A DNA stretch of 64,000 nt from Ricordea florida (taxonomy: Eukaryota > Cnidaria > Anthozoa > Corallimorpharia > Ricordeidae): NCBI GenBank assembly GCA_949710005.1, contig OX453272.1, positions 26,468,630 through 26,532,629 on the forward strand, in the 5' to 3' direction. Numbering within the stretch: position 1 is the first letter of the stretch; every line of letters begins with the position of its first letter. The position numbers and the translations under genes are program-made. The notes under the pieces are model-generated. The model had not been told where the DNA came from. It made no database searches and saw only the letters and a program-made list of their open reading frames with translations. This document shows, in pieces, positions 1 through 64,000 of the stretch.

Positions 1-124
1 CGTGTCCGTATTCAACATTAATTTTAGTTTACACTACAGTGAAAGTTTGGCAGGTAATGTCAAAGGTCATTTAATGAATAGCATAACTCAAGTTGATGAA
101 GGTTGACATCCGTATGTTTCTTTA

Positions 125-568
125 ATGGAGGCCCTGGAATCCATACTTTTTTGTATGAATTATAAATCATGTTTGCTTACAGTTGAATGTAACACTGTGG
201 CTATTTTTAAAACAAGCAATAGTTTATTTAAAATTTTTGATTCCCACAGCAGAAATGTTTGGGGGCAATTTGATACATCAGGAACTGCAGTACTTTTAGA
301 GTTTCCATCAATCGAGAGTATAGTTAACTAAATTGAAGCAGTTTATCCTAATAAATCAGTGGTACCATTCGAAATTCTAGGTGTTAGAGTTTTTACAATG
401 GAGTTTGAAGCTGGTACTATGCAGAACGACTTGCATAGGATTGAAGAACCATGTCAGATAAGTTCACCAACCAATATGTATGAACCTCACAGAGTCAAAG
501 AACAAGGTTCAGAACTACTGAGTATACTTGAACCAGAAAACAGGAAGAAACTAATTGAAAAAAATTGA
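125..568 (+). pseudogene. Decayed cysteine-protease-like fragment (peptidase C76-like)
   Basis: One reading frame runs across this stretch, broken by a single TAA at 329-331. The first part contains FDSHSRN followed by a GTAVLLEF block and SIESI. To me this resembles the His-containing C-terminal half of the papain-like deubiquitinase fold (peptidase C76) found in many uncharacterised cnidarian proteins. The part with the catalytic Cys would lie upstream and is not visible. The frame continues after the stop (EAVYPNKS, PFEILGVRV) to a second stop at 566-568. It is probably a relic or a broken terminal exon. The family call rests on memory of the DSH...GT.VLL pattern and is tentative. Confidence 0.4.
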
Positions 569-679
569 AAAAATACGTTTTAGTAGTTGGTTTTGTATTT
601 GTACATGTATATGCATTGTTCATATTTCAAATAAAATCATGAGGACACTACAAAACTCCTCATACATGTACCTCTGACT

Positions 680-1490
680 TTACATGTCCGACCATGTACG
701 CACTGCGTACCTATTTTTAAATACTGGAGTGATGTTACTACTTTTCCATATTGTAGGCCATAGCCTGTTAGTGGTGAAATAATTGATCAATTTAGTCAGC
801 GATTGAGTTAGGGCAGGAGCTGATAAACGTAAACGCCGCTGGGAAATGAGATCACAACCAACTGCCTTCCGTGGGTTTAACTTGACTACGATACCATTAG
901 TGTAACTTTCGCTCACAATATTAAAACTGAAGCACAGTTTATTATTGCATTTCTCAGTGATGAGTTTGACGCTTGGGTGATCTGCAAAATCATCAGTAAT
1001 CTTCTCCATCCCTTCAGTTACCGCCACTTCACTGAAGTAATTGTTGAAGGTATTAGCCACAGTCAAAGTGTCAGTCAAAAGGGATTTGTTCTCCTGCTGA
1101 ATTATTTTAGATTGTTGTTTGCCCTTGTTGGGCAATAAAGGCTTCATTTTGCTCCAAAATTCCCCATGATGTTTTGAATTTATGGAGGCATCCATGCAAA
1201 ATACCTTCATACCTCTTCTTTTAAGTGAAGTGATCTTGTTTCTTTGTTTTCTGTACTTGTTCCATGAGGCCTCAGTGGGATTTCGAGCATGAAGTTTGAA
1301 TAACCGAGTGCGTCACGAGATTTCACGCTGTAACTCTGGCGTAATCCACGGTAATTGATCACCGGTATTAGTTTTTTCTTAATTGGCGCATGATTATAGA
1401 GGATCTCATTGAAAAGTGTTGCCCGGCGATCCCACAAGTCGTCCACGCGATCATATATGTAGGCAGTATCCTAAGGGACGTTTCTTAAAT
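680..1490 (-). pseudogene. LINE fragment: region between endonuclease and reverse transcriptase
   Basis: Two overlapping minus-strand frames (1446 to 1207, then 1210 to 680) read like the linker upstream of the RT domain in CR1/L2-like non-LTR retrotransposons. Visible blocks are LWDRRATLFNEILYNHAPIK, FWSKMKPLLPNK, FNNYFSEVA and LNPRKAVGCD, then LINYFTTNRLWPTIWK with ITPVFK. The frame shifts near 1207, and the RT catalytic blocks (YADD-type box) are absent. The sequence stops abruptly near 716. It is a dead, doubly truncated insertion. Clade assignment beyond CR1/L2-like is not possible from this piece. Confidence 0.7.
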
Positions 1491-1632
1491 CCTGTAAAAA
1501 AGTGTCATTGTTAAATTGTCGCTAACTCCGGACTTAAGTTCGTAATAAACAATTAAAATCGTGTCAGTTTCGTTATTGCTGGCGAGCCTTAGCGAGACAG
1601 CACACTATTTGAGAGGGTCAGCGGTGTTCCAT

Positions 1633-1640
1633 ATCATATA
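1633..1640. repeat. Target-site duplication, left copy (ATCATATA)
   Basis: Eight bases directly outside the left terminus of the foldback element, identical in direct orientation to 12437-12444. The same octamer also occurs inside both terminal inverted repeats, 20 bp from the end. Confidence 0.85.
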
Positions 1641-1704
1641 GGTAGGTACGTGGTGTAAGCATCATATAGTGGTTCCCCGTTAGTAAATATATAACATACA
1701 TTGC
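1641..1704 (+). repeat. Terminal inverted repeat, left, unique part
   Basis: The non-satellite outer part of the left arm. Its first 47 bases match the right end exactly in inverted orientation. After that come small differences (TATATAACATAC here, ATATATGGCATAC on the other side) before the first satellite units. Confidence 0.85.
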
Positions 1705-3467
1705 TCTCCATAGCCATACACAGCCATACATAGCCCTACATAGCCCTACATAGCCCTACATAGCCATACATAGCCATACATAGCCATACATAGCCCTATA
1801 TAGCCCTACATAGCCCTACATAACCATATAAAGCCCTACACAGCCATACATAGCGCTACATAGCCATACATAGACCTACATAGGCACACACAGCCATACA
1901 TAGCCATACATAGCCCTACATAGCCCTACATAGGCTACATAGGCATACATAGCCATACATAGCCCTACATAGCCCTACATAGCCATACATAGCCATACAT
2001 AGCCCTACATAGGCACACACAGCCATACATAGCCCTACATAGCCCTACATAGCCCTACATAGCCATACATAGCCATACATAGCCCTACATAGGCACACAC
2101 AGCCATACATAGCCCTACATAGCCCTACATAGCCCTACATAGGCTACATAGGCATACATAGCCATACATAGCCCTACATAGCCCTACATAGCCATACATA
2201 GGCCTACATAGGCATATATAGGCATACATAGGCATACATAGCCATATATGGCCATACATGGCCCTACATAGGCCTATATAGCCCTACATAGCCATACATA
2301 GCCCTACATAGACATACACAGCCATACAGAGCAATACATAGCCATACACAGCCGTATATAGCCCTACATAGCCCTACATAGGCCTACATAGGCATACATA
2401 GGCATATATAGCCATACATAGCCATACATAGCCATACATAGCCATACATAGCCCTAGATAGCCCTACATAACCATACACAGCCATACATAGCCCTACATA
2501 GCCCTACATAGCCATACATAGCCATACATAGCCATACATAGCCCTATATAGCCCTACATAGCCCTACATAACCATATAAAGCCCTACACAGCCATACATA
2601 GCGCTACATAGCCATACATAGACCTACATAGGCACACACAGCCATACATAGCCATACATAGCCCTACATAGCCCTACATAGGCTACATAGGCATACATAG
2701 CCATACATAGCCCTACATAGCCCTACATAGCCATACATAGCCATACATAGCCCTACATAGGCACACACAGCCATACATAGCCCTACATAGCCCTACATAG
2801 CCCTACATAGGCTACATAGGCATACATAGCCATACATAGCCCTACATAGCCCTACATAGCCCTACATAGGCCTACATAGGCATATATAGGCATACATAGG
2901 CATACATAGCCATATATGGCCATACATGGCCCTACATAGGCCTATATAGCCCTACATAGCCATACATAGCCCTACATAGACATACACAGCCATACAGAGC
3001 AATACATAGCCATACACAGCCGTATATAGCCCTACATAGCCCTACATAGGCCTACATAGGCATACATAGGCATATATAGCCATACATAGCCATACATAGC
3101 CATACATAGCCATACATAGCCCTAGATAGCCCTACATAACCATACACAGCCATACATAGCCCTACATAGCCCTACACAGCCATATATAACCATACATAGC
3201 CCTACACAGCCATACATAGCCCTACATAGCCGTACATAGCCCTACATCGGCATACACAGCCATACGTAGCCCTACATAGCCCTACGTAGGCATACATAGG
3301 CATACATAGCCATACATAGTCCTACATAGCCCTACATAGGCCTACATAGGCATATATAGGCATACATAGCCATACACAGCCCTTAAATAGCCATACATAG
3401 CCCTATATAGGCCTACATAGGCCTACATAGCCCTACTAGGCCTACATAGGCCTACATAGCCCTACAT
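1705..3467. repeat. 10-bp satellite, outer part of left arm
   Basis: A tandem array of a 10-bp unit, consensus CATAGCCMTA (M = A or C), with variants such as CATAGGCATA, CACAGCCATA and CATAGGCCTA. A higher-order duplication is visible: the variant series beginning near 1741, marked by TAACCATATAAAG and then GCGCTACA, recurs about 750 bp later near 2491. The second copy is slightly shorter. Because three units make 30 bp, the array gives long meaningless open frames on both strands. Confidence 0.95.
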
Positions 3468-5081
3468 GGATGGATGGATGGATGGAATCTTTTATTTATA
3501 CACGAAATCTTATCAAATTAAACATACAGGTTTAAATTTGGTTTCCATAAAATCCGTGAACTAACTAATTAATACAATACTAAAAATATGTACTTAAACT
3601 TAACAATTTACAAGGCGATCTTTAACTAATTACTTTACAAGTGCCGGTAGTAAACCTCTTTTAAACTTTTCCAAAGACCTCTCTTCTTTGGGGTAGCGAG
3701 GGAGAGCATTCCAGACCTTGACGCCACTGAAAGCAAAACTATTCTTATAGTAATTTGTTCGGCATTTGGGCAGTTCTAGGTCGTAATTAGAAGATCTCAG
3801 ACCGTAATTGTTTAAGGCGTTATTAAAAGTGAACATTTCGGTAAGGTATGGAGGTGCCAAGCCGTTAACAATTTTAAACATCATAATGGCCTTGTGAAAT
3901 TGTCTCATGGAATTTAACTGAGTCCAGCCTAATTCCTCAAAAATCATTTCAGAAGGCTTACTATAAGCAGCACCAGTAACAATACGAGCCGCCCTATTTT
4001 GAAGCCTTTGAAGACTATTACTTAATGTGTCACCTATTGAGTCCCAGACAAGACAACAATAACTGAAATAAGGCTCAATAATTGACCTATATAAAGTATC
4101 GATGTTCTCACTATTTAGAAAAGGTTTAACCTTTTTCAGTATTCGTAAGTTGGAAGACACTTTTTGCTTTACACTTTGCAAGTGACCTTCCCATGTCAGG
4201 TTTTTATCAATATTGACACCTAGGCATTTAGTGGACTCTACTTGCCTAACATCCGTATTAGACAAGGAAAGTTCTATGTTACCATCAAGAGCGGCAATTC
4301 TTTGTGTAGACCCTATTAACATAAAATCTGTCTTTAACAAATTAAGAGTAAGTTTATTGACATTAAGCCAGGCGGCAATTTCATTCAGATCATTACTCAT
4401 TTTATTTTGCAAAACAGGCAGACTGCAACTTTTGAAAGTTAAGTTTGTGTCGTCGGCGAACAATCTCGCTGTTCCGTACCCTAAGCATTTTGGCATATCA
4501 TTAACGTAAATCAAAAACAACAAAGGTCCTAAAATGGACCCTTGAGGTACCCCACAGGAGATTGTCTTAGTAGAAGAAACGACGCCGTTAACACAACACA
4601 CTTGCTGTCTGTCTGCAAGATAAGACTGAAACCAATGTAGAGTAATACCTTCAAAACCATAAAATTCTAATTTCTTAAGAAGAATCTTGTGGTCAACGGT
4701 ATCGAAGGCCTTTTTTAGGTCAAGAAATAAGACTCCATTAACCATGCCCCTATCTATATTGAAACACCAATCATTCGTCATGTCAAGTAGGGCAGACACG
4801 GTTGAGTGGAGCGACCTGAACCCCGATTGGCGAGAATAAAGCAATTTATTATTACTAAGGTGACGGTTACTTTGTTCGAAGAGAATTCTTTCAAAAACAC
4901 GAGCAATGCTTCGTAAAACCGGTATAGGTCTATAGTTATTGGCATCGCATTTTTCGCTGGATTTAAAGAGCGGACAGACCTTTGCAACCTTCCAATCGCT
5001 AGGAAATTCACCCGAGGTAATGGAAAAGTTAAAAAAATCAGTTAAGCTCTTGTAAATAACAGGTGCGGCTAATCTCAAAAT
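3468..5081 (-). mobile_element. 5'-truncated CR1/L2-like LINE inserted in the left arm
   Basis: The satellite is interrupted cleanly by about 1.6 kb of unrelated sequence. Read on the minus strand, it starts inside a reverse-transcriptase gene at about 5081 and passes a stop codon at 3630-3632. It then has a short 3' UTR and ends in a (CCAT)n tail at 3468-3485, directly against satellite. A 5' truncation plus a simple-repeat 3' tail is typical of target-primed reverse transcription of CR1/L2-type elements. The target duplication cannot be told from the repetitive flank. Because the reading frame is undamaged, this insertion looks younger than most LINE relics in the window. Confidence 0.9.
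3630..5081 (-). CDS. Reverse transcriptase (C-terminal part of LINE ORF2), open frame
   Basis: An uninterrupted frame encoding the RT domain and C-terminal region of a non-LTR retrotransposon. Visible RT motifs are the block with SDWKVAKVCPLFK, motif A LDLKKAFDTVDH, motif B SCGVPQGSILGPLLFLIYVN, and the catalytic LFADDTNL. The thumb and C-terminal region follow, with YCCLVWDSIGDTL, LQNRAARIVTG and VWNALP. The apurinic-type endonuclease expected upstream is missing by 5' truncation. The open frame extends about 20 codons beyond the element (to 5141) into satellite DNA, creating a chimeric N-terminus (MYRYVGLCKAMYAYVCLC). Those residues are not part of the natural protein. Without a promoter or endonuclease it is unlikely to act alone. 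Confidence 0.85.
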   Translation of the reverse strand: MLRLAAPVIYKSLTDFFNFSITSGEFPSDWKVAKVCPLFKSSEKCDANNYRPIPVLRSIARVFERILFEQSNRHLSNNKLLYSRQSGFRSLHSTVSALLDMTNDWCFNIDRGMVNGVLFLDLKKAFDTVDHKILLKKLEFYGFEGITLHWFQSYLADRQQVCCVNGVVSSTKTISCGVPQGSILGPLLFLIYVNDMPKCLGYGTARLFADDTNLTFKSCSLPVLQNKMSNDLNEIAAWLNVNKLTLNLLKTDFMLIGSTQRIAALDGNIELSLSNTDVRQVESTKCLGVNIDKNLTWEGHLQSVKQKVSSNLRILKKVKPFLNSENIDTLYRSIIEPYFSYCCLVWDSIGDTLSNSLQRLQNRAARIVTGAAYSKPSEMIFEELGWTQLNSMRQFHKAIMMFKIVNGLAPPYLTEMFTFNNALNNYGLRSSNYDLELPKCRTNYYKNSFAFSGVKVWNALPRYPKEERSLEKFKRGLLPALVK

Positions 5082-6609
5082 AGGCCTACATAGGCATACA
5101 TAGGCATACATAGCCTTACACAGCCCTACATAGCGATACATAGGAATACATAGCCATACACAGCCCTACATAGCCATACATAGCCCTACATAGCCCTACA
5201 TAAGCCTATATAGGCATACATAGCCATACATAGCCCTACATAGGCATACATAGCCCTACATAGCCATACATAGCCATACTTAGCCCTACATAGCCCTACA
5301 TAGGCCTACATAGGCCTACATAGGCATACATAGTCCTATATGGCCATACATAGCCCCACATAGCCATACATAGCCATACATAACCCTACATAGCCCTACA
5401 TAGGCATACACAGCCATACATGGCCATACATAGCCATAAATAGCCCTACATAGCCCTACATAGGCCTACATAGGCATACATAGCCCTATATGGCCCTAAA
5501 TAGGCATACACAGCCATACATGGCCATACATAGCCCTACATAGCCCTACATAGGCATACATAGGCATCCATAGGCATACATAGGCATACATAGCCTTACA
5601 CAGCCCTACATAGCCATACATAGGCATACATAGCCATACACAGCCCTACATAGCCATACATAGCCCTACATAGCCCTACATAGGCCTATATAGGCAAACA
5701 TAGGCATACATAGCCCTACATAGGCATACATAGCCCTACATAGCCATACATAGCCATACTTAGCCCTACATAGCCCTACATAGGCCTACATAGGCATACA
5801 TAGCCCTATATGGCCATACATAGCCCTACATAGCCATACATAGCCCTACATAGCCCTACATAGGCATACACAGCCATACATGAACATACATAGCCATAAA
5901 TAGCCCTACATAGCCTTACATAGGCCTACATAGGCGTAAATGGGCATACATAGCCCTACATGGCCATACATAGACCTACATAGCCATACATAGCCATACA
6001 TAGCCCTACATAGCCCTACATAGGCATACACAGCCATACATGGCCATACATTGCCCTACATAGCCCTACATAGGCATACATAGGCATACATAGTCCTACG
6101 TACCCATACACAGCCCTACATAGCCATATATAGTCCTACATAGCCCTACATAGCCCTACATAGGCCTACATAGGCATACATAGCCATACATGGCCATACA
6201 TAGCCCTACATAGGCCTACATAGGCCTACATAGGCATACATTGGCCTACATAGCCTTATACAGCCCTACATAGCCAAACACAGTTTTACATAGCCATACA
6301 TAGCCATACACAGCCATACACAGCCCTACATAGCCATACATAGCCCTACATAGCCCTACATAGTCTTACATAGGCCGTTATAGGCATACATAGGGATAAA
6401 TAGCCATACATGGCCATACATAGCCCTACATAGCCCTACATAGGCCTACATAGGCCTACATAGGCATACATAGCCCTACATAACCGTACATAGCCATGCA
6501 TAGTTCTACATAGCCCTACATAGGCCTACATAGGCATACATAGCCCTACATAACCCTACATAGCCATACATAACCATACACAGCCCTACACAGCCATACA
6601 TAGCCCTAC
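5082..6609. repeat. 10-bp satellite, inner part of left arm
   Basis: The array continues with the same unit and orientation as 1705-3467 on the far side of the LINE insertion. It ends near 6609 where the non-repetitive centre begins. Variants of the CATAGGCATA type are commoner here. Confidence 0.95.
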
Positions 6610-6889
6610 AAACGTACCGCCACCATACAAACATGACATATCACTTTCAAATTTTGCAGTCTTACTAATTTGCGAGGCTTCTTTCTAGTAGTATTGACAG
6701 ATTTTATCCTTACTGGTCCATGTCAACAGTGGAAAAAACCGTTGAAAGGGCTATCCATGCACATTCCACACGGGATGCGAACTTTGACAAATATAAAACA
6801 TTATCTGCGTTGTGCAACCGGAAGAGAAAAAGTGGATGGAGGGAGTTGTTTCCGACTGTTTTCGCTTTAATATAAATGGGCCCATGTCT

Positions 6890-6984
6890 GTAGCCTCCAC
6901 CGTAGACGATCTTAGGGGGTTCGTCAGGCGTTCCTCGAGCAGGAACCCATGACGAACCCCTAAAAACGTTTGCGGGGAGTCTAC
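6890..6984. repeat. Small palindromic MITE-like repeat
   Basis: An imperfect palindrome. GTAGCCTCC with TAGACGATCTTAGG on the left is mirrored by CCTAAAAACGTTTGCGGGGA and GTCTAC on the right. The TAGCCTCC...GCAGAC end motif recurs in the palindrome at 41217-41303, so the two probably belong to one family. Confidence 0.5.
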
Positions 6985-8202
6985 TATATCTGAGGCTGAA
7001 GGGGGTATTTCCACTAACTCGGAATCTAGAGGCGTGTGCCGCCAGGGGTCGTCTCTGTAACGTTTGGGTTGCGATTACGTTTACACTGCGCAGTTGTGAC
7101 TCGTTGAAATGGAAAACAGGTTGTGGATAGTTATTTATAAAATTCGCATTTGATAGTCGAACCACATACTTTACTACTTGGGGTGGCAGAAAAACAAGTC
7201 GAGACTTCCTTTATTTATCAGGTGCTCCCAACGAGTGTTTTCGGCTAACTTCCTTCCCTATGATATAATTTGGGCGGCATGGTTTCTCACACGATTATTC
7301 TTGAGTTCAGATGGTAGGGAAGGGAACAGAGCGGGGAAAAATGGCGAGAATGAACGCCCAAAAGTGGCTTGATTAACCAACTCGGCTTTGAAAAGTTGCT
7401 TTATTATTAGTTTATTCAACAATCTAACTACTAAGTTGTAAAATAATCCTTAAAAAAATCCGTTTGCATATTGATCGATCCTTAATGACAAAATATTGCC
7501 ACAATCGTGCTACAGTTTCACAAGACATATCAACGTTTCTTATTTGAAACGTCCGCTATAACATCAGAAACATCCTCAGGAAAATTAAGGCATGGGCCCC
7601 AAAATGATTCAGTGAAAAAAAGATGGGGGTGGTCTATCTCTGAGCACTTAAGACTAGAAAGATGAGAATTTGCCAGATACATACTGGTGTGATTTCTGTC
7701 AATTTGGAGTTCTCCAATTATACAAATGTTGTCACGTGACTCCATACTGTCAGAAAACAATAAAAAATCTTTCAACAAAAATGGCAACACTTTTTGTTGT
7801 GAGTTATTAAACCGAACTGGTTTAGGATAATGTGTAATGTAAGCACCTACAAAACTGTGCTTGGCAATTTTTTGAATTTTTTACTGTTTTAGAAAATAAA
7901 CGGTTTTTTCAACTAGACCCATTCTCCCAGACATTTTTATCAGATCTTAACGCCTTCGCTTTTACATATCTAAAAAAGACCAAGCACAGAAAAAATATAT
8001 TAAACAGGCTTAACATTATGCAACCGGTAAAAAAGTTGAGGACACACGAAAAAGCGTTGCCTTTTCAAGAACAATCTTTTTCAGTCAATGGAGGTCACGT
8101 AACCTAATTAGCGCATTAAACCGGAAAAAACACTTTCAAATGGTGTGAGGCATCACTCAAAAACCAATTATAAAGGTGAACCTTTCTTAACAACTTTCTT
8201 AA

Positions 8203-8470
8203 GGTCGCCCGAATCTTTTTATATGCGCGTTGGTTATGTTTTAGAATCGCGTTTCTCGACAGAAATGAAATAACTGATTGCTATTATTTTGGCATCCTTA
8301 ATAAAGAATGGTCGAACTTTAAGAAAAGGTTATTTATTTTCTTGTAGGTATAAAAACGTTTGAGATATCGGCATATGGGTAAAACCCTTTTTTTACAAAA
8401 AATTGTCAGTTATTTCGAAACCCGAAGACAGACAGATAATCAACGCGCATATAAATAGGTTCGAGCCACC
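8203..8470. mobile_element. TTAA-flanked inverted-repeat element in the foldback centre
   Basis: The ends form an imperfect inverted repeat of about 35 bp: GGTCGCCCGAATC with TATATGCGCGTTGGTT on the left, and CAACGCGCATATAAATAGG with TTCGAGCCACC on the right. TTAA lies directly outside both ends (8199-8202 and 8471-8474), the target duplication used by piggyBac and Kolobok types. No coding sequence, so it would be non-autonomous. Confidence 0.5.
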
Positions 8471-8759
8471 TTAACAAGTTCAACATGTTGTGGACCACAG
8501 ATAGGTTTTTACTTTGATTGAACTATATCTTTTCAGTACCTTTTTAAAATGAAAGAGAACATATAATTTTACACGTTTGGAAAAAGAACTATTAGATAAA
8601 AAAAACCAAGGTCATAAACAAGTTGTAACGTACTTGTCAGAGTTAAATAATAGCCCATGATCCGAATAAAATATTTCATTGTTACTTCAATCTGAGGGTT
8701 TCTGGTAATTTTTTTCGAAATTTGGTGTTCTTGATGTTCAAGAATTCGCCCAACGCCTC

Positions 8760-8793
<34 letters not shown>

Positions 8794-9213
8794 TAAGCTT
8801 TCCATTGCTTTTATACAATAACTTTCACGAGAGAAAACGCAACACTCTTTGTACGGCACTGATTAAAGGATAAATTCTTACCAGTCGCAAAGTCTTGTCC
8901 ACGAAATGTTGCACGTGCAATCAGTTTTCGTTTTCCAAAAAGATGCTTTCCAAAAATACGGATTTTTCTCCCTTAAAATGTCAGTTTAAGCAAAGAGAAA
9001 TTAACACACCTTCTTTGCAAGGATTTTCCAAGTTTCAGCCGACAAAGAAATGGGTAAATAATGTAAACTTGTCGAGTTTTGAACTGCAAACGTTTTTGAA
9101 ATTCGTCCCTAAATGACACCCTAACGAAAAGCAAAACATCTTGACGCCACAACGATGTTTATATGTTACTCTCGCCCAACCAGAGCGCGCACACTAACTT
9201 AGTTATTTTATAA

Positions 9214-12200
9214 ATAGCTATGTAGGGCTATGTATGGCTATGTAGGGCTACGTATGGCTGTGTATGCCTATGTAGGGCTATGTAGGGCTATGTAGGGCGA
9301 CGCAGGGGTATGTATGGCTATGCAGGGTTATGTAGGGCTATGTATGCCTATGTAGGGCTATGTAGGGTTATGTAGGGCTATGTAGGGCTATGTATAGCTA
9401 TGTATGGCTATGTATGGCTCTGTAAAGCTATGTATGGCTGTGTATGGCTATGTAGGGCTAGGTATGGCAATGTAGGCCTATGTATGGCTATGTAGGGCTA
9501 TGTATGGGTATGTATGGCTATGTATGCCTATGTAGAGCTAGTATGGCTGTGTATGCTTATGTAGCGCTATGTAGGGCTGTGTATGGCTGTGTATGGCTAT
9601 GTAGGGCTATGTAGAGCTATGTAGGGCGGTGTATGGCTGTGTATAGCTACGTATGGCTATGTAGGGCTGTGTATGGCTGTGTAGGACTATGTAGGACTAT
9701 GTAGGGCTATGTTGGGCGGTGTATGGCTGTGTATGGCTATGTATGGCTGTGTAGGGCTGTGTATGGCTGTGTAGGGCTATGTAGGGCTATGTAGGGCTAT
9801 GTAGGGCTGTGTATGGCTACGTATGGCTATGTAGGGCTGTGTATGGCTCTGTAGGCCTGTGTATGGCTATGTATGTCTATGTAGGGCTACGTATGGCTAT
9901 GTAGGACTATGTATGGCTATATAGGGCTATGTATGGCTATGTAAGGCTGTGTATGGCTGTGTAGGTCTATGTAGGACTTTGTTGGGCTATGTATGGCTAT
10001 GTAGGGCAGTGAATGGCTATGTATGTCTATGTAGGGCTATGTAGGGCTATGTAGGCCTATTTACGGCTATGTATGGCTATGTATGGCTATGTATGGCTAT
10101 GTAAGGCTGTGTATGCCTATGTAGGGCTGTGTATGGCTGTGTACGATTAAGTAGGACTATGTAGGGCTATGTATGGCTATGTAGGGCTATGTAGCGCTAT
10201 GTATGGCTATGTAGGGCTATGTTTGGCTTTGAATCACTATATAGGGCTATGTATGGCTGTGTATGCCTATGTAGGCCTATGTATGGCTATGTATTGCTAT
10301 GTATGGCCATATATGGCTATGTATGGCTATGTATGGCTATGTAGGGCTATGTATGCCTATGTATGCCTATGTAGGGCTATGTAGGGCTATGTATGCCTAT
10401 GTATGCCTATGTAGGGCTATGTAGGGCTATGTATGGCTATGTATGGTTATGTATGGTTATGTATGGCTGTGTATGCCTATGTTGGCCTATGTAGGGCTAT
10501 GTATGGCGGTGTATGGCTATGTAGGGCTATGTATGGCTATATAGGGCTATGTATGGCTATATAGGGCTATGTATGGCTATGTAAGGCAGTGTATGGCTGT
10601 GTAGGTCTATGAAGGACTATGTTGGGCTATGTATGGCTATGTAGGGCAGTGTATGGCTATGTATGTCTATGTAGGGCTATATAGGGCTATGTAGGCCTAT
10701 TTACGGCTATGTATGGCTATGTATGGCTATGTATGGCTGTGTATGCCTATGTAGGGCTATATATGGCTATGTAGAGCTATGTATTGCTATGTATGACTAT
10801 GTATGCCTATATAAGGCTATGTATGGCTGTGTATGGCTGGGTACGATTAAGTAGGGCTATGTAGGGCTGTGTATGGCTGTGTAGGGCTATGTATGGCTAT
10901 GTACGACTATGTATTGCGGTGTATGGCTATGTAGGGCTATGTAGGGCTATGTAGGGCAATGTATGGCTATGTAGGGCTATGTATAACTATGTATGGCTAT
11001 GTATGGCTATGTAGGGCTATGTAGCGCTATTTATGGCTATGTAGGGCTATGTATGGCTGTGAATCACTATGTAGGGCTATGTATAGCTGTGTATGCCTAT
11101 GTAGGCCTATGTATGGCTATGTATTGCTATGTATGGCTATGTATGGCTATGTAGGGCTATGTATGCCTATGTATGCCTATGTAGGGCTATGTAGGGCTAT
11201 GTATGGCTATGTAGGGCTATGTATGGCTATGTATGGCTATGTAGGGCTATGTATGGCTATGTATGGCTGTGTATGCCTATGTTGGCCTATGTAGGGCTAT
11301 GTATGGCTGTGTATGGCTATGTAGGGCTATATATGGCTATGTATGGCTCTGTACTGCTATGTATGGCTGTGTATGCCTATGAAGGGCTATGTAGGGCCAT
11401 GTATGGCTATGTATGCCTATGTATGCCTATGTAGGCCTATGTAGGGCTATGTATGGCTATGTAGGGCTGTATATGCCTATGTATGCCTATGTATGCGTAT
11501 GTAAGCCTATTTAGGGCTATGTAGGGCTATGTATGGCCATGTATGGCTATGTATGCCTATGTATGCCTATGTAGGGCTATGTATGGCAATGTACGGCTGT
11601 GTTTGGCTATGTATGCCTATGTATGCCTATGTAGGCCTATGTAGGCCTATGTATGGCTATGTATGGCCATGTATGGCTATGTATGCCTATGTAGGGCTAT
11701 GTAGGGCTATGTATGCCTATGTAGGCGTATGTAGGCCTATGTAGGGCTATGTATGGCTATGTATGCCTATATATGCCTATGTAGGCCTATGTAGGGCTAT
11801 GTAGCGCTATGTATGGCTATGTATACCTATGTATGCCTATATAGGCTTATGTAGGGCTATGTATGGCTGTGTATGCCGATGTAGGGCTATGTATGGCTAT
11901 TTAAGGCTATTTATGGCTGTGTAGGGCTATGTATGGTTATGTATGGCTCTGTAGGGCTATGTAGGGCTATGTAGGGCTATTTATGGCTGTGTATGGCTAT
12001 GTAGGGCTAGGTAGGGCTATGTAGGGCTTTCTAGGCCTATGTAGAGCTATTTATGGCTATGTATGGCTATGTATGGCTATGTATGGCTATGTATGGCTGT
12101 GTATGCCTATGTAGGGTTAGGTAGGGCTATGTAGGGCTTTCTAGGCCTATGTAGGGCTATTTATGCCTATGTACTGCTATGTAGGCGTACGTAGGCCTAT

Positions 12201-12377
12201 ATAGGGCTATGTATGGCTGTGTATGGCTATGTATGGCTCTGTATGGCTGTGTATGGCTATGTAGGGCTATGTATGGCTATGTAGTGCTATGTATGGCTAT
12301 ATATGGCTATGTATGCCTATGTATGCCTAGGGCTATGTAGGGCTATGTATGGCTGTGTATGGCTATGAAGAGCAATG
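9214..12377. repeat. 10-bp satellite, right arm (reverse orientation)
   Basis: A tandem array of the same 10-bp unit as the left arm but reverse-complemented (TATGTAGGGC / TATGTATGGC). It is about 3.17 kb with few interruptions. Its many open frames (MYGYVGLC-type decapeptide repeats) are by-products of the 10-bp period, not genes. Units alternate irregularly between GGGC, TGGC and TGCC variants. Confidence 0.95.
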
Positions 12378-12436
12378 TATGCCATATATTTTACTAACGG
12401 GGAACCACTATATGATGCTTACACCACGTACCTACC
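12378..12436 (-). repeat. Terminal inverted repeat, right, unique part
   Basis: The mate of 1641-1704 on the other strand. Identity is complete over the outermost 47 bases. Confidence 0.85.
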
Positions 12437-12444
12437 ATCATATA
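12437..12444. repeat. Target-site duplication, right copy (ATCATATA)
   Basis: Direct repeat of 1633-1640, immediately outside the right terminus of the foldback element. Confidence 0.85.
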
Positions 12445-12600
12445 AGCGGTGAAAAATCTCGATTTTTCGGTTGTCAGATTCGGGGCATGCGCAGTTTGGT
12501 GTTTTCGTTGTGTGACGTCTCAATGATTTCTTCTTCGCGTTTCATCACACAAACAGATCTGTTGTTGGAGTGAGTCCAGAGTGCGTCAAGGGGAAGCACG
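12445..12600 (+). promoter_or_regulatory. Possible promoter: NRF1-like and CRE-like motifs
   Basis: Just beyond the foldback element are GGGGCATGCGCAGTTT (near 12481), resembling an NRF1 site, and TGTGACGTCTCA (near 12508), resembling a cAMP-response element. Both are common in CpG-type metazoan promoters, and an open frame with tandem repeats starts downstream. No TATA box or transcript evidence. Confidence 0.25.
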
Positions 12601-12611
12601 AGGTTACTAGC

Positions 12612-12830
12612 TCGCCCGTTGAGTCGAAAAGTCCGTTGCCCGCTAAATCTTTGACCGTTGAGTCAAAAGGTCTGTCGCCCGTTGAGGCAAAATATTTGAC
12701 CGTTGAGTCACAAATTCTGTCGCCCGAGGAGGCACAACATTCGATCTTAGAGTGGAAATATTATTCGCCTATTCTGGCAAAATGTTCGACCGTTGAGTCA
12801 AAATGCTCGTCGCCCGCTGCTTCAAACACG
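12612..12830 (+). repeat. 45-bp coding-type minisatellite, about 4.8 units
   Basis: Units of 45 bp keep one frame open and give a 15-residue repeat of the form SPVEAKYLTVESQIL. The frame spans 12570-12926 but begins at GTG, with no ATG in frame and no recognisable domain. It could be part of a repeat-rich exon or a chance open frame in a minisatellite; the conserved frame across diverged units mildly favours past coding. Confidence 0.45.
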
Positions 12831-13839
12831 CAGGCAGAAGTTTTCGACCGCTGTGTCAAGATGTTCGTCGGTGGTCTCGACATGCGATATTTATTTTGGA
12901 AAACGCCATCGATCAGGGATCGATAAATCTAAATCATGATACGCGACATCCGAATTGTTCTTCACCCTCAGCCTTGATGAGTACAAAACTACTTCCCCTC
13001 GCCAGCACTCACTTACCGCCGAATAATTTCATCCCATATTTATTTGCTTTTGGTATATTCTTTTTAAGCAAGACTTGAATTTCTTCCCGTCTAATTCAAG
13101 AAATCACTAGAAATCAATAAAAACGCAATTGAGTGCGAGGCCAATATACAGACCAAGCTTGGTCATTAAATAATTTATTACATCGTCATTTTCTCTCATT
13201 TTGTTTCGCGGCACACAGCGGGAAATCCTGAGCGAGCAACCTAGGCTCATCCTGCTCGCTCGGGTAGCCAATCAGAACTCAATATTCGTATCATCTTGTC
13301 CGCTCGCTGAACCAGCCATATAATGCCAGGAGCTGACAATGCTTATTACCTCTATGGGGTTTCAAGGCAGTTTCCACGCTCCGTTTTCGCAGATAACGAG
13401 GAATGGAGGTCTTGATGCTGTTATATTGAATGTTCTGTCCTCGAGATACCGAAATCGCTAGGTAATATAATCGTCATCGTAATATAATCGTTATAGTCAA
13501 ATGAATTTACAAAACGCCAGGAGGTTTTAAAAAAGTGTAGGTGGTACTGTCACTTTTGTCTGGCCATTTTGATGTTGCCACCAAATCGCCCGAAAAACTA
13601 CTCGAGTAAACAGCCTTTTAGCACCGTCGTGTTTTCGAGTAATGTAAGTTGTGCTCTTTCCAATTTAAGTTGGCTATACAAATCCTTTGACCCGTAAGAT
13701 TGTGCTTTTTGTGAGTAACCTTGCTATAGGTAAACTGATAAATTCACGCTTTCACTTCTATGATCACGGAAGCTGCATTTATAATCTATGATCGGTGATT
13801 CAAATGAATAGATGTAAGAGCATATATTTGAACTGCGGA

Positions 13840-13915
13840 GTAATATAAAATGACATTAATTGATCATCGCAGTTATGTACACAACTTAAGCAGCTGTGAA
13901 ATTAAAGCCTGAAAA
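13840..13915 (-). repeat. SINE tail copy
   Basis: Read on the minus strand, TTTCAGGCTTTAATTTCACA and GCTGCTTAAGTTGTGTACAT with ACTGCGATGATCAATTAATG match the segment at 36899-36960 almost base for base. No tRNA-like head is visible here, so this is a partial copy or a shared tail. Confidence 0.6.
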
Positions 13916-14499
13916 AAACTTAGGCCTGAACACAGAACAACAGTATCCATCTGTACTTAAGGAAACCATGATACAGTACCGTGCTGTCCAGTAGCCTCCC
14001 AAAATATGGTTACTGTGTTCTTCATTTCGGATTTGGGATGTGAGATGGAGTAAAACAAACGAAACGATAGGACAGTAATGTTCAGTTTGCTTTCTAATTA
14101 GGGACACCTTGGTTTACTCCACATTAGAAAAATTTAGACACACTCTAGATGACTAGAAGACGTGAAATGGGTAATCGACGCACATCAGCTACATTGCAAA
14201 GTATTCGAAAATACTAATGAAATGTGTGCCTTATCGAACAGACCGCATGGTCTAGTCGCATTTGTAATTTCTATGGGTTTACCGGATCTGAGTTATTTTA
14301 TAATTATCAATAATATAAACATGAAAAAAAGCATTGGCCAAAGTAAACATTTCTTGATTTATTGTAGCCATTTTTTCTCACTCAGGCAAATTTTTTTCAA
14401 AGTTTCGGCAGAAAATTCGTCACCTTTTTACGTTATATAGTTGGCTTAGAAATGTCCTATTATCTTTCAGCCAATCATAATCGAGAATTTCGATGTGTA

Positions 14500-14545
14500 A
14501 TTTGCACTGGTGTTACATTTTTTGCACTGGTGTTACACTTGAACT
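14500..14545. repeat. Short tandem repeat, about 22-bp unit, two copies
   Basis: TTTGCACTGGTGTTACA occurs twice in a row. A related three-copy repeat with CACTCAATTTCAACT lies at 14800-14850. Both flank the large palindrome. Confidence 0.5.
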
Positions 14546-14572
14546 GCACTGCTCTCAGCCAATCGGGATCGA

Positions 14573-14798
14573 GTAATTTTTTCATGTATATTATTTGTAT
14601 AGGTAATCACATGATTTGTCTCGTGCAATTTGGGATAAATCAGCACGAGTAAATTTTTCAAAGGCTAAGCAAATTGCACTCGCCCTACGGGCTCGTGCAA
14701 TTTGTAGTCTTTGAAAAATTTACGAGTGCTGATTTATCCCAAATTGCACGAGACAAATCATGTGATTACTTGTTAGTAATATACATGCAAAAATTTAA
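14573..14798. mobile_element. Long palindromic (foldback MITE) repeat, about 226 bp
   Basis: A near-perfect palindrome. GGTAATCACATGATTTGTCT, CGTGCAATTTGGGATAAATC and AGCACGAGTAAATTTTTCAA on the left are mirrored on the right, with a short loop around 14685 (GCACTCGCCCTACGGGCTCG). The outer arms extend to CATGTATATTATT / AATATACATG. A decayed relative lies near 52735-52990. Confidence 0.75.
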
Positions 14799-15304
14799 TT
14801 TCAACTGTCTGCACTCAATTTCAACTTTTTGCACTCAATTTCAATTTTCTGCCCTGTTTGGGATTAATTGACGTGCTCTCAGCCAATGAGCATGGTGAAA
14901 TTTTTGCATGTATATTATTAGTAAACGCTGAAATTTCGCGCCTAAATGAAGGAGAGATTTGTCACCCATGATATTATGCAAGAGAGGATGGAACATAATT
15001 TAGAAAATTTTATTTCATCATGTTTTGTATTTTTCCTTCTCCGAGACTTAGGAAAACGTTTTGAATACACTTGCATCGGATTCAGGTAATTTCCGTGATA
15101 AGAAGAGAATTTGCTTGCAAATTGTCTGGAGTTCAACGTTGGATAATCATCATCCACTATCCTCATACCAGTACTCCTTTTCCAGGTTCTTCTCTTTTAT
15201 GTCATTCATATTTCAACACCTCTTTGATATCGCAAGCAGTCGAGTACTCTTCTAGTTAATTTAGTGCGTTTGTAGCCCAAAAAGTAACTTTCGTGCAACG
15301 AAGC

Positions 15305-18288
15305 ATGGCAAAGCGCGAGGCACGAACCGCAGATGAGACGAATTCGCCGGGTGAGAAACCAGATGGCGGGTACGGGTGGATAGTATGCTTTGGAACTTTT
15401 ATCGTCAATTTCGTGGTGTTTGGGATTCATAATTCCTTTGGTGTTGTTTACGTTAATCTACTGGACGATCTTAAACTTGGAGAGGTACAAACCGGTAGGT
15501 TCCCTATGTGTGGATAAAGTTTATACTTCACGTAGATGGGCTCAAGTTTAGAATCTGAGTTATAAGTTGGGCGCTGTTTTAAATTGTGACGTTACCTGTA
15601 CAGTGTTATAGCCAGCCAAGGGCGAGGAAAACGTTTTTCAGTCAATCCCACCCATTTTTACGCAAATTTCCTATGTTGCGTTTAGTGTCTTGAGGGGTGA
15701 AACGAGACAGAGACGGAAATCTGTCACGGAATATAGCCGGTGTTTCTCACGAAATTATGAATTAATTTTTACTTATTCCACTTTACTTAATTTCACTCTA
15801 TAGTTCAATATGCATGTTGTAGCTGAAACGTTTGCACTTTGCATGTGAAAACGTTTATTGTTTTTCAAGAACAAGAAAATAGTATAATTAAAACATGCAT
15901 AATGAAGTACATGTACATGTGATGGATGATGAAGAAATCCCTGAGAAATCCTACCCGAAAAATTTAGTACGTGCTTCGCTTTTTTTTTGTGTGATTGATC
16001 CTTCGAAACGTTTTCATTCCGCTGGATAACGTTTTTGTGATGTTCAATGAAAGTAATGAATCTTGTATTTGAAAGACTTAATGGCCTTTGACGTTCTAGA
16101 CGAAGCTTAGAGAAATTACAGGTAGTTGCGAAAATTAAACAAGAGAACAAACAGAACGAAAGACAAACAAACATTTCCGCGATACGCTCTAGCTTAATTG
16201 GTACTTGTGAGTACCTCGTGGTCAAGTCGAAGCCGGCTGGAATGGTCTTATGCTTTGTTATGCTTTGATTGCATTTTCATACAACACAAGGGTCTCAGAA
16301 CGTTAACTTGTCCTTGTAAAAAAAAAATTCTTATCAATACAGTGGTAGTCAGAAGTTAGTTCACTGTTTATTGCGTAGTTTTTTCGGTATACCACAGTAT
16401 TAGACTCAATTATTTTTATAGATTGTGAAGTGGTTATTATAGAGATAATCTAAGGGGTAAAACTGACAGTGAATGCTATCCTGTTTGACACAGGATGTTT
16501 TCAGAGATGAAAAAGTATGACAAATATAAACTCAAATTGTACACAAGAGTAGTTTTGGTTCAATTTCTATTTAACCTATCCTTTATTATGTATGCAAATA
16601 CTAAAATAATTAAATTTAATACATGCATGTGTCATACTCATGTGAATTGAGTGGAAAGAAAATTACCACTTGGTGTCTTATTATAAATGGACTTTGTTCT
16701 CTTCCTTCTATCAGTTCTGTGCCCCAGGCTAATATTGGAACATTATTGTTAAAAAACTCTGCCCCAGGCAAATATTGCAATAATATTAGTACAAATTCTC
16801 CCTCAGGCAAATATTGGAACAATATTGGTCAAATACTCTGCCACAGGTGACTTGGAATATTAGAATAGTATTGGTGTAAAGTCATAAGAATTCCTCCAGC
16901 AGAGCTCCATAGAATGTTTCCACAACTAAGTTATGTTATATTTTAACTTTCTAATAATTGCATTAAATTGCAGCATGGATTGGAGCAATGGCTATGGGGC
17001 TGAATTTCTTTTTTGGTCCCATCTCCAGTGCACTATGTGATCGTTTTGGGTGTCGTGTGGTGTCATTTGCAGGGGCACTCTTGTCAGTGCTGGGGTTGTT
17101 TCTTACTTCATTTATACAAGAGGTAAACAAAATGTACCTGACCTATGGATTTGTATGGGGTGTGGGATCCAGCTTCTCTTTTGTATCGTCAATCGTCGTG
17201 CTGGGAAAGTACTTTGACAGGAGGTTGGCCTTAGCCAATGGAATTGCTACATCAGGCAGTGGTGTAGGCTCCCTTGTTGCAGGCCCTGTTATAAACTACT
17301 TGCTACAGTCTGTTGGATGGAAGAATTCCATGCGTATTTTGAGTGGCTTTGCACTGGTACTGTGGGTTGCGGCATTGGTTTTCAAACCCAGAAGGAATCA
17401 CAATGAGAGATTACCCAGGGAAACTTCCAAGTTGTTTGACACCTCTATATGGCGGGACAAAGCTTACGTTCTCTGGGTCACTACTGTTGCTTTATTCCAG
17501 TTTGGCTATCTTATCCCTTTTGTGCACTTGGTAAGTAAAATGCTGGCCATAATATACTTACAATCCAAAATAGAGTGAAACAAAATATATTTGAATGCCT
17601 ATTCCTGGTTGGTTGTTTGTGTAACTCAATGCAATTAAGTTTAAACTGTATGTTCACTGCATTGGGCAAGCCATTGACTACAAGGCTTAAACCTGTGCTA
17701 TTACACTGTGCAATGTGTTTCATGCAATTTGTCTTGCAATGCCATTCCGAGACAAGTTTGTACGAAACATTGCACAGTGAAACAGAACCCTACAACCAAC
17801 AGTATATTCTTTGGCCAGACATTACTATTGCATTTTTTTGTAATTTGGATTTCTTGTTCATTTTTTCCATTTGGAGACTTAATGCTGAGGAGAGAGGGTG
17901 CAAGGTTAATGACTTGGAATGCAATTGTTTTGATCTTGAGAATTTTAGTTGACAAAGCAAGATAGTATCCATCATTAATTACCTTGAATAAATTATCAAT
18001 TTTTTTTTCTGCTTTGGATGAGTATATTTGCAGAACTGAGGACACTGTGCCTTCCTTGGTATCAATGACATTAAAACACATAAAAATGAGTTCGATTTCT
18101 GGAAAATTCTAAGTTTGAATTACCTTTTTATTGCAAAAAAGTAATGATTGCGGCAATTTAAGCAACATGGATAATTTCCAAGTGTATAAATATGGTAGAC
18201 TATTGCTTTTATTTTACCTGTATCTTTAATCCGTATCGTAACTTTTGCCTTGTATTTATTGTTTGAAGAACATTATTGATATTATTTG

Positions 18289-18330
<42 letters not shown>

Positions 18331-21081
18331 TATTATTATTATTATTATTAATATCATAGTTATTGTTAAATTCCTGGATTTTCCTTCTCTCCCAGGTTAA
18401 GTACGCTGAGGATTTAGGAGTGCCAAAGTCAAAAGGCGCATGGCTAATTGGGTTCTTGTCAATTACATCTACGCTAGGAAGAGTTGTATTTGGCAAGATA
18501 TCTGACCTGAAATGTGTAAACAGACTGCATTTGTACCAGTTTTCAATTCTGTCAATTGGCATCACCACTGTTCTGTGCCCTCTTGTAAGTAATTATGCAG
18601 GGCTTGTCAGCTACGCATTGGTGTTTGGTTTCTTTGATGGTTGCTTTGTTGGTCAAGTGGCTGTAATCACTGCTGATGTTGTTGGACATGAGAAGTTGTC
18701 TCAGGCAGTTGGTAACATGTTTGGTACACTTGCAATTCCAATGAGTTTGGGTCCCCCACTAGCAGGTAAGTGGAGAGAGCAATAGTTATATTAACATTCC
18801 CATTTAGCCCCAACCAGTGAGTCTCTAATCGTTCAGCGTATTTTAACTGTTAGATGGCATTACATACGCTTTGAACAAGATGCTTAAATATAATTATTCA
18901 GTAATGAAACTAGAGAAAGACATACGTCAAATATCTTGCTATGGATAGGATTCATTAGCATTATCCACTTGATATATCAGTACACGAGGAATAAGCACGG
19001 TCTTAGAATATATTATTATATGGCAAAGCCAGTCTTAGGCAAATCCCTGTGCTCTGATTGGTTCTTTCTCGGTCAGGATTTTGCAATACGGACCATTTCC
19101 ATGGAAACGGTCCAACCCGTGTATTTTTGTTTTGGAGCCAAAACCCGAGGAGCCACCTTAGAAGACACTGTGTGTAAGGAGGAAGATATCGCTGTAGCAG
19201 GAAAAAATCTCGATTTTGATAACACGGCTCGCAAAGGATTGCCGAAAAATACGCAAAGGATTGGTGAAAGTTCGCTGGGGGTCGAATAAACACTCGTAGG
19301 ATTCTGGGAACGCAGTCCAAAGGTTATTATTATGCAGATTAAAGTGTGTATAGCTTTCTAGATAAAAGTAAGTTTATTACGCGATGCCGAAGGCGAGCGC
19401 GTCAAAGTTTCGGGAGAGTTCCTTTTTTCTTTTTTTCTATCGTTGTCACAATTCCACACTTTTTTCAACGTTTCTCGCATCACGCGAGACGTGTTCGCGC
19501 GAGACGTGTTCGTGTATTAACAGCAAGAGGTTTTAGTTCCTCGCGAAACATCAAAATGAAAGACAAGTGCGATACCACTACGCCACTAAGGCATCAAGAA
19601 TTCACGTGTGGCAAATTACCTTTTTAACCATTTGCGCGTTTTCCAAGCTGACTTCCGTCTTTTCATAGTTTGGACGCCAAGAAGCAAAACTCAAGCTTGT
19701 TTTAGGAGGTAGGGAAAAGAGTCCTTTTCAACCTACCGCAATCAACCGCAATTAACTCGGAGCAAAAGCATGACATGGCCCGGCGTGTGAATCGACCCTC
19801 TCTTACCCTGTTTTTGTGTGTACTGAAAAGGAGAATGTTTGCATAGAGTGCGCTTCCAACTGGGCACCTCGTCGATTTAATTGCTTATACTAAATTCTTG
19901 GATTTATTTGCGTTGCGTCTTCGTTTTATATCGTAGTCACATTTTGCCGTGGTTTTTTTAGTTTGTGCGGTTTCGTTGGCTCCAATCCACGTTGGAGTCA
20001 CGTTCAAGGTCAAGGGTCGATCATTGTGGACAAACACAAGCGCTGATCACGCACAACACTACCGGAATGTTTATCATAGGTGGATTGTCGAACCAGTTTG
20101 TTCACTTCTCAAATAGTGACCGGAGATTGAATTCTTGGATGATTTATTATTCCAGTTTTTTAGTGGTATTCAACTTGCATATCCTCACTGGTTTTCCTTT
20201 TGGGGGCATGATCATTCTTTCAATTTATTTCTTGTAAGAAAATTCCTTTGGGAAGAATAATTTTGGGATCATGTGCAGTGCACTAATGAAACCCGCGGTC
20301 GAGTGTCGACCGAGTGTGGATCGCGGGTCGATCGCTAGTAGCGATCGACACTCGACCGCGGTTGGCATAGGTGCACATGATCCTAATCCTGCACCGTTTT
20401 CTACCCATTATCCATCTCTTGTAAACACCCCCAAAGGATTTATTCTATGGCCATTTTGTTTTTTTTTTCAAGTGGGATATCCCAAGCAGACAAGATAGGC
20501 CATTACCACATTGCCCACTCTGGTGGCCAATCAGAACTCAGTATTTGCCTCGTCTTGTCTTGCTAGCGGAACCAGCCATAATAAATAAGAATATGGCAAC
20601 GTTTGGCTCTTGTAATTGATCTGATTTATTGTGAAGACGTTTTCATCTTATTAGCAGCGTTTTACAGTGACACGTCTCAGAGTTTATTTCACCAGTGCCA
20701 ACAAGAGTGTGTCACTCTCATTTTTTCCTCTCAGGTTGGTTACACAAAGCACTTGGAACGTACCGTGAAGCATTCTACGTTTCTGGAGCAACAGCCATTT
20801 TTTCATCCTTGCTAGTGTTTGGTGTAAACTATATTAAACGTCACCAAAGAAAAAGTAGTGCCAACAATATGGATATTGTATGTAACCGTCAGTGCACAGA
20901 AAGCACAAATAATAGCTGCCCACTGAATGGTTCTGAGTCCTTGTCATTTTCCTCTGGAGCTGAAGAACTTGAATCCAAACCAATGTTGGATGGCAGTGCT
21001 GAGCATCAGAAATGTAAAATTCATGGTTCTTTTAAGATTAGGGATCTTCTTGTTGTAATAGACAAGGAAACTGTTTTATAG
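15305..21081 (+). CDS. SLC16/monocarboxylate-transporter-like membrane transporter, 4 exons, 487 aa
   Basis: Exons 15305-15494, 16974-17530, 18396-18765 and 20735-21081 join in frame with GT...AG at every intron (phases 1, 0, 1) and end at TAG 21079-21081. I start at ATG 15305; nothing upstream in frame offers an ATG. The protein is a 12-span major-facilitator transporter of the plasma membrane. The SLC16 signature PDGGYGWIVC lies at residues 19-28. The second signature region KYFDRRLALANGIATSGSGV is in exon 2, and exon 4 supplies the last helices and a cytoplasmic tail of about 75 residues rich in Ser and acidic residues. Length fits SLC16 proteins. SLC16 members carry lactate/pyruvate-type acids or, in some subgroups, aromatic amino acids, thyroid hormones or creatine. 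In the helix-8 region the sequence ITSTLGRVVFG keeps the Arg, but the Asp known from classical proton-coupled MCT1-4 is replaced by Ser, so the substrate and proton coupling are uncertain. Confidence 0.85.
15495..16973 (+). other. Transporter intron 1, with a three-copy minisatellite
   Basis: Donor GTAGGT at 15495, acceptor TTGCAG ending at 16973. At about 16722-16850 three diverged copies of a unit of about 45-50 bp follow one another (CTCTGCCCCAGGCAAATATT and variants). Nothing else recognised. Confidence 0.75.
17531..18395 (+). other. Transporter intron 2, with a hairpin and an AAT microsatellite
   Basis: Donor GTAAGT at 17531, acceptor TCCCAG ending at 18395. A hairpin at about 17700-17785 pairs TTACACTGTGCAATGTGTTT with AAACATTGCACAGTG. 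At 18291-18352 an (AAT)n run switches to (ATT)n and forms a perfect AT palindrome. The short frames here are non-coding. Confidence 0.75.
18766..20734 (+). other. Transporter intron 3, about 2 kb, repeat-rich
   Basis: Donor GTAAGT at 18766, acceptor TTCCTCTCAG ending at 20734. It holds the hairpin element at 20268-20382. A segment at about 20460-20580 (CCAATCAGAACTCAGTATTT and GGAACCAGCCATA) recurs in diverged form at 13240-13325. No coding exon is needed inside: exons 3 and 4 join in phase 1. Confidence 0.7.
20268..20382. repeat. Compound palindrome inside transporter intron 3
   Basis: GGATCATGTGCA at the left is mirrored by TGCACATGATCC at the right. Inside, CCGCGGTCGAGTGTCGA pairs with GATCGACACTCGACCGCGG and TCGATCGCTAGTAGCGATCG forms the tip. 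This is a strong hairpin of about 115 bp, probably a small foldback MITE. Confidence 0.6.
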
Positions 21082-21408
21082 TGATCTACATGTACTTAAT
21101 TAAGAAATGAATTTTAAGTCTTTCACTTCCAAGGTCGAAGTAGCAATTCTCAGTATGGGGTCACAAAACACCTCCTTGTGTTTCAATTTGTACAAATTGC
21201 ACTTTGTTAGATTCTGTATACTTATTAGTAATTTTATAGTTTCTCATTAACTTTTTGGCAGGTGACAACAAATTAACATTGTATTAGTTAGGTACTGGTG
21301 AAATGTCTTGGGGTAAAAGAAAAGGGGTTAAACACTTTGTGATAAATCATACTGCTACTTTTTTATATAAGATGTTGGTAATCATTGCAATCTGGCAGGT
21401 GTTTAATG
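21082..21408 (+). other. 3' flank of the transporter gene
   Basis: AT-rich sequence that probably holds the 3' UTR. I see no clear AATAAA signal before the 30-bp satellite begins at about 21409. Confidence 0.4.
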
Positions 21409-22126
21409 TCATACGATAACGACTTTTAGGGACATCACTGGGACAATAATGATTTTTAGGGACATCACTGGGACAATAATGATTTCTAGGGACATCACTG
21501 AGACAATAACGATTTCTAGGTACATCACTTGGACATTAACGATTTCTAGAGACATTACTGGGACAATGACGATTTCTAGGGACATCACTGGGACAATAAC
21601 GATTTCTAAGGACATCACTGTGACAAAAACGATTTCTAGGGACATCACTGGGGCAGTAACGATTTCTAGGGACATCGCTAGGACAATAACGATTTCTAGG
21701 GACATCACTGGGACATAAACGATTTCTAGGGACATCGCTGGGACAATAACGATTTTAGGGACATCACTGAGACAATTACGATTTCTAGGGACATCACTGG
21801 GACAAAAACGATTTCTAGGGACATTACTGGGACAATAACGATTTTTAGGGACATCAACTGGACAATAACGATTTTTAGGGACATCACTGGGACAATAACG
21901 AGTTCTAAGGACATCACTGTGACAAAAACGATTTCTAGGGACATCACTGGGGCAGTAACGATTTCTAGGGACATCGCTAGGACAATAACGATTTCTAGGG
22001 ACATCACTGGGACATAAACGATTTCTAGGGACATCACTGGGACATAAACGATTTTTAGGGATATCACTAGGACATTAACGATTTCTAGGGACATCACTGG
22101 GACAATAACGATTTCTAGGGACATCA
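21409..22126. repeat. 30-bp satellite, first block (about 24 units)
   Basis: Tandem units built from GATTTCTAGGGACATCACTG and GGACAATAAC, with substitutions (GGGGCAGTAAC, AAAAAC, ATTAAC). The unit is a multiple of three and lacks stops in a frame on each strand. It therefore gives decapeptide repeats (RDITGTITIS on plus, MSLEIVIVPV on minus) that I regard as artefacts. Confidence 0.95.
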
Positions 22127-22574
22127 CAGGGACGGCGGAGCCGGGGGAGCTGGGGGGGCTAAAGCCCCCCCACTTTTGAGGAGGATGACATTTTATTTTG
22201 TTTAAGCTACAACTTTATACAAGCCTCGTCGGAAACTTTTCTCGTTTACTTATTTTTAACATTTTCTCAGCGTGTGCTTCCTTTCCACAGACGGGAAGCT
22301 TGTGTCCAAAAACCGCAGGTTAGCGTTGGAGACCGGAAGGCTGAGAAATAACCTCCAAAATATTGCTGTAAGCATTAAAAGTACCTTTCATTTTACGCTT
22401 TATCCAGGCTAATTATTTCAAGAAGTATGTCGCGGAGAATGGTGTAAATACGATTTCCGAGACTCTAGATTTCAAAATTTTCTGGGGGAGGATGCCCCCA
22501 CACCCCCCTACCAATTCGCGCCTCCGGCGTTCGTTTTCAGCCCCCCCACTTCAAAATACGCTCCGCCGTCCCTG
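22127..22574. mobile_element. 448-bp inverted-repeat element inserted in the 30-bp satellite
   Basis: The ends are a 15-bp perfect inverted repeat, CAGGGACGGCGGAGC and GCTCCGCCGTCCCTG. They are flanked by a 5-bp direct repeat CATCA (22122-22126 and 22575-22579) which is part of the satellite unit. Inside, GGGGGGGCTAAAGCCCCCCCAC and a matching C-rich block near 22540 extend the symmetry. No coding sequence. The CAGGG start is hAT-like, but a 5-bp duplication is not the hAT norm, so the superfamily is open. Confidence 0.8.
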
Positions 22575-23312
22575 CATCACTAGGACAGTAACGATTTCTT
22601 GGGACATCACTGAGAGAATAACGATTTCTAGGAACATCACTGGGACATTAACGATTTCTAGGGACATCACTGGGACAATAACGATTTCTAGGGACATCAC
22701 TAGGACAACGATTTTTAGGGACATCACTGGGGCAATAACGATTTCTAGGGACATCACTGGGACAATAAGGATTTTTAGGGACATCACTGGGGCAATAGCG
22801 ATTTTTAGGGACATCACTGGGGCAATAACGATTTCTAGGGACATCACTGGGACAATAACGATTTTTAGGGAACATCACTGAGACAATAACGATTTCTAGA
22901 GACATTACTGAGACAATAACGATTTCTAGGGACATCACTGGGACATAAACGATTTTTGGGGACATCATTGGGACATTAACGATTTCTAGGGACATCACTG
23001 GGACAATAACGATTTTTAGGGACATCACTGAGACAATTACGATTTCTAGGGACATCACTGGGACAAAAACAATTTTTAGGGACATTACTGGGACAATAAT
23101 GATTTCTAGGGACATCACTGGGGCAATAATGATTTCTAGGGACATCACTGGGACAATAACGATTTCTAGGGACATCACTGGGGCAATAACGATTTTTAGG
23201 GACATCAACTGGACAATAACGATTTTTACTGACATCAACTGGACAATAACGATTTTTAGGGACATCAACTGGACAATAACGATTTTTGGGGACATCAACT
23301 GGACAATAACGA
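22575..23312. repeat. 30-bp satellite, second block (about 24 units)
   Basis: The array continues beyond the 448-bp insertion with the same unit and phase. It ends near 23312 against a LINE fragment. The last four units share a CATCAACTGGACAATAACGA variant, a local amplification. Confidence 0.95.
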
Positions 23313-23870
23313 TACCTTATTTATTGGAGTGGTCGTTATCTCAAGTTCTATGTCAGAAGGAGAGACAGGGTTGAAAAAGAATGCACTAGGAAAGTTCAAC
23401 TTTGGTAAATATTCTGTGAATTGTTTAGGTGGATTCTGCATCTTAGAAGCCAAATTGTATCCTATGGATGAAAAATACTTATTCATTATGTCAGGAAAGT
23501 CAGAAGGATTGTGTGATACTTGATTGGTCCTAGGACACGTGAGGGAGGTTATATCCTTACTAGGTTTATTTTCTCTACGTAAAAGGCTGTTAATGCCCTT
23601 CCATACTTTCTTAGTATTACTGACATTTTCCTGAAAATAGTTGTGGAAATACCGTTTCTTGCTAATTCGTGTAAGCATCGAAATTTTATTGTGGTAGATC
23701 TTATAGGAGGCAGTTTCACCAGAACAATAAAGATTGTTTTTTACTTTTATTGATCTCCTAATTCCCTTTGTTATCCAAGGTTTGGCTAATCTCTTAGTCT
23801 TACGCTTTGAAATTGGTTTTGATGGAATTATATGATATAAAATGGTTCTAGGCTTCTCACTCCTCCAACT
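23313..23870 (-). pseudogene. LINE fragment (pre-RT region) next to the 30-bp satellite
   Basis: Minus-strand translation reads KRLAKPWITKGIRRSIKVKN, then the frame with ISKKRYFHNYFQENVSNTKK and WKGINSLLRRENKPSKDITS, and later NPVSPSDIELEI. These are the blocks between endonuclease and RT in CR1/L2-like LINEs. The fragment stops where the satellite starts, before any RT catalytic motif, so the 3' part is gone. Confidence 0.75.
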
Positions 23871-24027
23871 TTCTTGTTAAGAACTAGATTACGAGTTTGA
23901 GTTTTCTACGTCGGGGTTAATAGTCGACGAGGCACGCCCTTCCCCCCCTCCCCCCTTCAGGACCCTCTTAAGCGTGTGAATGGAAATAGAGAGCCCCCTT
24001 TGTATAAAATGATGGATGTAATTTTAG

Positions 24028-24170
24028 AAGCCGGAACTCGGAACCCGGAAGTCTGAATTCAGAAGTCGGAACTCAGAAGTCGGAACTCAGAAGTCGGAGC
24101 TCAGAAGTCGGAACTCGGAAGTCGGAACTCAGAAGTCGGAACTCAGAAGTCGGAGCTCAGAAGTCGGTAG
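24028..24170. repeat. 14-bp minisatellite
   Basis: About nine or ten copies of GGAACTCAGAAGTC with variants (GGAGCTCAGAAGTC, GGAACTCGGAAGTC). Confidence 0.85.
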
Positions 24171-24337
24171 CAAGAAGTGATCTTTTCCTTGCAATAGTCC
24201 CTTCTCATTTGATGTTTTAACGGATTAATCTTAGGGAGCCTGGAACTGAGTCTTCTTAGTTCCCAGTATCCCCATCTATTCCCCGCCAGTCGTTCTTCAA
24301 TATAATGGCCTCGTTGTTCGTCTAGTGTCCTCATGCT

Positions 24338-24392
24338 ACATGCCATTAGAGACAGCGCGTCACCCAAGCCGAAAATGAACTGGACCCTAGCA
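24338..24392. repeat. Inverted repeat arm, mate at 25631-25683
   Basis: ATGCCATTAGAGACAGCGCG and TCACCCAAGCCGAAAATGAA with CTGGAC are found reverse-complemented at 25631-25683, nearly identical over about 50 bp. The two copies bracket a LINE 3' fragment. They may be the ends of a composite duplication or two pieces of one coding sequence, since the frame GLGDALSLMAC is open in both. Confidence 0.6.
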
Positions 24393-24954
24393 TTTTCAGA
24401 ATAATTATTAGTATCCAGTCTTTCTTACATTTTATAGAGCCTGTCTGATTTCAGCTTTTAGCGGGAAACTTGTACCTGAATAAAATAATTCGGTTCAATA
24501 CCCTCAAATAATATCGAGTTATTTCATTGTCCGTATGGAAATGAATCCTTCCAAAGAAATCCGTCGGAAAGGAAAGCCGCGTAAAATGGGGTTGACAGGC
24601 CTACACGACTCCCCAGCGCGTGTTCAAAATAGCCTTTTTATAGTTTGGCTCTCACGAGTATGTCTTTGAGCGACCGCCCTCTTTTATAAGATACGAGGGG
24701 CGGTTTTTTGTAGATTCCGCTCAGTAATGGTTGTTGTTCTATTAAATGCCAGTTTTTCATGAGAATTTGCTCTAGGCTTGGCACTGATGGTTGTATTGTG
24801 TGACAAAAGGCAAGATTCGTTGGTTTGTCTTTGGTTTCTGTTGAAGGGCTAGTTTCCTGTCTTTGAAGTTCACCTCTGAGAGGGTTGTGTTAATAAGATC
24901 CTCTGGGAAACCCCTCTGTAGCAGATGCGCTTTGAAATTTGTAATTTTATAATA

Positions 24955-24974
24955 TAATAATAATAATAATAATG

Positions 24975-25022
<48 letters not shown>
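24955..25022. repeat. (AAT)n microsatellite
   Basis: About 68 bp of AAT repeats with two interruptions. It lies exactly where the 3' tail of the adjacent minus-strand LINE fragment would be, so it is probably the expanded tail. Confidence 0.85.
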
Positions 25023-25023
<1 letters not shown>

Positions 25024-25555
25024 TATTTATCCAGGGAGCCCACTCGCCTTGGCGGTTTTCAGCGGGGCCCTGCAAATTAAAAATAAAACAAAATTACCTA
25101 AAAAATGCTTTCACAATATCAAACGAATTTAAAAATAGAGTGCATCATTCAGAGAGTGCATCATTCACAAACTTTTAAGCTTTGCTTTAAAAAGGGACAA
25201 TGATTTGCAGTTTTTAATGTCATTGTCTAAGTTGTTCCAGTCCTTAGAGACTTGATAAATAAAAGTTTGCTTGCCCCAATTGGTACGCACGCGAGTAAGG
25301 TGTAAATCATTACTTCTACGAGTTGGATAAGAATGAAAACTACCATTGCGTCTAACGTCAAATTCAAAATCAATTTCCCCCAACAGATATTTTTGCATCA
25401 TAACACAGCGATGGAAGTGTCGTCTCTTTAAGAGGGTCTTTAGGCCCAGACGATCTAGTGCCTCAGTTGTTGAACTTCTTGGTGGTAATTTTCTCTTCGA
25501 ATATTATTTTGGAAGAGTTTGGTCTGTTACAGAAGCGACAACAGAAGCTTAAAGC
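25023..25555 (-). pseudogene. LINE reverse-transcriptase C-terminal fragment with AAT tail
   Basis: On the minus strand the sequence codes for EALDRLGLKTLLKRRHFHRC, then RRNGSFHSYPTRRSNDLHL, WGKQTFIYQVSKDWNNLDND and LFKAKLKSL before a stop. This is the familiar C-terminal end of cnidarian non-LTR reverse transcriptases (region after the thumb). The catalytic RT core is missing. Confidence 0.75.
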
Positions 25556-25865
25556 GGAACTCAAAACACAAATATCGACAGGCGTTTCTTGTTTTTAGAA
25601 TCCAGTTTCCCCTCTTCTTAATAGTTTTAGTGTCCAGTTCATTTTCGGCTTGGGTGACGCGCTGTCTCTAATGGCATGTCCTCATGCTTGTGTTGTGAGT
25701 CTGAACCCTACCATAAAGACATCTTTAACTCGGTTAAAAGGTAAGCTCATCATTACAGAGATCATAATTTGGTGTTTTTGAACCTCGATTATTTTAGCTA
25801 TTCCCAACAAGGTGCAGAAAAACATAACAGTATAAAACGGCTTGAGTAAACTCGGATCAGTTTCT

Positions 25866-25895
25866 TTAACCCTTTCACTCCCAAGGGGTCTCCAT

Positions 25896-25940
<45 letters not shown>

Positions 25941-25967
25941 AGTCACTCTTGGGAGTGAAAGGGTTAA
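25866..25967. mobile_element. Approximately 100-bp MITE, copy 1 of a tandem pair
   Basis: The ends are the inverted repeat TTAACCCTTTCACTCCCAAG and CTTGGGAGTGAAAGGGTTAA. The interior AGTAAAATCGTCTGGCGTTA is shared exactly with copy 2 at 25980-26081. Confidence 0.8.
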
Positions 25968-25979
25968 GGGAGATAGTTT

Positions 25980-26009
25980 TTAACCCTTTCACTCCCAAGG
26001 GGTCTCCAT

Positions 26010-26054
<45 letters not shown>

Positions 26055-26081
26055 AGTCACTCTTGGGAGTGAAAGGGTTAA
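25980..26081. mobile_element. Approximately 100-bp MITE, copy 2 of a tandem pair
   Basis: Same orientation and practically the same sequence as 25866-25967, only 12 bp apart. A tandem pair of identical MITEs implies either local duplication or repeated insertion at one site. Confidence 0.8.
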
Positions 26082-26140
26082 GGATGGGTCTCATATTTTT
26101 ACCTTGATTTGTTTGCAATCGTGTGAAAACATTTGGGGAA

Positions 26141-26289
26141 TGATTTCCGCAAAGGTCCCTACTTCATTATGCATGCTGTAGCCATACTGTTTCATTCTGC
26201 AATAACAAGAAATGTTTACATGTGCATTACCCTAAACAATTCATCTGCTGCATGCATAATGAAGTAGGGACCTGTGTGGAAATCTTGCC
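26141..26289. mobile_element. MITE of the TTTCCGCACAGG family, copy 1
   Basis: Inverted ends TGATTTCCGCAAAGGTCCCT ACTTCATTATGCATGC and the mirror GCATGCATAATGAAGTAGGG ending GGAAATCTTGCC. The interior has AACAAGAAATGTTTACATGT. About 149 bp and non-coding. Six copies occur in the window. Confidence 0.8.
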
Positions 26290-26559
26290 ACATTGGAATC
26301 CACTTCCTTCCTTCCTGCTAGGAGTAGAATACAAGTTTAATTTTTTACCAATTTGGTGAAAACGTTTCCCAGACTATAAATGCAAAAAATACAAAATTAT
26401 GAACAAAACTTAGAAGAGATACTCACTGTCTCTACAAATCACACTGACAAAAAAGCATTATTCATGCTAGAAACTCAATCTTTTAAGTGATTACTTTATC
26501 CCAAAAACTCCTAGCACTGATGGGTGTGCAAAGTCACATTACAATGTTGCTAGTTTGTT

Positions 26560-27425
26560 GCACTGAAATTTATCAATTGAAGGATACAAAATTGACTGAA
26601 TCAGTTTATTTTGTACCCTTCAATTGATAAATTTCTGATCATCAGAAATAAAATCACACTTCCTTAAACATAACACGGACATTTAATGAAGTATAAGGTA
26701 ATTGACAATCAGCAGGTCAAATTCATTTGATTACTGCTCAGATTAAATGGCTGCTGTTTAATATTATAACATTCTCACAGCTTGATATGAGAAATATATG
26801 CCAAGTACCACCAATAAACATACACAAATTGAACTTTTGAGAATTACTGGGAATGATTTCCACACAGGTCCCTACTTCATTATGCATGCTGTAGTTGAAT
26901 TGTCTTGGGAAGTGCGTTTGCAAACATTTCTTGTACGGCTACAGCATGCATAATGAAGTAGGGACCTGTGCGGAAAACTTGCTAATTACTGAACATGACG
27001 TAACTCATTCAAATTTGCCATTACATGTCTTGACGTCTTGGACAATAACCTTGAGGAAATTTTATTGTAGTAACTAATGCCTCTTAAACAATTAACTTTC
27101 ATTACCACTATCACCCTGGAAATTGGTCTTGCGATCAGAGTAATTACAGTGGTATATGAGAACAGTACACAGACAATGGTTAATCCCTGGTGCAATCACT
27201 CTAATCACAATTGCTTAGATTGCCTGGTTTCTACCTCAGTGATTTGTTCCTAATCAGGGTGATCGCCAAGGACTTTATGTCAGCGAATTTCATGCAGGGA
27301 AGCGATCCAGCCGCAGACTTGGTACGTATTACTGTACTTTGCTCATACCATACCATCAAGACGATTATATGACTTGTGAGACTATTCAATGCTTTCAGTA
27401 ACTTAGATTACAACCAAATCATGAA
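26560..27425. repeat. Long dispersed repeat, inverted copy near 50.7-52.6 kb
   Basis: Several blocks recur in reverse complement between about 50695 and 52640: the CTTAGATTACAACCAAATCA block at 27400-27425, the GACAATGGTTAATCCCTGGT block near 27172, the TTGATTACTGCTCAGATTAA block near 26728 and the CAATTGATAAATTT block near 26575. Order is conserved, so this is one diverged inverted duplication interrupted by later insertions. Confidence 0.6.
26853..26982. mobile_element. MITE of the TTTCCGCACAGG family, copy 2
   Basis: Ends TGATTTCCACACAGGTCCCT and AGGGACCTGTGCGGAAAACTT; shorter interior subtype with GTTGAATTGTCTTGGGAAG. About 130 bp. Confidence 0.8.
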
Positions 27426-27426
27426 A

Positions 27427-27560
27427 TGATTTCCGCACAGGTCCCTACTTCATTATGCATGCTGTAGCGGTACAAGAAATGTTTGCATGCGCACTTCCCA
27501 AGACAATTCAACTACAGCATGCATAATGAAGTAGGGATCGACCTGTGCGAAAATCTTGCC
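27427..27560. mobile_element. MITE of the TTTCCGCACAGG family, copy 3
   Basis: Ends TGATTTCCGCACAGGTCCCT and GACCTGTGCGAAAATCTTGCC. Same short subtype as copy 2, but with the interior inverted relative to the flanks. Confidence 0.8.
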
Positions 27561-29189
27561 AAGGAAGTTTCTTACTTAGCTGTCCTATAGTTACGGAAAT
27601 GTGGACTGGTTAAATTTTTCATATTTGAGGTTAACTGAACAAGTTGTAGTCACACTTTGTATTTGCTCCACTTTTTTATCATTCGTATGGTTACTGGATT
27701 GCAAGTCAACTTTGCTTTAGGCTTTAGGTTAAGGACATAGTTCTGCTAGTATCATTGCCTGGCAGACAATGTGTTCCATATCATGTAACAAGATACAGAT
27801 TGCTAAGTGAGGTACACCAATTTGCTTTTATTTGTTTTTTTCTTTGTAACTTTGAATGAGTCTGGAAACAATATTTAAATTATGTGACATCTGCATCATC
27901 ATTATCACCAAATTCTGGGGTGTTTTCAAGCCATATCAAAATGTGAATATGAGGTGAACCTCTCTTCTAGTACTCAGTTATCTAAAACCAATCAGATATC
28001 TTTCCTAGTTGCTCAGCATCAGACAGCAGAAACATTCATGCACTGTAGAAACTGGGATTATTATTACTCCCCCCTGAATGGGATGCTAGTCCATAACAGG
28101 GTCACCCCCAGCATTATATTGCTGGTACCCATTTATACACCTGGGTGGAGAGAGACAGTGTGGAGTAAAGTTCCTTGTCTAAGGAAACAACACAGTGCCA
28201 GCACCAGGGCTTGAACTCCAAAACCTCCTGCTCGGAAGTCACAGTTCACACATCAGTGTCTGTCACTGATCAGATCAGAGTCAGAGTCACTCATCAGAGT
28301 CACTGACACTGAGGCTTTCACTATCATAATTTATGGGGCCAATACTGGTGGTAAGGAATCAGAATTGTAGGAGTTAGCAGCTTCTGAAAATCAGTTGTCT
28401 GACTTGGCTGTGTCATGCACAAACTTTGTCTCCCACCATGGCATAAAAGTGGGCAATTGGAGATTTTGTTACTCTAGCTAACAGGAGCTTGTGTGTGAAG
28501 GATCACAGGGTCGCTGTACAATCCGGCCACAAACCATTTTTGTCAGGAGGAAGGGGGTGGGAATTATCTATATATTTAACTACTACTCCTCAAAAATATA
28601 CAGGAGGGGCTGGGAGATTTTACATTCATGCACACAGCGATTCCTCTGGCCTACCCCCCCCCCCCCACCCCCTCTCGAAAATGAATGCTCTCTTACGATC
28701 TCTATTTTCTGACCATGGTTGACCAAGAAATATTCCAGGATAGGCCAATTCTACAGAGAACTTATCATATGAATGTACTGAAGCGTCTCTTTCTCTCAGC
28801 AGGTGCAACATTTAAAATATTTTGCCTTTCATTATCCTCAAAAAAAATATGTTGCAGTTAGCGTAGCATCCATAGTAGCGGCAGGATTCTCTGCCTCATC
28901 TCCACTCTTTTCATGTTCATTGTCAACTCTTTCATCTTTAACGTAGTCGTTATTTTCATTAGTTATAGCTGACTGCTGGTCACATGCATTCTCATTCCAG
29001 CCTCACACTTGCTCACTGCTATTGACTTCTGTGTTTACTGAATAGACTTTCTCAAAGACTTTTATTGCCTGTACCGCGCCAATTTTTACCGACCTGATAT
29101 CAGATCGGCAGTGTGTCAGAGATGTGGTAGTTTAATACTCCAATCAGAGAGCGCTATTTTGAAGACGTCATTTTTCAAATTAGACATAA
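27561..29189. other. Intergenic DNA with one SINE-like segment; no gene seen
   Basis: No convincing coding sequence. At 28070-28240 the series GAATGGGATGCTAGTCCATA, ACACCTGGGTGGAGAGAGAC and AGGGCTTGAACTCC looks like a widespread invertebrate repeat. Its last motif resembles a tRNA B-box on either strand, so it may be a SINE. A C-rich run lies at 28653-28672. Confidence 0.4.
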
Positions 29190-29751
29190 CCAACGAAATG
29201 TAGTAGAGTCTTTCCGTCGAGAGAGAACTTGATGACTTGAATCTTTGTTTAATTTCTTGGACCTCTTCAACCACATTAGGGACCGTTCATTTTTTAAAGG
29301 ATAGGGGGGCGGGCTGGTGGGATTTAGGGGAGTGTCAGTGGGAAATTGAGTGACCCTTCCCCCCCTCAGCTTGCCAATTTTTTCACATGACTCCCCCTCA
29401 AAAGGAATTTTTTTGGGATGACCTCCCCCCCTTGGACACCTCTAAAAAAAGTTACATCTGGTATGATACAGATTAATACGTTCAAATGCCACTACATGCA
29501 TCTTGATGTCATATTAACTGTTACATTTCACTTGACAAGTGAATATTTACAAATCTATAAAGAAAGCTGTTTAGCACACATCTCATCTAAATTTCTCAAA
29601 AGAGCTTCCAAATTGTCTTCTTTATCCCCCTTCCCTGACAATCCCTGAAGCATGCATAAACGTTGAAGCTGTGGCAACAATGCTGTTTAGACGGGATGCA
29701 AAATTAATCGCTTACCTACTGCAAGCAAACTATTTTAGCAATGCGGCAGGA

Positions 29752-29931
29752 TGCTCACTAATCTTGAGCCGGAAGTTAGGAACAGGGTGTACTGCATCTT
29801 GCATCCTGAAGATTATCACACGGATGATACGAGTGAAGAGGAAGATGATGATGAAGAGGAGGGCGAGAACGACGAAGAGGAAGAGGAGAATGTCGAGGAG
29901 GAAGAGGAAGGAGACACCTCATTTCAGTGAA
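29752..29931 (+). other. Acidic-tail coding-like fragment inside the Harbinger-like element
   Basis: A frame starting at ATG 29752 reads LTNLEPEVRNRVYCILHPED, then a run rich in Glu/Asp (EEEDDDEEEG and EEEEENVEEEEEG), ending DTSFQ and a stop. It looks like the acidic C-terminus of some protein, perhaps a captured exon. No family recognised. Confidence 0.3.
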
Positions 29932-30027
29932 CTGTACTCCACTGGTTTCTTCACTGCGTTAAATGTGCTACGGCAATGTTTTTAAGAGTTTTATTCAGAA
30001 CTAAGTATTAAGGCATTACAAAGTACC

Positions 30028-30228
30028 GAGGGTCTCCCAGGGGTTTTGGGGAACAAGGGAACATTAGCAAAATATCGAAGGGAACAAGGGAACATTAGCC
30101 AATTTTTTGGAACAAGGGAACAAAATTCGAAAAATTACAAAGGGGAACAATTTACGAAAATGTGTGGGAACATGGGAACATAGGGCAATTTTGGAAGGGA
30201 ACAAGGACCCCCCCCTGGGAGACCCTCA
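30028..30228. mobile_element. Nested MITE with GGGAACAAGGGAACA repeats
   Basis: Inverted ends GAGGGTCTCCCAGGGG and CCCCTGGGAGACCCTC are flanked by AGTACC on both sides (about 30022-30027 and 30229-30234). The inside is a degenerate tandem of GGGAACAAGGGAACATTAGC. It sits within the Harbinger-like element, so it is younger than that insertion. Confidence 0.65.
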
Positions 30229-31369
30229 GTACCGTATAGCACCAAATTTTTGTAGTAGTTTCCTTTTTTGCAACTAAAAGTAAGAAAACGATCTCAGCAG
30301 TTTAATAGTCACTAGAACAACATTTAACCAATCAAAAACCTGTTGCTGTTGAAGCGCTGTTGTTTGTAGTTAGTTTTATTGATGTAAACGTTGCTAAGAA
30401 TTTTTCTTCTTACTTTGAAACTGTTTCAGAATATTAAAGATGTTTATATTTCGTGAAAAAAGCAGGAGAATTTCTCATCAATTTATGAAAACTTCATACC
30501 ACTTTCTCATCGCTATTTTTTCGCTTGACCCCCCTTTTCTTCATTTTTTTTGGGGCGCCCCCCCTTTGAAGCCAATTTTTTTTCGCGTGACCCCCCCTCC
30601 AAATCCCACCAGCCCCTCCCCCTATCCCTTAAAACATGAACGGTCCCTTATTGTTGTTTCTGCTGCAGTTTCTACAAATGATATCTGTCAAACAGCTTTC
30701 CCTGTCGAGTTTCGCTCGCTCGAGGATTTCCAAATTCACTCCCGCTTGAGACTAGTCTTGTCCGATCCCGTACAAAGCCTTCTTTGATAATTCGGGTTCA
30801 AAACATTTTCTACACAGATCACACAAAGCGTTTCTTTCGAATTTGACTCGATAAACCGCTTTTATTTGGGTCAGGTCATCTCCGTCCAGCTGATCTTCAT
30901 CCATTATGAAATATTCACGCCCTCGCCAGTTATTTGAGAACTGGTTATTTCAGTCACGCAACGTCACGGTCACATTTTCGCACCAAAAAATATGCAAATC
31001 AAATTCGAATCCCTGCAGGCGAGGCAAGTCGACTTCTCGCGACTCTGTCGCTCGCTCCTCGCTTCGCTCGCTCGCGCGTCTGTCCAAACGTCGACTTGTA
31101 TGCAAGTCTGTTAATGGATTTGCTGTCTCTCTTACAGTTATCGGGCTTAGATATGTTTAACTTTTTGCTTTCTCTTTCAAGTGCATTTCCTTCAATAGTT
31201 AAAGTTGAAACATGATGCATCTCAACTCTTCATTGCATCAGCCACAGCTTGTTGTGTGGCTTAAACGAATTCTGTAGCCACATTATGGCACGATCGGATT
31301 TATTTATTTGTCCACAAGAGTCGAGCGCCTGTCACGTGGTCTAGTAAGTCACACATGTATGCATTGCGG

Positions 31370-31612
31370 ACCTATTTTATTATTATGTGATCAGCCCATG
31401 TTGGTAACATATTCATTGTGTGCTAAATAGTGATTCCATTGTGGATCCACAATGGTATCAGTGAATCTCTTTGGATGATATGCTACATATTGAACGCCGG
31501 CAGCACGATTTTTGCGTTGATGATCAGCATTGCCATATAACTGATGTGATACAGCCTTAAAGAAACAATCGCCACCTCCCCAAAACCTAGAGGTCTTAAA
31601 CCATGCATACAC
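31370..31612 (-). pseudogene. OTU-type cysteine protease fragment
   Basis: Minus-strand frame with GGGDCFFKAVSHQLYG, then ADHQRKNRAAGVQYVAYHPK and RF. This matches the N-terminal catalytic block of OTU deubiquitinases (usual form GDGNCFFRAVSHQLYG, where C is the nucleophile). Here the Asn before Cys is lost and the frame breaks near 31391; an ADHIII block continues in another frame. The His part of the triad is missing. A decayed piece of an OTU gene, of a kind often carried by cnidarian transposons. Confidence 0.65.
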
Positions 31613-33240
31613 AGTCTGGAGTCAAAAAGGTTATCTGACTCATCACAAATTATTTCGCTAAGACCTGGGTTTAATGTACTTCTTTTTGCTATGTTATAGA
31701 ATGCAGTTCTGGCTCTTTTGATTTTCAGTATGTCAGTGGTAATTACTATAGAAACTATTTTCGTCTAAATCCAAATCTAAATAGGGTTTTGTTGGCAACA
31801 TCCCTGAGGATATCTCGCCAAGTCTAAAATAATAAAGCAAGCCTCTAGAAATACAAGGTGATAATAAAAGCTAAAACTGCTAGTGATAGATAACCTAATT
31901 GAGTTTGGTTTTAATAACAGAGAGAGATTGACTGGTAACAGTTCCTTTCGGAAGATTGTTCCGTTCAGTAATTGTCCCGGGAAAGAAAGAAAATCTAAAA
32001 GTGTCTTTGTGTCCTTTCGGTACAATATTAAATCATGGCTTCTTCGTGTTCTCCTTCTATTGGGGACTCGGGTTCAGTTCGATGTTTCCACTTAGAAACA
32101 GCAGTGAGAGTAGTAATAGCCTAGGTGGATTCCTGGATACACCCAACATTCCAATTTAAAACTCATACAAATTGTATGTTAAACTTATGATACTGGTGCT
32201 GATTGTTTCGTTATTTGCTTGTTTTAGTTCTTAAAGAACGAACAATTTTCTCAAAGTTTTCTTTGCCCGTCTCGATGGTTCCCGAGCTCGCAGTGTAGCA
32301 TGCTTCAATTGTGAAATGAAGCAGTTGTTGATGACTACAAGATGTATCATGTTTACAATCATTCACTCAGTTGTCAAGAGTACTTGACTTAGACGCACAA
32401 TGGGCGACAAAAGCGTTAAGACACATTTTGCAGTACTTAAGACCAATTTCTCCCATCAACTCTACGATATTACCCCCTCCCCCCAAAACAATGTTGGATT
32501 TCTTGTCTCTAGAACTTTGCCTCTTTCCTATACAACATTGAAAAGGGGGAAGGGGGTGGCTATCAATGAAAACGGATTTGAAATGGAATAAGTGAAATGT
32601 TGCAATTAGCACTCGATTCAGTCAACTGTCTCCACTACTTTTGTCGCCCGTTGACAGCTCTCACAGATGTGTTCCTGCAGCTTGACTTGATATTTCAAGG
32701 TGCTTGTTTCGTTTGTTTATTTCCAAATGTCGCCTCATTACGTTTGAGCTCTATAGTAACAAATAATAATAAATAGTAACAAATAGTAATAAATAGTAAC
32801 AAATAGCAATAAATAGTAGTAAATAGTAACAAACAGTAATAAATAGTAACAAATAGCAATAAATAGTAACAAATAATAACAAATAGCTACAAATAGCAAT
32901 AAATAGTACCAAATTGTGATAAATAGTAACAAATAGTAACAAACAGTAATAAATAATAACAAATAGTAATGAATTCTCGGCAGACCGGCTAGAATCCTGA
33001 AACAAACTTAGAAAGACAGGCTGGAATTGAAAGATCATGACAAGGCACTCGTGTATTCTGACTTGCAAACGAACAAACACGATCGCAACTCATCAGCGAT
33101 TGTCGTTTTGCTCGAGAACTCCATGAAACCACCATAAAATGCCAAAAATATTTTACCAGGAAGCATATAAAACATCGAACGTGAGCTGTGTCTAAGTTAA
33201 AGTTCAACGAAGCACAAAAATACTGCATAAAATCAACTCA
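31613..33240. other. Intergenic DNA, no gene seen; one minisatellite
   Basis: Short frames only, none recognised. Contains the AAATAGTAAC minisatellite at 32755-32975. Confidence 0.5.
32755..32975. repeat. 10-bp minisatellite AAATAGTAAC
   Basis: About 22 units of AAATAGTAAC / AAATAGCAAT / AAATAGTAAT. Minus-strand open frames (LLLFVTIYYY-like) are by-products. Confidence 0.9.
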
Positions 33241-33559
33241 CCCTCTGTCATTCATAACTCTGTCAATATGGCGGATGAAAGACACTTTGAAAAGTACGTG
33301 GTGTGAACGATTTCACCCGGTGGATGCTGATCACCGTCGGCACCGAAAATTGTTCAGGTGATTGTCATTTACCTGACCGCGTAGGGAATCATTCCCGAGT
33401 TAAATAAGAGCTAACCAATGAGAGTGATCTTAGACTTACACTTCCGAAAGAGCAAGGTTAAGTCGTTGATTAACTCCGAACACTTCTCGAGACTTCTAAA
33501 GTAACTCCGAAGACTTTCCCGAGTCTTACTTAAGTCAACTAACACGGATGATAGTATAG

Positions 33560-33700
33560 TAGCTCCTGTTACTTTGGCAACAGTAGCCACAAAGCTTGTT
33601 CAACGATTCCTAGATTTTTCTCGTCTACTCGCGCATGCGCCTGGTCGACAAAGTCCCTTTAAAAGAGGAAAATTTGCCCAGCAGATTTCTTTTAGCGTTT
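33560..33700 (+). promoter_or_regulatory. Possible promoter of the upstream zinc-finger gene
   Basis: Contains CTCGCGCATGCGCCTGG (near 33628), a palindromic NRF1-like site, followed by CCCTTTAAAAGAGGAAAATTTG. The last motif has a counterpart upstream of the paralogous gene (CCTTTAAGAGGAAAAATTTG near 53690). Conservation between the two copies is the main argument; no transcript evidence. Confidence 0.3.
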
Positions 33701-34618
33701 GATAGCACTCTGTATAAAGTCTGAAACTCTGCTGAAGCATCTTTTTCATAGACTGTTATGGCGATCGATTAGGAAATCCATTTCAGACAAGAAGGCATTT
33801 TTAAAATCTCTTTGATGGTTAATCAGAGAATTGAAACAAAAAATCATGCCATGGTAAAATAGTTGGCATTTTAAGCAGTAGCCCTTTGCTGCTCTGGTGA
33901 CTGTTAATGCATGAAACTTAAGCTTCTCTATCAACTAACGTTGGTGTGATGCCTTCTAAGCTTTTTCAATATACCCAGTTTATTGTGTTCAAATTTCGGG
34001 TGACAAAACATCAGTGTTTAGTATTTAAGCCCTTTATTTGTGTTCTGCAATTGGTGTGACAAATAATGGGCTAATCAGTGACTCTCATGTTCTTGCATAT
34101 TGACCCCCTTCGAATAACAAATAACCCTTTAAACTTTGGGTTCTAGAACTGGTAAGACACAAATGATTGGTTAGTGGCCGGATCTCTTGTTTGTGTTGTA
34201 AACTGTCGCCCGTAGAAGTGCCCTTGTCTTGATCTCTGGGTATCTTCTTGGTTTATGGGGATGGCTTTACTTTAGATAAGTGTAACTAGTCTTTATGCGT
34301 TTTGATAGAGAGACCTGAAGTGAAGGAATATTAATATTGCAGTAGTTCAGCTCAGCTGACATCTTCGCCACGATTAAACTAATGGAATGAATTGATTTCT
34401 TATATTTTCATATTGGAGACTATCCATCAAGACAAATCAACATTGGCCAGTGAGACACAGTATCAAGGCCCCGACTGGTAAAGGTGCTTCAACCAAACGA
34501 AAACTGTCAGTTACTCCTTCAAGATAAATACTGCTAGTTAGAATTAATACAGTTGCACAAAGTCTACAAATATTCAACAGAGAACATGCAGGCAGGAAAC
34601 GATACTTCTGTATAGACT

Positions 34619-36025
34619 ATTGAAGATACTTCAGTCAAGCGTGGAAGTCTTTTGGATGACAAAGAAATAAACACGGTATTAAAGGACTCATACAAATTCA
34701 ATGATTGCGACAAATGGTTTAGTCAAAGAATATATCTGCAAAGACACCACAGAATACACACTGAAGAGAAACCATACAAATGCACTGAGTGCCCCAAATG
34801 CTTCAGTGAAAAGGGAAAGCTCCAGAGACACCAAAGAAAACACACAGGGAAGAAACCATACAAATGTACTGTGTGCAACAAATGCTTCAGACATGGAGGA
34901 GCTCTGCATACACACCAAAGAATACACACAGGGGAGAAACCATACAAATGCACTGTGTGCAACAAATGCTTCAGACATGGAGGAGCTCTGCAGATACACC
35001 AAAGAATACACACAGGGAAGAAACCATACAAATGCACAGTGTGCAACAAATGCTTTAGACACAGAGGAAATCTGCACAGACACCAAAGAATACACACAGG
35101 GGAGAAACCATACAAATGTGCTGAGTGCAACAAATGCTTCAGACATGGAGGAGCTCTGCAGAGACACCAAAGAATACACACAGGGGAGAAACCATACAAA
35201 TGCACTGAGTGCCCCAAATGCTTCAGTGAAAAGGGAAAGCTCCAGAGACACCAAAGAATACACAAAGGCGAGAAACCATTCAAATGCACAGTGTGCAACA
35301 AATTGTTTACAAGACAAGCAGACGTGCAGATACATCAAAGAATACACACAGGGGAGAAACCATACAAATGCACTGTGTGCAGCAAGTGCTTTAGACAAAG
35401 AGGGGCCCTGCAGACACACCAAAAAATACACACAGGAGAGAAATCATACAAATGTACCGAGTGTAACAGATTCTTTAGACTGAGAGCCCACCTTCGAACA
35501 CACCAAAGAATACACACAGGGGAGAAACCATACAAATGCACTGCGTGCAACAAATGCTTTAGTGTTAAGGGGAATATGGAGAGACACCAAAGAATACACA
35601 CTAGGGAGAAACTATACAAAGGCACGGATTGTAGTGGCTGTTTTAGTCAAAGGGTAGAACTTCTAAGGCACAAGAAAAGGCAACTAGCGTTTGCAGGTAA
35701 CGAGTCACGCCATCGCTCAGTCTGCAACAAATTCATTCCTGAAAAGGGTAATGTGCACGAAAAAGAACGAATACACCCAAATGAGGAGGTTTGCAAAGGC
35801 AGCAACATTGACTGTGAAAAATTCGTCAGTAAAAAAGAGAACTTTCCGGTTCACATCAGAACTCGGAGTCACGACCACGCCTCAGTGATGGAGCCTGAAC
35901 TGGAAGAAGTTGAGCTGTGTTCTTATTCAGCCACAGAAGATTACAGAGATGAGTGTTGGGTGTGCCAAATGATATTTGGGTCTTTTTCGCACCTGGTTAA
36001 GCATGTTGATGAAAATTTTTTGTAA
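34619..36025 (+). CDS. C2H2 zinc-finger protein, upstream paralog; ATG lost
   Basis: A single-exon frame, open from TAG 34613-34615 to TAA 36023-36025, with a probable DNA-binding nuclear protein. Ten canonical C2H2 fingers (YKCxxCxKCFxxxxxLxxHxxIH) joined by TGEKP-type linkers follow a degenerate first finger whose first Cys is Phe. A twelfth finger is degenerate (Cys to Gly, last His to Gln). The C-terminus carries ECWVCQMIFGSFSHLVKH, a partial finger. Two fingers (about residues 47 and 187) have the same recognition helix SEKGKLQRH, so finger blocks have been duplicated. The ATG used by the paralog at 54453 is ATT here (34619-34621), and no other in-frame ATG precedes the fingers. Translation must use an upstream spliced exon or a non-AUG codon, or the gene is dying. 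Confidence 0.75.
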   Translation: MEDTSVKRGSLLDDKEINTVLKDSYKFNDCDKWFSQRIYLQRHHRIHTEEKPYKCTECPKCFSEKGKLQRHQRKHTGKKPYKCTVCNKCFRHGGALHTHQRIHTGEKPYKCTVCNKCFRHGGALQIHQRIHTGKKPYKCTVCNKCFRHRGNLHRHQRIHTGEKPYKCAECNKCFRHGGALQRHQRIHTGEKPYKCTECPKCFSEKGKLQRHQRIHKGEKPFKCTVCNKLFTRQADVQIHQRIHTGEKPYKCTVCSKCFRQRGALQTHQKIHTGEKSYKCTECNRFFRLRAHLRTHQRIHTGEKPYKCTACNKCFSVKGNMERHQRIHTREKLYKGTDCSGCFSQRVELLRHKKRQLAFAGNESRHRSVCNKFIPEKGNVHEKERIHPNEEVCKGSNIDCEKFVSKKENFPVHIRTRSHDHASVMEPELEEVELCSYSATEDYRDECWVCQMIFGSFSHLVKHVDENFL

Positions 36026-36830
36026 AAAAATTTAAAGCCTTGCATTTTGAGTTGTGTAATTATCGTTTGTATTATTATATGCTTTTCAACGTAACAAAGT
36101 AAAGTTGGAAAGCGATTTTTTCATTGCGGTTCGTAGCATTCCTTATCGCGTGGGCGATAGCTTTTGTCCTTAATTAGCCAGACACTAATGTCGCATGACC
36201 ATGTTTGGCGATACGCTTATAATTGTCGTCTGGGCTATCTCGCCTTTTGGACAGGCGCTAGGTTGTGACCTAAGTTAAAACCTACGATAGTTAGGTAAGG
36301 TTCTAACCCTTGGAGCTCAATACGCCTTATCGGTCGTATCGGCCGTATGGGTTTTCATAGCGGGCTGCGTATCATCGCATGAATTTTTCTAGGATTTCAA
36401 TCTTTTCTATTTTTAAAACTTCGTTTAGTGCACCACTCTTTTCTATTTTTAATACTTCGTTTAGTGCACCACTCTTTTCTATTTTTAATACTTCTCCTTT
36501 ATGTATTGTATCTACCCGGTAGCTTATTTTCGTTGTCATACTTAAGATTACAGGAGTACCCACGTAGATTTACATCGATTCTCTTATATGAACATAAAGT
36601 CTTGATAGACCTTGGTTAAGGGCTTGTGTAATGTCGGTATTCTGCCGTTTTATTGTATTAATATAGCGATATAACCCAGTTACGTTGTAAAATGTATTCT
36701 CAAATTCATTAATTATTGACAACAGCCAATAAATGAGGCATATTTGAGTCACATGCTTGAAACCTGACACCCATTGAACGCTTGGATCAAACACGTGCAT
36801 TTTAATGAGCATTCTTCAATAATTAACACA
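36026..36830. other. 3' flank and intergenic DNA; 36-bp tandem repeat at 36402-36497
   Basis: No gene seen. Between 36402 and 36497 a 36-bp unit (ACTTCGTTTAGTGCACCACT + CTTTTCTATTTTTAAT) is repeated about 2.7 times. Confidence 0.6.
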
Positions 36831-36837
36831 TGGTGGA

Positions 36838-36967
36838 GCACTGCTCCGGTATCGTAGAGGTCATGAGTTCGAATCCCGTCCAGGCCTGGGTTTTTTTTTT
36901 CAGGCTTTAATTTCACAGCTGCTTAAGTTGTGTACATAACTGCGATGATCAATTAATGTTATTACAA
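36838..36967 (+). repeat. tRNA-derived SINE
   Basis: GGAGCACTGCTCCGGTATCG, then GAGTTCGAATCCCG (a tRNA B-box), a T-run, and the tail TTTCAGGCTTTAATTTCACA... shared with 13840-13915. The order tRNA-like 3' half, T-run, conserved tail is that of a SINE. No complete cloverleaf, so it is not a tRNA gene. Confidence 0.65.
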
Positions 36968-36970
36968 TTA

Positions 36971-37287
36971 TGCACCTATCAATGTTAAGCCGACGGGGGG
37001 GTGGGGGGGGGAGTCAGGGCATGGGGTAGGGATTTGACATTTTTGAAAAATTTGCCGTCAAATTCCCTGTCCACGGGCAAGTCATTCCAGTCAAATGCAA
37101 CCAAATTTCCCCACCCCGGGCTGCACATCGCTGTCAAATATCCCAAGGCTGGCAAAGAAAGATTCAAATATTCCCTCCCCCGGGAGAACAAGGTCAGTCA
37201 TATGCCCTACCCCAGGGCCAACAAAGACAATCAAATCCCCACCCCATGCCCTGACTCCCCCCCGCCGGCTTAACATTGATAGGTGCA
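36971..37287. mobile_element. Harbinger-like MITE, 317 bp
   Basis: Inverted ends TGCACCTATCAATGTTAAGC (continuing CGacGGGGG) and GCTTAACATTGATAGGTGCA, flanked by TTA on both sides (36968-36970, 37288-37290). Interior has several GCATGGGGTAGGG / CCCTACCCC-type blocks. Its left end abuts the SINE. Confidence 0.8.
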
Positions 37288-37419
37288 TTAACACATCGTT
37301 AACAAGAATTCCAAAAATGACCTAAATATTATTTGATATCGTTAACCTTGATTTCCACAGAACAATTAAGTATTCACTGCACCTGCAGTTACATTTTCGT
37401 GAATATCGCAACTCTTCAA

Positions 37420-37687
37420 TCAACTTGATTCTTTCTGTTTAGTTATAGTAACTTCGGAAATACTAGTACAAGTGCTTGGTCCTAATTCTGTGGACACATC
37501 TCCAACTTTCTCATCGCTAGCCTTTTCATACTTAAAGAGTTCGAACGATGTTCTATCCGTTATGAATTTCTCTGCTACAGCTGTATTAAACAGCGACGAT
37601 GCACAAGTAACACGAAGACTGTGCCTCTTCTTTCGCTTTAGACTTGCTGTCTGGCACATTTCTGGCAAAATCTCGTTCCACAAATTA
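37420..37687 (-). pseudogene. Unidentified coding fragment cut by a mariner-like MITE
   Basis: The minus-strand frame reads LWNEILPEMCQTASLKRKKR, then AEKFITDRTSFELFKYEKAS and ends with TITKQKESS and a stop at 37420. Amino-acid composition looks like real protein. The frame is interrupted exactly at the TA where the 37688-38192 element is inserted. No family recognised. Confidence 0.35.
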
Positions 37688-38192
37688 CAGTAAGCACCCG
37701 CATATAAGAACACATGGATTAAGAACATCAGGCTGAAATTTGGCAAATAAAGCACCACTTTTATAAGAACAATATCAGCCTGGAAAAAAAAAATAATGTT
37801 CTTATAAAATGGGAAGGGTGTCAAAATTACACAAATTACCATAAACACACCTGCTGACCAATGGTATTAGCTAAGTTTTGGGCACTTTTGTTCTCTTCAG
37901 AATATCTAATATCATGAATTACATTTTTTGCCTTTACAATACTATAAACTGATTACAGTAGACCTATTTGAACATTAGGTTTTTAATTATTGTTCCATCA
38001 ATTTATGTAATTGTCCAAAAACATGATTAAAATTTCTAGCAACATTTTTTATGCTGTACAGCACTGAATTTAAAAAAATTTAAGAGCATTTAAGAACATC
38101 CTGAGGCTGATTTTTCACTAAGCATCCGATAAATAAGAACACAATCAGTCTGACCTCTGAAATTGTGTGTTCTTATATGCGGGTGTTTACTG
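37688..38192. mobile_element. Tc1/mariner-like MITE, 505 bp
   Basis: Inverted ends CAGTAAGCACCCGCATATAA (continuing GAACAC) and TTATATGCGGGTGTTTACTG, flanked by TA on each side (37686-37687, 38193-38194). The CAGT start and TA duplication fit Tc1/mariner. No transposase inside. Confidence 0.8.
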
Positions 38193-38227
38193 TATTCCAT
38201 ACACGGTCTTCGGTGGATATCTCGGAA

Positions 38228-38372
38228 TGATTTCCGCACAGGTCCCTACTCATTATGCATGCTGTAGCCATACTGTTTCATTCTGCAATAACAAGAAATG
38301 CTTACATGTGCATTACCCTATTACCCTCTGCTGCATGCATAATGAAGTAGGGACCGGTGTGGAAATCTTGCC
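38228..38372. mobile_element. MITE of the TTTCCGCACAGG family, copy 4
   Basis: Same long subtype as copy 1 (interior CATACTGTTTCATTCTGCAA), with a small deletion in the left end (CCTACTCATTATG). Confidence 0.8.
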
Positions 38373-38389
38373 CGGTCTTTAAGTGAATT

Positions 38390-39845
38390 AAAAAACTTGA
38401 AATTGAGAAAAAAAAATTACGAGATTTTAATTTCATCGACTCAAGAAGAAAACGAAAAATTAATTCAAGAAAGGGACTCCCTCACATTTGCATTGCAGAT
38501 TACAATATCGAGAGAGGCAATATGTCAAAAGCCCGCTGAGAGTCCATCAACAAAAACCTCTACAAACACCTCTAACAATGGTAAAACAAAATCCAATTAA
38601 TTAAAAAAGAAAGTAACCGGTCTAATGAGCGCTCTCAACAAAGGGAGTGGCGAGAAAAAGAAAAAGGATAGAAGACGCAAACAAGGGAACAATCATTTAC
38701 ATCCTAATAGTAAAAGAAAATAGGACGCTATTGATTGGAGACTCCATGATAAAAACATCCGAGGTTCACTATTAGGGAAAACCAATTGGCCAACGTGCAG
38801 TATTTAAATCGTTTTCTGGGGCTACCACAAAAGCCATGAAATATTACCTGACCCCCAACCTGGAGCTCTCACGTAGTGCACGTAGGCACTAGTTACCATA
38901 TGCATGAAGTGCCAGAAGTTGTCGAATCGATTGTGGATCTCGCCAGACAAATTAAAAACTCATCCAAAGCGGCGGTTCCATCTCTGAGCAAATAAACATG
39001 TGACATACAGCAAATAAACACCTGAAGAGCTACTGCCGACAGAATGGGTGAAGATTTATCTTGCATCAAAACATTTTAGAAAAGGATTTAAACAGGGGCG
39101 GACTACATCTTAATTACATAGGAAATCGACCCCCTTTTTAAGAATTTTAAGTTTAGGTTGAAATGACACGTTCTCCTCTAGTACTGAGCAAGTTCGTCTT
39201 ACCAATGGCAATACTAGGAAATCTCGTATTTTGAATCAAAGCGAAAAAGAGACTTCCCCATTACTGCCATCTCGACGCGGTTTGCAATTGGCTCCTTTGA
39301 ATATCAATAAGTTAACTGCTGTACTCACATTTATGAGCTTAGGATTTTTCTGACGCACAACAAAATTATATCTTATCGACTGATGGGACAAAGCTTAATC
39401 AGATTATTACTGACAACGAGGTCAGCATCCTTCTATTTTAATGTACGACGTGATAGAACGGCAAACGGCAGTGAAAGGGTTTGCATAAACATGGATACTC
39501 TTGAAAATTTATGTGTAGAGATTCGACAACCATAATCTAAGCCGTTTGTGGTTGTCACATGGTATAGATCACCTGATTCTCTTGTTGGTGTGTTTTCACC
39601 TCTCGAGGATCCCATTGGTAAACTCAATTCAGAAAATACTGAATGTTATCTAATGGGAGATTGCAACTGTGATATGATTGCCATTCGATATGACAATGAT
39701 ACGTGCAAACCTAGCAATAACAGTGATGTTTATGGACTTCAGCAACTTATAACGGAATCACCTATTATAACTTCGACGTCTTCGACGTTTAACAACGTAA
39801 TCTTTACTAATTGCCCAGATGACGTTTTGTGCTTGGGATGAGATG
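38390..39845 (+). pseudogene. LINE relic: ORF1 coiled coil, SGNH esterase-like block, endonuclease
   Basis: In order: a coiled-coil piece (LIQERDSLTFALQITISREA), then a lysine-rich stretch. Next is LLIGDSMIKTSEVH, which looks like block I of an SGNH/GDSL hydrolase, followed by VFKSFSGATTKAMKYYLTPN. After many stops comes a 97-codon frame (39548-39841) with VVTWYRSPDSLVGVFSPLED and CYLMGDCNCDM, the APE-type endonuclease of CR1/L2-like LINEs, ending IFTNCPDDV. Frameshifts and stops are frequent and RT is absent. Some CR1/L2 families are known to encode an SGNH esterase, which this order matches. Confidence 0.65.
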
Positions 39846-41039
39846 TGGTTGAAATGGAAGTGTTCATTTCTATCTATTGTTTACAAGCATTGTCCATTAA
39901 GAACAATTAGCGTGTATCTATCGAGTTGTGGTACACGCGGGAGGTTGTTAAACACGAAAAAAGCGTAATAGTAGAACGAAGCGAAGCTCGCTTTTTGAGT
40001 GCTTAGCAAGCTCTTAACAATAAGTGCACAAAAACTCGATAGATGCACGTTACCTACGAACCATTTCTTTTATAATATAGACTTTCCTTTCAAAAAAGAA
40101 TGTATGGTATCATTTCTGTTGCATGCGAACATTTAGGTGGCGCTCGATGGAGTGGCGAAAACCTAGTAAGCTTCATTTGCTTTGATTAGTCCTTTTACGT
40201 TCTTGCTTCACGGGCATAAAATGTTCTCAAATTTTAATTCAGCTGTAAAATAGACATGACGTGAAAAACAGTTCGAATTTTCTTTTTTTACGCTGGGTAA
40301 AGAAAAAAATTCCGCGTGTATAGCCACAAATTGTGGAATTTGTTTGCATTTTATCAGTACAGGAAATGAGCTTTATATTTTGGTGCTGTTTTGAAAAGCC
40401 GGTATTCCGCGCAAGGCCAGTGCAAAACCGGTTGGTTGTTAAATTAAAAGTTTTCACCATATCTGCAGTTAACGACCAGCTGGTGGCACGTGTGACTAGA
40501 TTTTTAATTTTGCGCCTTAATAATCACGTGTGATCGCACTTGCGCGCCTAAAAATCCCGGAGTTTAGTGCGACTGAGTTCATTGCCACTCAACTCTGCAT
40601 TCGCACCTGACCATCGTCATGTACTTCAATTAGTTAGACACGAAACGGAAGCTTGAAATAATAAATTCAATCGTAGGCACGACTCGATCAGATTGCAAAC
40701 AATAAAGTTACATCATTTTCCTTGCATCAGGGTGTGTTTTATTTGTCGTTTTCTGCTGTGGTTTCTCCGAACTCGATGTTTCCATTTCATCCCAGACCCT
40801 TTTCGGTTTTTGCGAAGACTCCACTGACACTTGCGAGTGAAGGCCGCCTTTAAAACACGTGCTTCTCGTCAGTGGAGTTCACCAGTCGATGTGAAAGGTC
40901 AATCCGGGGCTAAAAATGTCTAAACAACCAAAGAGAGTTCTTACATGTTACATCTGGCTGAAATTATGTTGGTTATTCCAATAAGTAGTGCTCGATTGTA
41001 GGATTAGCAGCTTTCACGTGTCGACAACAGAAGACCTAA
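39846..41039. other. Intergenic DNA; hairpin at 39908-40052
   Basis: No gene seen. CGTGTATCTATCGAGTTGTGG at about 39912 pairs with CAAAAACTCGATAGATGCACG at about 40029, a palindromic repeat of about 145 bp. Confidence 0.45.
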
Positions 41040-41420
41040 GGGACGGACCATTAGAAAAGTGATGGGGGCGGGGGGGGAAACAAAAAAAAAATCATGCAAG
41101 GGAAAATGCCAAGAAAAAAAATTCATGCAAAGAAGAAGGTAAAAAAAAAATTCATGCAGAAGGAAGGTCCAATTGTGACTTTTTCACACCTAGTAAAAAA
41201 TATTCGTGCAGAGGGGTAGCCTCCCCAGCAGACATTCTTTGGCGTGCCTCACGCGTTAGGACCGCGTGACGCACGCCTAAGAATGTCTGCGGGGGAGGCT
41301 AGCAGAGGGGTTCACCTGAGAAAAAAAATTCCTGCACAAGCAGTGAACGAAAAAAAAAATTCGTGCAAGCTGAAAATTCTCCACCCCCCCCCCCCCATCA
41401 CTTTTCTAATGGTCCGTCCC
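41040..41420. mobile_element. Harbinger-like MITE, 381 bp
   Basis: Perfect inverted ends of 29 bp (GGGACGGACCATTAGAAAAG, then TGATGGGGG) flanked by TAA (41037-41039, 41421-41423). The end sequence resembles that of the 29279-30647 element, so they may be related. A second palindrome is nested inside. Confidence 0.8.
41217..41303. repeat. Palindrome nested in the Harbinger-like MITE
   Basis: TAGCCTCCCCAGCAGACATT with CTTTGGCGTGCCTCACGCG is mirrored by CGCGTGACGCACGCCTAAGA and ATGTCTGCGGGGGAGGCTA. Same family as 6890-6984. Confidence 0.65.
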
Positions 41421-41629
41421 TAATCTGCATCAGTATGGTAAGACCAGAACTAGAAGCTTTTGACCCAAGACTAGCAGTCCCCTTTTGAAACTTTAAGTAA
41501 ATTTTTTTTTTGAAAATAGAAACATGTTATCACTTCTCTGTTTACAAAAAAGAAAATTTTTTCTCGATATTTAGCTTCGTCAAGATCTTTTCTCCAAGCC
41601 ACCTTTGTCACTTTCGGCGGGAAAAGAGA

Positions 41630-42300
41630 GCCCCTTAACTCACAAGGAAAGTTTGAAGCCCTGAAGAAGATGGAGTCTGACAAAACGCCAGGCACGGATT
41701 GACTCCCTTCCGAATTCTACAAAGTCTTTTGGAAAGACATTTCTTTTTTTTAATCTCGGCCCTCAACTATGCTGTTGACTCTGGCTGCCTCTCAGTAACA
41801 CAAAGACGAGGAGTTATAAAACTAATTCCAAAAAAAGATGCAGAGCTATACGTCATTAAAAATTGGAGGCCTATTACTCTTTTGACTGACTGATTACAAA
41901 ATCGCAGCAAAATCTATTGCAAACTGAATTAAATTAGCATTTCCAAACTTTATCAATCATGATGAAACAGGAATTTTGAAAGGCAGATTTATAGGCGAAA
42001 ATATTAGACTCATTGACTCTATTATCCAATACCCATCAGAAAGGTATATTCCGGGCCTGTTACTTTTCATCAAAAGGTATTTGATTCTCTCGAACGATCC
42101 TTCATATATGACACATTAAGATCCCATGGTTTTGGTGCTTCGCTAATTAAGTGGGTGAAAACCCTGTGTACTAGTCATACTGATAGCTGTATTCTGAATA
42201 ATGGATGGGCAAGTAATTTTTTTGAGATTCAAAGAGGTGTTAGGCAAGGCTGCCCACTCTCACCTTATTTATTTTTCCTATCGGTGCATAATTCATTTTA
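41630..42300 (+). pseudogene. L1-like LINE reverse-transcriptase relic
   Basis: Spread over three frames one can read KKMESDKTPGTD, FYKVFWKDI, LNYAVDSGCLSVTQRRGVIK, IPKKDAE, LKNWRPIT-like, LTDYKIAAKSIAN, GRFIGENIRLIDSIIQY and GVRQGCPLSPYLFFLSV. These are the fingers and RT blocks up to motif B of an L1/Tx1-like LINE, a different clade from the CR1-like element at 3.5 kb. Several frameshifts make it non-functional. Confidence 0.7.
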
Positions 42301-43077
42301 CTTTTAGTGTACCACATGCCTTTGGTCTGTTTTTTTATGTCTCTATACTATAACCTCAAGCTGTAAGGATAATTAACTATTTTTCTTCTATGCAAATGAA
42401 TATATGAAAGGCCATATATTTTTCTTCTTTTTTCCCCTTGTCGTCCCTGTATTTCTTAATTGTGTAAGTCGTGTAACTGTACTTATTTTTTTCTCAGTTC
42501 GTGAGCGGGCGGTATTCTACAAATCCTGCAATCTGATTGGTTCCAGGAGCGGGCGGTATTCTCCCATCCGGCCCGCTCACAGCGGGCGGTATCCGTTGCG
42601 TGATGACAGGTGTCAGATTGTGACAGATATTTCTAAAAAAATGTTTCAAAGTTTGTTTGGAAGCCTTTTTAATCACCTTTGTTATTACGCAAATAAAACC
42701 GTTACGGTAAAGCCTCTCTCTTTATTTTGCATTACCCCTGTTTTCTATACTATCTACTCGCTAGTAAATTGTTCACCGTAATTACAACGCTAAATTGTTC
42801 GGGGTTTTTTTGCAAGCATTTTTTGCGGCCTCGGGCGGTATCCAAGACCTCGGGCACTGTTTTTTCCCAATACGGACCTCCCAGCTGGTGAATAACCTAT
42901 ATTTGTTAGTACTGTAAAAAAAATTTATAAAAAGGACAAAGAAAAGAAAGAAAAAAAAAAAAGAAAAAAAACGTATTTAGAGCAATAGATCGGCGGTAAA
43001 AGTTTACGCAAACGGTGTGTCCCATCATCTACGATGGTGTCAAAAAGAGATTTACAAAGACGTTTATGATGGTTCAC

Positions 43078-43480
43078 TTAAGACTGCATATTAAGTGACA
43101 CTAAAGCATTCCCGTAACTAAGATTAGGGCATATAATAGACAGAGCCCTCTTCTGAATACGCTCTATATCTTCAACTAGATATAATTGGCAAAGGCGAGT
43201 GAAAAACGGGTACTGCATAGTCACACACAGACCTAATGCAACTAGAATAGAATTTAACTGAGATAGGTAGATCCGTTTTAGGAACATTTGCGCGTTTAAG
43301 TTGAACAAGAAAATACAACCGTTTGGATGCTTTTTTGACAACATCGGTCACATGCGTGTTCCACAACAGACAATTGGAAATGCTTGCACCAAGTAACTTT
43401 GCACTCTCTACAATCTCCAGCTCTTGGCCATTAACAAACAAAGGTGACAACTGAGGTTTGTTCTTAGGAACATGACAGCT
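43078..43480 (-). pseudogene. LINE RT C-terminal relic
   Basis: The minus strand encodes VNGQELEIVESAKLLGASIS, then NTHVTDVVKKASKRLYFLVQ and LKRANVPKTDL; in a second frame IERIQKRALSIICPNLSYGN. This is the region after the RT core in CR1/L2-type elements. The two frames overlap at 43172-43344, showing a frameshift. Confidence 0.7.
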
Positions 43481-43615
43481 GTTGATCGCTCCCATCACTC
43501 CAGGAAAATCTCCCATTTCTTCAAATTTTTCGCTTTCCTCTCTCGCCCTTTCCAGTGACCAAAACGATCGTACAACCTGGAATCCCCCAAGAAAAAAAAT
43601 TTGTATTGGTCGCAA
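43480..43615 (-). pseudogene. Harbinger (HARBI1-like) transposase scrap
   Basis: FEEMGDFPGVMGAIN, preceded by SLERAREESEKF, resembles the block around the catalytic Asp of PIF/Harbinger nucleases (usual form FPGVIGAIDGTHI). Here Asn replaces Asp, and the frame fuses directly into the LINE fragment (SCHVPKNKPQ onward). About 30 residues remain. Confidence 0.45.
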
Positions 43616-43670
43616 ACTATAAAATAATTTACTTCATTTAAAATAAAGCGTTTAAGAAAATGCAAACTAG

Positions 43671-44231
43671 TCATTGATCAAGACTTACGTTGTGGCATTC
43701 GATGCGGTTGGTCTAGTGGACCTACAATATGGCGCTTTATTAGCAGATGGCGTCGTGAAGTTTGAAAAAGAGCCCGGCGAGTACGATACCTATGGCATAA
43801 AAGCTTGTGGGGTTGTCCTTACAGTTGCTTCTAACATGGAACATATCCATAAGTTGGGAATGGATATGGATCCTCGACTGGCATTCCGTTACATGGGCAG
43901 AATTAAAGAGGCTGTAAAAGTAGGTATTTGGAAACGTCTATGTCCTAGTTGGTTTCTGGTTCAAGGTACTGATGAGCCATTGAAACCCCAAGATGCAAGT
44001 CTACTACTTTTTGAGCCTGCTCCTTCCAATACCTTGGATGTCATTTTTAAGATGGTGTCTGCCAGTGGAAAGGAGTACAATGTCCGTCTACACGAACAGA
44101 ATGTCTTCAGCTCATTTTACTCTCAGGAAGTCATTTATAACATCGCACAACCACAATCATGCACTATCCTGGATATTGTACTTGCAGAAGCCATTGCAGA
44201 GAGCTATTATAGATGCATGAGAGCACAGTAA
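43671..44231 (+). CDS. Unidentified coding exon, about 185 codons
   Basis: Open from the TAG at 43668-43670 to TAA 44229-44231. No in-frame ATG occurs near the start. The AG at 43669-43670 could be a splice acceptor, so this is best read as a terminal exon. The sequence looks like genuine globular protein: VVAFDAVGLVDLQYGALLAD, then ACGVVLTVASNMEHIHKLGM, RLAFRYMGRIKEAVKVG, WFLVQGTDEPLKPQDASLLL and AIAESYYRCM near the end. No transmembrane segment or motif that I can place. Its nearest neighbour is a LINE relic 50 bp upstream, so the 5' part may be lost. It could also be a fragment of a transposon-borne gene. Confidence 0.45.
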   Translation, partial: SLIKTYVVAFDAVGLVDLQYGALLADGVVKFEKEPGEYDTYGIKACGVVLTVASNMEHIHKLGMDMDPRLAFRYMGRIKEAVKVGIWKRLCPSWFLVQGTDEPLKPQDASLLLFEPAPSNTLDVIFKMVSASGKEYNVRLHEQNVFSSFYSQEVIYNIAQPQSCTILDIVLAEAIAESYYRCMRAQ

Positions 44232-45300
44232 CAGTCTGGAGGCCAATCAAATGACACACTTTCCAGAAGAACGTAACTGAACTGGTGTTTACCCTCATTA
44301 AAGAAGTGTGATGATAATTATCATTCATAAAAGCGTCAGCCTATATTTGAGAGGAGGTCTGGGCCCGAAGGCAATTATTGGCGCATTATGCTACCAACGG
44401 CGTAAAATAGTGGCCAACTCGGCGAACATTTTCAAAGACCTTGGCGTAACTTCGGTGTGGGGTCTATGCGGAATGCACCCTGGCCTCGAAGCAGCCGAAG
44501 GGACAGAAATACTTCCACTAATTGACTGTTGAGGATTTACGGGAACTCTTTCAGTTGCGTCCTCATTCTGAGCTCCTTCCAGCCGGGCCACTACTGTAAA
44601 GCACAAGCCCTTAAGATCTCCTGCGGATCACCATTCTTTCTTTCTTCACTGCTTCTTCTAGGAGTTCTGGCCTCCATGTTGTACAAAATCGCGGCACGTT
44701 TGTCCACCCCAGACCTTCCCCTGCTATGTGTAGCCCAGGATTCAGTGCGTGATGGGCAATTCAAAAGTGTGCCATTCAATTCTGTACTAAGCCGTTCCAT
44801 TCGATAGTGAGCCATTCGGTAGTATGCTATTCAATTAGGGACTGAGCCATTCAGGCCGGTACTGTTAATTTTTGCACAATCCACCAGCCATAGATGAATC
44901 CGCAACCCCCAGTCACAGTGACAAGGTCTGGGCGGTCAGTAAAGACCCCAGACAAGTTTAAAGACTACATTCTCAACTGACTGTCATGGGAGCTAATTAA
45001 CTGGACCCTGGCATCCATTATAGTGCTTTGTTAAGTTAACGTTACCGTTTGTTATAATGAATGATTTCATAGACCCCCCTTTTGTTTTTTTCTTCCTTTT
45101 TCCCCAAAAGGGAGAGATGTTGGTCAGCGGTCTTGAACTGGTTCATAGGAGTCCGCCATATTGAATAAAGGTTATGTAGTTTGACCCATGTATTGGCCTT
45201 AGACATGTAATGACAAATTTGAATGAGTTAGATCAATAATTCTCAAATGTACAATTCGTGTATGTTTATTGGTGGTACTTGGCATAATTTTCTTGTAATT
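44232..45300. other. Intergenic DNA, no gene recognised
   Basis: Only short frames. Around 44755-44865 the motif GCCATTCAATT / GCCATTCGGTA is repeated loosely. Nothing supports a gene. Confidence 0.4.
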
Positions 45301-46046
45301 AATTAATTAAAGAGATATCTAAAGCGCGTTTTCCTACCGCCCAAATTCGCTTTACAGTAGCAAATGAATTATAATCAATACACAATGCACTAAAAACTAC
45401 AAATATAGCAATATAGAAAACCTAGAAATCTAAAAAAGTCAAAATTCTAATCGAAAAAGTCAAAAATCTAAAACTAGGCTTGTCGAAAAAGATAGGTCTT
45501 AAGCTTAGTTTTAAAAAAGGGACAGATGTGCTGCCTTTAATCTCGAATGGAAGGGAATTCCAGAGATAAGGCGCGCATATTGAGAAAGCCCTCAAGCCAA
45601 TCGATTTGAGCTTGTGCGTTGGCTGCTCCAGCACAAGTTGGTTAGCGGACCTAACAGCTCGCCTAGGAACATAAGGACAGATGAGCTCAGTCAGGGACGT
45701 TGGAGTCACACCGTGGAGTGCCTTTGAGGTGTACAATAAGATCTTAAAAACAATACGCTGGCGGAAGGGGAGCCAATGCAGCTCAATAAGTAACGGCGTG
45801 ACATGATCAAACTTTCGCTTTCAAGTGATAACTTTGGCCGCCAAGTTCATAACATATATATTGTATCCTATGAATAAGATGAGCAGGTAGGCCATAGAGA
45901 AGTGCCTTACAGTAACCTAAGCGAGACGTTACTAAGGCATGCACTAGGATTTTTGGTCGAGTCAATATTAAGGCATGGACGTAGGCAGTTCTGCATAGAT
46001 CAATGACGTGTTTTTCAAAACTCATGGTGTTGTCAAACATTAGCAC
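45301..46046 (-). pseudogene. LINE RT C-terminal relic
   Basis: Minus-strand frames (46046-45807 and 45736-45422) carry MFDNTMSFEKHVIDLCRTAY, HALVTSRLGYCKALLYGLPA, then SKALHGVTPTSLTELICPYV, RSANQLVLEQP and APYLWNSLP. These are thumb and C-terminal blocks of a non-LTR reverse transcriptase. A frameshift separates the two parts. The 5' end is truncated at about 46046. Confidence 0.75.
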
Positions 46047-46178
46047 GATTAGTAGCCTCGCTTCGCGAGGAATGACGTTTCGGCTGTTCAGCCTTTTTCA
46101 GATAGAGATTTAAAGTCTAAAAACTGAAAACTTAAGACTATATTTACAATGTTTTGTGGGGATAGTTTCTAAAGAAAA

Positions 46179-47410
46179 CTCGTTCCACCCAGCATTAAAA
46201 TATACTTGGCAAATTTCAGAACTCTGTCAACTCGTTCCACCCAGCATTAAAATATACTTGGCAAATTTCAGAAACCTCAATAGCTTTTCTCGATATCAAC
46301 GTTTCAATTCACAACAACGGCCTATCAACTAGTGTGTACTACAAACCTACAGACTCTCATAGTTATTTGTTGCACTCGTCTTCTCACCCCAGCCATGTTA
46401 AAAATTCTATTCCATATTCTCAATTCCTCAGACTTCGACGTTTATGTAGTGATGAGTTGGACTTTTCCAGCAAATCAGAAGAAATGCTCCAGTTCTTCAA
46501 GAACCGTGGCTACCCTGACTCAGTTGTGAAGACAGCTCAACAACGCGCCCAAACAACTGACCAACACTCAGGACCACAAACGTCACAAAAGGAAGAGAAC
46601 CAGAGAATACCGTTTACACTCACTTTTCACCCACTCAACCTACCTGTTAAGAACATCATCCTGAAGAACTTCAAGTTACTTCAGAATGACAACGAAACAG
46701 GCAGCATCTTCTCACTACCACCACTCATCTCTTTTAAACGTAACAAAAACGTAAGCGATTTTTTAGTTAGAAGTACACTAAAATCAGACGAATCACCTGG
46801 CACATTCAACTGCACACGCAAAAGATGCAAAACTTGCCCTTTCATCTATAACACAGACAAAATAGCAGGACCTAAACGATCGTTTAAAATCACCGACCGT
46901 TTCACATGCATTTCTGCCAATGTTATCTATTGCATAAAATGCACCTTGTGCAAGAAGATATACATCGGCGAGACCGGAAGGAGATTAGGTGACCGTTTCC
47001 GCGAACACCTGCGTGACGTCGAACGAAATGACAAAGATGCATCGAAACCTGTAGCGCGACACTTTAATCTACCTAACCACTCAACTCACAACATGGCAGT
47101 ATGTGGCCTTTCCGTGCATCAGGGCAACACGGAAAGCCGTAAAAACCTAGAACAGAAGTTTATCTTCCAGCTCGGTTCTCTTAATCCCCACGGTATCAAC
47201 GAACGTTTCTCATTCATTTAATCATTCATCTAATTTATTCACTTCCATTCACACATTGCTATGGTTCCACCAATAACACGGCTCCAAACTTCTCTATATA
47301 AACTGTACGTAACCCACAATCCTCTCATTCGCTCCGACGAAGGGCTAACGCTCGAAACGTCAGCACCTCCTATTCACCTTACGGTGGTATAACTTACTTA
47401 ATCAACTCGT
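46179..47410 (+). mobile_element. Penelope-like element, 5'-truncated
   Basis: Begins with a 43-bp segment (CTCGTTCCACCCAGCATTAA...) that is repeated 52 bp further on, a partial terminal duplication of the kind Penelope-like insertions often make. It then contains the RT C-terminus and GIY-YIG domain (46240-47221) and ends with a 3' region having CTCCGACGAAGGGCTAACGC then TCGAAACGTCAGC, near 47320-47370, typical of this class. The RT core is missing. Confidence 0.75.
46240..47221 (+). CDS. Penelope-like RT thumb plus GIY-YIG endonuclease
   Basis: Open frame to TAA 47219-47221. The N-terminal part (FLDINVSIHNNGLSTSVYYK, PTDSHSYL, QFLRLRRLCSDELDF) is the end of a Penelope-type RT. The C-terminal part holds the Cys cluster (CTRKRCKTCPF, VIYCIKCTLC) followed by the GIY-YIG nuclease core KKIYIGETGRRLGDRFREHL, with conserved Tyr, Gly, Arg and His, and a downstream Glu-containing helix (NLEQKFIFQLG). 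In complete elements the nuclease nicks the target and the RT copies the RNA. Here the RT active site is absent, so the product could at most be a nuclease fragment. Confidence 0.8.
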
Positions 47411-47776
47411 TTGATTTACCCAATTTCTTATATTTACAATGGTTGTGCGTACAGAAAGTACCGGTTGTTATAAGTAGCCTATGCAAGAAGGATTCAAATT
47501 ACAAAAAGAATAACACCTGTATGTTTGAAAAGTGAAACAAAGTGACGCAATAAAATTTGTGTAGCAGCTCAAAGGGTAGCAAATTACCCACCAAGGTCCT
47601 CTGAATAAACATTCACTCACAACGAAATTAAAAATTCCCCAACAGGGCCCCTGAACCCAAGAGCAATGACACAATTCAAACAATTTAAACTGTTTACATC
47701 AAATTAATAGGGATTCATCATTTGATTGCATCAGATTAATAGGGGTAGGAACTTAACTATATATATATATATATAT
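47411..47776. other. Intergenic DNA, (TA)n run at 47757-47777
   Basis: No gene. The TA run borders the next element. Confidence 0.5.
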
Positions 47777-47783
47777 ACATAAG

Positions 47784-48055
47784 CAGGAGCCCATCACCCG
47801 GAGCCTCCATACACACTATATCCTTGAGTCAACCTTTGCTCGTATCTTTTTATTTTTAGAACAGTCTCAAGAGAATATTTTGTGAGACGCTATCACTGGT
47901 TTGTGACTGCATGCGACGTAAAAGAACAACTTTGTTGTGATTGGATGGTACAATGCATTCGCGGGAATTCGAACGACTAAAAATAGAAAGATACGGGCAA
48001 AGGTTGTCTCCCAGGGTTTATAAGGGAGATGGAGGCTCTGGGTGATGGGCTCCTG
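47784..48055. mobile_element. hAT-like MITE, 272 bp
   Basis: Inverted ends CAGGAGCCCATCACCCGGAG (continuing CCTCCAT) and ATGGAGGCTCTGGGTGATGG (continuing GCTCCTG). Flanked by a 7-bp direct repeat ACATAAG (47777-47783, 48056-48062). Start CAG and near-8-bp duplication point to hAT. Non-coding. Confidence 0.8.
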
Positions 48056-48062
48056 ACATAAG

Positions 48063-48880
48063 TTAAAAAATTGCGAGGACGGACCACTTCTGACATAAAA
48101 AAAAAAGATTAAAAAATTTCATTAAAACATTTCGACCTTCTTCAGTTATTGTAACTTTTGAATAAAAACGATTAAGGTGCTAGTGATTACGTAACTACAT
48201 GTGACAATGTGATCAATATGGTACAAAGTCACATAAAGCGCAGAAAATGGTGCTAATTAACAAAGAACAAAATCAACAAAGCTACTTTGAAAATAATCGG
48301 CAGAATATGAGAGATAAAAACTAAAATACCAAACTGGCTAAAACGAATAGAATAACCAAAGAGGCGACGTGGCAAGCATTAGAAAAAAACTTAACCCAAC
48401 CTTACATGTAACTGTAAACTTCACCCGTATCAAAAACCCAAAACGAGGCCTTTGGAGCCCGAAAGGGCAAAATAACAACAAAACCCCTGGAGGGGACCTT
48501 CAATAATATCAGTCATAATAAGGTTACCTTGGCAGGGCCTGTGAGTCTAATCATCACCTAAAGGGCTGACAAAATCCAAAAAAAAAAGGCCTTTGAACGA
48601 TTGATCAGTAACGTACAATATAGGAGAGGAAATTAATTATAACAAATTCTGTTTTTCGAATTAGCCTGCAAAGCAGGCGTATTTTGGAGCGCGATCCATG
48701 AATTGTTTTCAGGAATACCGTTGTCCTGCCATCTTGGACGTTAAAACTACCAGAGAGTTGGGACGAGTCAAAAACTGATTTTAAGGGAGAGGCTGATGGG
48801 TTTAAAATAGGAGAGGGAGAGGGGGAGCACTCCTCTCGCCTCCTCCTCTTTGAGATTTTTTGACCTACGAAAAGATGGTA
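48063..48880. other. Intergenic DNA, no gene seen
   Basis: AT-rich, polypurine stretches, no supported feature. Confidence 0.5.
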
Positions 48881-49375
48881 TGATAGAACCTTGAGGGAAA
48901 AGTTCTTTTAGTTTGGGGTTGGTATGTAGAATGGACAAATGCTTTCAGATTATGTTTCCTACGTCAGGTAAATTTGGATTAAATGTGATAAAAAATGGAA
49001 ATAATTTCCTCTTTTCCTTTCCACGAGTCCCGAGTAAATCATTTCTAGGAATGGCTCAGGCTTTGGAGAATCGATCTGAAACTAATTTAGAAGGATAGCC
49101 CTGGTTAACAAGGTACCCTTTGTACTCAGCTGTTCTCTCGGCAAGAAAAATCACTTCAGAGCAATTTCCTTTCAATCTTGTGGCAACTCCACATATAGGA
49201 TAGCCTTGAAAACATGCTTACGATGGCAGCTAGAAGGTGGAAGATATAAGTGACTGTCTGTAGGCTTGGAATAGACGTCTGTCTTAATAAACCCATCAAT
49301 AAGATATAAAGTAAGATCCAGTAGGTAAAGCTCACGCGTCGTCATTTTCCTCTCGGCTTGCGGCTTCTTCACCTC
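48881..49375 (-). pseudogene. Second Penelope-like RT relic
   Basis: Minus-strand frame 49372-49172 reads LDLTLYLIDGFIKTDVYSKP, TDSHLYLPPSSCHRKHVF, matching the YKPTDSHSYL block of the element at 46.2 kb. In other frames downstream come EYKGYL-like and RERKRGNYF-like pieces and NYFHF. A decayed member of the same class, opposite orientation, with several frameshifts. Confidence 0.6.
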
Positions 49376-49452
49376 CGCCTGCTTCAGAAATCTTCTGGAG
49401 TTTTTCTTTCAATTCAGCTATCTCAGCTCGTTAACACTGGTTCTTCTTCTTT

Positions 49453-49709
49453 AGGGGTGGCGAATGGTAAATGCGAGACTTTGCGAGACGGCGAGACTAG
49501 CGTTTTTCTTTGCGAGCGCGAGACATTTTGACTTTTTAGATTGCGAAATCGAGACTTAAATGTGTTTTTAGTGCGAGACTCTTTCGTATAAAAATAGAGA
49601 GTGCGAGACGCACATAACCGCTAAAAAGCGAGACTGCGAGACCCGTGAAATTTGATTGAAATTTTGCGAGACCCAGAGTTTTTGAAGGACCATTTGCCAT
49701 CCCTTTCCT
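49453..49709. repeat. Possible MITE with GCGAGAC repeats
   Basis: AGGGGTGGCGAATGGT at the left and ACCATTTGCCATCCCT at the right form an imperfect inverted repeat (14 of 16). The inside is dominated by GCGAGAC motifs. I see no convincing target duplication. Confidence 0.4.
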
Positions 49710-49797
49710 TAGCTCTTCAGTCACGGTCATAATTGGCAGATAAAAACGATAAATTATAGCTTTATCTCGGAGAGCTCTTGAACACACGTCCGTCTAG

Positions 49798-50241
49798 GGT
49801 TGTAGCGAAAACTAAGACCCCCGAAAACTTAGACCTAAGACCTAAGACCCGAAAACTAAGACCCGAAAACTAAGACCCCTTTATTTTCTTTTTTTTCCAA
49901 ACCCCTGCTCCAACCCCGTTCTTGATTATGATAAATTGTAGGATTATGATGTCTTTCCGCCGCCCGGACTTTAGAAAAAGCGAAAACGAATACCCGAAAG
50001 AAAACTAAGACCCCCGAAAACTAAACGCGAAAACGAAGACCCGAAAACGAAGACCCGAAAACTAAGACCCCCTTACTTTATTAATTTTTGCCCTTTGTTT
50101 ATCTTTGTGATCTATGATCACGGTGTTCACTTTTGTTTGATTATCGTTTCCTTCGTTTTCGGGTCTTCGTTTTCGGGTCTTAGTTTTCGGGTCTAAGGTC
50201 TTAGGTCTTAGTTTTCGGGGGTCTTAGTTTTCGCTACAACC
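49798..50241. mobile_element. 444-bp inverted-repeat element with 10-bp target duplication
   Basis: Inverted ends GGTTGTAGCGAAAACTAAGA (continuing CCCCCGAAAAC) and the exact mirror at the right. Flanked by GTCCGTCTAG at both sides (49788-49797, 50242-50251), a perfect 10-bp direct repeat. Each end is followed by tandem copies of a 14-bp motif, GAAAACTAAGACCC. Duplications of 9-11 bp with repetitive ends suggest a Mutator-like element. No coding sequence. Confidence 0.85.
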
Positions 50242-50858
50242 GTCCGTCTAGTACAGGCGCTCGGTGCCGGAAAATTCTCTTAGGCTTCAGGCTGATTGCC
50301 TCTAAGTAAGGACCAATTTATTGCCATAAAAGACACATAAGTAAAATGTAACGTAAAAAGCAGGTGGGGGAGTGGGGAGGAGGAAGCGAAGTCTGGAAAC
50401 AAGTTTACATGATAAACCGAGTAGGACTGTGTACTAAAACAGAACCCTGCTTGAAACAAGCTTGCCTGGCGACAAACTCCGATTTCCTTTACATTGTGGT
50501 CCTTGATATTGTGTTTTATTCGCGAAAATCCTGCCACAAAGACTTTTGCTTTGATGAAAGGTAAGCCTATCATCATGGAGATTATTATTTGGTGTTTTTG
50601 AATCCTTGATCATTCTAGTTTCATATACAAAAGGAGTGAAAACATTCAGTCAGATTCTCATATTATTACCGTGATTTGCTTGCAATCGTGAAATCATTTG
50701 GTTGTAATCTAAGTGATTGGAAGCACAAACTGGTCTCTCAAGTCATACAATCGTTCTGATTGTTTGCATGATGTAGTCTGCCTGATATGGCTTACCTTAT
50801 TAATAGAATGACTAATGATGCAATTTGTTGGTTGAAAGTGTGACCCAAGACAAATTTT

Positions 50859-51010
50859 GGCAAGATTTCAGCACAGGTCCCTACTTCATTATGTATGCAG
50901 CAGATGAATTGTTTAGGGTAATGGAATGTAAACATTTCTTGTTATTGCAGAATAAAACAGTATGTCTGCAGCATGCATAATGAAGTAGGGAACAGTGCGG
51001 AAATCATTCC
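50859..51010. mobile_element. MITE of the TTTCCGCACAGG family, copy 5
   Basis: Ends GGCAAGATTTCAGCACAGGT and AACAGTGCGGAAATCATTCC; long subtype in reverse orientation to copy 1. Confidence 0.8.
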
Positions 51011-51126
51011 CAAATTTTGTGTCGCAATCGAAATTTCCAAACCCGTTATTGGATAGCAGCTACCTGTGAATATTTCAAACATTTCACTTCAAGATTGTTG
51101 TACTTATAAAAGGTGGATATAGTTTA

Positions 51127-51738
51127 TGTTAGTATATACTAAAACAGTGGATAGCGTTGAAGGTGCGCTCTGATTGGCTAGTCAAACTCCGAATATCCTG
51201 TACTATTTACCTCCGAGCAACTTGCGAATTTTTCGCTCTGCCGCGTGAACATGGCGGCCCGGTTTGTATGTATGACAAGCGAAAGAAATCATCCAAATTA
51301 ACAACGAAGCAGTCCATGGAAACTCAAAGAAAGCGACTAAATTTGGCTTGGCCGTGTTCAGAGGTAATGGCTTATGTTTTTAACCCGGAGTTTATCGATA
51401 AAAAATAACGAGAAAGGTTTTGTTTACAAATGCAAATTCAATCTTGCGTAACCAAATTTGATGTCACTTGTTCACTTGAGAACCAAAGTTGAATTATATT
51501 TTTTACAGAATGCTTTCAAATACAGAAAGGGTCTGCAATTCCATTTGATGAAATGTCGCCACTAGAACTAAACAAAATTTTTTCTCTCGGCGAGAAAACA
51601 AGACGTACGGCAGTAATTACAACAAAAAATCCCTTATGGCGATCGGCGCTGCGGTGGATTGTCATGTGAGAAGTCCTCCATTTTCCAAGCCCTTTTCTCT
51701 TTTTTGTGTACACTTATCTCACTGTTTTAGTATATACT
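51127..51738 (+). mobile_element. Inverted-repeat element with a decayed N-terminal ORF
   Basis: Ends TTAGTATATACTAAAACAGTG and CACTGTTTTAGTATATA are inverted. Inside, ATG 51251 starts MAARFVCMT; after a frameshift the adjacent frame gives AKEIIQINNEAV and KKATKFGLAVFR, ending at a good splice donor (AG/GTAATGG, near 51362). MAARFV...NTKKATKFGLxVFR is how I remember the start of many tyrosine-recombinase (Crypton/KIAA1958-like) proteins in corals, but that assignment is from memory. The remaining sequence is non-coding. Confidence 0.45.
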
Positions 51739-51852
51739 AAAACAACTATTCACCTCAGTGTCGGTGGTTAGTGCTGGATATTTACCTCGCCGCTTCGCGG
51801 CTCGGTAAATATCCAGCACTAGCCACCTCCACTTCGGTGAATAGTTGTTAAT
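51739..51852. repeat. Perfect-looking foldback palindrome, about 110 bp
   Basis: AACAACTATTCACC, GGTGGTTAGTGCTGGATATT and TACCTCGCCGC pair with GCGGCTCGGTAAATATCCAG, CACTAGCCACC and GGTGAATAGTTGTT around a TTCG loop. It shares the TATACTAAAACA edge with the neighbouring element. Confidence 0.75.
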
Positions 51853-52734
51853 TATCATTAATCGTACAAAGGAATCAAATGCATGCCACATGAAAATAAG
51901 TATTTTACTTTGCACTGGATGTGGGGAGAGAACTAACCTTCTCAGGGGATGATTTGACTTGGACAAAGTGACTGTGGAGGGAAGTTACCGTAATGCTAAC
52001 AAAGTGTATTGGGCCACCAAGGCACTGTAGGCCTGATAACAACTGATCACTGTGCAGCTGGACCATTTCCCTGAGTGAAGTTATCTCATGAAATCCTTTG
52101 TAATAACCCCAACCAGGAACAATTCACTGTGATAGAACACAGGCAATGCAAGCAATTATGATGACTTTAATTGCACCTGCCATTAACCATTGTCTGTTTA
52201 GTGTTCTCATGATCATCTACTGTAATTGCTCTGTTTGCAAGACTATTTTTCAAATTGACAGTCTTAGTCAATGCTAATTGTATAGCAAGCATTAGTTACT
52301 CAAGTACATTCTCTTCAAGTTTATTGCCCCGAAAGTCCAGATGACTTGTATGATAACAAATTTTCATAAAATAGAATAATAAATTATTCTCAAAAGCAAA
52401 GTTTGCTTTTGTTTATTAGTGGCACATTGAATATTCCTTTCATAAAGCTCTGAGACTGTTCACAAGCAGCACATGGTGAGTAAGGGTGCTATTTAATCTA
52501 AGCAGTAATCAAATGAATTCACCCTGTTGAATGTCTATTATTTTATAATTCATTATGCTAATGTTTTTGAGAATGACTTATTGTGTGGTCCTATTTGAAT
52601 TACTTTTGTATCCTTCAATTGATAAATTTGCCAATGTACCACTCTTTTCCTCCTCAAAGATTTATATGCAATAATTTTAATGATAGGGTTTGAACATGTC
52701 AGTTAATCCTTAGCAGTGCAGAATGTCAAAATTG

Positions 52735-52990
52735 AGTGCAAAAAAGTTGAAAGTGAGTGCAGATTTGAATTGATATTTTTTGCATGTATAATGTGCATCT
52801 ATGTTATTAGCAAGTAATCAAATGTTTTCAAGGGCAATTTAGAATAAGTAAGCACCGAGACATTTTTCAAAGACAGCAAACTACATTCACCTTACAGGTG
52901 TGGTGCAATTTTTTATTCTTTGAAAAATTTACTTGTGCTTAGTTATTGTAAATTGATCCTGATAAGCATTAAAAGAGAGATGCTTTTGAA
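52735..52990. repeat. Decayed relative of the 14.6-kb palindrome
   Basis: Shared motifs: GTGCAAAAAAGTTGAAAGTG, TTTTTGCATGTATAATG, GCAAGTAATCAAATG, AATTTACTTGTGCTTAG and GTGCAATTTTTTATTCTTTG. Arms still pair loosely. Confidence 0.5.
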
Positions 52991-53271
52991 TGATAACTGA
53001 TGGGACTCAGCAAGCTGGAAAGTGTCAAGTGGAATAGTTAATATTTGTGGGCTCTGAAAGCATAGTACATGTATGTGTGGAACACTATAAAAACTAGAAT
53101 TGGTATATATTAGAGGTAAACAATTATGGTGCTCTCAACCAGTCTGTAATTGAAATTTCACAGCAAGTGTTTCTTGTCTTGCATTCCTTAATAAGGTCAG
53201 AAATTTCCTGAAGGATCTTTTTATGAAAGGTACCATACAGTTATGGTGATAAATAAGGAAACTCAAGTTAC

Positions 53272-53370
53272 GTAACCCTTACTAAGGGGCTAACTTTGAT
53301 GAGTAAAATCGTCTGGTGTTAGCCAGAGTAAAATCTATCAAGTCACTCTTAGGAGGGAAAGGGTTGGTTA
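53272..53370. repeat. Degenerate copy of the 100-bp MITE (25.9 kb family)
   Basis: GAGTAAAATCGTCTGGTGTT and AGAGTAAAATCTATCAAGTC match the interior of the pair at 25866-26081; the ends are eroded (GTAACCCTTACTAAGG, GGAGGGAAAGGGTT). Confidence 0.7.
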
Positions 53371-53379
53371 AGAAGAGAG

Positions 53380-54240
53380 ATTTTTTTGTGAATTCTAAAG
53401 GAGGGAGCCAGCATCTTCTTGAATTGAAACACTAGAAAATAATGTGATGATAAAATGGTTGGTGTTTCAAGCATTAGCCCTGTAATGCTCTTATGAGGGC
53501 TAATGCTAAGACCTTTAGCTTCTCTATCAACTTATGTTGGCGTAAGAACCTTCCAAACATATTTTATAAAGCCTTTTATTGTGTCCTGGAATTAGTATGA
53601 CAAATAATTGGCTAATGGCTGTGCTGTTGTTGTCAAGTTTTGCCCATAAAAGTGCTGCCATCCCCTTTAAATAATTATCTCACCTTCCTTTAAGAGGAAA
53701 AATTTGATAAGGCCAGGCCCTCCCCCTAAAGAAAAAAAATTCTTCAATTGATAACACTAAATCAGGTTAATCAGGTAAAGGAAAGTGTTAAATGTTACTG
53801 TTATTCGACATCTGTGCATAATCAAAAAGAAGTTAATACTGAGGTTTGGTAGAGCACATATACATGCCCCAATTGCTATAATGAACTGAAATTATGGCAC
53901 TAAGTTTAATCCTGAGCTTGCAATATATGATTAGAGCTCTTGTATTACACATCCATATAATGCCGCATTTAGCTAAATCAAAAAGCCACCCCTGTCTATT
54001 AACTGCTCCCTGTAATTAGCCACTGCTGATGAAATCACTAATGAATACGCCACCCAGGTGGCTTAATAGAGTATTAAATTTTACGGTTTTTATTCTTTGT
54101 TGAAATAGAGAGGCCTCAAGTGAATAGAAGCTACAGTAGTTCAGCGCAACTGACATCTTCACCAGGATTAAACAAAAAGAAGTGAATTAGCAACAGACTT
54201 ATCTTATAAATTTTCATCTTGTAAACTATCCGTGAAGACA
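53380..54240 (+). other. 5' region of the downstream zinc-finger gene, duplicated from or to 33.7-34.4 kb
   Basis: Blocks such as CTTCTCTATCAACTTATGTT and GTAGTTCAGCGCAACTGACA with CATCTTCACCAGGATTAAAC have close counterparts at 33930, 34340 and 34360. The duplication unit therefore includes at least about 1 kb upstream of each gene. Confidence 0.6.
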
Positions 54241-54241
54241 A

Positions 54242-54319
54242 ATGAACATTGGCGAGTTAGACACTGTGTCAAATCCTGACTGCGAAAGATGCTTCAGCCA
54301 AACAAAACGTGTTGGTTAA
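54242..54319 (+). CDS. Short upstream ORF with a half zinc finger (25 codons)
   Basis: ATG 54242 to TAA 54317-54319 reads MNIGELDTVSNPDCERCFSQ then TKRVG. CERCFSQ looks like the Cys half of a finger. It could be a small upstream ORF of the zinc-finger transcript or the trace of an older 5' extension; in the paralog the corresponding stretch lacks the ATG frame. Confidence 0.3.
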   Translation: MNIGELDTVSNPDCERCFSQTKRVG

Positions 54320-54452
54320 TCCCACAAACTAGATACTGCTAGTTGGAAAACGTAGGTGCACTAATTGCTACAACTGCTGTAGTCTAGGGACAACATCTAC
54401 AGGTGTTCGACAGTGCACTTTAAAGGCAAGAAACTTTATTCATTCATAGGCT

Positions 54453-55481
54453 ATGGAAGATACTTCAATCAAAAATGAAAGTGTTTTCAAGTGCAATCGA
54501 ACCTACAGTGTATCAGAGATACCATACCAATGCACTTTTTGCAACAAAAGCTTTAGTGTAAGAGCAAGCCTGCAGACACACCAAAAAATCCACTCAAGAG
54601 AGAAACCGTACAAATGTACAGTGTGTAACAAGTGCTTTAGACGAAGACAACATCTGCAGAGACACCAAAAAATACACACAAGGGAGAAACCATTCAAATG
54701 CACAGTGTGCAACAAATGCTTTAGTCGAAGGGAAAGCCTGCAGACACACCAAAGAATACATACAGAGGAGAAACCATACAGATGCACAGTGTGCAACAAG
54801 TGCTTTAGCCAAAAATCAAACCTGCGGAAACACCAACGAATACACACAGGGGAGAAGCCATTCAAATGCACAATGTGCAACAAATGCTTTAGAGAAAGAG
54901 AAGGCCTTCAGACACACCAAAGGATACACACAGGGGAGAAACCATACAAATGCACTGAGTGCAACAAATCTTTTAGACTGAGTGCTCCCCTTCAGGTTCA
55001 CAAACAAATACACACAGGAGAGAAACCATACCAATGTACATTGTGTAACAAATGTTTTAGCCAAAGAGGAAGCCTGCAGAGACACGAAAGAATACACACA
55101 GGAGAGAAACCATACAAATGCACAGTGTGCAACAAATGCTTTAGACAAAGTGGAGGCCTGATGAAACACCAAAGAATACACACAAGGGAGAAAGCAGACA
55201 AATGCACAGGCAGTGCTAAATCTGTTCGGCAAAAGGGAGAACTTCAAAAACACAAGACAAGGCAAGCTGCTATTGTTGGTAAGAAATCACACCATCGCAC
55301 AGACTGCAACAAATTTACTTCTGTAAAGGGTAGTGTGCACGAAAAAGAAGAAGTACTTCCGAATGAGGAGGTTTGCAAAGACAGCAACATTGAAGATGAG
55401 AAAAATGAGTGTTGGGTCTGTCAAATGAAGTTTGGATCTTTCTCGGACATGATTAAGCATGTTGACGAACATTTTTTGTAA
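54453..55481 (+). CDS. C2H2 zinc-finger protein, downstream paralog, 342 aa
   Basis: ATG 54453 to TAA 55479-55481, one exon. A degenerate start (VFKCNRTYS) is followed by eight canonical C2H2 fingers (from YQCTFCNKSF at about residue 24 to YKCTVCNKCFRQSGGLMKH) with TGEKP/TREKP linkers. A dead ninth finger follows (CTGSAKSVRQKGELQKHKTR), then a Lys/Glu-rich spacer and a last finger-like segment, ECWVCQMKFGSFSDMIKHVD with a second His. Probably a nuclear DNA-binding protein. It shares order, linkers and C-terminal motif with the protein at 34.6-36.0 kb but has two fewer intact fingers. The start follows from the aligned MEDTS start of the family. Two AATAAA signals lie at 55653 and 55673. Confidence 0.85.
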   Translation: MEDTSIKNESVFKCNRTYSVSEIPYQCTFCNKSFSVRASLQTHQKIHSREKPYKCTVCNKCFRRRQHLQRHQKIHTREKPFKCTVCNKCFSRRESLQTHQRIHTEEKPYRCTVCNKCFSQKSNLRKHQRIHTGEKPFKCTMCNKCFREREGLQTHQRIHTGEKPYKCTECNKSFRLSAPLQVHKQIHTGEKPYQCTLCNKCFSQRGSLQRHERIHTGEKPYKCTVCNKCFRQSGGLMKHQRIHTREKADKCTGSAKSVRQKGELQKHKTRQAAIVGKKSHHRTDCNKFTSVKGSVHEKEEVLPNEEVCKDSNIEDEKNECWVCQMKFGSFSDMIKHVDEHFL

Positions 55482-55652
55482 AATATACTTTCTTCTGTAA
55501 TGCCACATTAACTTGGAAAAGAAATTATTTGCGGTCCATCAGTTACCTTCGATTTAATAGAAAACTTTAAACATTCCTTCAACCCGTTTAAAAAAAAAAA
55601 GGCTTTACTCTTTCCTTTTTTTAAAATTATTACAGTGTGACTAGTGGAACCA

Positions 55653-55678
55653 AATAAATTCATACAAACCCAAATAAA
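55653..55678 (+). terminator. Two candidate polyadenylation signals
   Basis: AATAAA at 55653-55658 and 55673-55678, about 175 and 195 bp after the stop codon of the downstream zinc-finger gene. Confidence 0.45.
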
Positions 55679-56021
55679 TTTATACAAATTTTGAATGTCG
55701 GTTTTTGACGCTGACCAACAGATTTGTGGCGAACTTCTACCGATTAAGATGAGTCTTTTTCAACCTTGATATGTTTTGTACAAGTTACAGTATGAGCAAA
55801 TTTTATGCATTTTCAGCGAAATATGAAACCTTTGTAGAGATTCTATTGTTCAGATACTCTATCGTGATTGGATTATTTGTATGTAAAATTTGTTTGGGTG
55901 GTCCACAAGGGTTTGGATGAAAGATGATAAGTTACAAATTATGTGTACTGGTCTGTACCACTCATACACGGCGTGATGCGTTATTTTGTAACACTGACAT
56001 TTGCTTTCTCCAACATCAGAC

Positions 56022-56207
56022 TTTCTCCAACAACAGTCTCAGTTACTGACAAAAATATACAACAGAACAACCGCAACTGTGGATGATTTTAAATGTTTAT
56101 TATTAAAGGCAGAAAGTCGCGTCTTTGAAACAGAGAACATTCTAGACAGTGTATTTAAAAGTCCTTGCCCTTATGTAAACATGTTTTCAGACTTCGCGAA
56201 TCGCTAA
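56022..56207 (+). other. Possible terminal exon of an unidentified gene
   Basis: After a good acceptor (CTCCAACATCAG at 56010-56021) the frame runs DFLQQQSQLLTKIYNRTTAT, DDFKCLLLKAESRVFETENI, then a stop at 56205-56207. Helical composition, no known domain. No partner exon identified upstream. Confidence 0.3.
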
Positions 56208-56249
56208 GAGTAGTAGGAATGTGGGCGTTCTGGCGCATTTTTTCACATC

Positions 56250-56780
56250 CTGCGTCCTCGCGCCCCTTCGTCCCCTTTCCTCCCGTTTCCCGCGTTCCCT
56301 CCTTTTTGATGTGCGGAGTGCCCCCTTCCCCTCCCCCGATCCCTGCCCCCTCCCCGCCCCCCGCCCCCTTCCCGCCCCTCTGCGCGCGCGATTTGTCGAG
56401 TTATTGTGAATGTGTCGAGTCTGTCGAGTTTTTGTTCTACTGGTCGAGTGATGTGTCGAGTTTTGGTTCGACTAGTCGGGTGTGTCGAGTTTTGGTTTTC
56501 CTATCACGAGGTGTGTGATGGGAAGGTTTCGGTGATGTGTGGTAAATAAAAACATTTTTATTATTCAGTTGACCTTCAAGATTAGTACTCAAGTAAAATA
56601 GATCTAGGTCAAATCTAGGAAACCGAATTCTAGGAAACCGAATTATTCAAATTGACCATGAAAAAGGACTAACCCGCCTCTAAATGTTTAGTAAGGAAGC
56701 TCTTTGAGTCTTGATCCTTGAGCCTTATCCTGAACCTTCTTTCTACGTCGTGGCTTTATTATAAGCTAATTATATTAAGC
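56250..56780. other. C-rich tract and (GTGTCGAGT) repeats, no gene
   Basis: 56265-56390 is dominated by CCCC and TCCC. From 56390 to 56490 the motif TGTCGAGTTTT recurs five or six times. Confidence 0.5.
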
Positions 56781-56785
56781 GATAA

Positions 56786-57368
56786 ATCAAAGAAAAATTT
56801 TCAGAGTTGCCCAGCTTACTGGAACTCTACGAGAACTTTGACCCACGCGATGCGCTCTCTCAATGTCAGGAGCACTGGCGAGATTCAACTCGTCTTTAAA
56901 AACTTGCTTTACTTTAGCTTCAGTTTCTTCCCACGTTTCGTTATCCTCTTCGGGAATGCCATCGGCTCTGACATTATTTCGCCTACTCTGATTTTCTAAA
57001 TACTCCATTTGTTCTTCTTGATGGTCCAAGTCGTCTTGAATTTCTTCAATGGCGGAGTCCAGTTCTTGTAATTTAAGTAGTGATGGTTTCAAGTCATCGA
57101 TGTCCTTTTGCGAAAACTCAAGGCTGTTTCTCAGATCACCCGTTTCCTTTTTCGAACTAGCAATTCTTGCTTTTAACTCGGCTACTGAATGAGTTAAAGA
57201 GTCGAGGCGAGTGTTCACGTTAGTTACGATCGAGTCAAAGAAGCTTTGAACATTCTTTCCTGCATCTGTAACATCTCTCGAAGTGTTGCCAGTGTTACAA
57301 ACTCTCCTCGAACATTTACTTCAGCCGCCAAAGAACTAACTGAGGCTTTCGAATGACGTGTATCGGGC
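56786..57368 (-). pseudogene. L1-type LINE ORF1 (coiled coil plus RRM-like), frameshifted
   Basis: Minus-strand ATG at about 57368 starts MPDTRHSKAS. After one frameshift near 57225 the second frame continues NTRLDSLTHSVAELKARIAS, with a long coiled coil (residues about 60-150 overall) and then YLENQSRRNNVRADGIPEED and DIERAHRVG. That is the start of the RNA-binding domain in L1/Tx1-type ORF1 proteins, which chaperone the element RNA. A second break cuts the domain short at about 56790. Defective. Confidence 0.7.
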
Positions 57369-57426
57369 ATATTTTGGACTAAAATTTTCGGTGATTTCGA
57401 TCTTGGCCAGAGCAATCAAATCCTGC

Positions 57427-57582
57427 TGTTAAGACTCGCATCCATTGTATAAACCGGCAAGAAAAAGTGTTTTTATTGTAAACGTGCGACCATATATAAT
57501 CAAGGGCTTGGGCCCATCTCATGTAGTTGTCATGAAATATATCCTTGATATATGCCACCAATATATAACGTGAGTCACAACA
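57427..57582 (-). repeat. LTR (3' LTR in element orientation)
   Basis: 156 bp, starts TG and ends CA. Unusually short for Ty3/gypsy. Confidence 0.9.
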
Positions 57583-58011
57583 TCTCCCCCCAAGTTAAAG
57601 ATACCTATATAATATTATTAAGTGCAATTCATGATATGGAGATGTATAAACAACAAAAAAGAAATCCTATGAGAAATAGAATCAAGACAATAAATAAACA
57701 AAAGCTATCCTTGAGTACACTATGTTCTGTGTGAACTAAATAACTATATTTGGGTACACAACACTGCATGTGACCCATATCAGTCTTAACCTATTCGGTT
57801 CATATCCTATTCAGTTCAATTCAGTTCCTATTAAATATTCTAAGCTGCCGTAAGTGTAGTACACATATCTCCTCGAAATTCAAGTAATAAAGTCATTCAG
57901 GTATGCAGGTCGTCGCCTGGTCCTTTTTCGGTCTACTGAGTCTTGTGGAACTACTGGATGGCACGGAAGTCTCTTGGACTGCCGGGCTTGGCATATCCAC
58001 TTCCTGACAAT

Positions 58012-59226
58012 TCACTGCTGTTGTTCCTCCTTCCTGTTGACTGCTACCACTACCACTCTGTTCGGTGGGGTTTGCACTGGCTCTGCAGTTGTCTCTTGCT
58101 CAGGTAGTTCTAGTAAATTCTCCTGCTTAACATCCTTTTGGTTAATGGGTTGATCTTTCATGTCACCGGCACCCATCAAAAGTGTCTCCCTCCAATCTTC
58201 ACTTTGACCACTCTCGTCTGCATTCTCCTGGTACATAAGGACATTTGCAAGTTTGAACTGACTAGCATCTCGCTGAACCTCTCGGCCATCTGTAATACGT
58301 CGCGCAGTCATAGCAGATCCACTGATTTTAGTCACTGTGTAGAATACAGGCTCATATGGGGTTGACCATTTATTCCTCTTTCTTTGTCTTAGCAGGACAT
58401 AATCTCCCACAACAAAATTGTGTTCTTTACTGCTTTCACTTTCATCTACCATCTTCTCCTTGTACTGCCTGTCCTTCTCATCCATCATTCTATCTCTGCT
58501 GCTTCTCTCCTTCCGTGGCACTGTGTAGTCCAACTTAGTTCTGACAGGCCTGTTCATCATAGCTTGATAAGGTGAAATGCCAGTTGCTGGGTGAGGTGTG
58601 TCTCTGTAAGCCATTGACATATCCTGGACAGCCATGTTTCTTTCTGGTCCTGATTTCCCTTGCAGATGGGCAATTTGTTCTGTTTTGTTAAGGGTCTCCA
58701 TAAATCTCTCCACCTGCCCATTAGCTCTAGGGTGATCTGGCGTGACTCGATGATGTACAAATCCTTCTTCCTTTGCAAAATCCTTAAATTGCTCTGAATT
58801 GAATGGTGGTCCATTGTCTGAAGTTACCCGTCTAGGAATTCCAAGGTAAGCAAAGGTCTTTTTCAGCTTCTCCTTAGTTTGCTTGAATCCAGTTGAAGAC
58901 ACAATCTCTACCACAGGATATCGAGTTCTCTGATCAATGGCCACTAAATTATAATGACCATCAGGGTAAGGTCCTCCGAAATCAATTGAGATTTGTTCCC
59001 ATGGTTCTTCAGGAATAACAGATGGCTTGATGGGCTCTTGTCTGTGACTCTTAATGGTTACTTGACAGTCAAAACAGCTACCAATTGTTTGGCTGATCAG
59101 GTTATTCATACCAGGGAACCAATATTTTTCACGGAGCATCTGCTTCGTTTTTGTCGTGCCAAGGTGTCCTAATGTATGAGCTGACTTAATGTTTTTCTGC
59201 TGTAGGTTTGCTGGTAAAATAATTCT
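58012..59226 (-). pseudogene. Integrase region of the Ty3/gypsy element
   Basis: The open frame 59139-58012 covers most of integrase. The N-terminal zinc-binding part (SAHTLGHLG, with CFDCQV) lies just upstream in the same frame, separated from the RNase H part by one stop codon near 59227. The catalytic core shows D in SIDFGGPYPDGH, D in TSDNGPPF and E in ANGQVERF, so the DDE triad is intact. A C-terminal region with NFVVGDYVLLRQRKRNKWST is the usual gypsy tail. Integrates the cDNA into the host genome in live relatives. Confidence 0.85.
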
Positions 59227-60516
59227 CTACATGCGAAAAATCATGCCCTGGGACTCATATATCTCTTCTTTGACTTGGTAGAAGGGAATCAAGTCTGCAT
59301 CTCTTTTGCTGCTTTCCCAGTTCCCTTTTCGGATGGTTTGACTCAACTTCCGCAGTACCCTATCTCGGCTTGTTTCTTCTCTAAACCTGTCCAATACCAC
59401 TGCATGCTCTGTAGTGATTGCTGCCTTCAATACCTTCTCTGTGTCATCATTTCCAATGACGGGTAATGGGTGTCTCGAAAAGAAATCTAAGGGATCTAAT
59501 TCATCTCTCCCAGGTTCATACTTCATTTCAAAGTCTACATCTTGCATGTCCATGACCCACTTTTCAATGCGAGGGGGAAGCTTTACTGACGGTTTGTTGA
59601 ACATAGGCAATAGTGGCTTGTGTGCTGTCACGATTGTAAATCTTGGAGCACCCTGAAGGTACATACTGAACCGATCTTTGGCCCATTTCACACACAATGC
59701 ATCCCTTAGCAGATTGCTGGAAGAGACCCGCTGACAGCCCTTCGTTGTAGCTAGCTTCCACACGTACCATAATCGGTAGTTTGGGGTTGAAAAATGCAAT
59801 AGTGTCCTTGCTTGTAATAGCTGCCTTAACTTCCTGAAATGCCTGGTTTTCTCTAGGTCTCCAGTGGAACTTGGTCTTAGTTCTTGTTAAGTCTCTCAGC
59901 GGTTTCGTTAGTGATGTATATCGGGGTATGAACTTGGAAAGGTAACCGGTCATTCCGAGAAAACTTCTCACCTCGGTCTTTGATCTGGGAGGTTCACATT
60001 CATAAATAGCTTGTACCTTCTCTGGGTTCGGTTTGAGGCCTTCCTTATCAAATCGATAAGGTAATCATAAAATGTAATCTGCGACTGACCAAAATGGCAC
60101 TTGGGCTTGTTAAAGGTAATCCCATAATCTTCAGCTCTTTGGAATACTGAACCCAGTGTTTCATTGTGTTCCTTCCAATTACGCGCTCCAATCAGGATGT
60201 CATCCCTCTGGTTGAGGCACTGAGGAATGTTTCCAAAGATCCGTGACATCGCATCATCAAACAGGTCTTCAGAAGCCTTTGCGCCGAAGACCAATCTTTT
60301 AGGCCTGAAATTGCCCCAAGGAGTAGAAAATGTAGCGACTGATCTTGACTCTGGATGTAACATTAACTGGTGATAGCCTTGGCGAAGGTCTAATTTGGTC
60401 CAAATGGAACAGTCATGGAACTTGTGAGTACAATCTTCTAACACTGGTGCTTGTGCAATTCGACTGCGTTCCATATACTGCTTCGGGACTCTTAAATCAA
60501 CACTAGCTCTGATCAT
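59227..60516 (-). pseudogene. Reverse transcriptase and RNase H of the Ty3/gypsy element
   Basis: Three overlapping minus-strand frames (60516-59968, 59971-59564, 59799-59227) give RT blocks TKLDLRQGYHQLML, FGAKASEDLF and DDILIG, then SFLGMTGYLSKFIP and the RNase H region, ending with the spacer PLDFFSRHPLPVI. Frameshifts separate them. The usual aromatic-x-DD active-site box reads QRDD here, and an RNase H Asp block appears as VRVEAS, so catalytic residues are also changed. Not functional. Confidence 0.8.
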
Positions 60517-60690
60517 ATTTGGTTCCAGTTTCTCTGATGGTACCTCTGCAAATTTGGATCTTTAACTGCACTGCTACTGGAGAACACCAAGTGATTGGCT
60601 CGTCGTCAGGAACTTTTTCGAAAATGTCCCCTGTTAATCCTTGGTCTAGCCATTTCTTGAGTGAAGGTAATATGGTACCGATCTGGGTTT

Positions 60691-62101
60691 CTAAGCCGCT
60701 GGTATTGCGCTGGCCTTCATATGGAAACGCCCTAAGATCTCCTTTCCACGTTTCTTGTCCTCCATCTTTCCAATGCCCTCAAACAAGTGACTGTACTTTG
60801 CAACAAGGTCTTCCATTTCCCTCACTCCAGTGTCCTTAACAGTATTAGCTGCACAACCGTCGCTGGATATCCCCAGTGAATTGTTGTGACTACCATTAGG
60901 TTGGATCTTCAGCATCCCCAGTCCTATTAAAGTTTCATTGCAAATAAGCGGAGGGGATTTAATTCTCTCGAATACCACAACAAACGCTGCCAATGTACCA
61001 CAAGTGTCATTGCGTATTGTTGCACGAAATTCTCCCTTAACATCAAGTTTGTGTTGCAGTGTGTATAATTTCACATTGCTAGATTGAAGAACTGGTTTAT
61101 TACTTGACCTATATACAAATGCCTTGAATTCATGCTCATCCATAATGTTAACACCTGCACCACTATCCGCTTCTATCTGCTCCTCCACGTAATTCAATTT
61201 CACTTTAACACACCTGCTGGTAGTACCCACTCCTCCGATCTGTTTAACTTTTGTCGCTTGCGATAAGTGCTCTGCTGCTTGTCCGAAGAATTCATTATCA
61301 GAACTTGTGGATTCTCCCGCTTCTGTTGTCTTCTTTACTCTTCTTTTGACTTTACCTTTGCCTAGTTTCTGTTTTCTAAATCTGTTAATCTGGGATTTAC
61401 AAACAACTGCGAAGTGATTCCATTTGTGACATTTATTACACTTCTTTCCAAATGCGGGGCAATCTTTTCCTTTCACATGCGCACCGATTAATCCACAAAA
61501 GCCAGATTTCCACGGTTTCATCTGATGTTGAGATCCACTTATCGCCGGTGCAGACTGCACGCGACCAGCATGGTCGACCTGTTCCGTTCCCATATCTTGT
61601 ATTTGGCGCGCAATATCTTCGGTCTGGCTTGCTTCAGTAAGGAATCTTGTGAGGTCCCATGTCTTACTAATGGCCCTCTCGATTAATTTCTTGTTATCGA
61701 TGGTCTGAATAATATGTTCGAGGATTCTTTCATCAAATGTATCTCCAAATTCGCACTCCAAATTCGCGGTAAAATGGCCATTTAACTTCTACGCAGTTTT
61801 GTGTACACGTCGCCGGTCTCCGGATCAGGTAAGCTCTTTTCCAAGCGGGCTATCTCATTTCCTCCGTAAATAATCATCGCATCCTTCTTGTCAATGGCCT
61901 CTGAAAGAATCTAAATTCCCTTTCAATGCCTTGCAGCCATTCCTGCCAAGCTTTTGCCACGGCGATCATTTCGTCTGGGATCGCAAACGGCTGTGTGTGG
62001 AGGTTTCTTGTCTCTGTTACCACTCGAATTGCTTGAACTGCCGGTCCAGCAACCTGTATTTCTTGGATTACCGCCGCTGCTTCTTCACCACTTTCCCCCA
62101 T
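60691..62101 (-). pseudogene. Gag, zinc knuckle and protease of the Ty3/gypsy element
   Basis: Gag starts at about 62101 (MGESGEEAAA), and a frameshift near 61900 separates it from 61761-60691. The latter contains the capsid end (CEFGDTFDERILEHIIQT), a CCHC knuckle CNKCHKWNHFAVVC (C-x2-C-x4-H-x4-C) and the aspartic protease motif EADSGAGVNIM. Stops between 60516 and 60691 break the join to RT. Confidence 0.8.
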
Positions 62102-62107
62102 TACTTT

Positions 62108-62123
62108 CGATCCTCGTCGCCAA
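62108..62123 (-). other. Primer-binding site
   Basis: Adjacent to the 5' LTR on the minus strand, TTGGCGACGAGGATCG. The part TGGCGACGAGG would pair with a tRNA 3' end CCUCGUCGCCA, which I associate with tRNA-Ser. Confidence 0.6.
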
Positions 62124-62279
62124 TGTTAAGACTCATATCCATTGTATAAACCGTTAAGAAGAAGTGTTTTTAATGTAAACGTGCGACCATATATAATCAA
62201 GGGCTTGGTCCTACCTCATGTAGTTGTCATGAAATATATCCTTGATATATGCCACCAATATATAACATGAGTCACAACA
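62124..62279 (-). repeat. LTR (5' LTR in element orientation)
   Basis: 156 bp, the same length as the other LTR with about ten substitutions and no obvious gap. Confidence 0.9.
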
Positions 62280-62284
62280 CCTGC

Positions 62285-63242
62285 GTCCGCACACTGCGTC
62301 CGCACACTACAAGACTTGACCTGTATTCTGTCTTTTTGAGACTTGTTTCAGACCGCGAACTGTGCTATTTAAAAAAACAATGAATGCAACCTTCAAAAGT
62401 TTCAATTTTTCAGGAAATAAACGTATTATTTTAGACAGGATAAAGGACGCAATTAGTTGCGTAATGTCACGCGACACATTCGAAGGCGTGCGTCAACCTC
62501 TTTGATTTCACGTTGCACGGTGCAGCCTAGCTGTCAAAGAGCCTGTGGAGTTGGCTTGTATTTCGAGGACAGTTAAAACCTAGACATTGTCAAAAGTAAC
62601 AATAATTATTCTTAAGCTGCTGGGATACGTTCCTGCTGTATTTTCTGGTCTATCTTCATTGTTTTCCCGGTGTTTTGAATGGACAACGACCGGTAGCGTA
62701 GGTCGTGCGTAACGGAGTTTGAAAGACATCGCAGAAGCAAATTTTCGATCGGAAACCCAACTCTTAATTAAGGTAAGCCTGACTTTGAACAAATACAGCC
62801 AAAAATGATTCCTATCGTCCCATTCCTGGCTCATTGGTGTCTGTTTACATGATAAAGTAACTTGATCAGGGTCAACTGAACTATCGCATCACGGAGCAGA
62901 TTACATGAAATTGAGCAAATTGGTCGACTAAATCTGAGGCGCTCGCTCAAAAACCTTATTGATCATACATAACATCTCTAGAGCTCAAAACCTGATTTTG
63001 GGGGCTATTTGAAGAATGGCCCCTTATGTAGAATTGGAGTTTAATTTTGCCACTAAATCACCCTATTGTCAAGTGCCTACTAAACAAAGCTCTTGAACCT
63101 TGTCACGAAATCCGTATTTAATCCGGAAATGTTACTTAGATTACTGCCAGCTATTTGAATTTGCTTTAAGTATAAAATCGTCGTTAAAAAGTTTATTCGG
63201 CCGTCGCGAGGCAATTTTTCTAGACCAATAAATTTCGCAGTA
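62285..63242. other. Intergenic DNA, no gene recognised
   Basis: Begins with CGTCCGCACACTG twice. The short frame at 62580-62834 (minus) is not convincing. Confidence 0.4.
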
Positions 63243-63373
63243 AAGATTTCTGCACAGGTCCCTACTTCATTATGCATGCTGTAGTTGAATTGTCTTGGGA
63301 AGTGCGCGTGCAGACATTTCTTGTACAGCTACAGCACGCATAATGAGGTAGGGACCTGTGCGGAAATCATTTC
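63243..63373. mobile_element. MITE of the TTTCCGCACAGG family, copy 6
   Basis: Ends AGATTTCTGCACAGGTCCCT and AGGGACCTGTGCGGAAATCA, short subtype like copy 2. About 131 bp. Confidence 0.8.
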
Positions 63374-64000
63374 TCTGAACCTTCTGAATCTCACTAAAAT
63401 CTTCCTTTAGACTCAAAATAAGGGTAGGTTAGGTTTTGAGTTGTGGCCGCGATTTATCGATTTTGCTGTATTGTTGTGTGCATTCACTCTTAATTGTTAG
63501 ATATTTATTAAAAATTAACCTGCACGCACCAAAAATGGCCTCGCTCCTTGTTTTTTCTCTGTTTACCCTGCTCTGTTTTCAAATTGCCTAAAAACCAATT
63601 AGAAAAGTTTTGATCGTGGGAAGAATAATTTAAAGAAACTAGTATTATTCCAGCATGGTCTTTCAAAATCTCGTGCAGCAGTTGAAGCATTATATGCCAC
63701 TTTTACGAGCACAATCGACAAAAGCCAGGGCACCCAACAACTGTTTTCTGTAAAATATCTGTTTTATGAAGGCTAAAAATTTTTAAACGACCGTTCCATT
63801 CATGCACAATTTTCGCAGCATATCAAACAAATTCCCTACGATTATCAAAAGTTTCATTTTCCTCATTTTAATCCCCAAGTTAGCCTATTCGTAGAAAAAG
63901 GAACCTAAAATTTTTGGATCAATATCAGTTTCTGGGCAACCGTGCACCTACCCCTCCCCTAAACCAACATTAACGCTAACTTTTTAACTCATTATAACTT
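63374..64000. other. Window end, no gene recognised
   Basis: AT-rich sequence with only a 60-codon minus-strand frame (63508-63690), unsupported. Confidence 0.4.

Follow-up and report, generated by a model that had tools for sequence, protein, structure and literature searches.

The 64,000-nucleotide stretch of Ricordea florida DNA analysed here, hereafter the window, contains between positions 1633 and 12444 two arrays of a 10-bp satellite in opposite orientation, which raises the question of what kind of element carries them, what moves it and how its arms arose. Because its termini occur in pairs, its insertions are flanked by duplications, its arrays are opposed and a related empty site exists, we hold with considerable confidence that it is a non-autonomous cut-and-paste (TIR-type) foldback transposon with a MITE partner, a reading that includes its proposed mobilisation in trans, the independent change of its arms and the derivation of the MITE.

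The element in the window is a single unit. It is bounded by an exact 8-bp target-site duplication (TSD), ATCATATA, at 1633-1640 and 12437-12444, and 47 identical inverted bases start at 1641 and, on the reverse strand, at 12436. The left terminus (1641-1708, forward strand) consists of this 47-bp perfect TIR and a subterminal segment common to other copies and to a 104-bp MITE, and the right terminus (12364-12436, reverse strand) is its inverted copy. Between them lie the left satellite arm on the forward strand, in an outer (1709-3464) and an inner portion (5080-6608), a 2.6-kb centre (6609-9208) and the right arm in the opposite orientation (9209-12363, reverse strand). Using Tandem Repeats Finder, 10-bp arrays were delimited at 1709-3467 and 5080-6610, with units CATAGCCATA and ATAGCCCTAC, and at 9217-12367, with 315.6 copies of the oppositely oriented unit GCTATGTATG. 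We were thus able to confirm the structure claimed by the sequence-only reading, namely 47-bp inverted termini, an exact 8-bp duplication and opposed 10-bp arrays. The left arm is interrupted at about 3465-5079 by a LINE fragment on the reverse strand, foreign to the element, with a 503-aa open frame that is reverse transcriptase-like by eye. An Rfam search of the window at gathering scores found nothing.

If this is a transposon its terminus should recur in inverted pairs, with 8-bp duplications, satellite arms and sites without the element elsewhere, as the same reading had predicted, and the 538-Mb host genome bears this out. A 22-base terminus pattern allowing up to 3 mismatches gave 822 + 697 matches, whereas the reversed pattern gave 0 + 1, and the matches are therefore not due to chance. 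Both ends of the element carry GGTAGGTACGTGG, and the ends of the family are represented by GGTAGGTACGTGGTG and GGTAGGTACGTGGTGTAAGC. An 8-bp TSD was found in 64 of the 65 two-ended insertions examined (55 exact, 9 with one mismatch), a count that leaves out the one-ended loci L023-L028, L044, L045 and L089 as well as L088, where no end was found. By class, this comprises 11 larger or variant copies, including the 120-bp L043 (9 exact, 2 with one mismatch), a first 13 MITEs (12 exact, 1 with one mismatch) and a further 40 MITEs (34 exact, 6 with one mismatch). The foldback-type pairs have it in 10 of 10 cases (8 exact, 2 with one mismatch), the damaged copy C1b apart; this sole exception has a left end without its first bases, and a flank repeat of ~130 bp replaces the TSD. 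Besides the window element, nine more foldback-type copies carry their own TSDs, two of them being neighbours on C3, and L086 is a related empty site in which the joined window flanks run through around one ATCATATA, with the element absent. L089 has both arms and no right TIR in the stretch read, and L088 is a short array with no TIR. The window element is thus one member of a large family that also includes an abundant 104-bp MITE, and paired ends, TSDs, opposed arms and the empty site all support its interpretation as a foldback transposon.

The centre had been claimed to contain no transposase, and this stands: none was recognised in the window's centre, which has no ORF longer than 151 aa and pieces of which are 87-97% like the centres of other copies. 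The L010 centre has no ORF of 130 aa or more, so that a transposase of the element's own was rejected for these two copies. Fourteen stretches were listed for ORFs of at least 130 aa, those outside the Pfam searches being judged by eye. Nine ORFs were searched against Pfam, and Harbinger (DDE_Tnp_4, Myb) and Polinton-like genes were found in a 35.9-kb copy. We rejected these as the element's transposase, since they lie inside insertions nested in that copy's centre, the Harbinger one with a 3-bp CTG duplication and the Polinton-like one with a 6-bp TATACT duplication (by eye). Five ORFs of L009 and L010, together with two database relatives, gave only Pfam matches that fell short of the curated threshold, CXC-like ones and one ice-binding. 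No autonomous copy was found, and a search for the 23-bp end joined to different subterminal DNA yielded only 6 matches, of which at least 1 is a MITE. We propose that a transposase made elsewhere may recognise the common termini of ~45-80 bp and move the whole unit.

What this transposase may be is suggested by the ends. Mobilisation by a Merlin-type (IS1016/IS1595-like) enzyme is a plausible but tentative reading, which we place slightly short of an even chance. Parts of the published account of Merlin (PMC8101967) describe 5'-GG ends, TSDs of 8 or 9 bp and, for some families, tandem repeats inside the element, and the present family's ends start 5'-GG and its TSD is 8 bp, both in agreement with the Merlin rules. 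Judged by sequence features, these ends and TSDs would fit Merlin best, an assignment that is unproven. The host genome has at least 150 places above the PF12762 cut-off (150 scored of 169 candidates), and one of these, L090, has GG ends 2.06 kb apart, an 8-bp TSD, ATATTTTT, and a 309-aa open frame. However, its ends, GGAATGATTTCCGCACAGGT, differ from those of the family and no family ends were seen around L091, these being the 2 of the at least 150 places read for ends, and tblastn with the L090 and L091 proteins as queries revealed no Merlin fragment in the remaining loci read. A fuller scenario, which we think doubtful as a whole, is that a Merlin lineage made foldbacks by growing 10-bp satellites from a subterminal seed, with arms that reached almost 9 kb, also after copies had separated, that moved as a unit and that were guided to ACCGCTGACC by the transposase or a factor. 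An open-access literature search brought up one paper, a plant TE review whose title announces no foldback Merlin, and if the scenario is true this Merlin would, to our knowledge, be the first with a foldback structure and the first to be guided by a motif.

The main alternative, that the mobilising enzyme is not Merlin but of Mutator type (Phantom), as in Tm1, seems to us unlikely yet deserves weight. TSDs of Mutator/Phantom elements are mostly 9 bp (8-11). Tm1 of Meloidogyne shows that a Mutator/Phantom element can be a foldback whose arms repeat a short unit and can have a MITE form: it has a ~14-bp repeated motif in its TIRs, MITE-like members and a known Phantom/Mutator-like transposase (PMC3169594, in part), and Tetris was put in Mutator because of its 8-10-bp TSDs (PMC4079207, in part). 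In the sections of the Tm1 report drawn on here, however, TSDs range over 8-10 and are mostly 9 bp (PMC3169594), unlike the present family, in which all 64 TSD-bearing insertions have 8 bp; the GG start of the family's ends, being a Merlin rule, also counts against Mutator/Phantom. Tm1 differs, too, in its asymmetric 7-bp terminal motifs (PMC3169594). PIF/Harbinger membership was rejected, as it calls for a 3-bp TSD and that of the family is 8 bp. A P-type transposase with a THAP domain was not recognised among the ORFs read.

It is also possible to ask where the element inserts. The motif ACCGCTGACC, which in the window lies in host DNA at 1616-1625 on the reverse strand and reads away from the element (weight matrix and flank inspection), stands beside 16 of the 37 insertions not used for training, where about 1 is expected. 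The weight matrix was built from 24 insertions and the segmental copies L078-L080 were dropped from the test set; this test is not strictly blind, because the 10-bp seed word was chosen after the flanks of both sets had been viewed. With the threshold set lowest the excess shrinks: 21 of 37 insertions have the motif, compared with 8 when it is read inwards as a control and a mean of 7.9 (maximum 15) after shuffling. As a rule the motif occurs on one side only and reads outwards (20 CCGCT against 4 AGCGG, a few insertions having it on both sides), which makes a palindromic target unnecessary, and it most often lies 2-12 bp beyond the TSD. Its core, AGCGG/CCGCT, was first noticed in the earliest insertions and counted afterwards: the 11 larger copies have 10 in 440 bp near the element against 3 in 4,400 far from it, the 13 MITEs 2 in 520 bp near against 7 in 5,200 far, and the other 40 MITEs have 8 in 1,600 bp. 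A bias of insertion towards sites adjacent to ACCGCTGACC is new here, and insertion may proceed via an 8-bp staggered cut that favours sites with the motif read outwards. Two other targets were rejected: aragorn found 0 tRNA genes in 64 rejoined sites (40 of them only ~80 bp long), and a single host repeat family is at odds with flanks that are mostly unrelated by blastn, the exceptions being the C3 neighbour pair, L077-L080 and a few short matches.

The element moves as one unit. C7, C4 and C1b, on three different contigs, have a centre that is 97-98% alike (L010/L021 98.4% over 3,445 bp, L010/L016 98.3% over 2,354 bp, L010/L017 97.3% over 1,092 bp), and since the TSDs of C7 and C4 differ from each other the unit was moved whole. 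Across copies the centres form a mosaic. The arms of these three close copies differ: their corresponding arms, set from centre orientation and shared 40-mers, measure 2.8, 2.9 and 2.85 kb on one side and 1.7, 8.9 and 1.85 kb on the other.

Opposed arrays, as predicted for other copies, were present in 10 of the 11 larger copies measured, L022 being without a left array. The arms had also been described as matched, and in the window copy they are indeed near-equal (left 3.27 kb with the nested LINE left out, right 3.15 kb); this is a coincidence, as most other measured copies have unequal arms (0.6/2.6, 1.7/2.8 and 2.9/8.9 kb), the longest of 8.9 kb holding nearly 900 units, and even arms are no family trait. 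The window element's own two arms share only 3-4% of 40-mers, whereas those of C10 share 19-27%, above their share with any other arm compared, so that arm independence is not universal. If the LINE is set aside, two stretches of the window's left arm, of 326 and 314 bp, are each duplicated exactly and in direct orientation, at spacings of 748 and 668 bp. The arms appear to change length separately, in 10-bp register and also after copies have parted, by segmental duplication and probably by slippage and unequal exchange. Derivation of the 10-bp unit from the TIR core is unsupported (p 0.16-0.74 against shuffled units), and against the longer end the three unit variants gave p 0.04, 0.007 and 0.36, a weak resemblance given six tests in all.

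Arms of short tandem units are known from Drosophila FB foldbacks (10-, 20- and 31-bp units) and sea urchin TU foldbacks (about 15-bp units, 8-bp TSD), and Galileo has CA ends and a 7-bp TSD. Foldbacks that combine repeat arms with a MITE are already known in Tetris, Tm1 and Galileo, and the present family adds a variant. Tetris/DAIBAM of the Drosophila virilis group, as described in parts of PMC4079207, is likewise a foldback with variable-number tandem repeats in its TIRs, a non-coding variable middle, a MITE with common ends, TSDs of 8-10 bp, repeats growing into satellite arrays and, in those parts, no autonomous copy found. By description only, it differs in its unit (~220 bp against 10 bp), its TIRs (at most 1.7 kb, where arrays here reach 8.9 kb in one arm) and its number of complete copies, three (PMC4079207) as compared with the ten foldback-type pairs read here, one of which has only one array. 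Galileo, of the P superfamily, resembles the family in that tandem repeats inside its long TIRs expand independently at each end and contain transposase binding sites, and differs in its TIRs of up to about 1.26 kb, ~210-bp unit and P-type transposase (PMC3573991 and PMC3688188, both in part). The Tm1 authors, in the portion of their report used here, saw no target preference (PMC3169594), and ACCGCTGACC offers a handle on how a foldback element selects sites. One genome holds a series that runs from the 104-bp MITE, which has roughly one and a half satellite units, to foldbacks with nearly 900 units in one arm, with relationships readable from the centres; the birth of a satellite inside a moving element can therefore be followed stepwise, and the two arms of a foldback can be seen changing independently.

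The 104-bp form is the commonest among the matches listed, 86 of 100 (of 1,519) making 43 pairs at that spacing. Its consensus matches the foldback end over the initial 81 bp and then continues with 23 bp of inverted TIR, and it is short, non-coding, present in many copies and flanked by a TSD in each of the 53 examined, as expected of a MITE. These 53 were chosen for their 104-bp spacing, and 31 are identical to the consensus, a proportion that leans to young copies because 40 of the 53 were drawn from a list of exact termini. The satellite begins directly inside the terminus, at the place where the MITE has some one and a half of its units. The MITE consists of the same left end fused to the final 23 bp of the opposite one; the simplest account would be that it derives from the foldback by internal deletion and became the abundant form. 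That its left end is near-identical to both foldback ends would also suit a composite, in which two opposed MITEs lie on either side of host DNA rich in satellite, the pair being either mobile or simply in place; this is very improbable, given that in the copies read the end passes straight into satellite with the inner 23-bp MITE end absent, that it is the pair as a whole which the 8-bp duplication flanks and that the same centre travels with the arms to different sites. Long inverted satellite arrays are difficult to assemble and segmental copies do exist, yet an assembly or segmental-duplication artefact is scarcely credible because of the independent copies elsewhere, nine more with their own TSDs, mostly unrelated flanks and unequal arms, and the related empty site. 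The foldback transposon with its MITE partner is thus retained. Four MITEs at C1:45.889-45.895 Mb have a common TSD and flank and are therefore segmental copies of one another, and in the 120-bp L043 a short stretch at the seed of the satellite is, by eye, duplicated.

Re-measurement bears out the 10.8-kb foldback unit that the sequence-only reading had described, with its 47-base inverted identity, flanking duplication and opposed 10-bp arrays. The inverted ends are identical across 47 bases, starting at 1641 and 12436, and ATCATATA stands on both flanks as the target site duplication (TSD). The left array (1709-3467 and 5080-6610) runs in one orientation and is interrupted by a nested LINE fragment, the right array (9217-12367) runs in the opposite one, and between them lies a 2.6-kb centre without an open reading frame (ORF) longer than 151 aa. 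The LINE fragment (3465-5079) adjoins an ATGG repeat, and its insertion is probably young because a 503-aa frame is still open.

The window element belongs to a family. Searching 538 Mb on 48 contigs with the 22-base terminus at up to three mismatches gave 822 + 697 matches, against 0 + 1 for a backwards-read control pattern. Among the 100 of these matches listed, 43 pairs (86 places) have the spacing of the 104-bp miniature with the same ends (MITE); subtracting 3 already in the first set leaves 40 further MITEs, whose common length is a consequence of selection by spacing. All 40 have an 8-bp TSD (34 exact, 6 with one mismatch), as have the first 13 MITEs (12 exact, one with one mismatch) and the ten foldback-type pairs together with one 120-bp MITE variant (nine exact, two with one mismatch). 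The paired termini and 8-bp duplications foreseen for other copies are thus present at 64 of 65 two-ended insertions, a count leaving out loci that show one end only in the fetched stretch; the sole exception is C1b, a damaged copy. A site lacking the element was likewise found, as a paralogous host sequence in another stretch of the genome (L086) that spans the joined window flanks uninterrupted (97% across 69 bp of left flank, 93% across 106 bp of right flank), with a single ATCATATA and no difference around it. C1b is inserted in a neighbouring copy of this type of host sequence, its right junction 2 bp off the window insertion point. Its left end has lost the first bases at a GTAC microhomology (L086 4600-5001 and L021 8155-8300), and a ~130-bp direct repeat of host DNA flanks it in place of the 8-bp duplication.

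The ten foldback-type pairs plus C1b make eleven larger copies with measured arrays. In ten of them the expected satellite arms are present, forward on the left and reverse on the right; the other, L022, has a right array only. The window arrays, at 3.27 kb left and 3.15 kb right, are indeed matched in length as first claimed, but this does not hold as a general feature. Their evenness is accidental, because arm lengths vary widely among the other copies (left/right): 3.2/2.1 kb in C10, 1.7/2.8 kb in C7, 1.75/0.19 kb in C1 at 32.8 Mb, 0.64/2.6 kb in C11, 2.9/8.9 kb in C4, 4.05/3.04 kb and 1.8/1.1 kb in two C3 neighbours, 0/0.73 kb in L022, 0.05/0.28 kb in L042 and 1.85/2.85 kb in C1b. The window arms have 3-4% of 40-mers in common, no more than with the arms of other copies, and no exact match between them is longer than 58 bp; C10 is exceptional, with 19-27% of 40-mers common to its two arms. 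Full copy length ranges from 0.49 to 35.9 kb, the maximum being owed to nested insertions. This 35.9-kb copy (C11:16.329-16.365 Mb, L012-L015) holds a nested Harbinger element, which has a 3-bp duplication CTG and contains a LINE-like stretch, and a nested Polinton-like element with a 6-bp duplication TATACT and weak rve and A32-like ATPase matches.

Comparison of centres shows that the foldback element moves whole, as a unit. Pieces of the window centre recur in other copies at 87-97%, and C7, C4 and C1b, on three contigs, have a near-identical centre (97-98%), C7 and C4 each with its own TSD. In these three, in that order, the arms that correspond measure 2.8, 2.9 and 2.85 kb at one end of the centre and 1.7, 8.9 and 1.85 kb at the opposite end, so one arm kept its length and the other changed about fivefold. 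The window left arm contains two exact duplications, one of 326 bp at a spacing of 748 bp and one of 314 bp at 668 bp, which suggest that it grew by segments. A CXC-like Cys-rich ORF lies, whole or in part, in the centres of four copies (L009:4797-5738, where it has 314 aa; L045:3573-4505; L089:4561-4927; L024:8628-8681); seven related proteins turned up, their clusters having up to 156 members, and it would be either a captured gene piece or a remnant of a lost autonomous element. Past the left arm of a one-end-only copy, L026:6528-9901 carries two ORFs, one for a PIF1-type helicase and one OB-fold-like and scoring slightly under its cut-off; together they are perhaps a nested Helitron.

In the MITE consensus, the opening 81 bp are those of the foldback end and include roughly one and a half units of the satellite (CATAGCCATACAC); the remaining 23 bp are the terminus in inverted orientation. 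Most simply, the MITE would have arisen by deletion from an ancestor with both ends. Identity to the consensus is seen in 31 of 53 MITEs, a figure biased to young copies by the 40 drawn from the exact-terminus list. The 120-bp variant (L043) has, by eye, a short duplication at the satellite seed. Four copies at C1:45888780-45895226 (L077-L080) have identical TSDs (one with a mismatch) and the same flanks, and so go back to a single insertion that was amplified locally with its surroundings.

At many insertions ACCGCTGACC or a near form is read outward from the TSD, mostly on one side. A weight matrix built from 24 insertions was run on 37 others, a test that is not blind because the seed word was picked after viewing both sets: at a score of at least 8 it finds 16/37 against 1 in the inward-reading control (200 shuffles: mean 1.0, maximum 5), at 6 it finds 19/37 against 3 (mean 3.2, maximum 9) and at 4, 21/37 against 8 (mean 7.9, maximum 15). 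The score-6 matches total 21, of which 17 begin at +2 to +12. For the core AGCGG/CCGCT, which had been counted before the matrix was applied, the 40 further MITEs have 8 occurrences in the 1,600 bp next to their TSDs, compared with 10 in 9,600 bp of more distant flank around the first 24 insertions; for the first 13 MITEs, however, the figures are only 2 in 520 bp near and 7 in 5,200 bp far. Insertion flanks are otherwise mostly unrelated to each other, and no tRNA genes were found at insertion sites. We know of no comparable target rule for foldback elements.

The family's transposase was not found in this analysis. That Merlin mobilises it is a serious if tentative possibility: the GG-starting termini and 8-bp TSDs agree with the Merlin rule as given in PMC8101967, and Merlin genes are plentiful in the host genome (at least 150 places). 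Of two such places read, one is a Merlin-type element (L090:124-2185) with a 309-aa open frame; its ends start with GG and it is flanked by an 8-bp TSD, but its termini differ from those of the foldback family. Mobilisation by Mutator/Phantom, the home of the foldback Tm1 of Meloidogyne and the assignment of Tetris too, is a somewhat less likely possibility.

Repeat-armed foldbacks as such are known. Foldback arms made of tandem repeats have already been shown in Tetris/DAIBAM (Drosophila virilis group), Tm1 and Galileo; taken together, these systems also provide examples of MITE partners, of arms of unequal length and of a family lacking an autonomous copy. What differs here is the 10-bp unit, an arm of up to 8.9 kb and the target motif. 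To judge from titles and abstract openings, the open-access literature searched, a scope outside which two classic foldback papers and probably others lie, gave no element with such arms.

Elsewhere in the window are a 30-bp repeat array (21416-23313; 1.9 kb, 72% matches) and a separate 10-bp array of ATAGTAACAA (32753-32969), neither unit resembling that of the foldback element. By eye, 34652-36025 and 54453-55481 hold two C2H2 zinc-finger array genes or gene pieces with HTGEKPYKC repeats, and ORFs at 46334-47221 and 58012-61761 resemble a GIY-YIG-bearing (Penelope-like) element and LTR retrotransposon gag/pol pieces.
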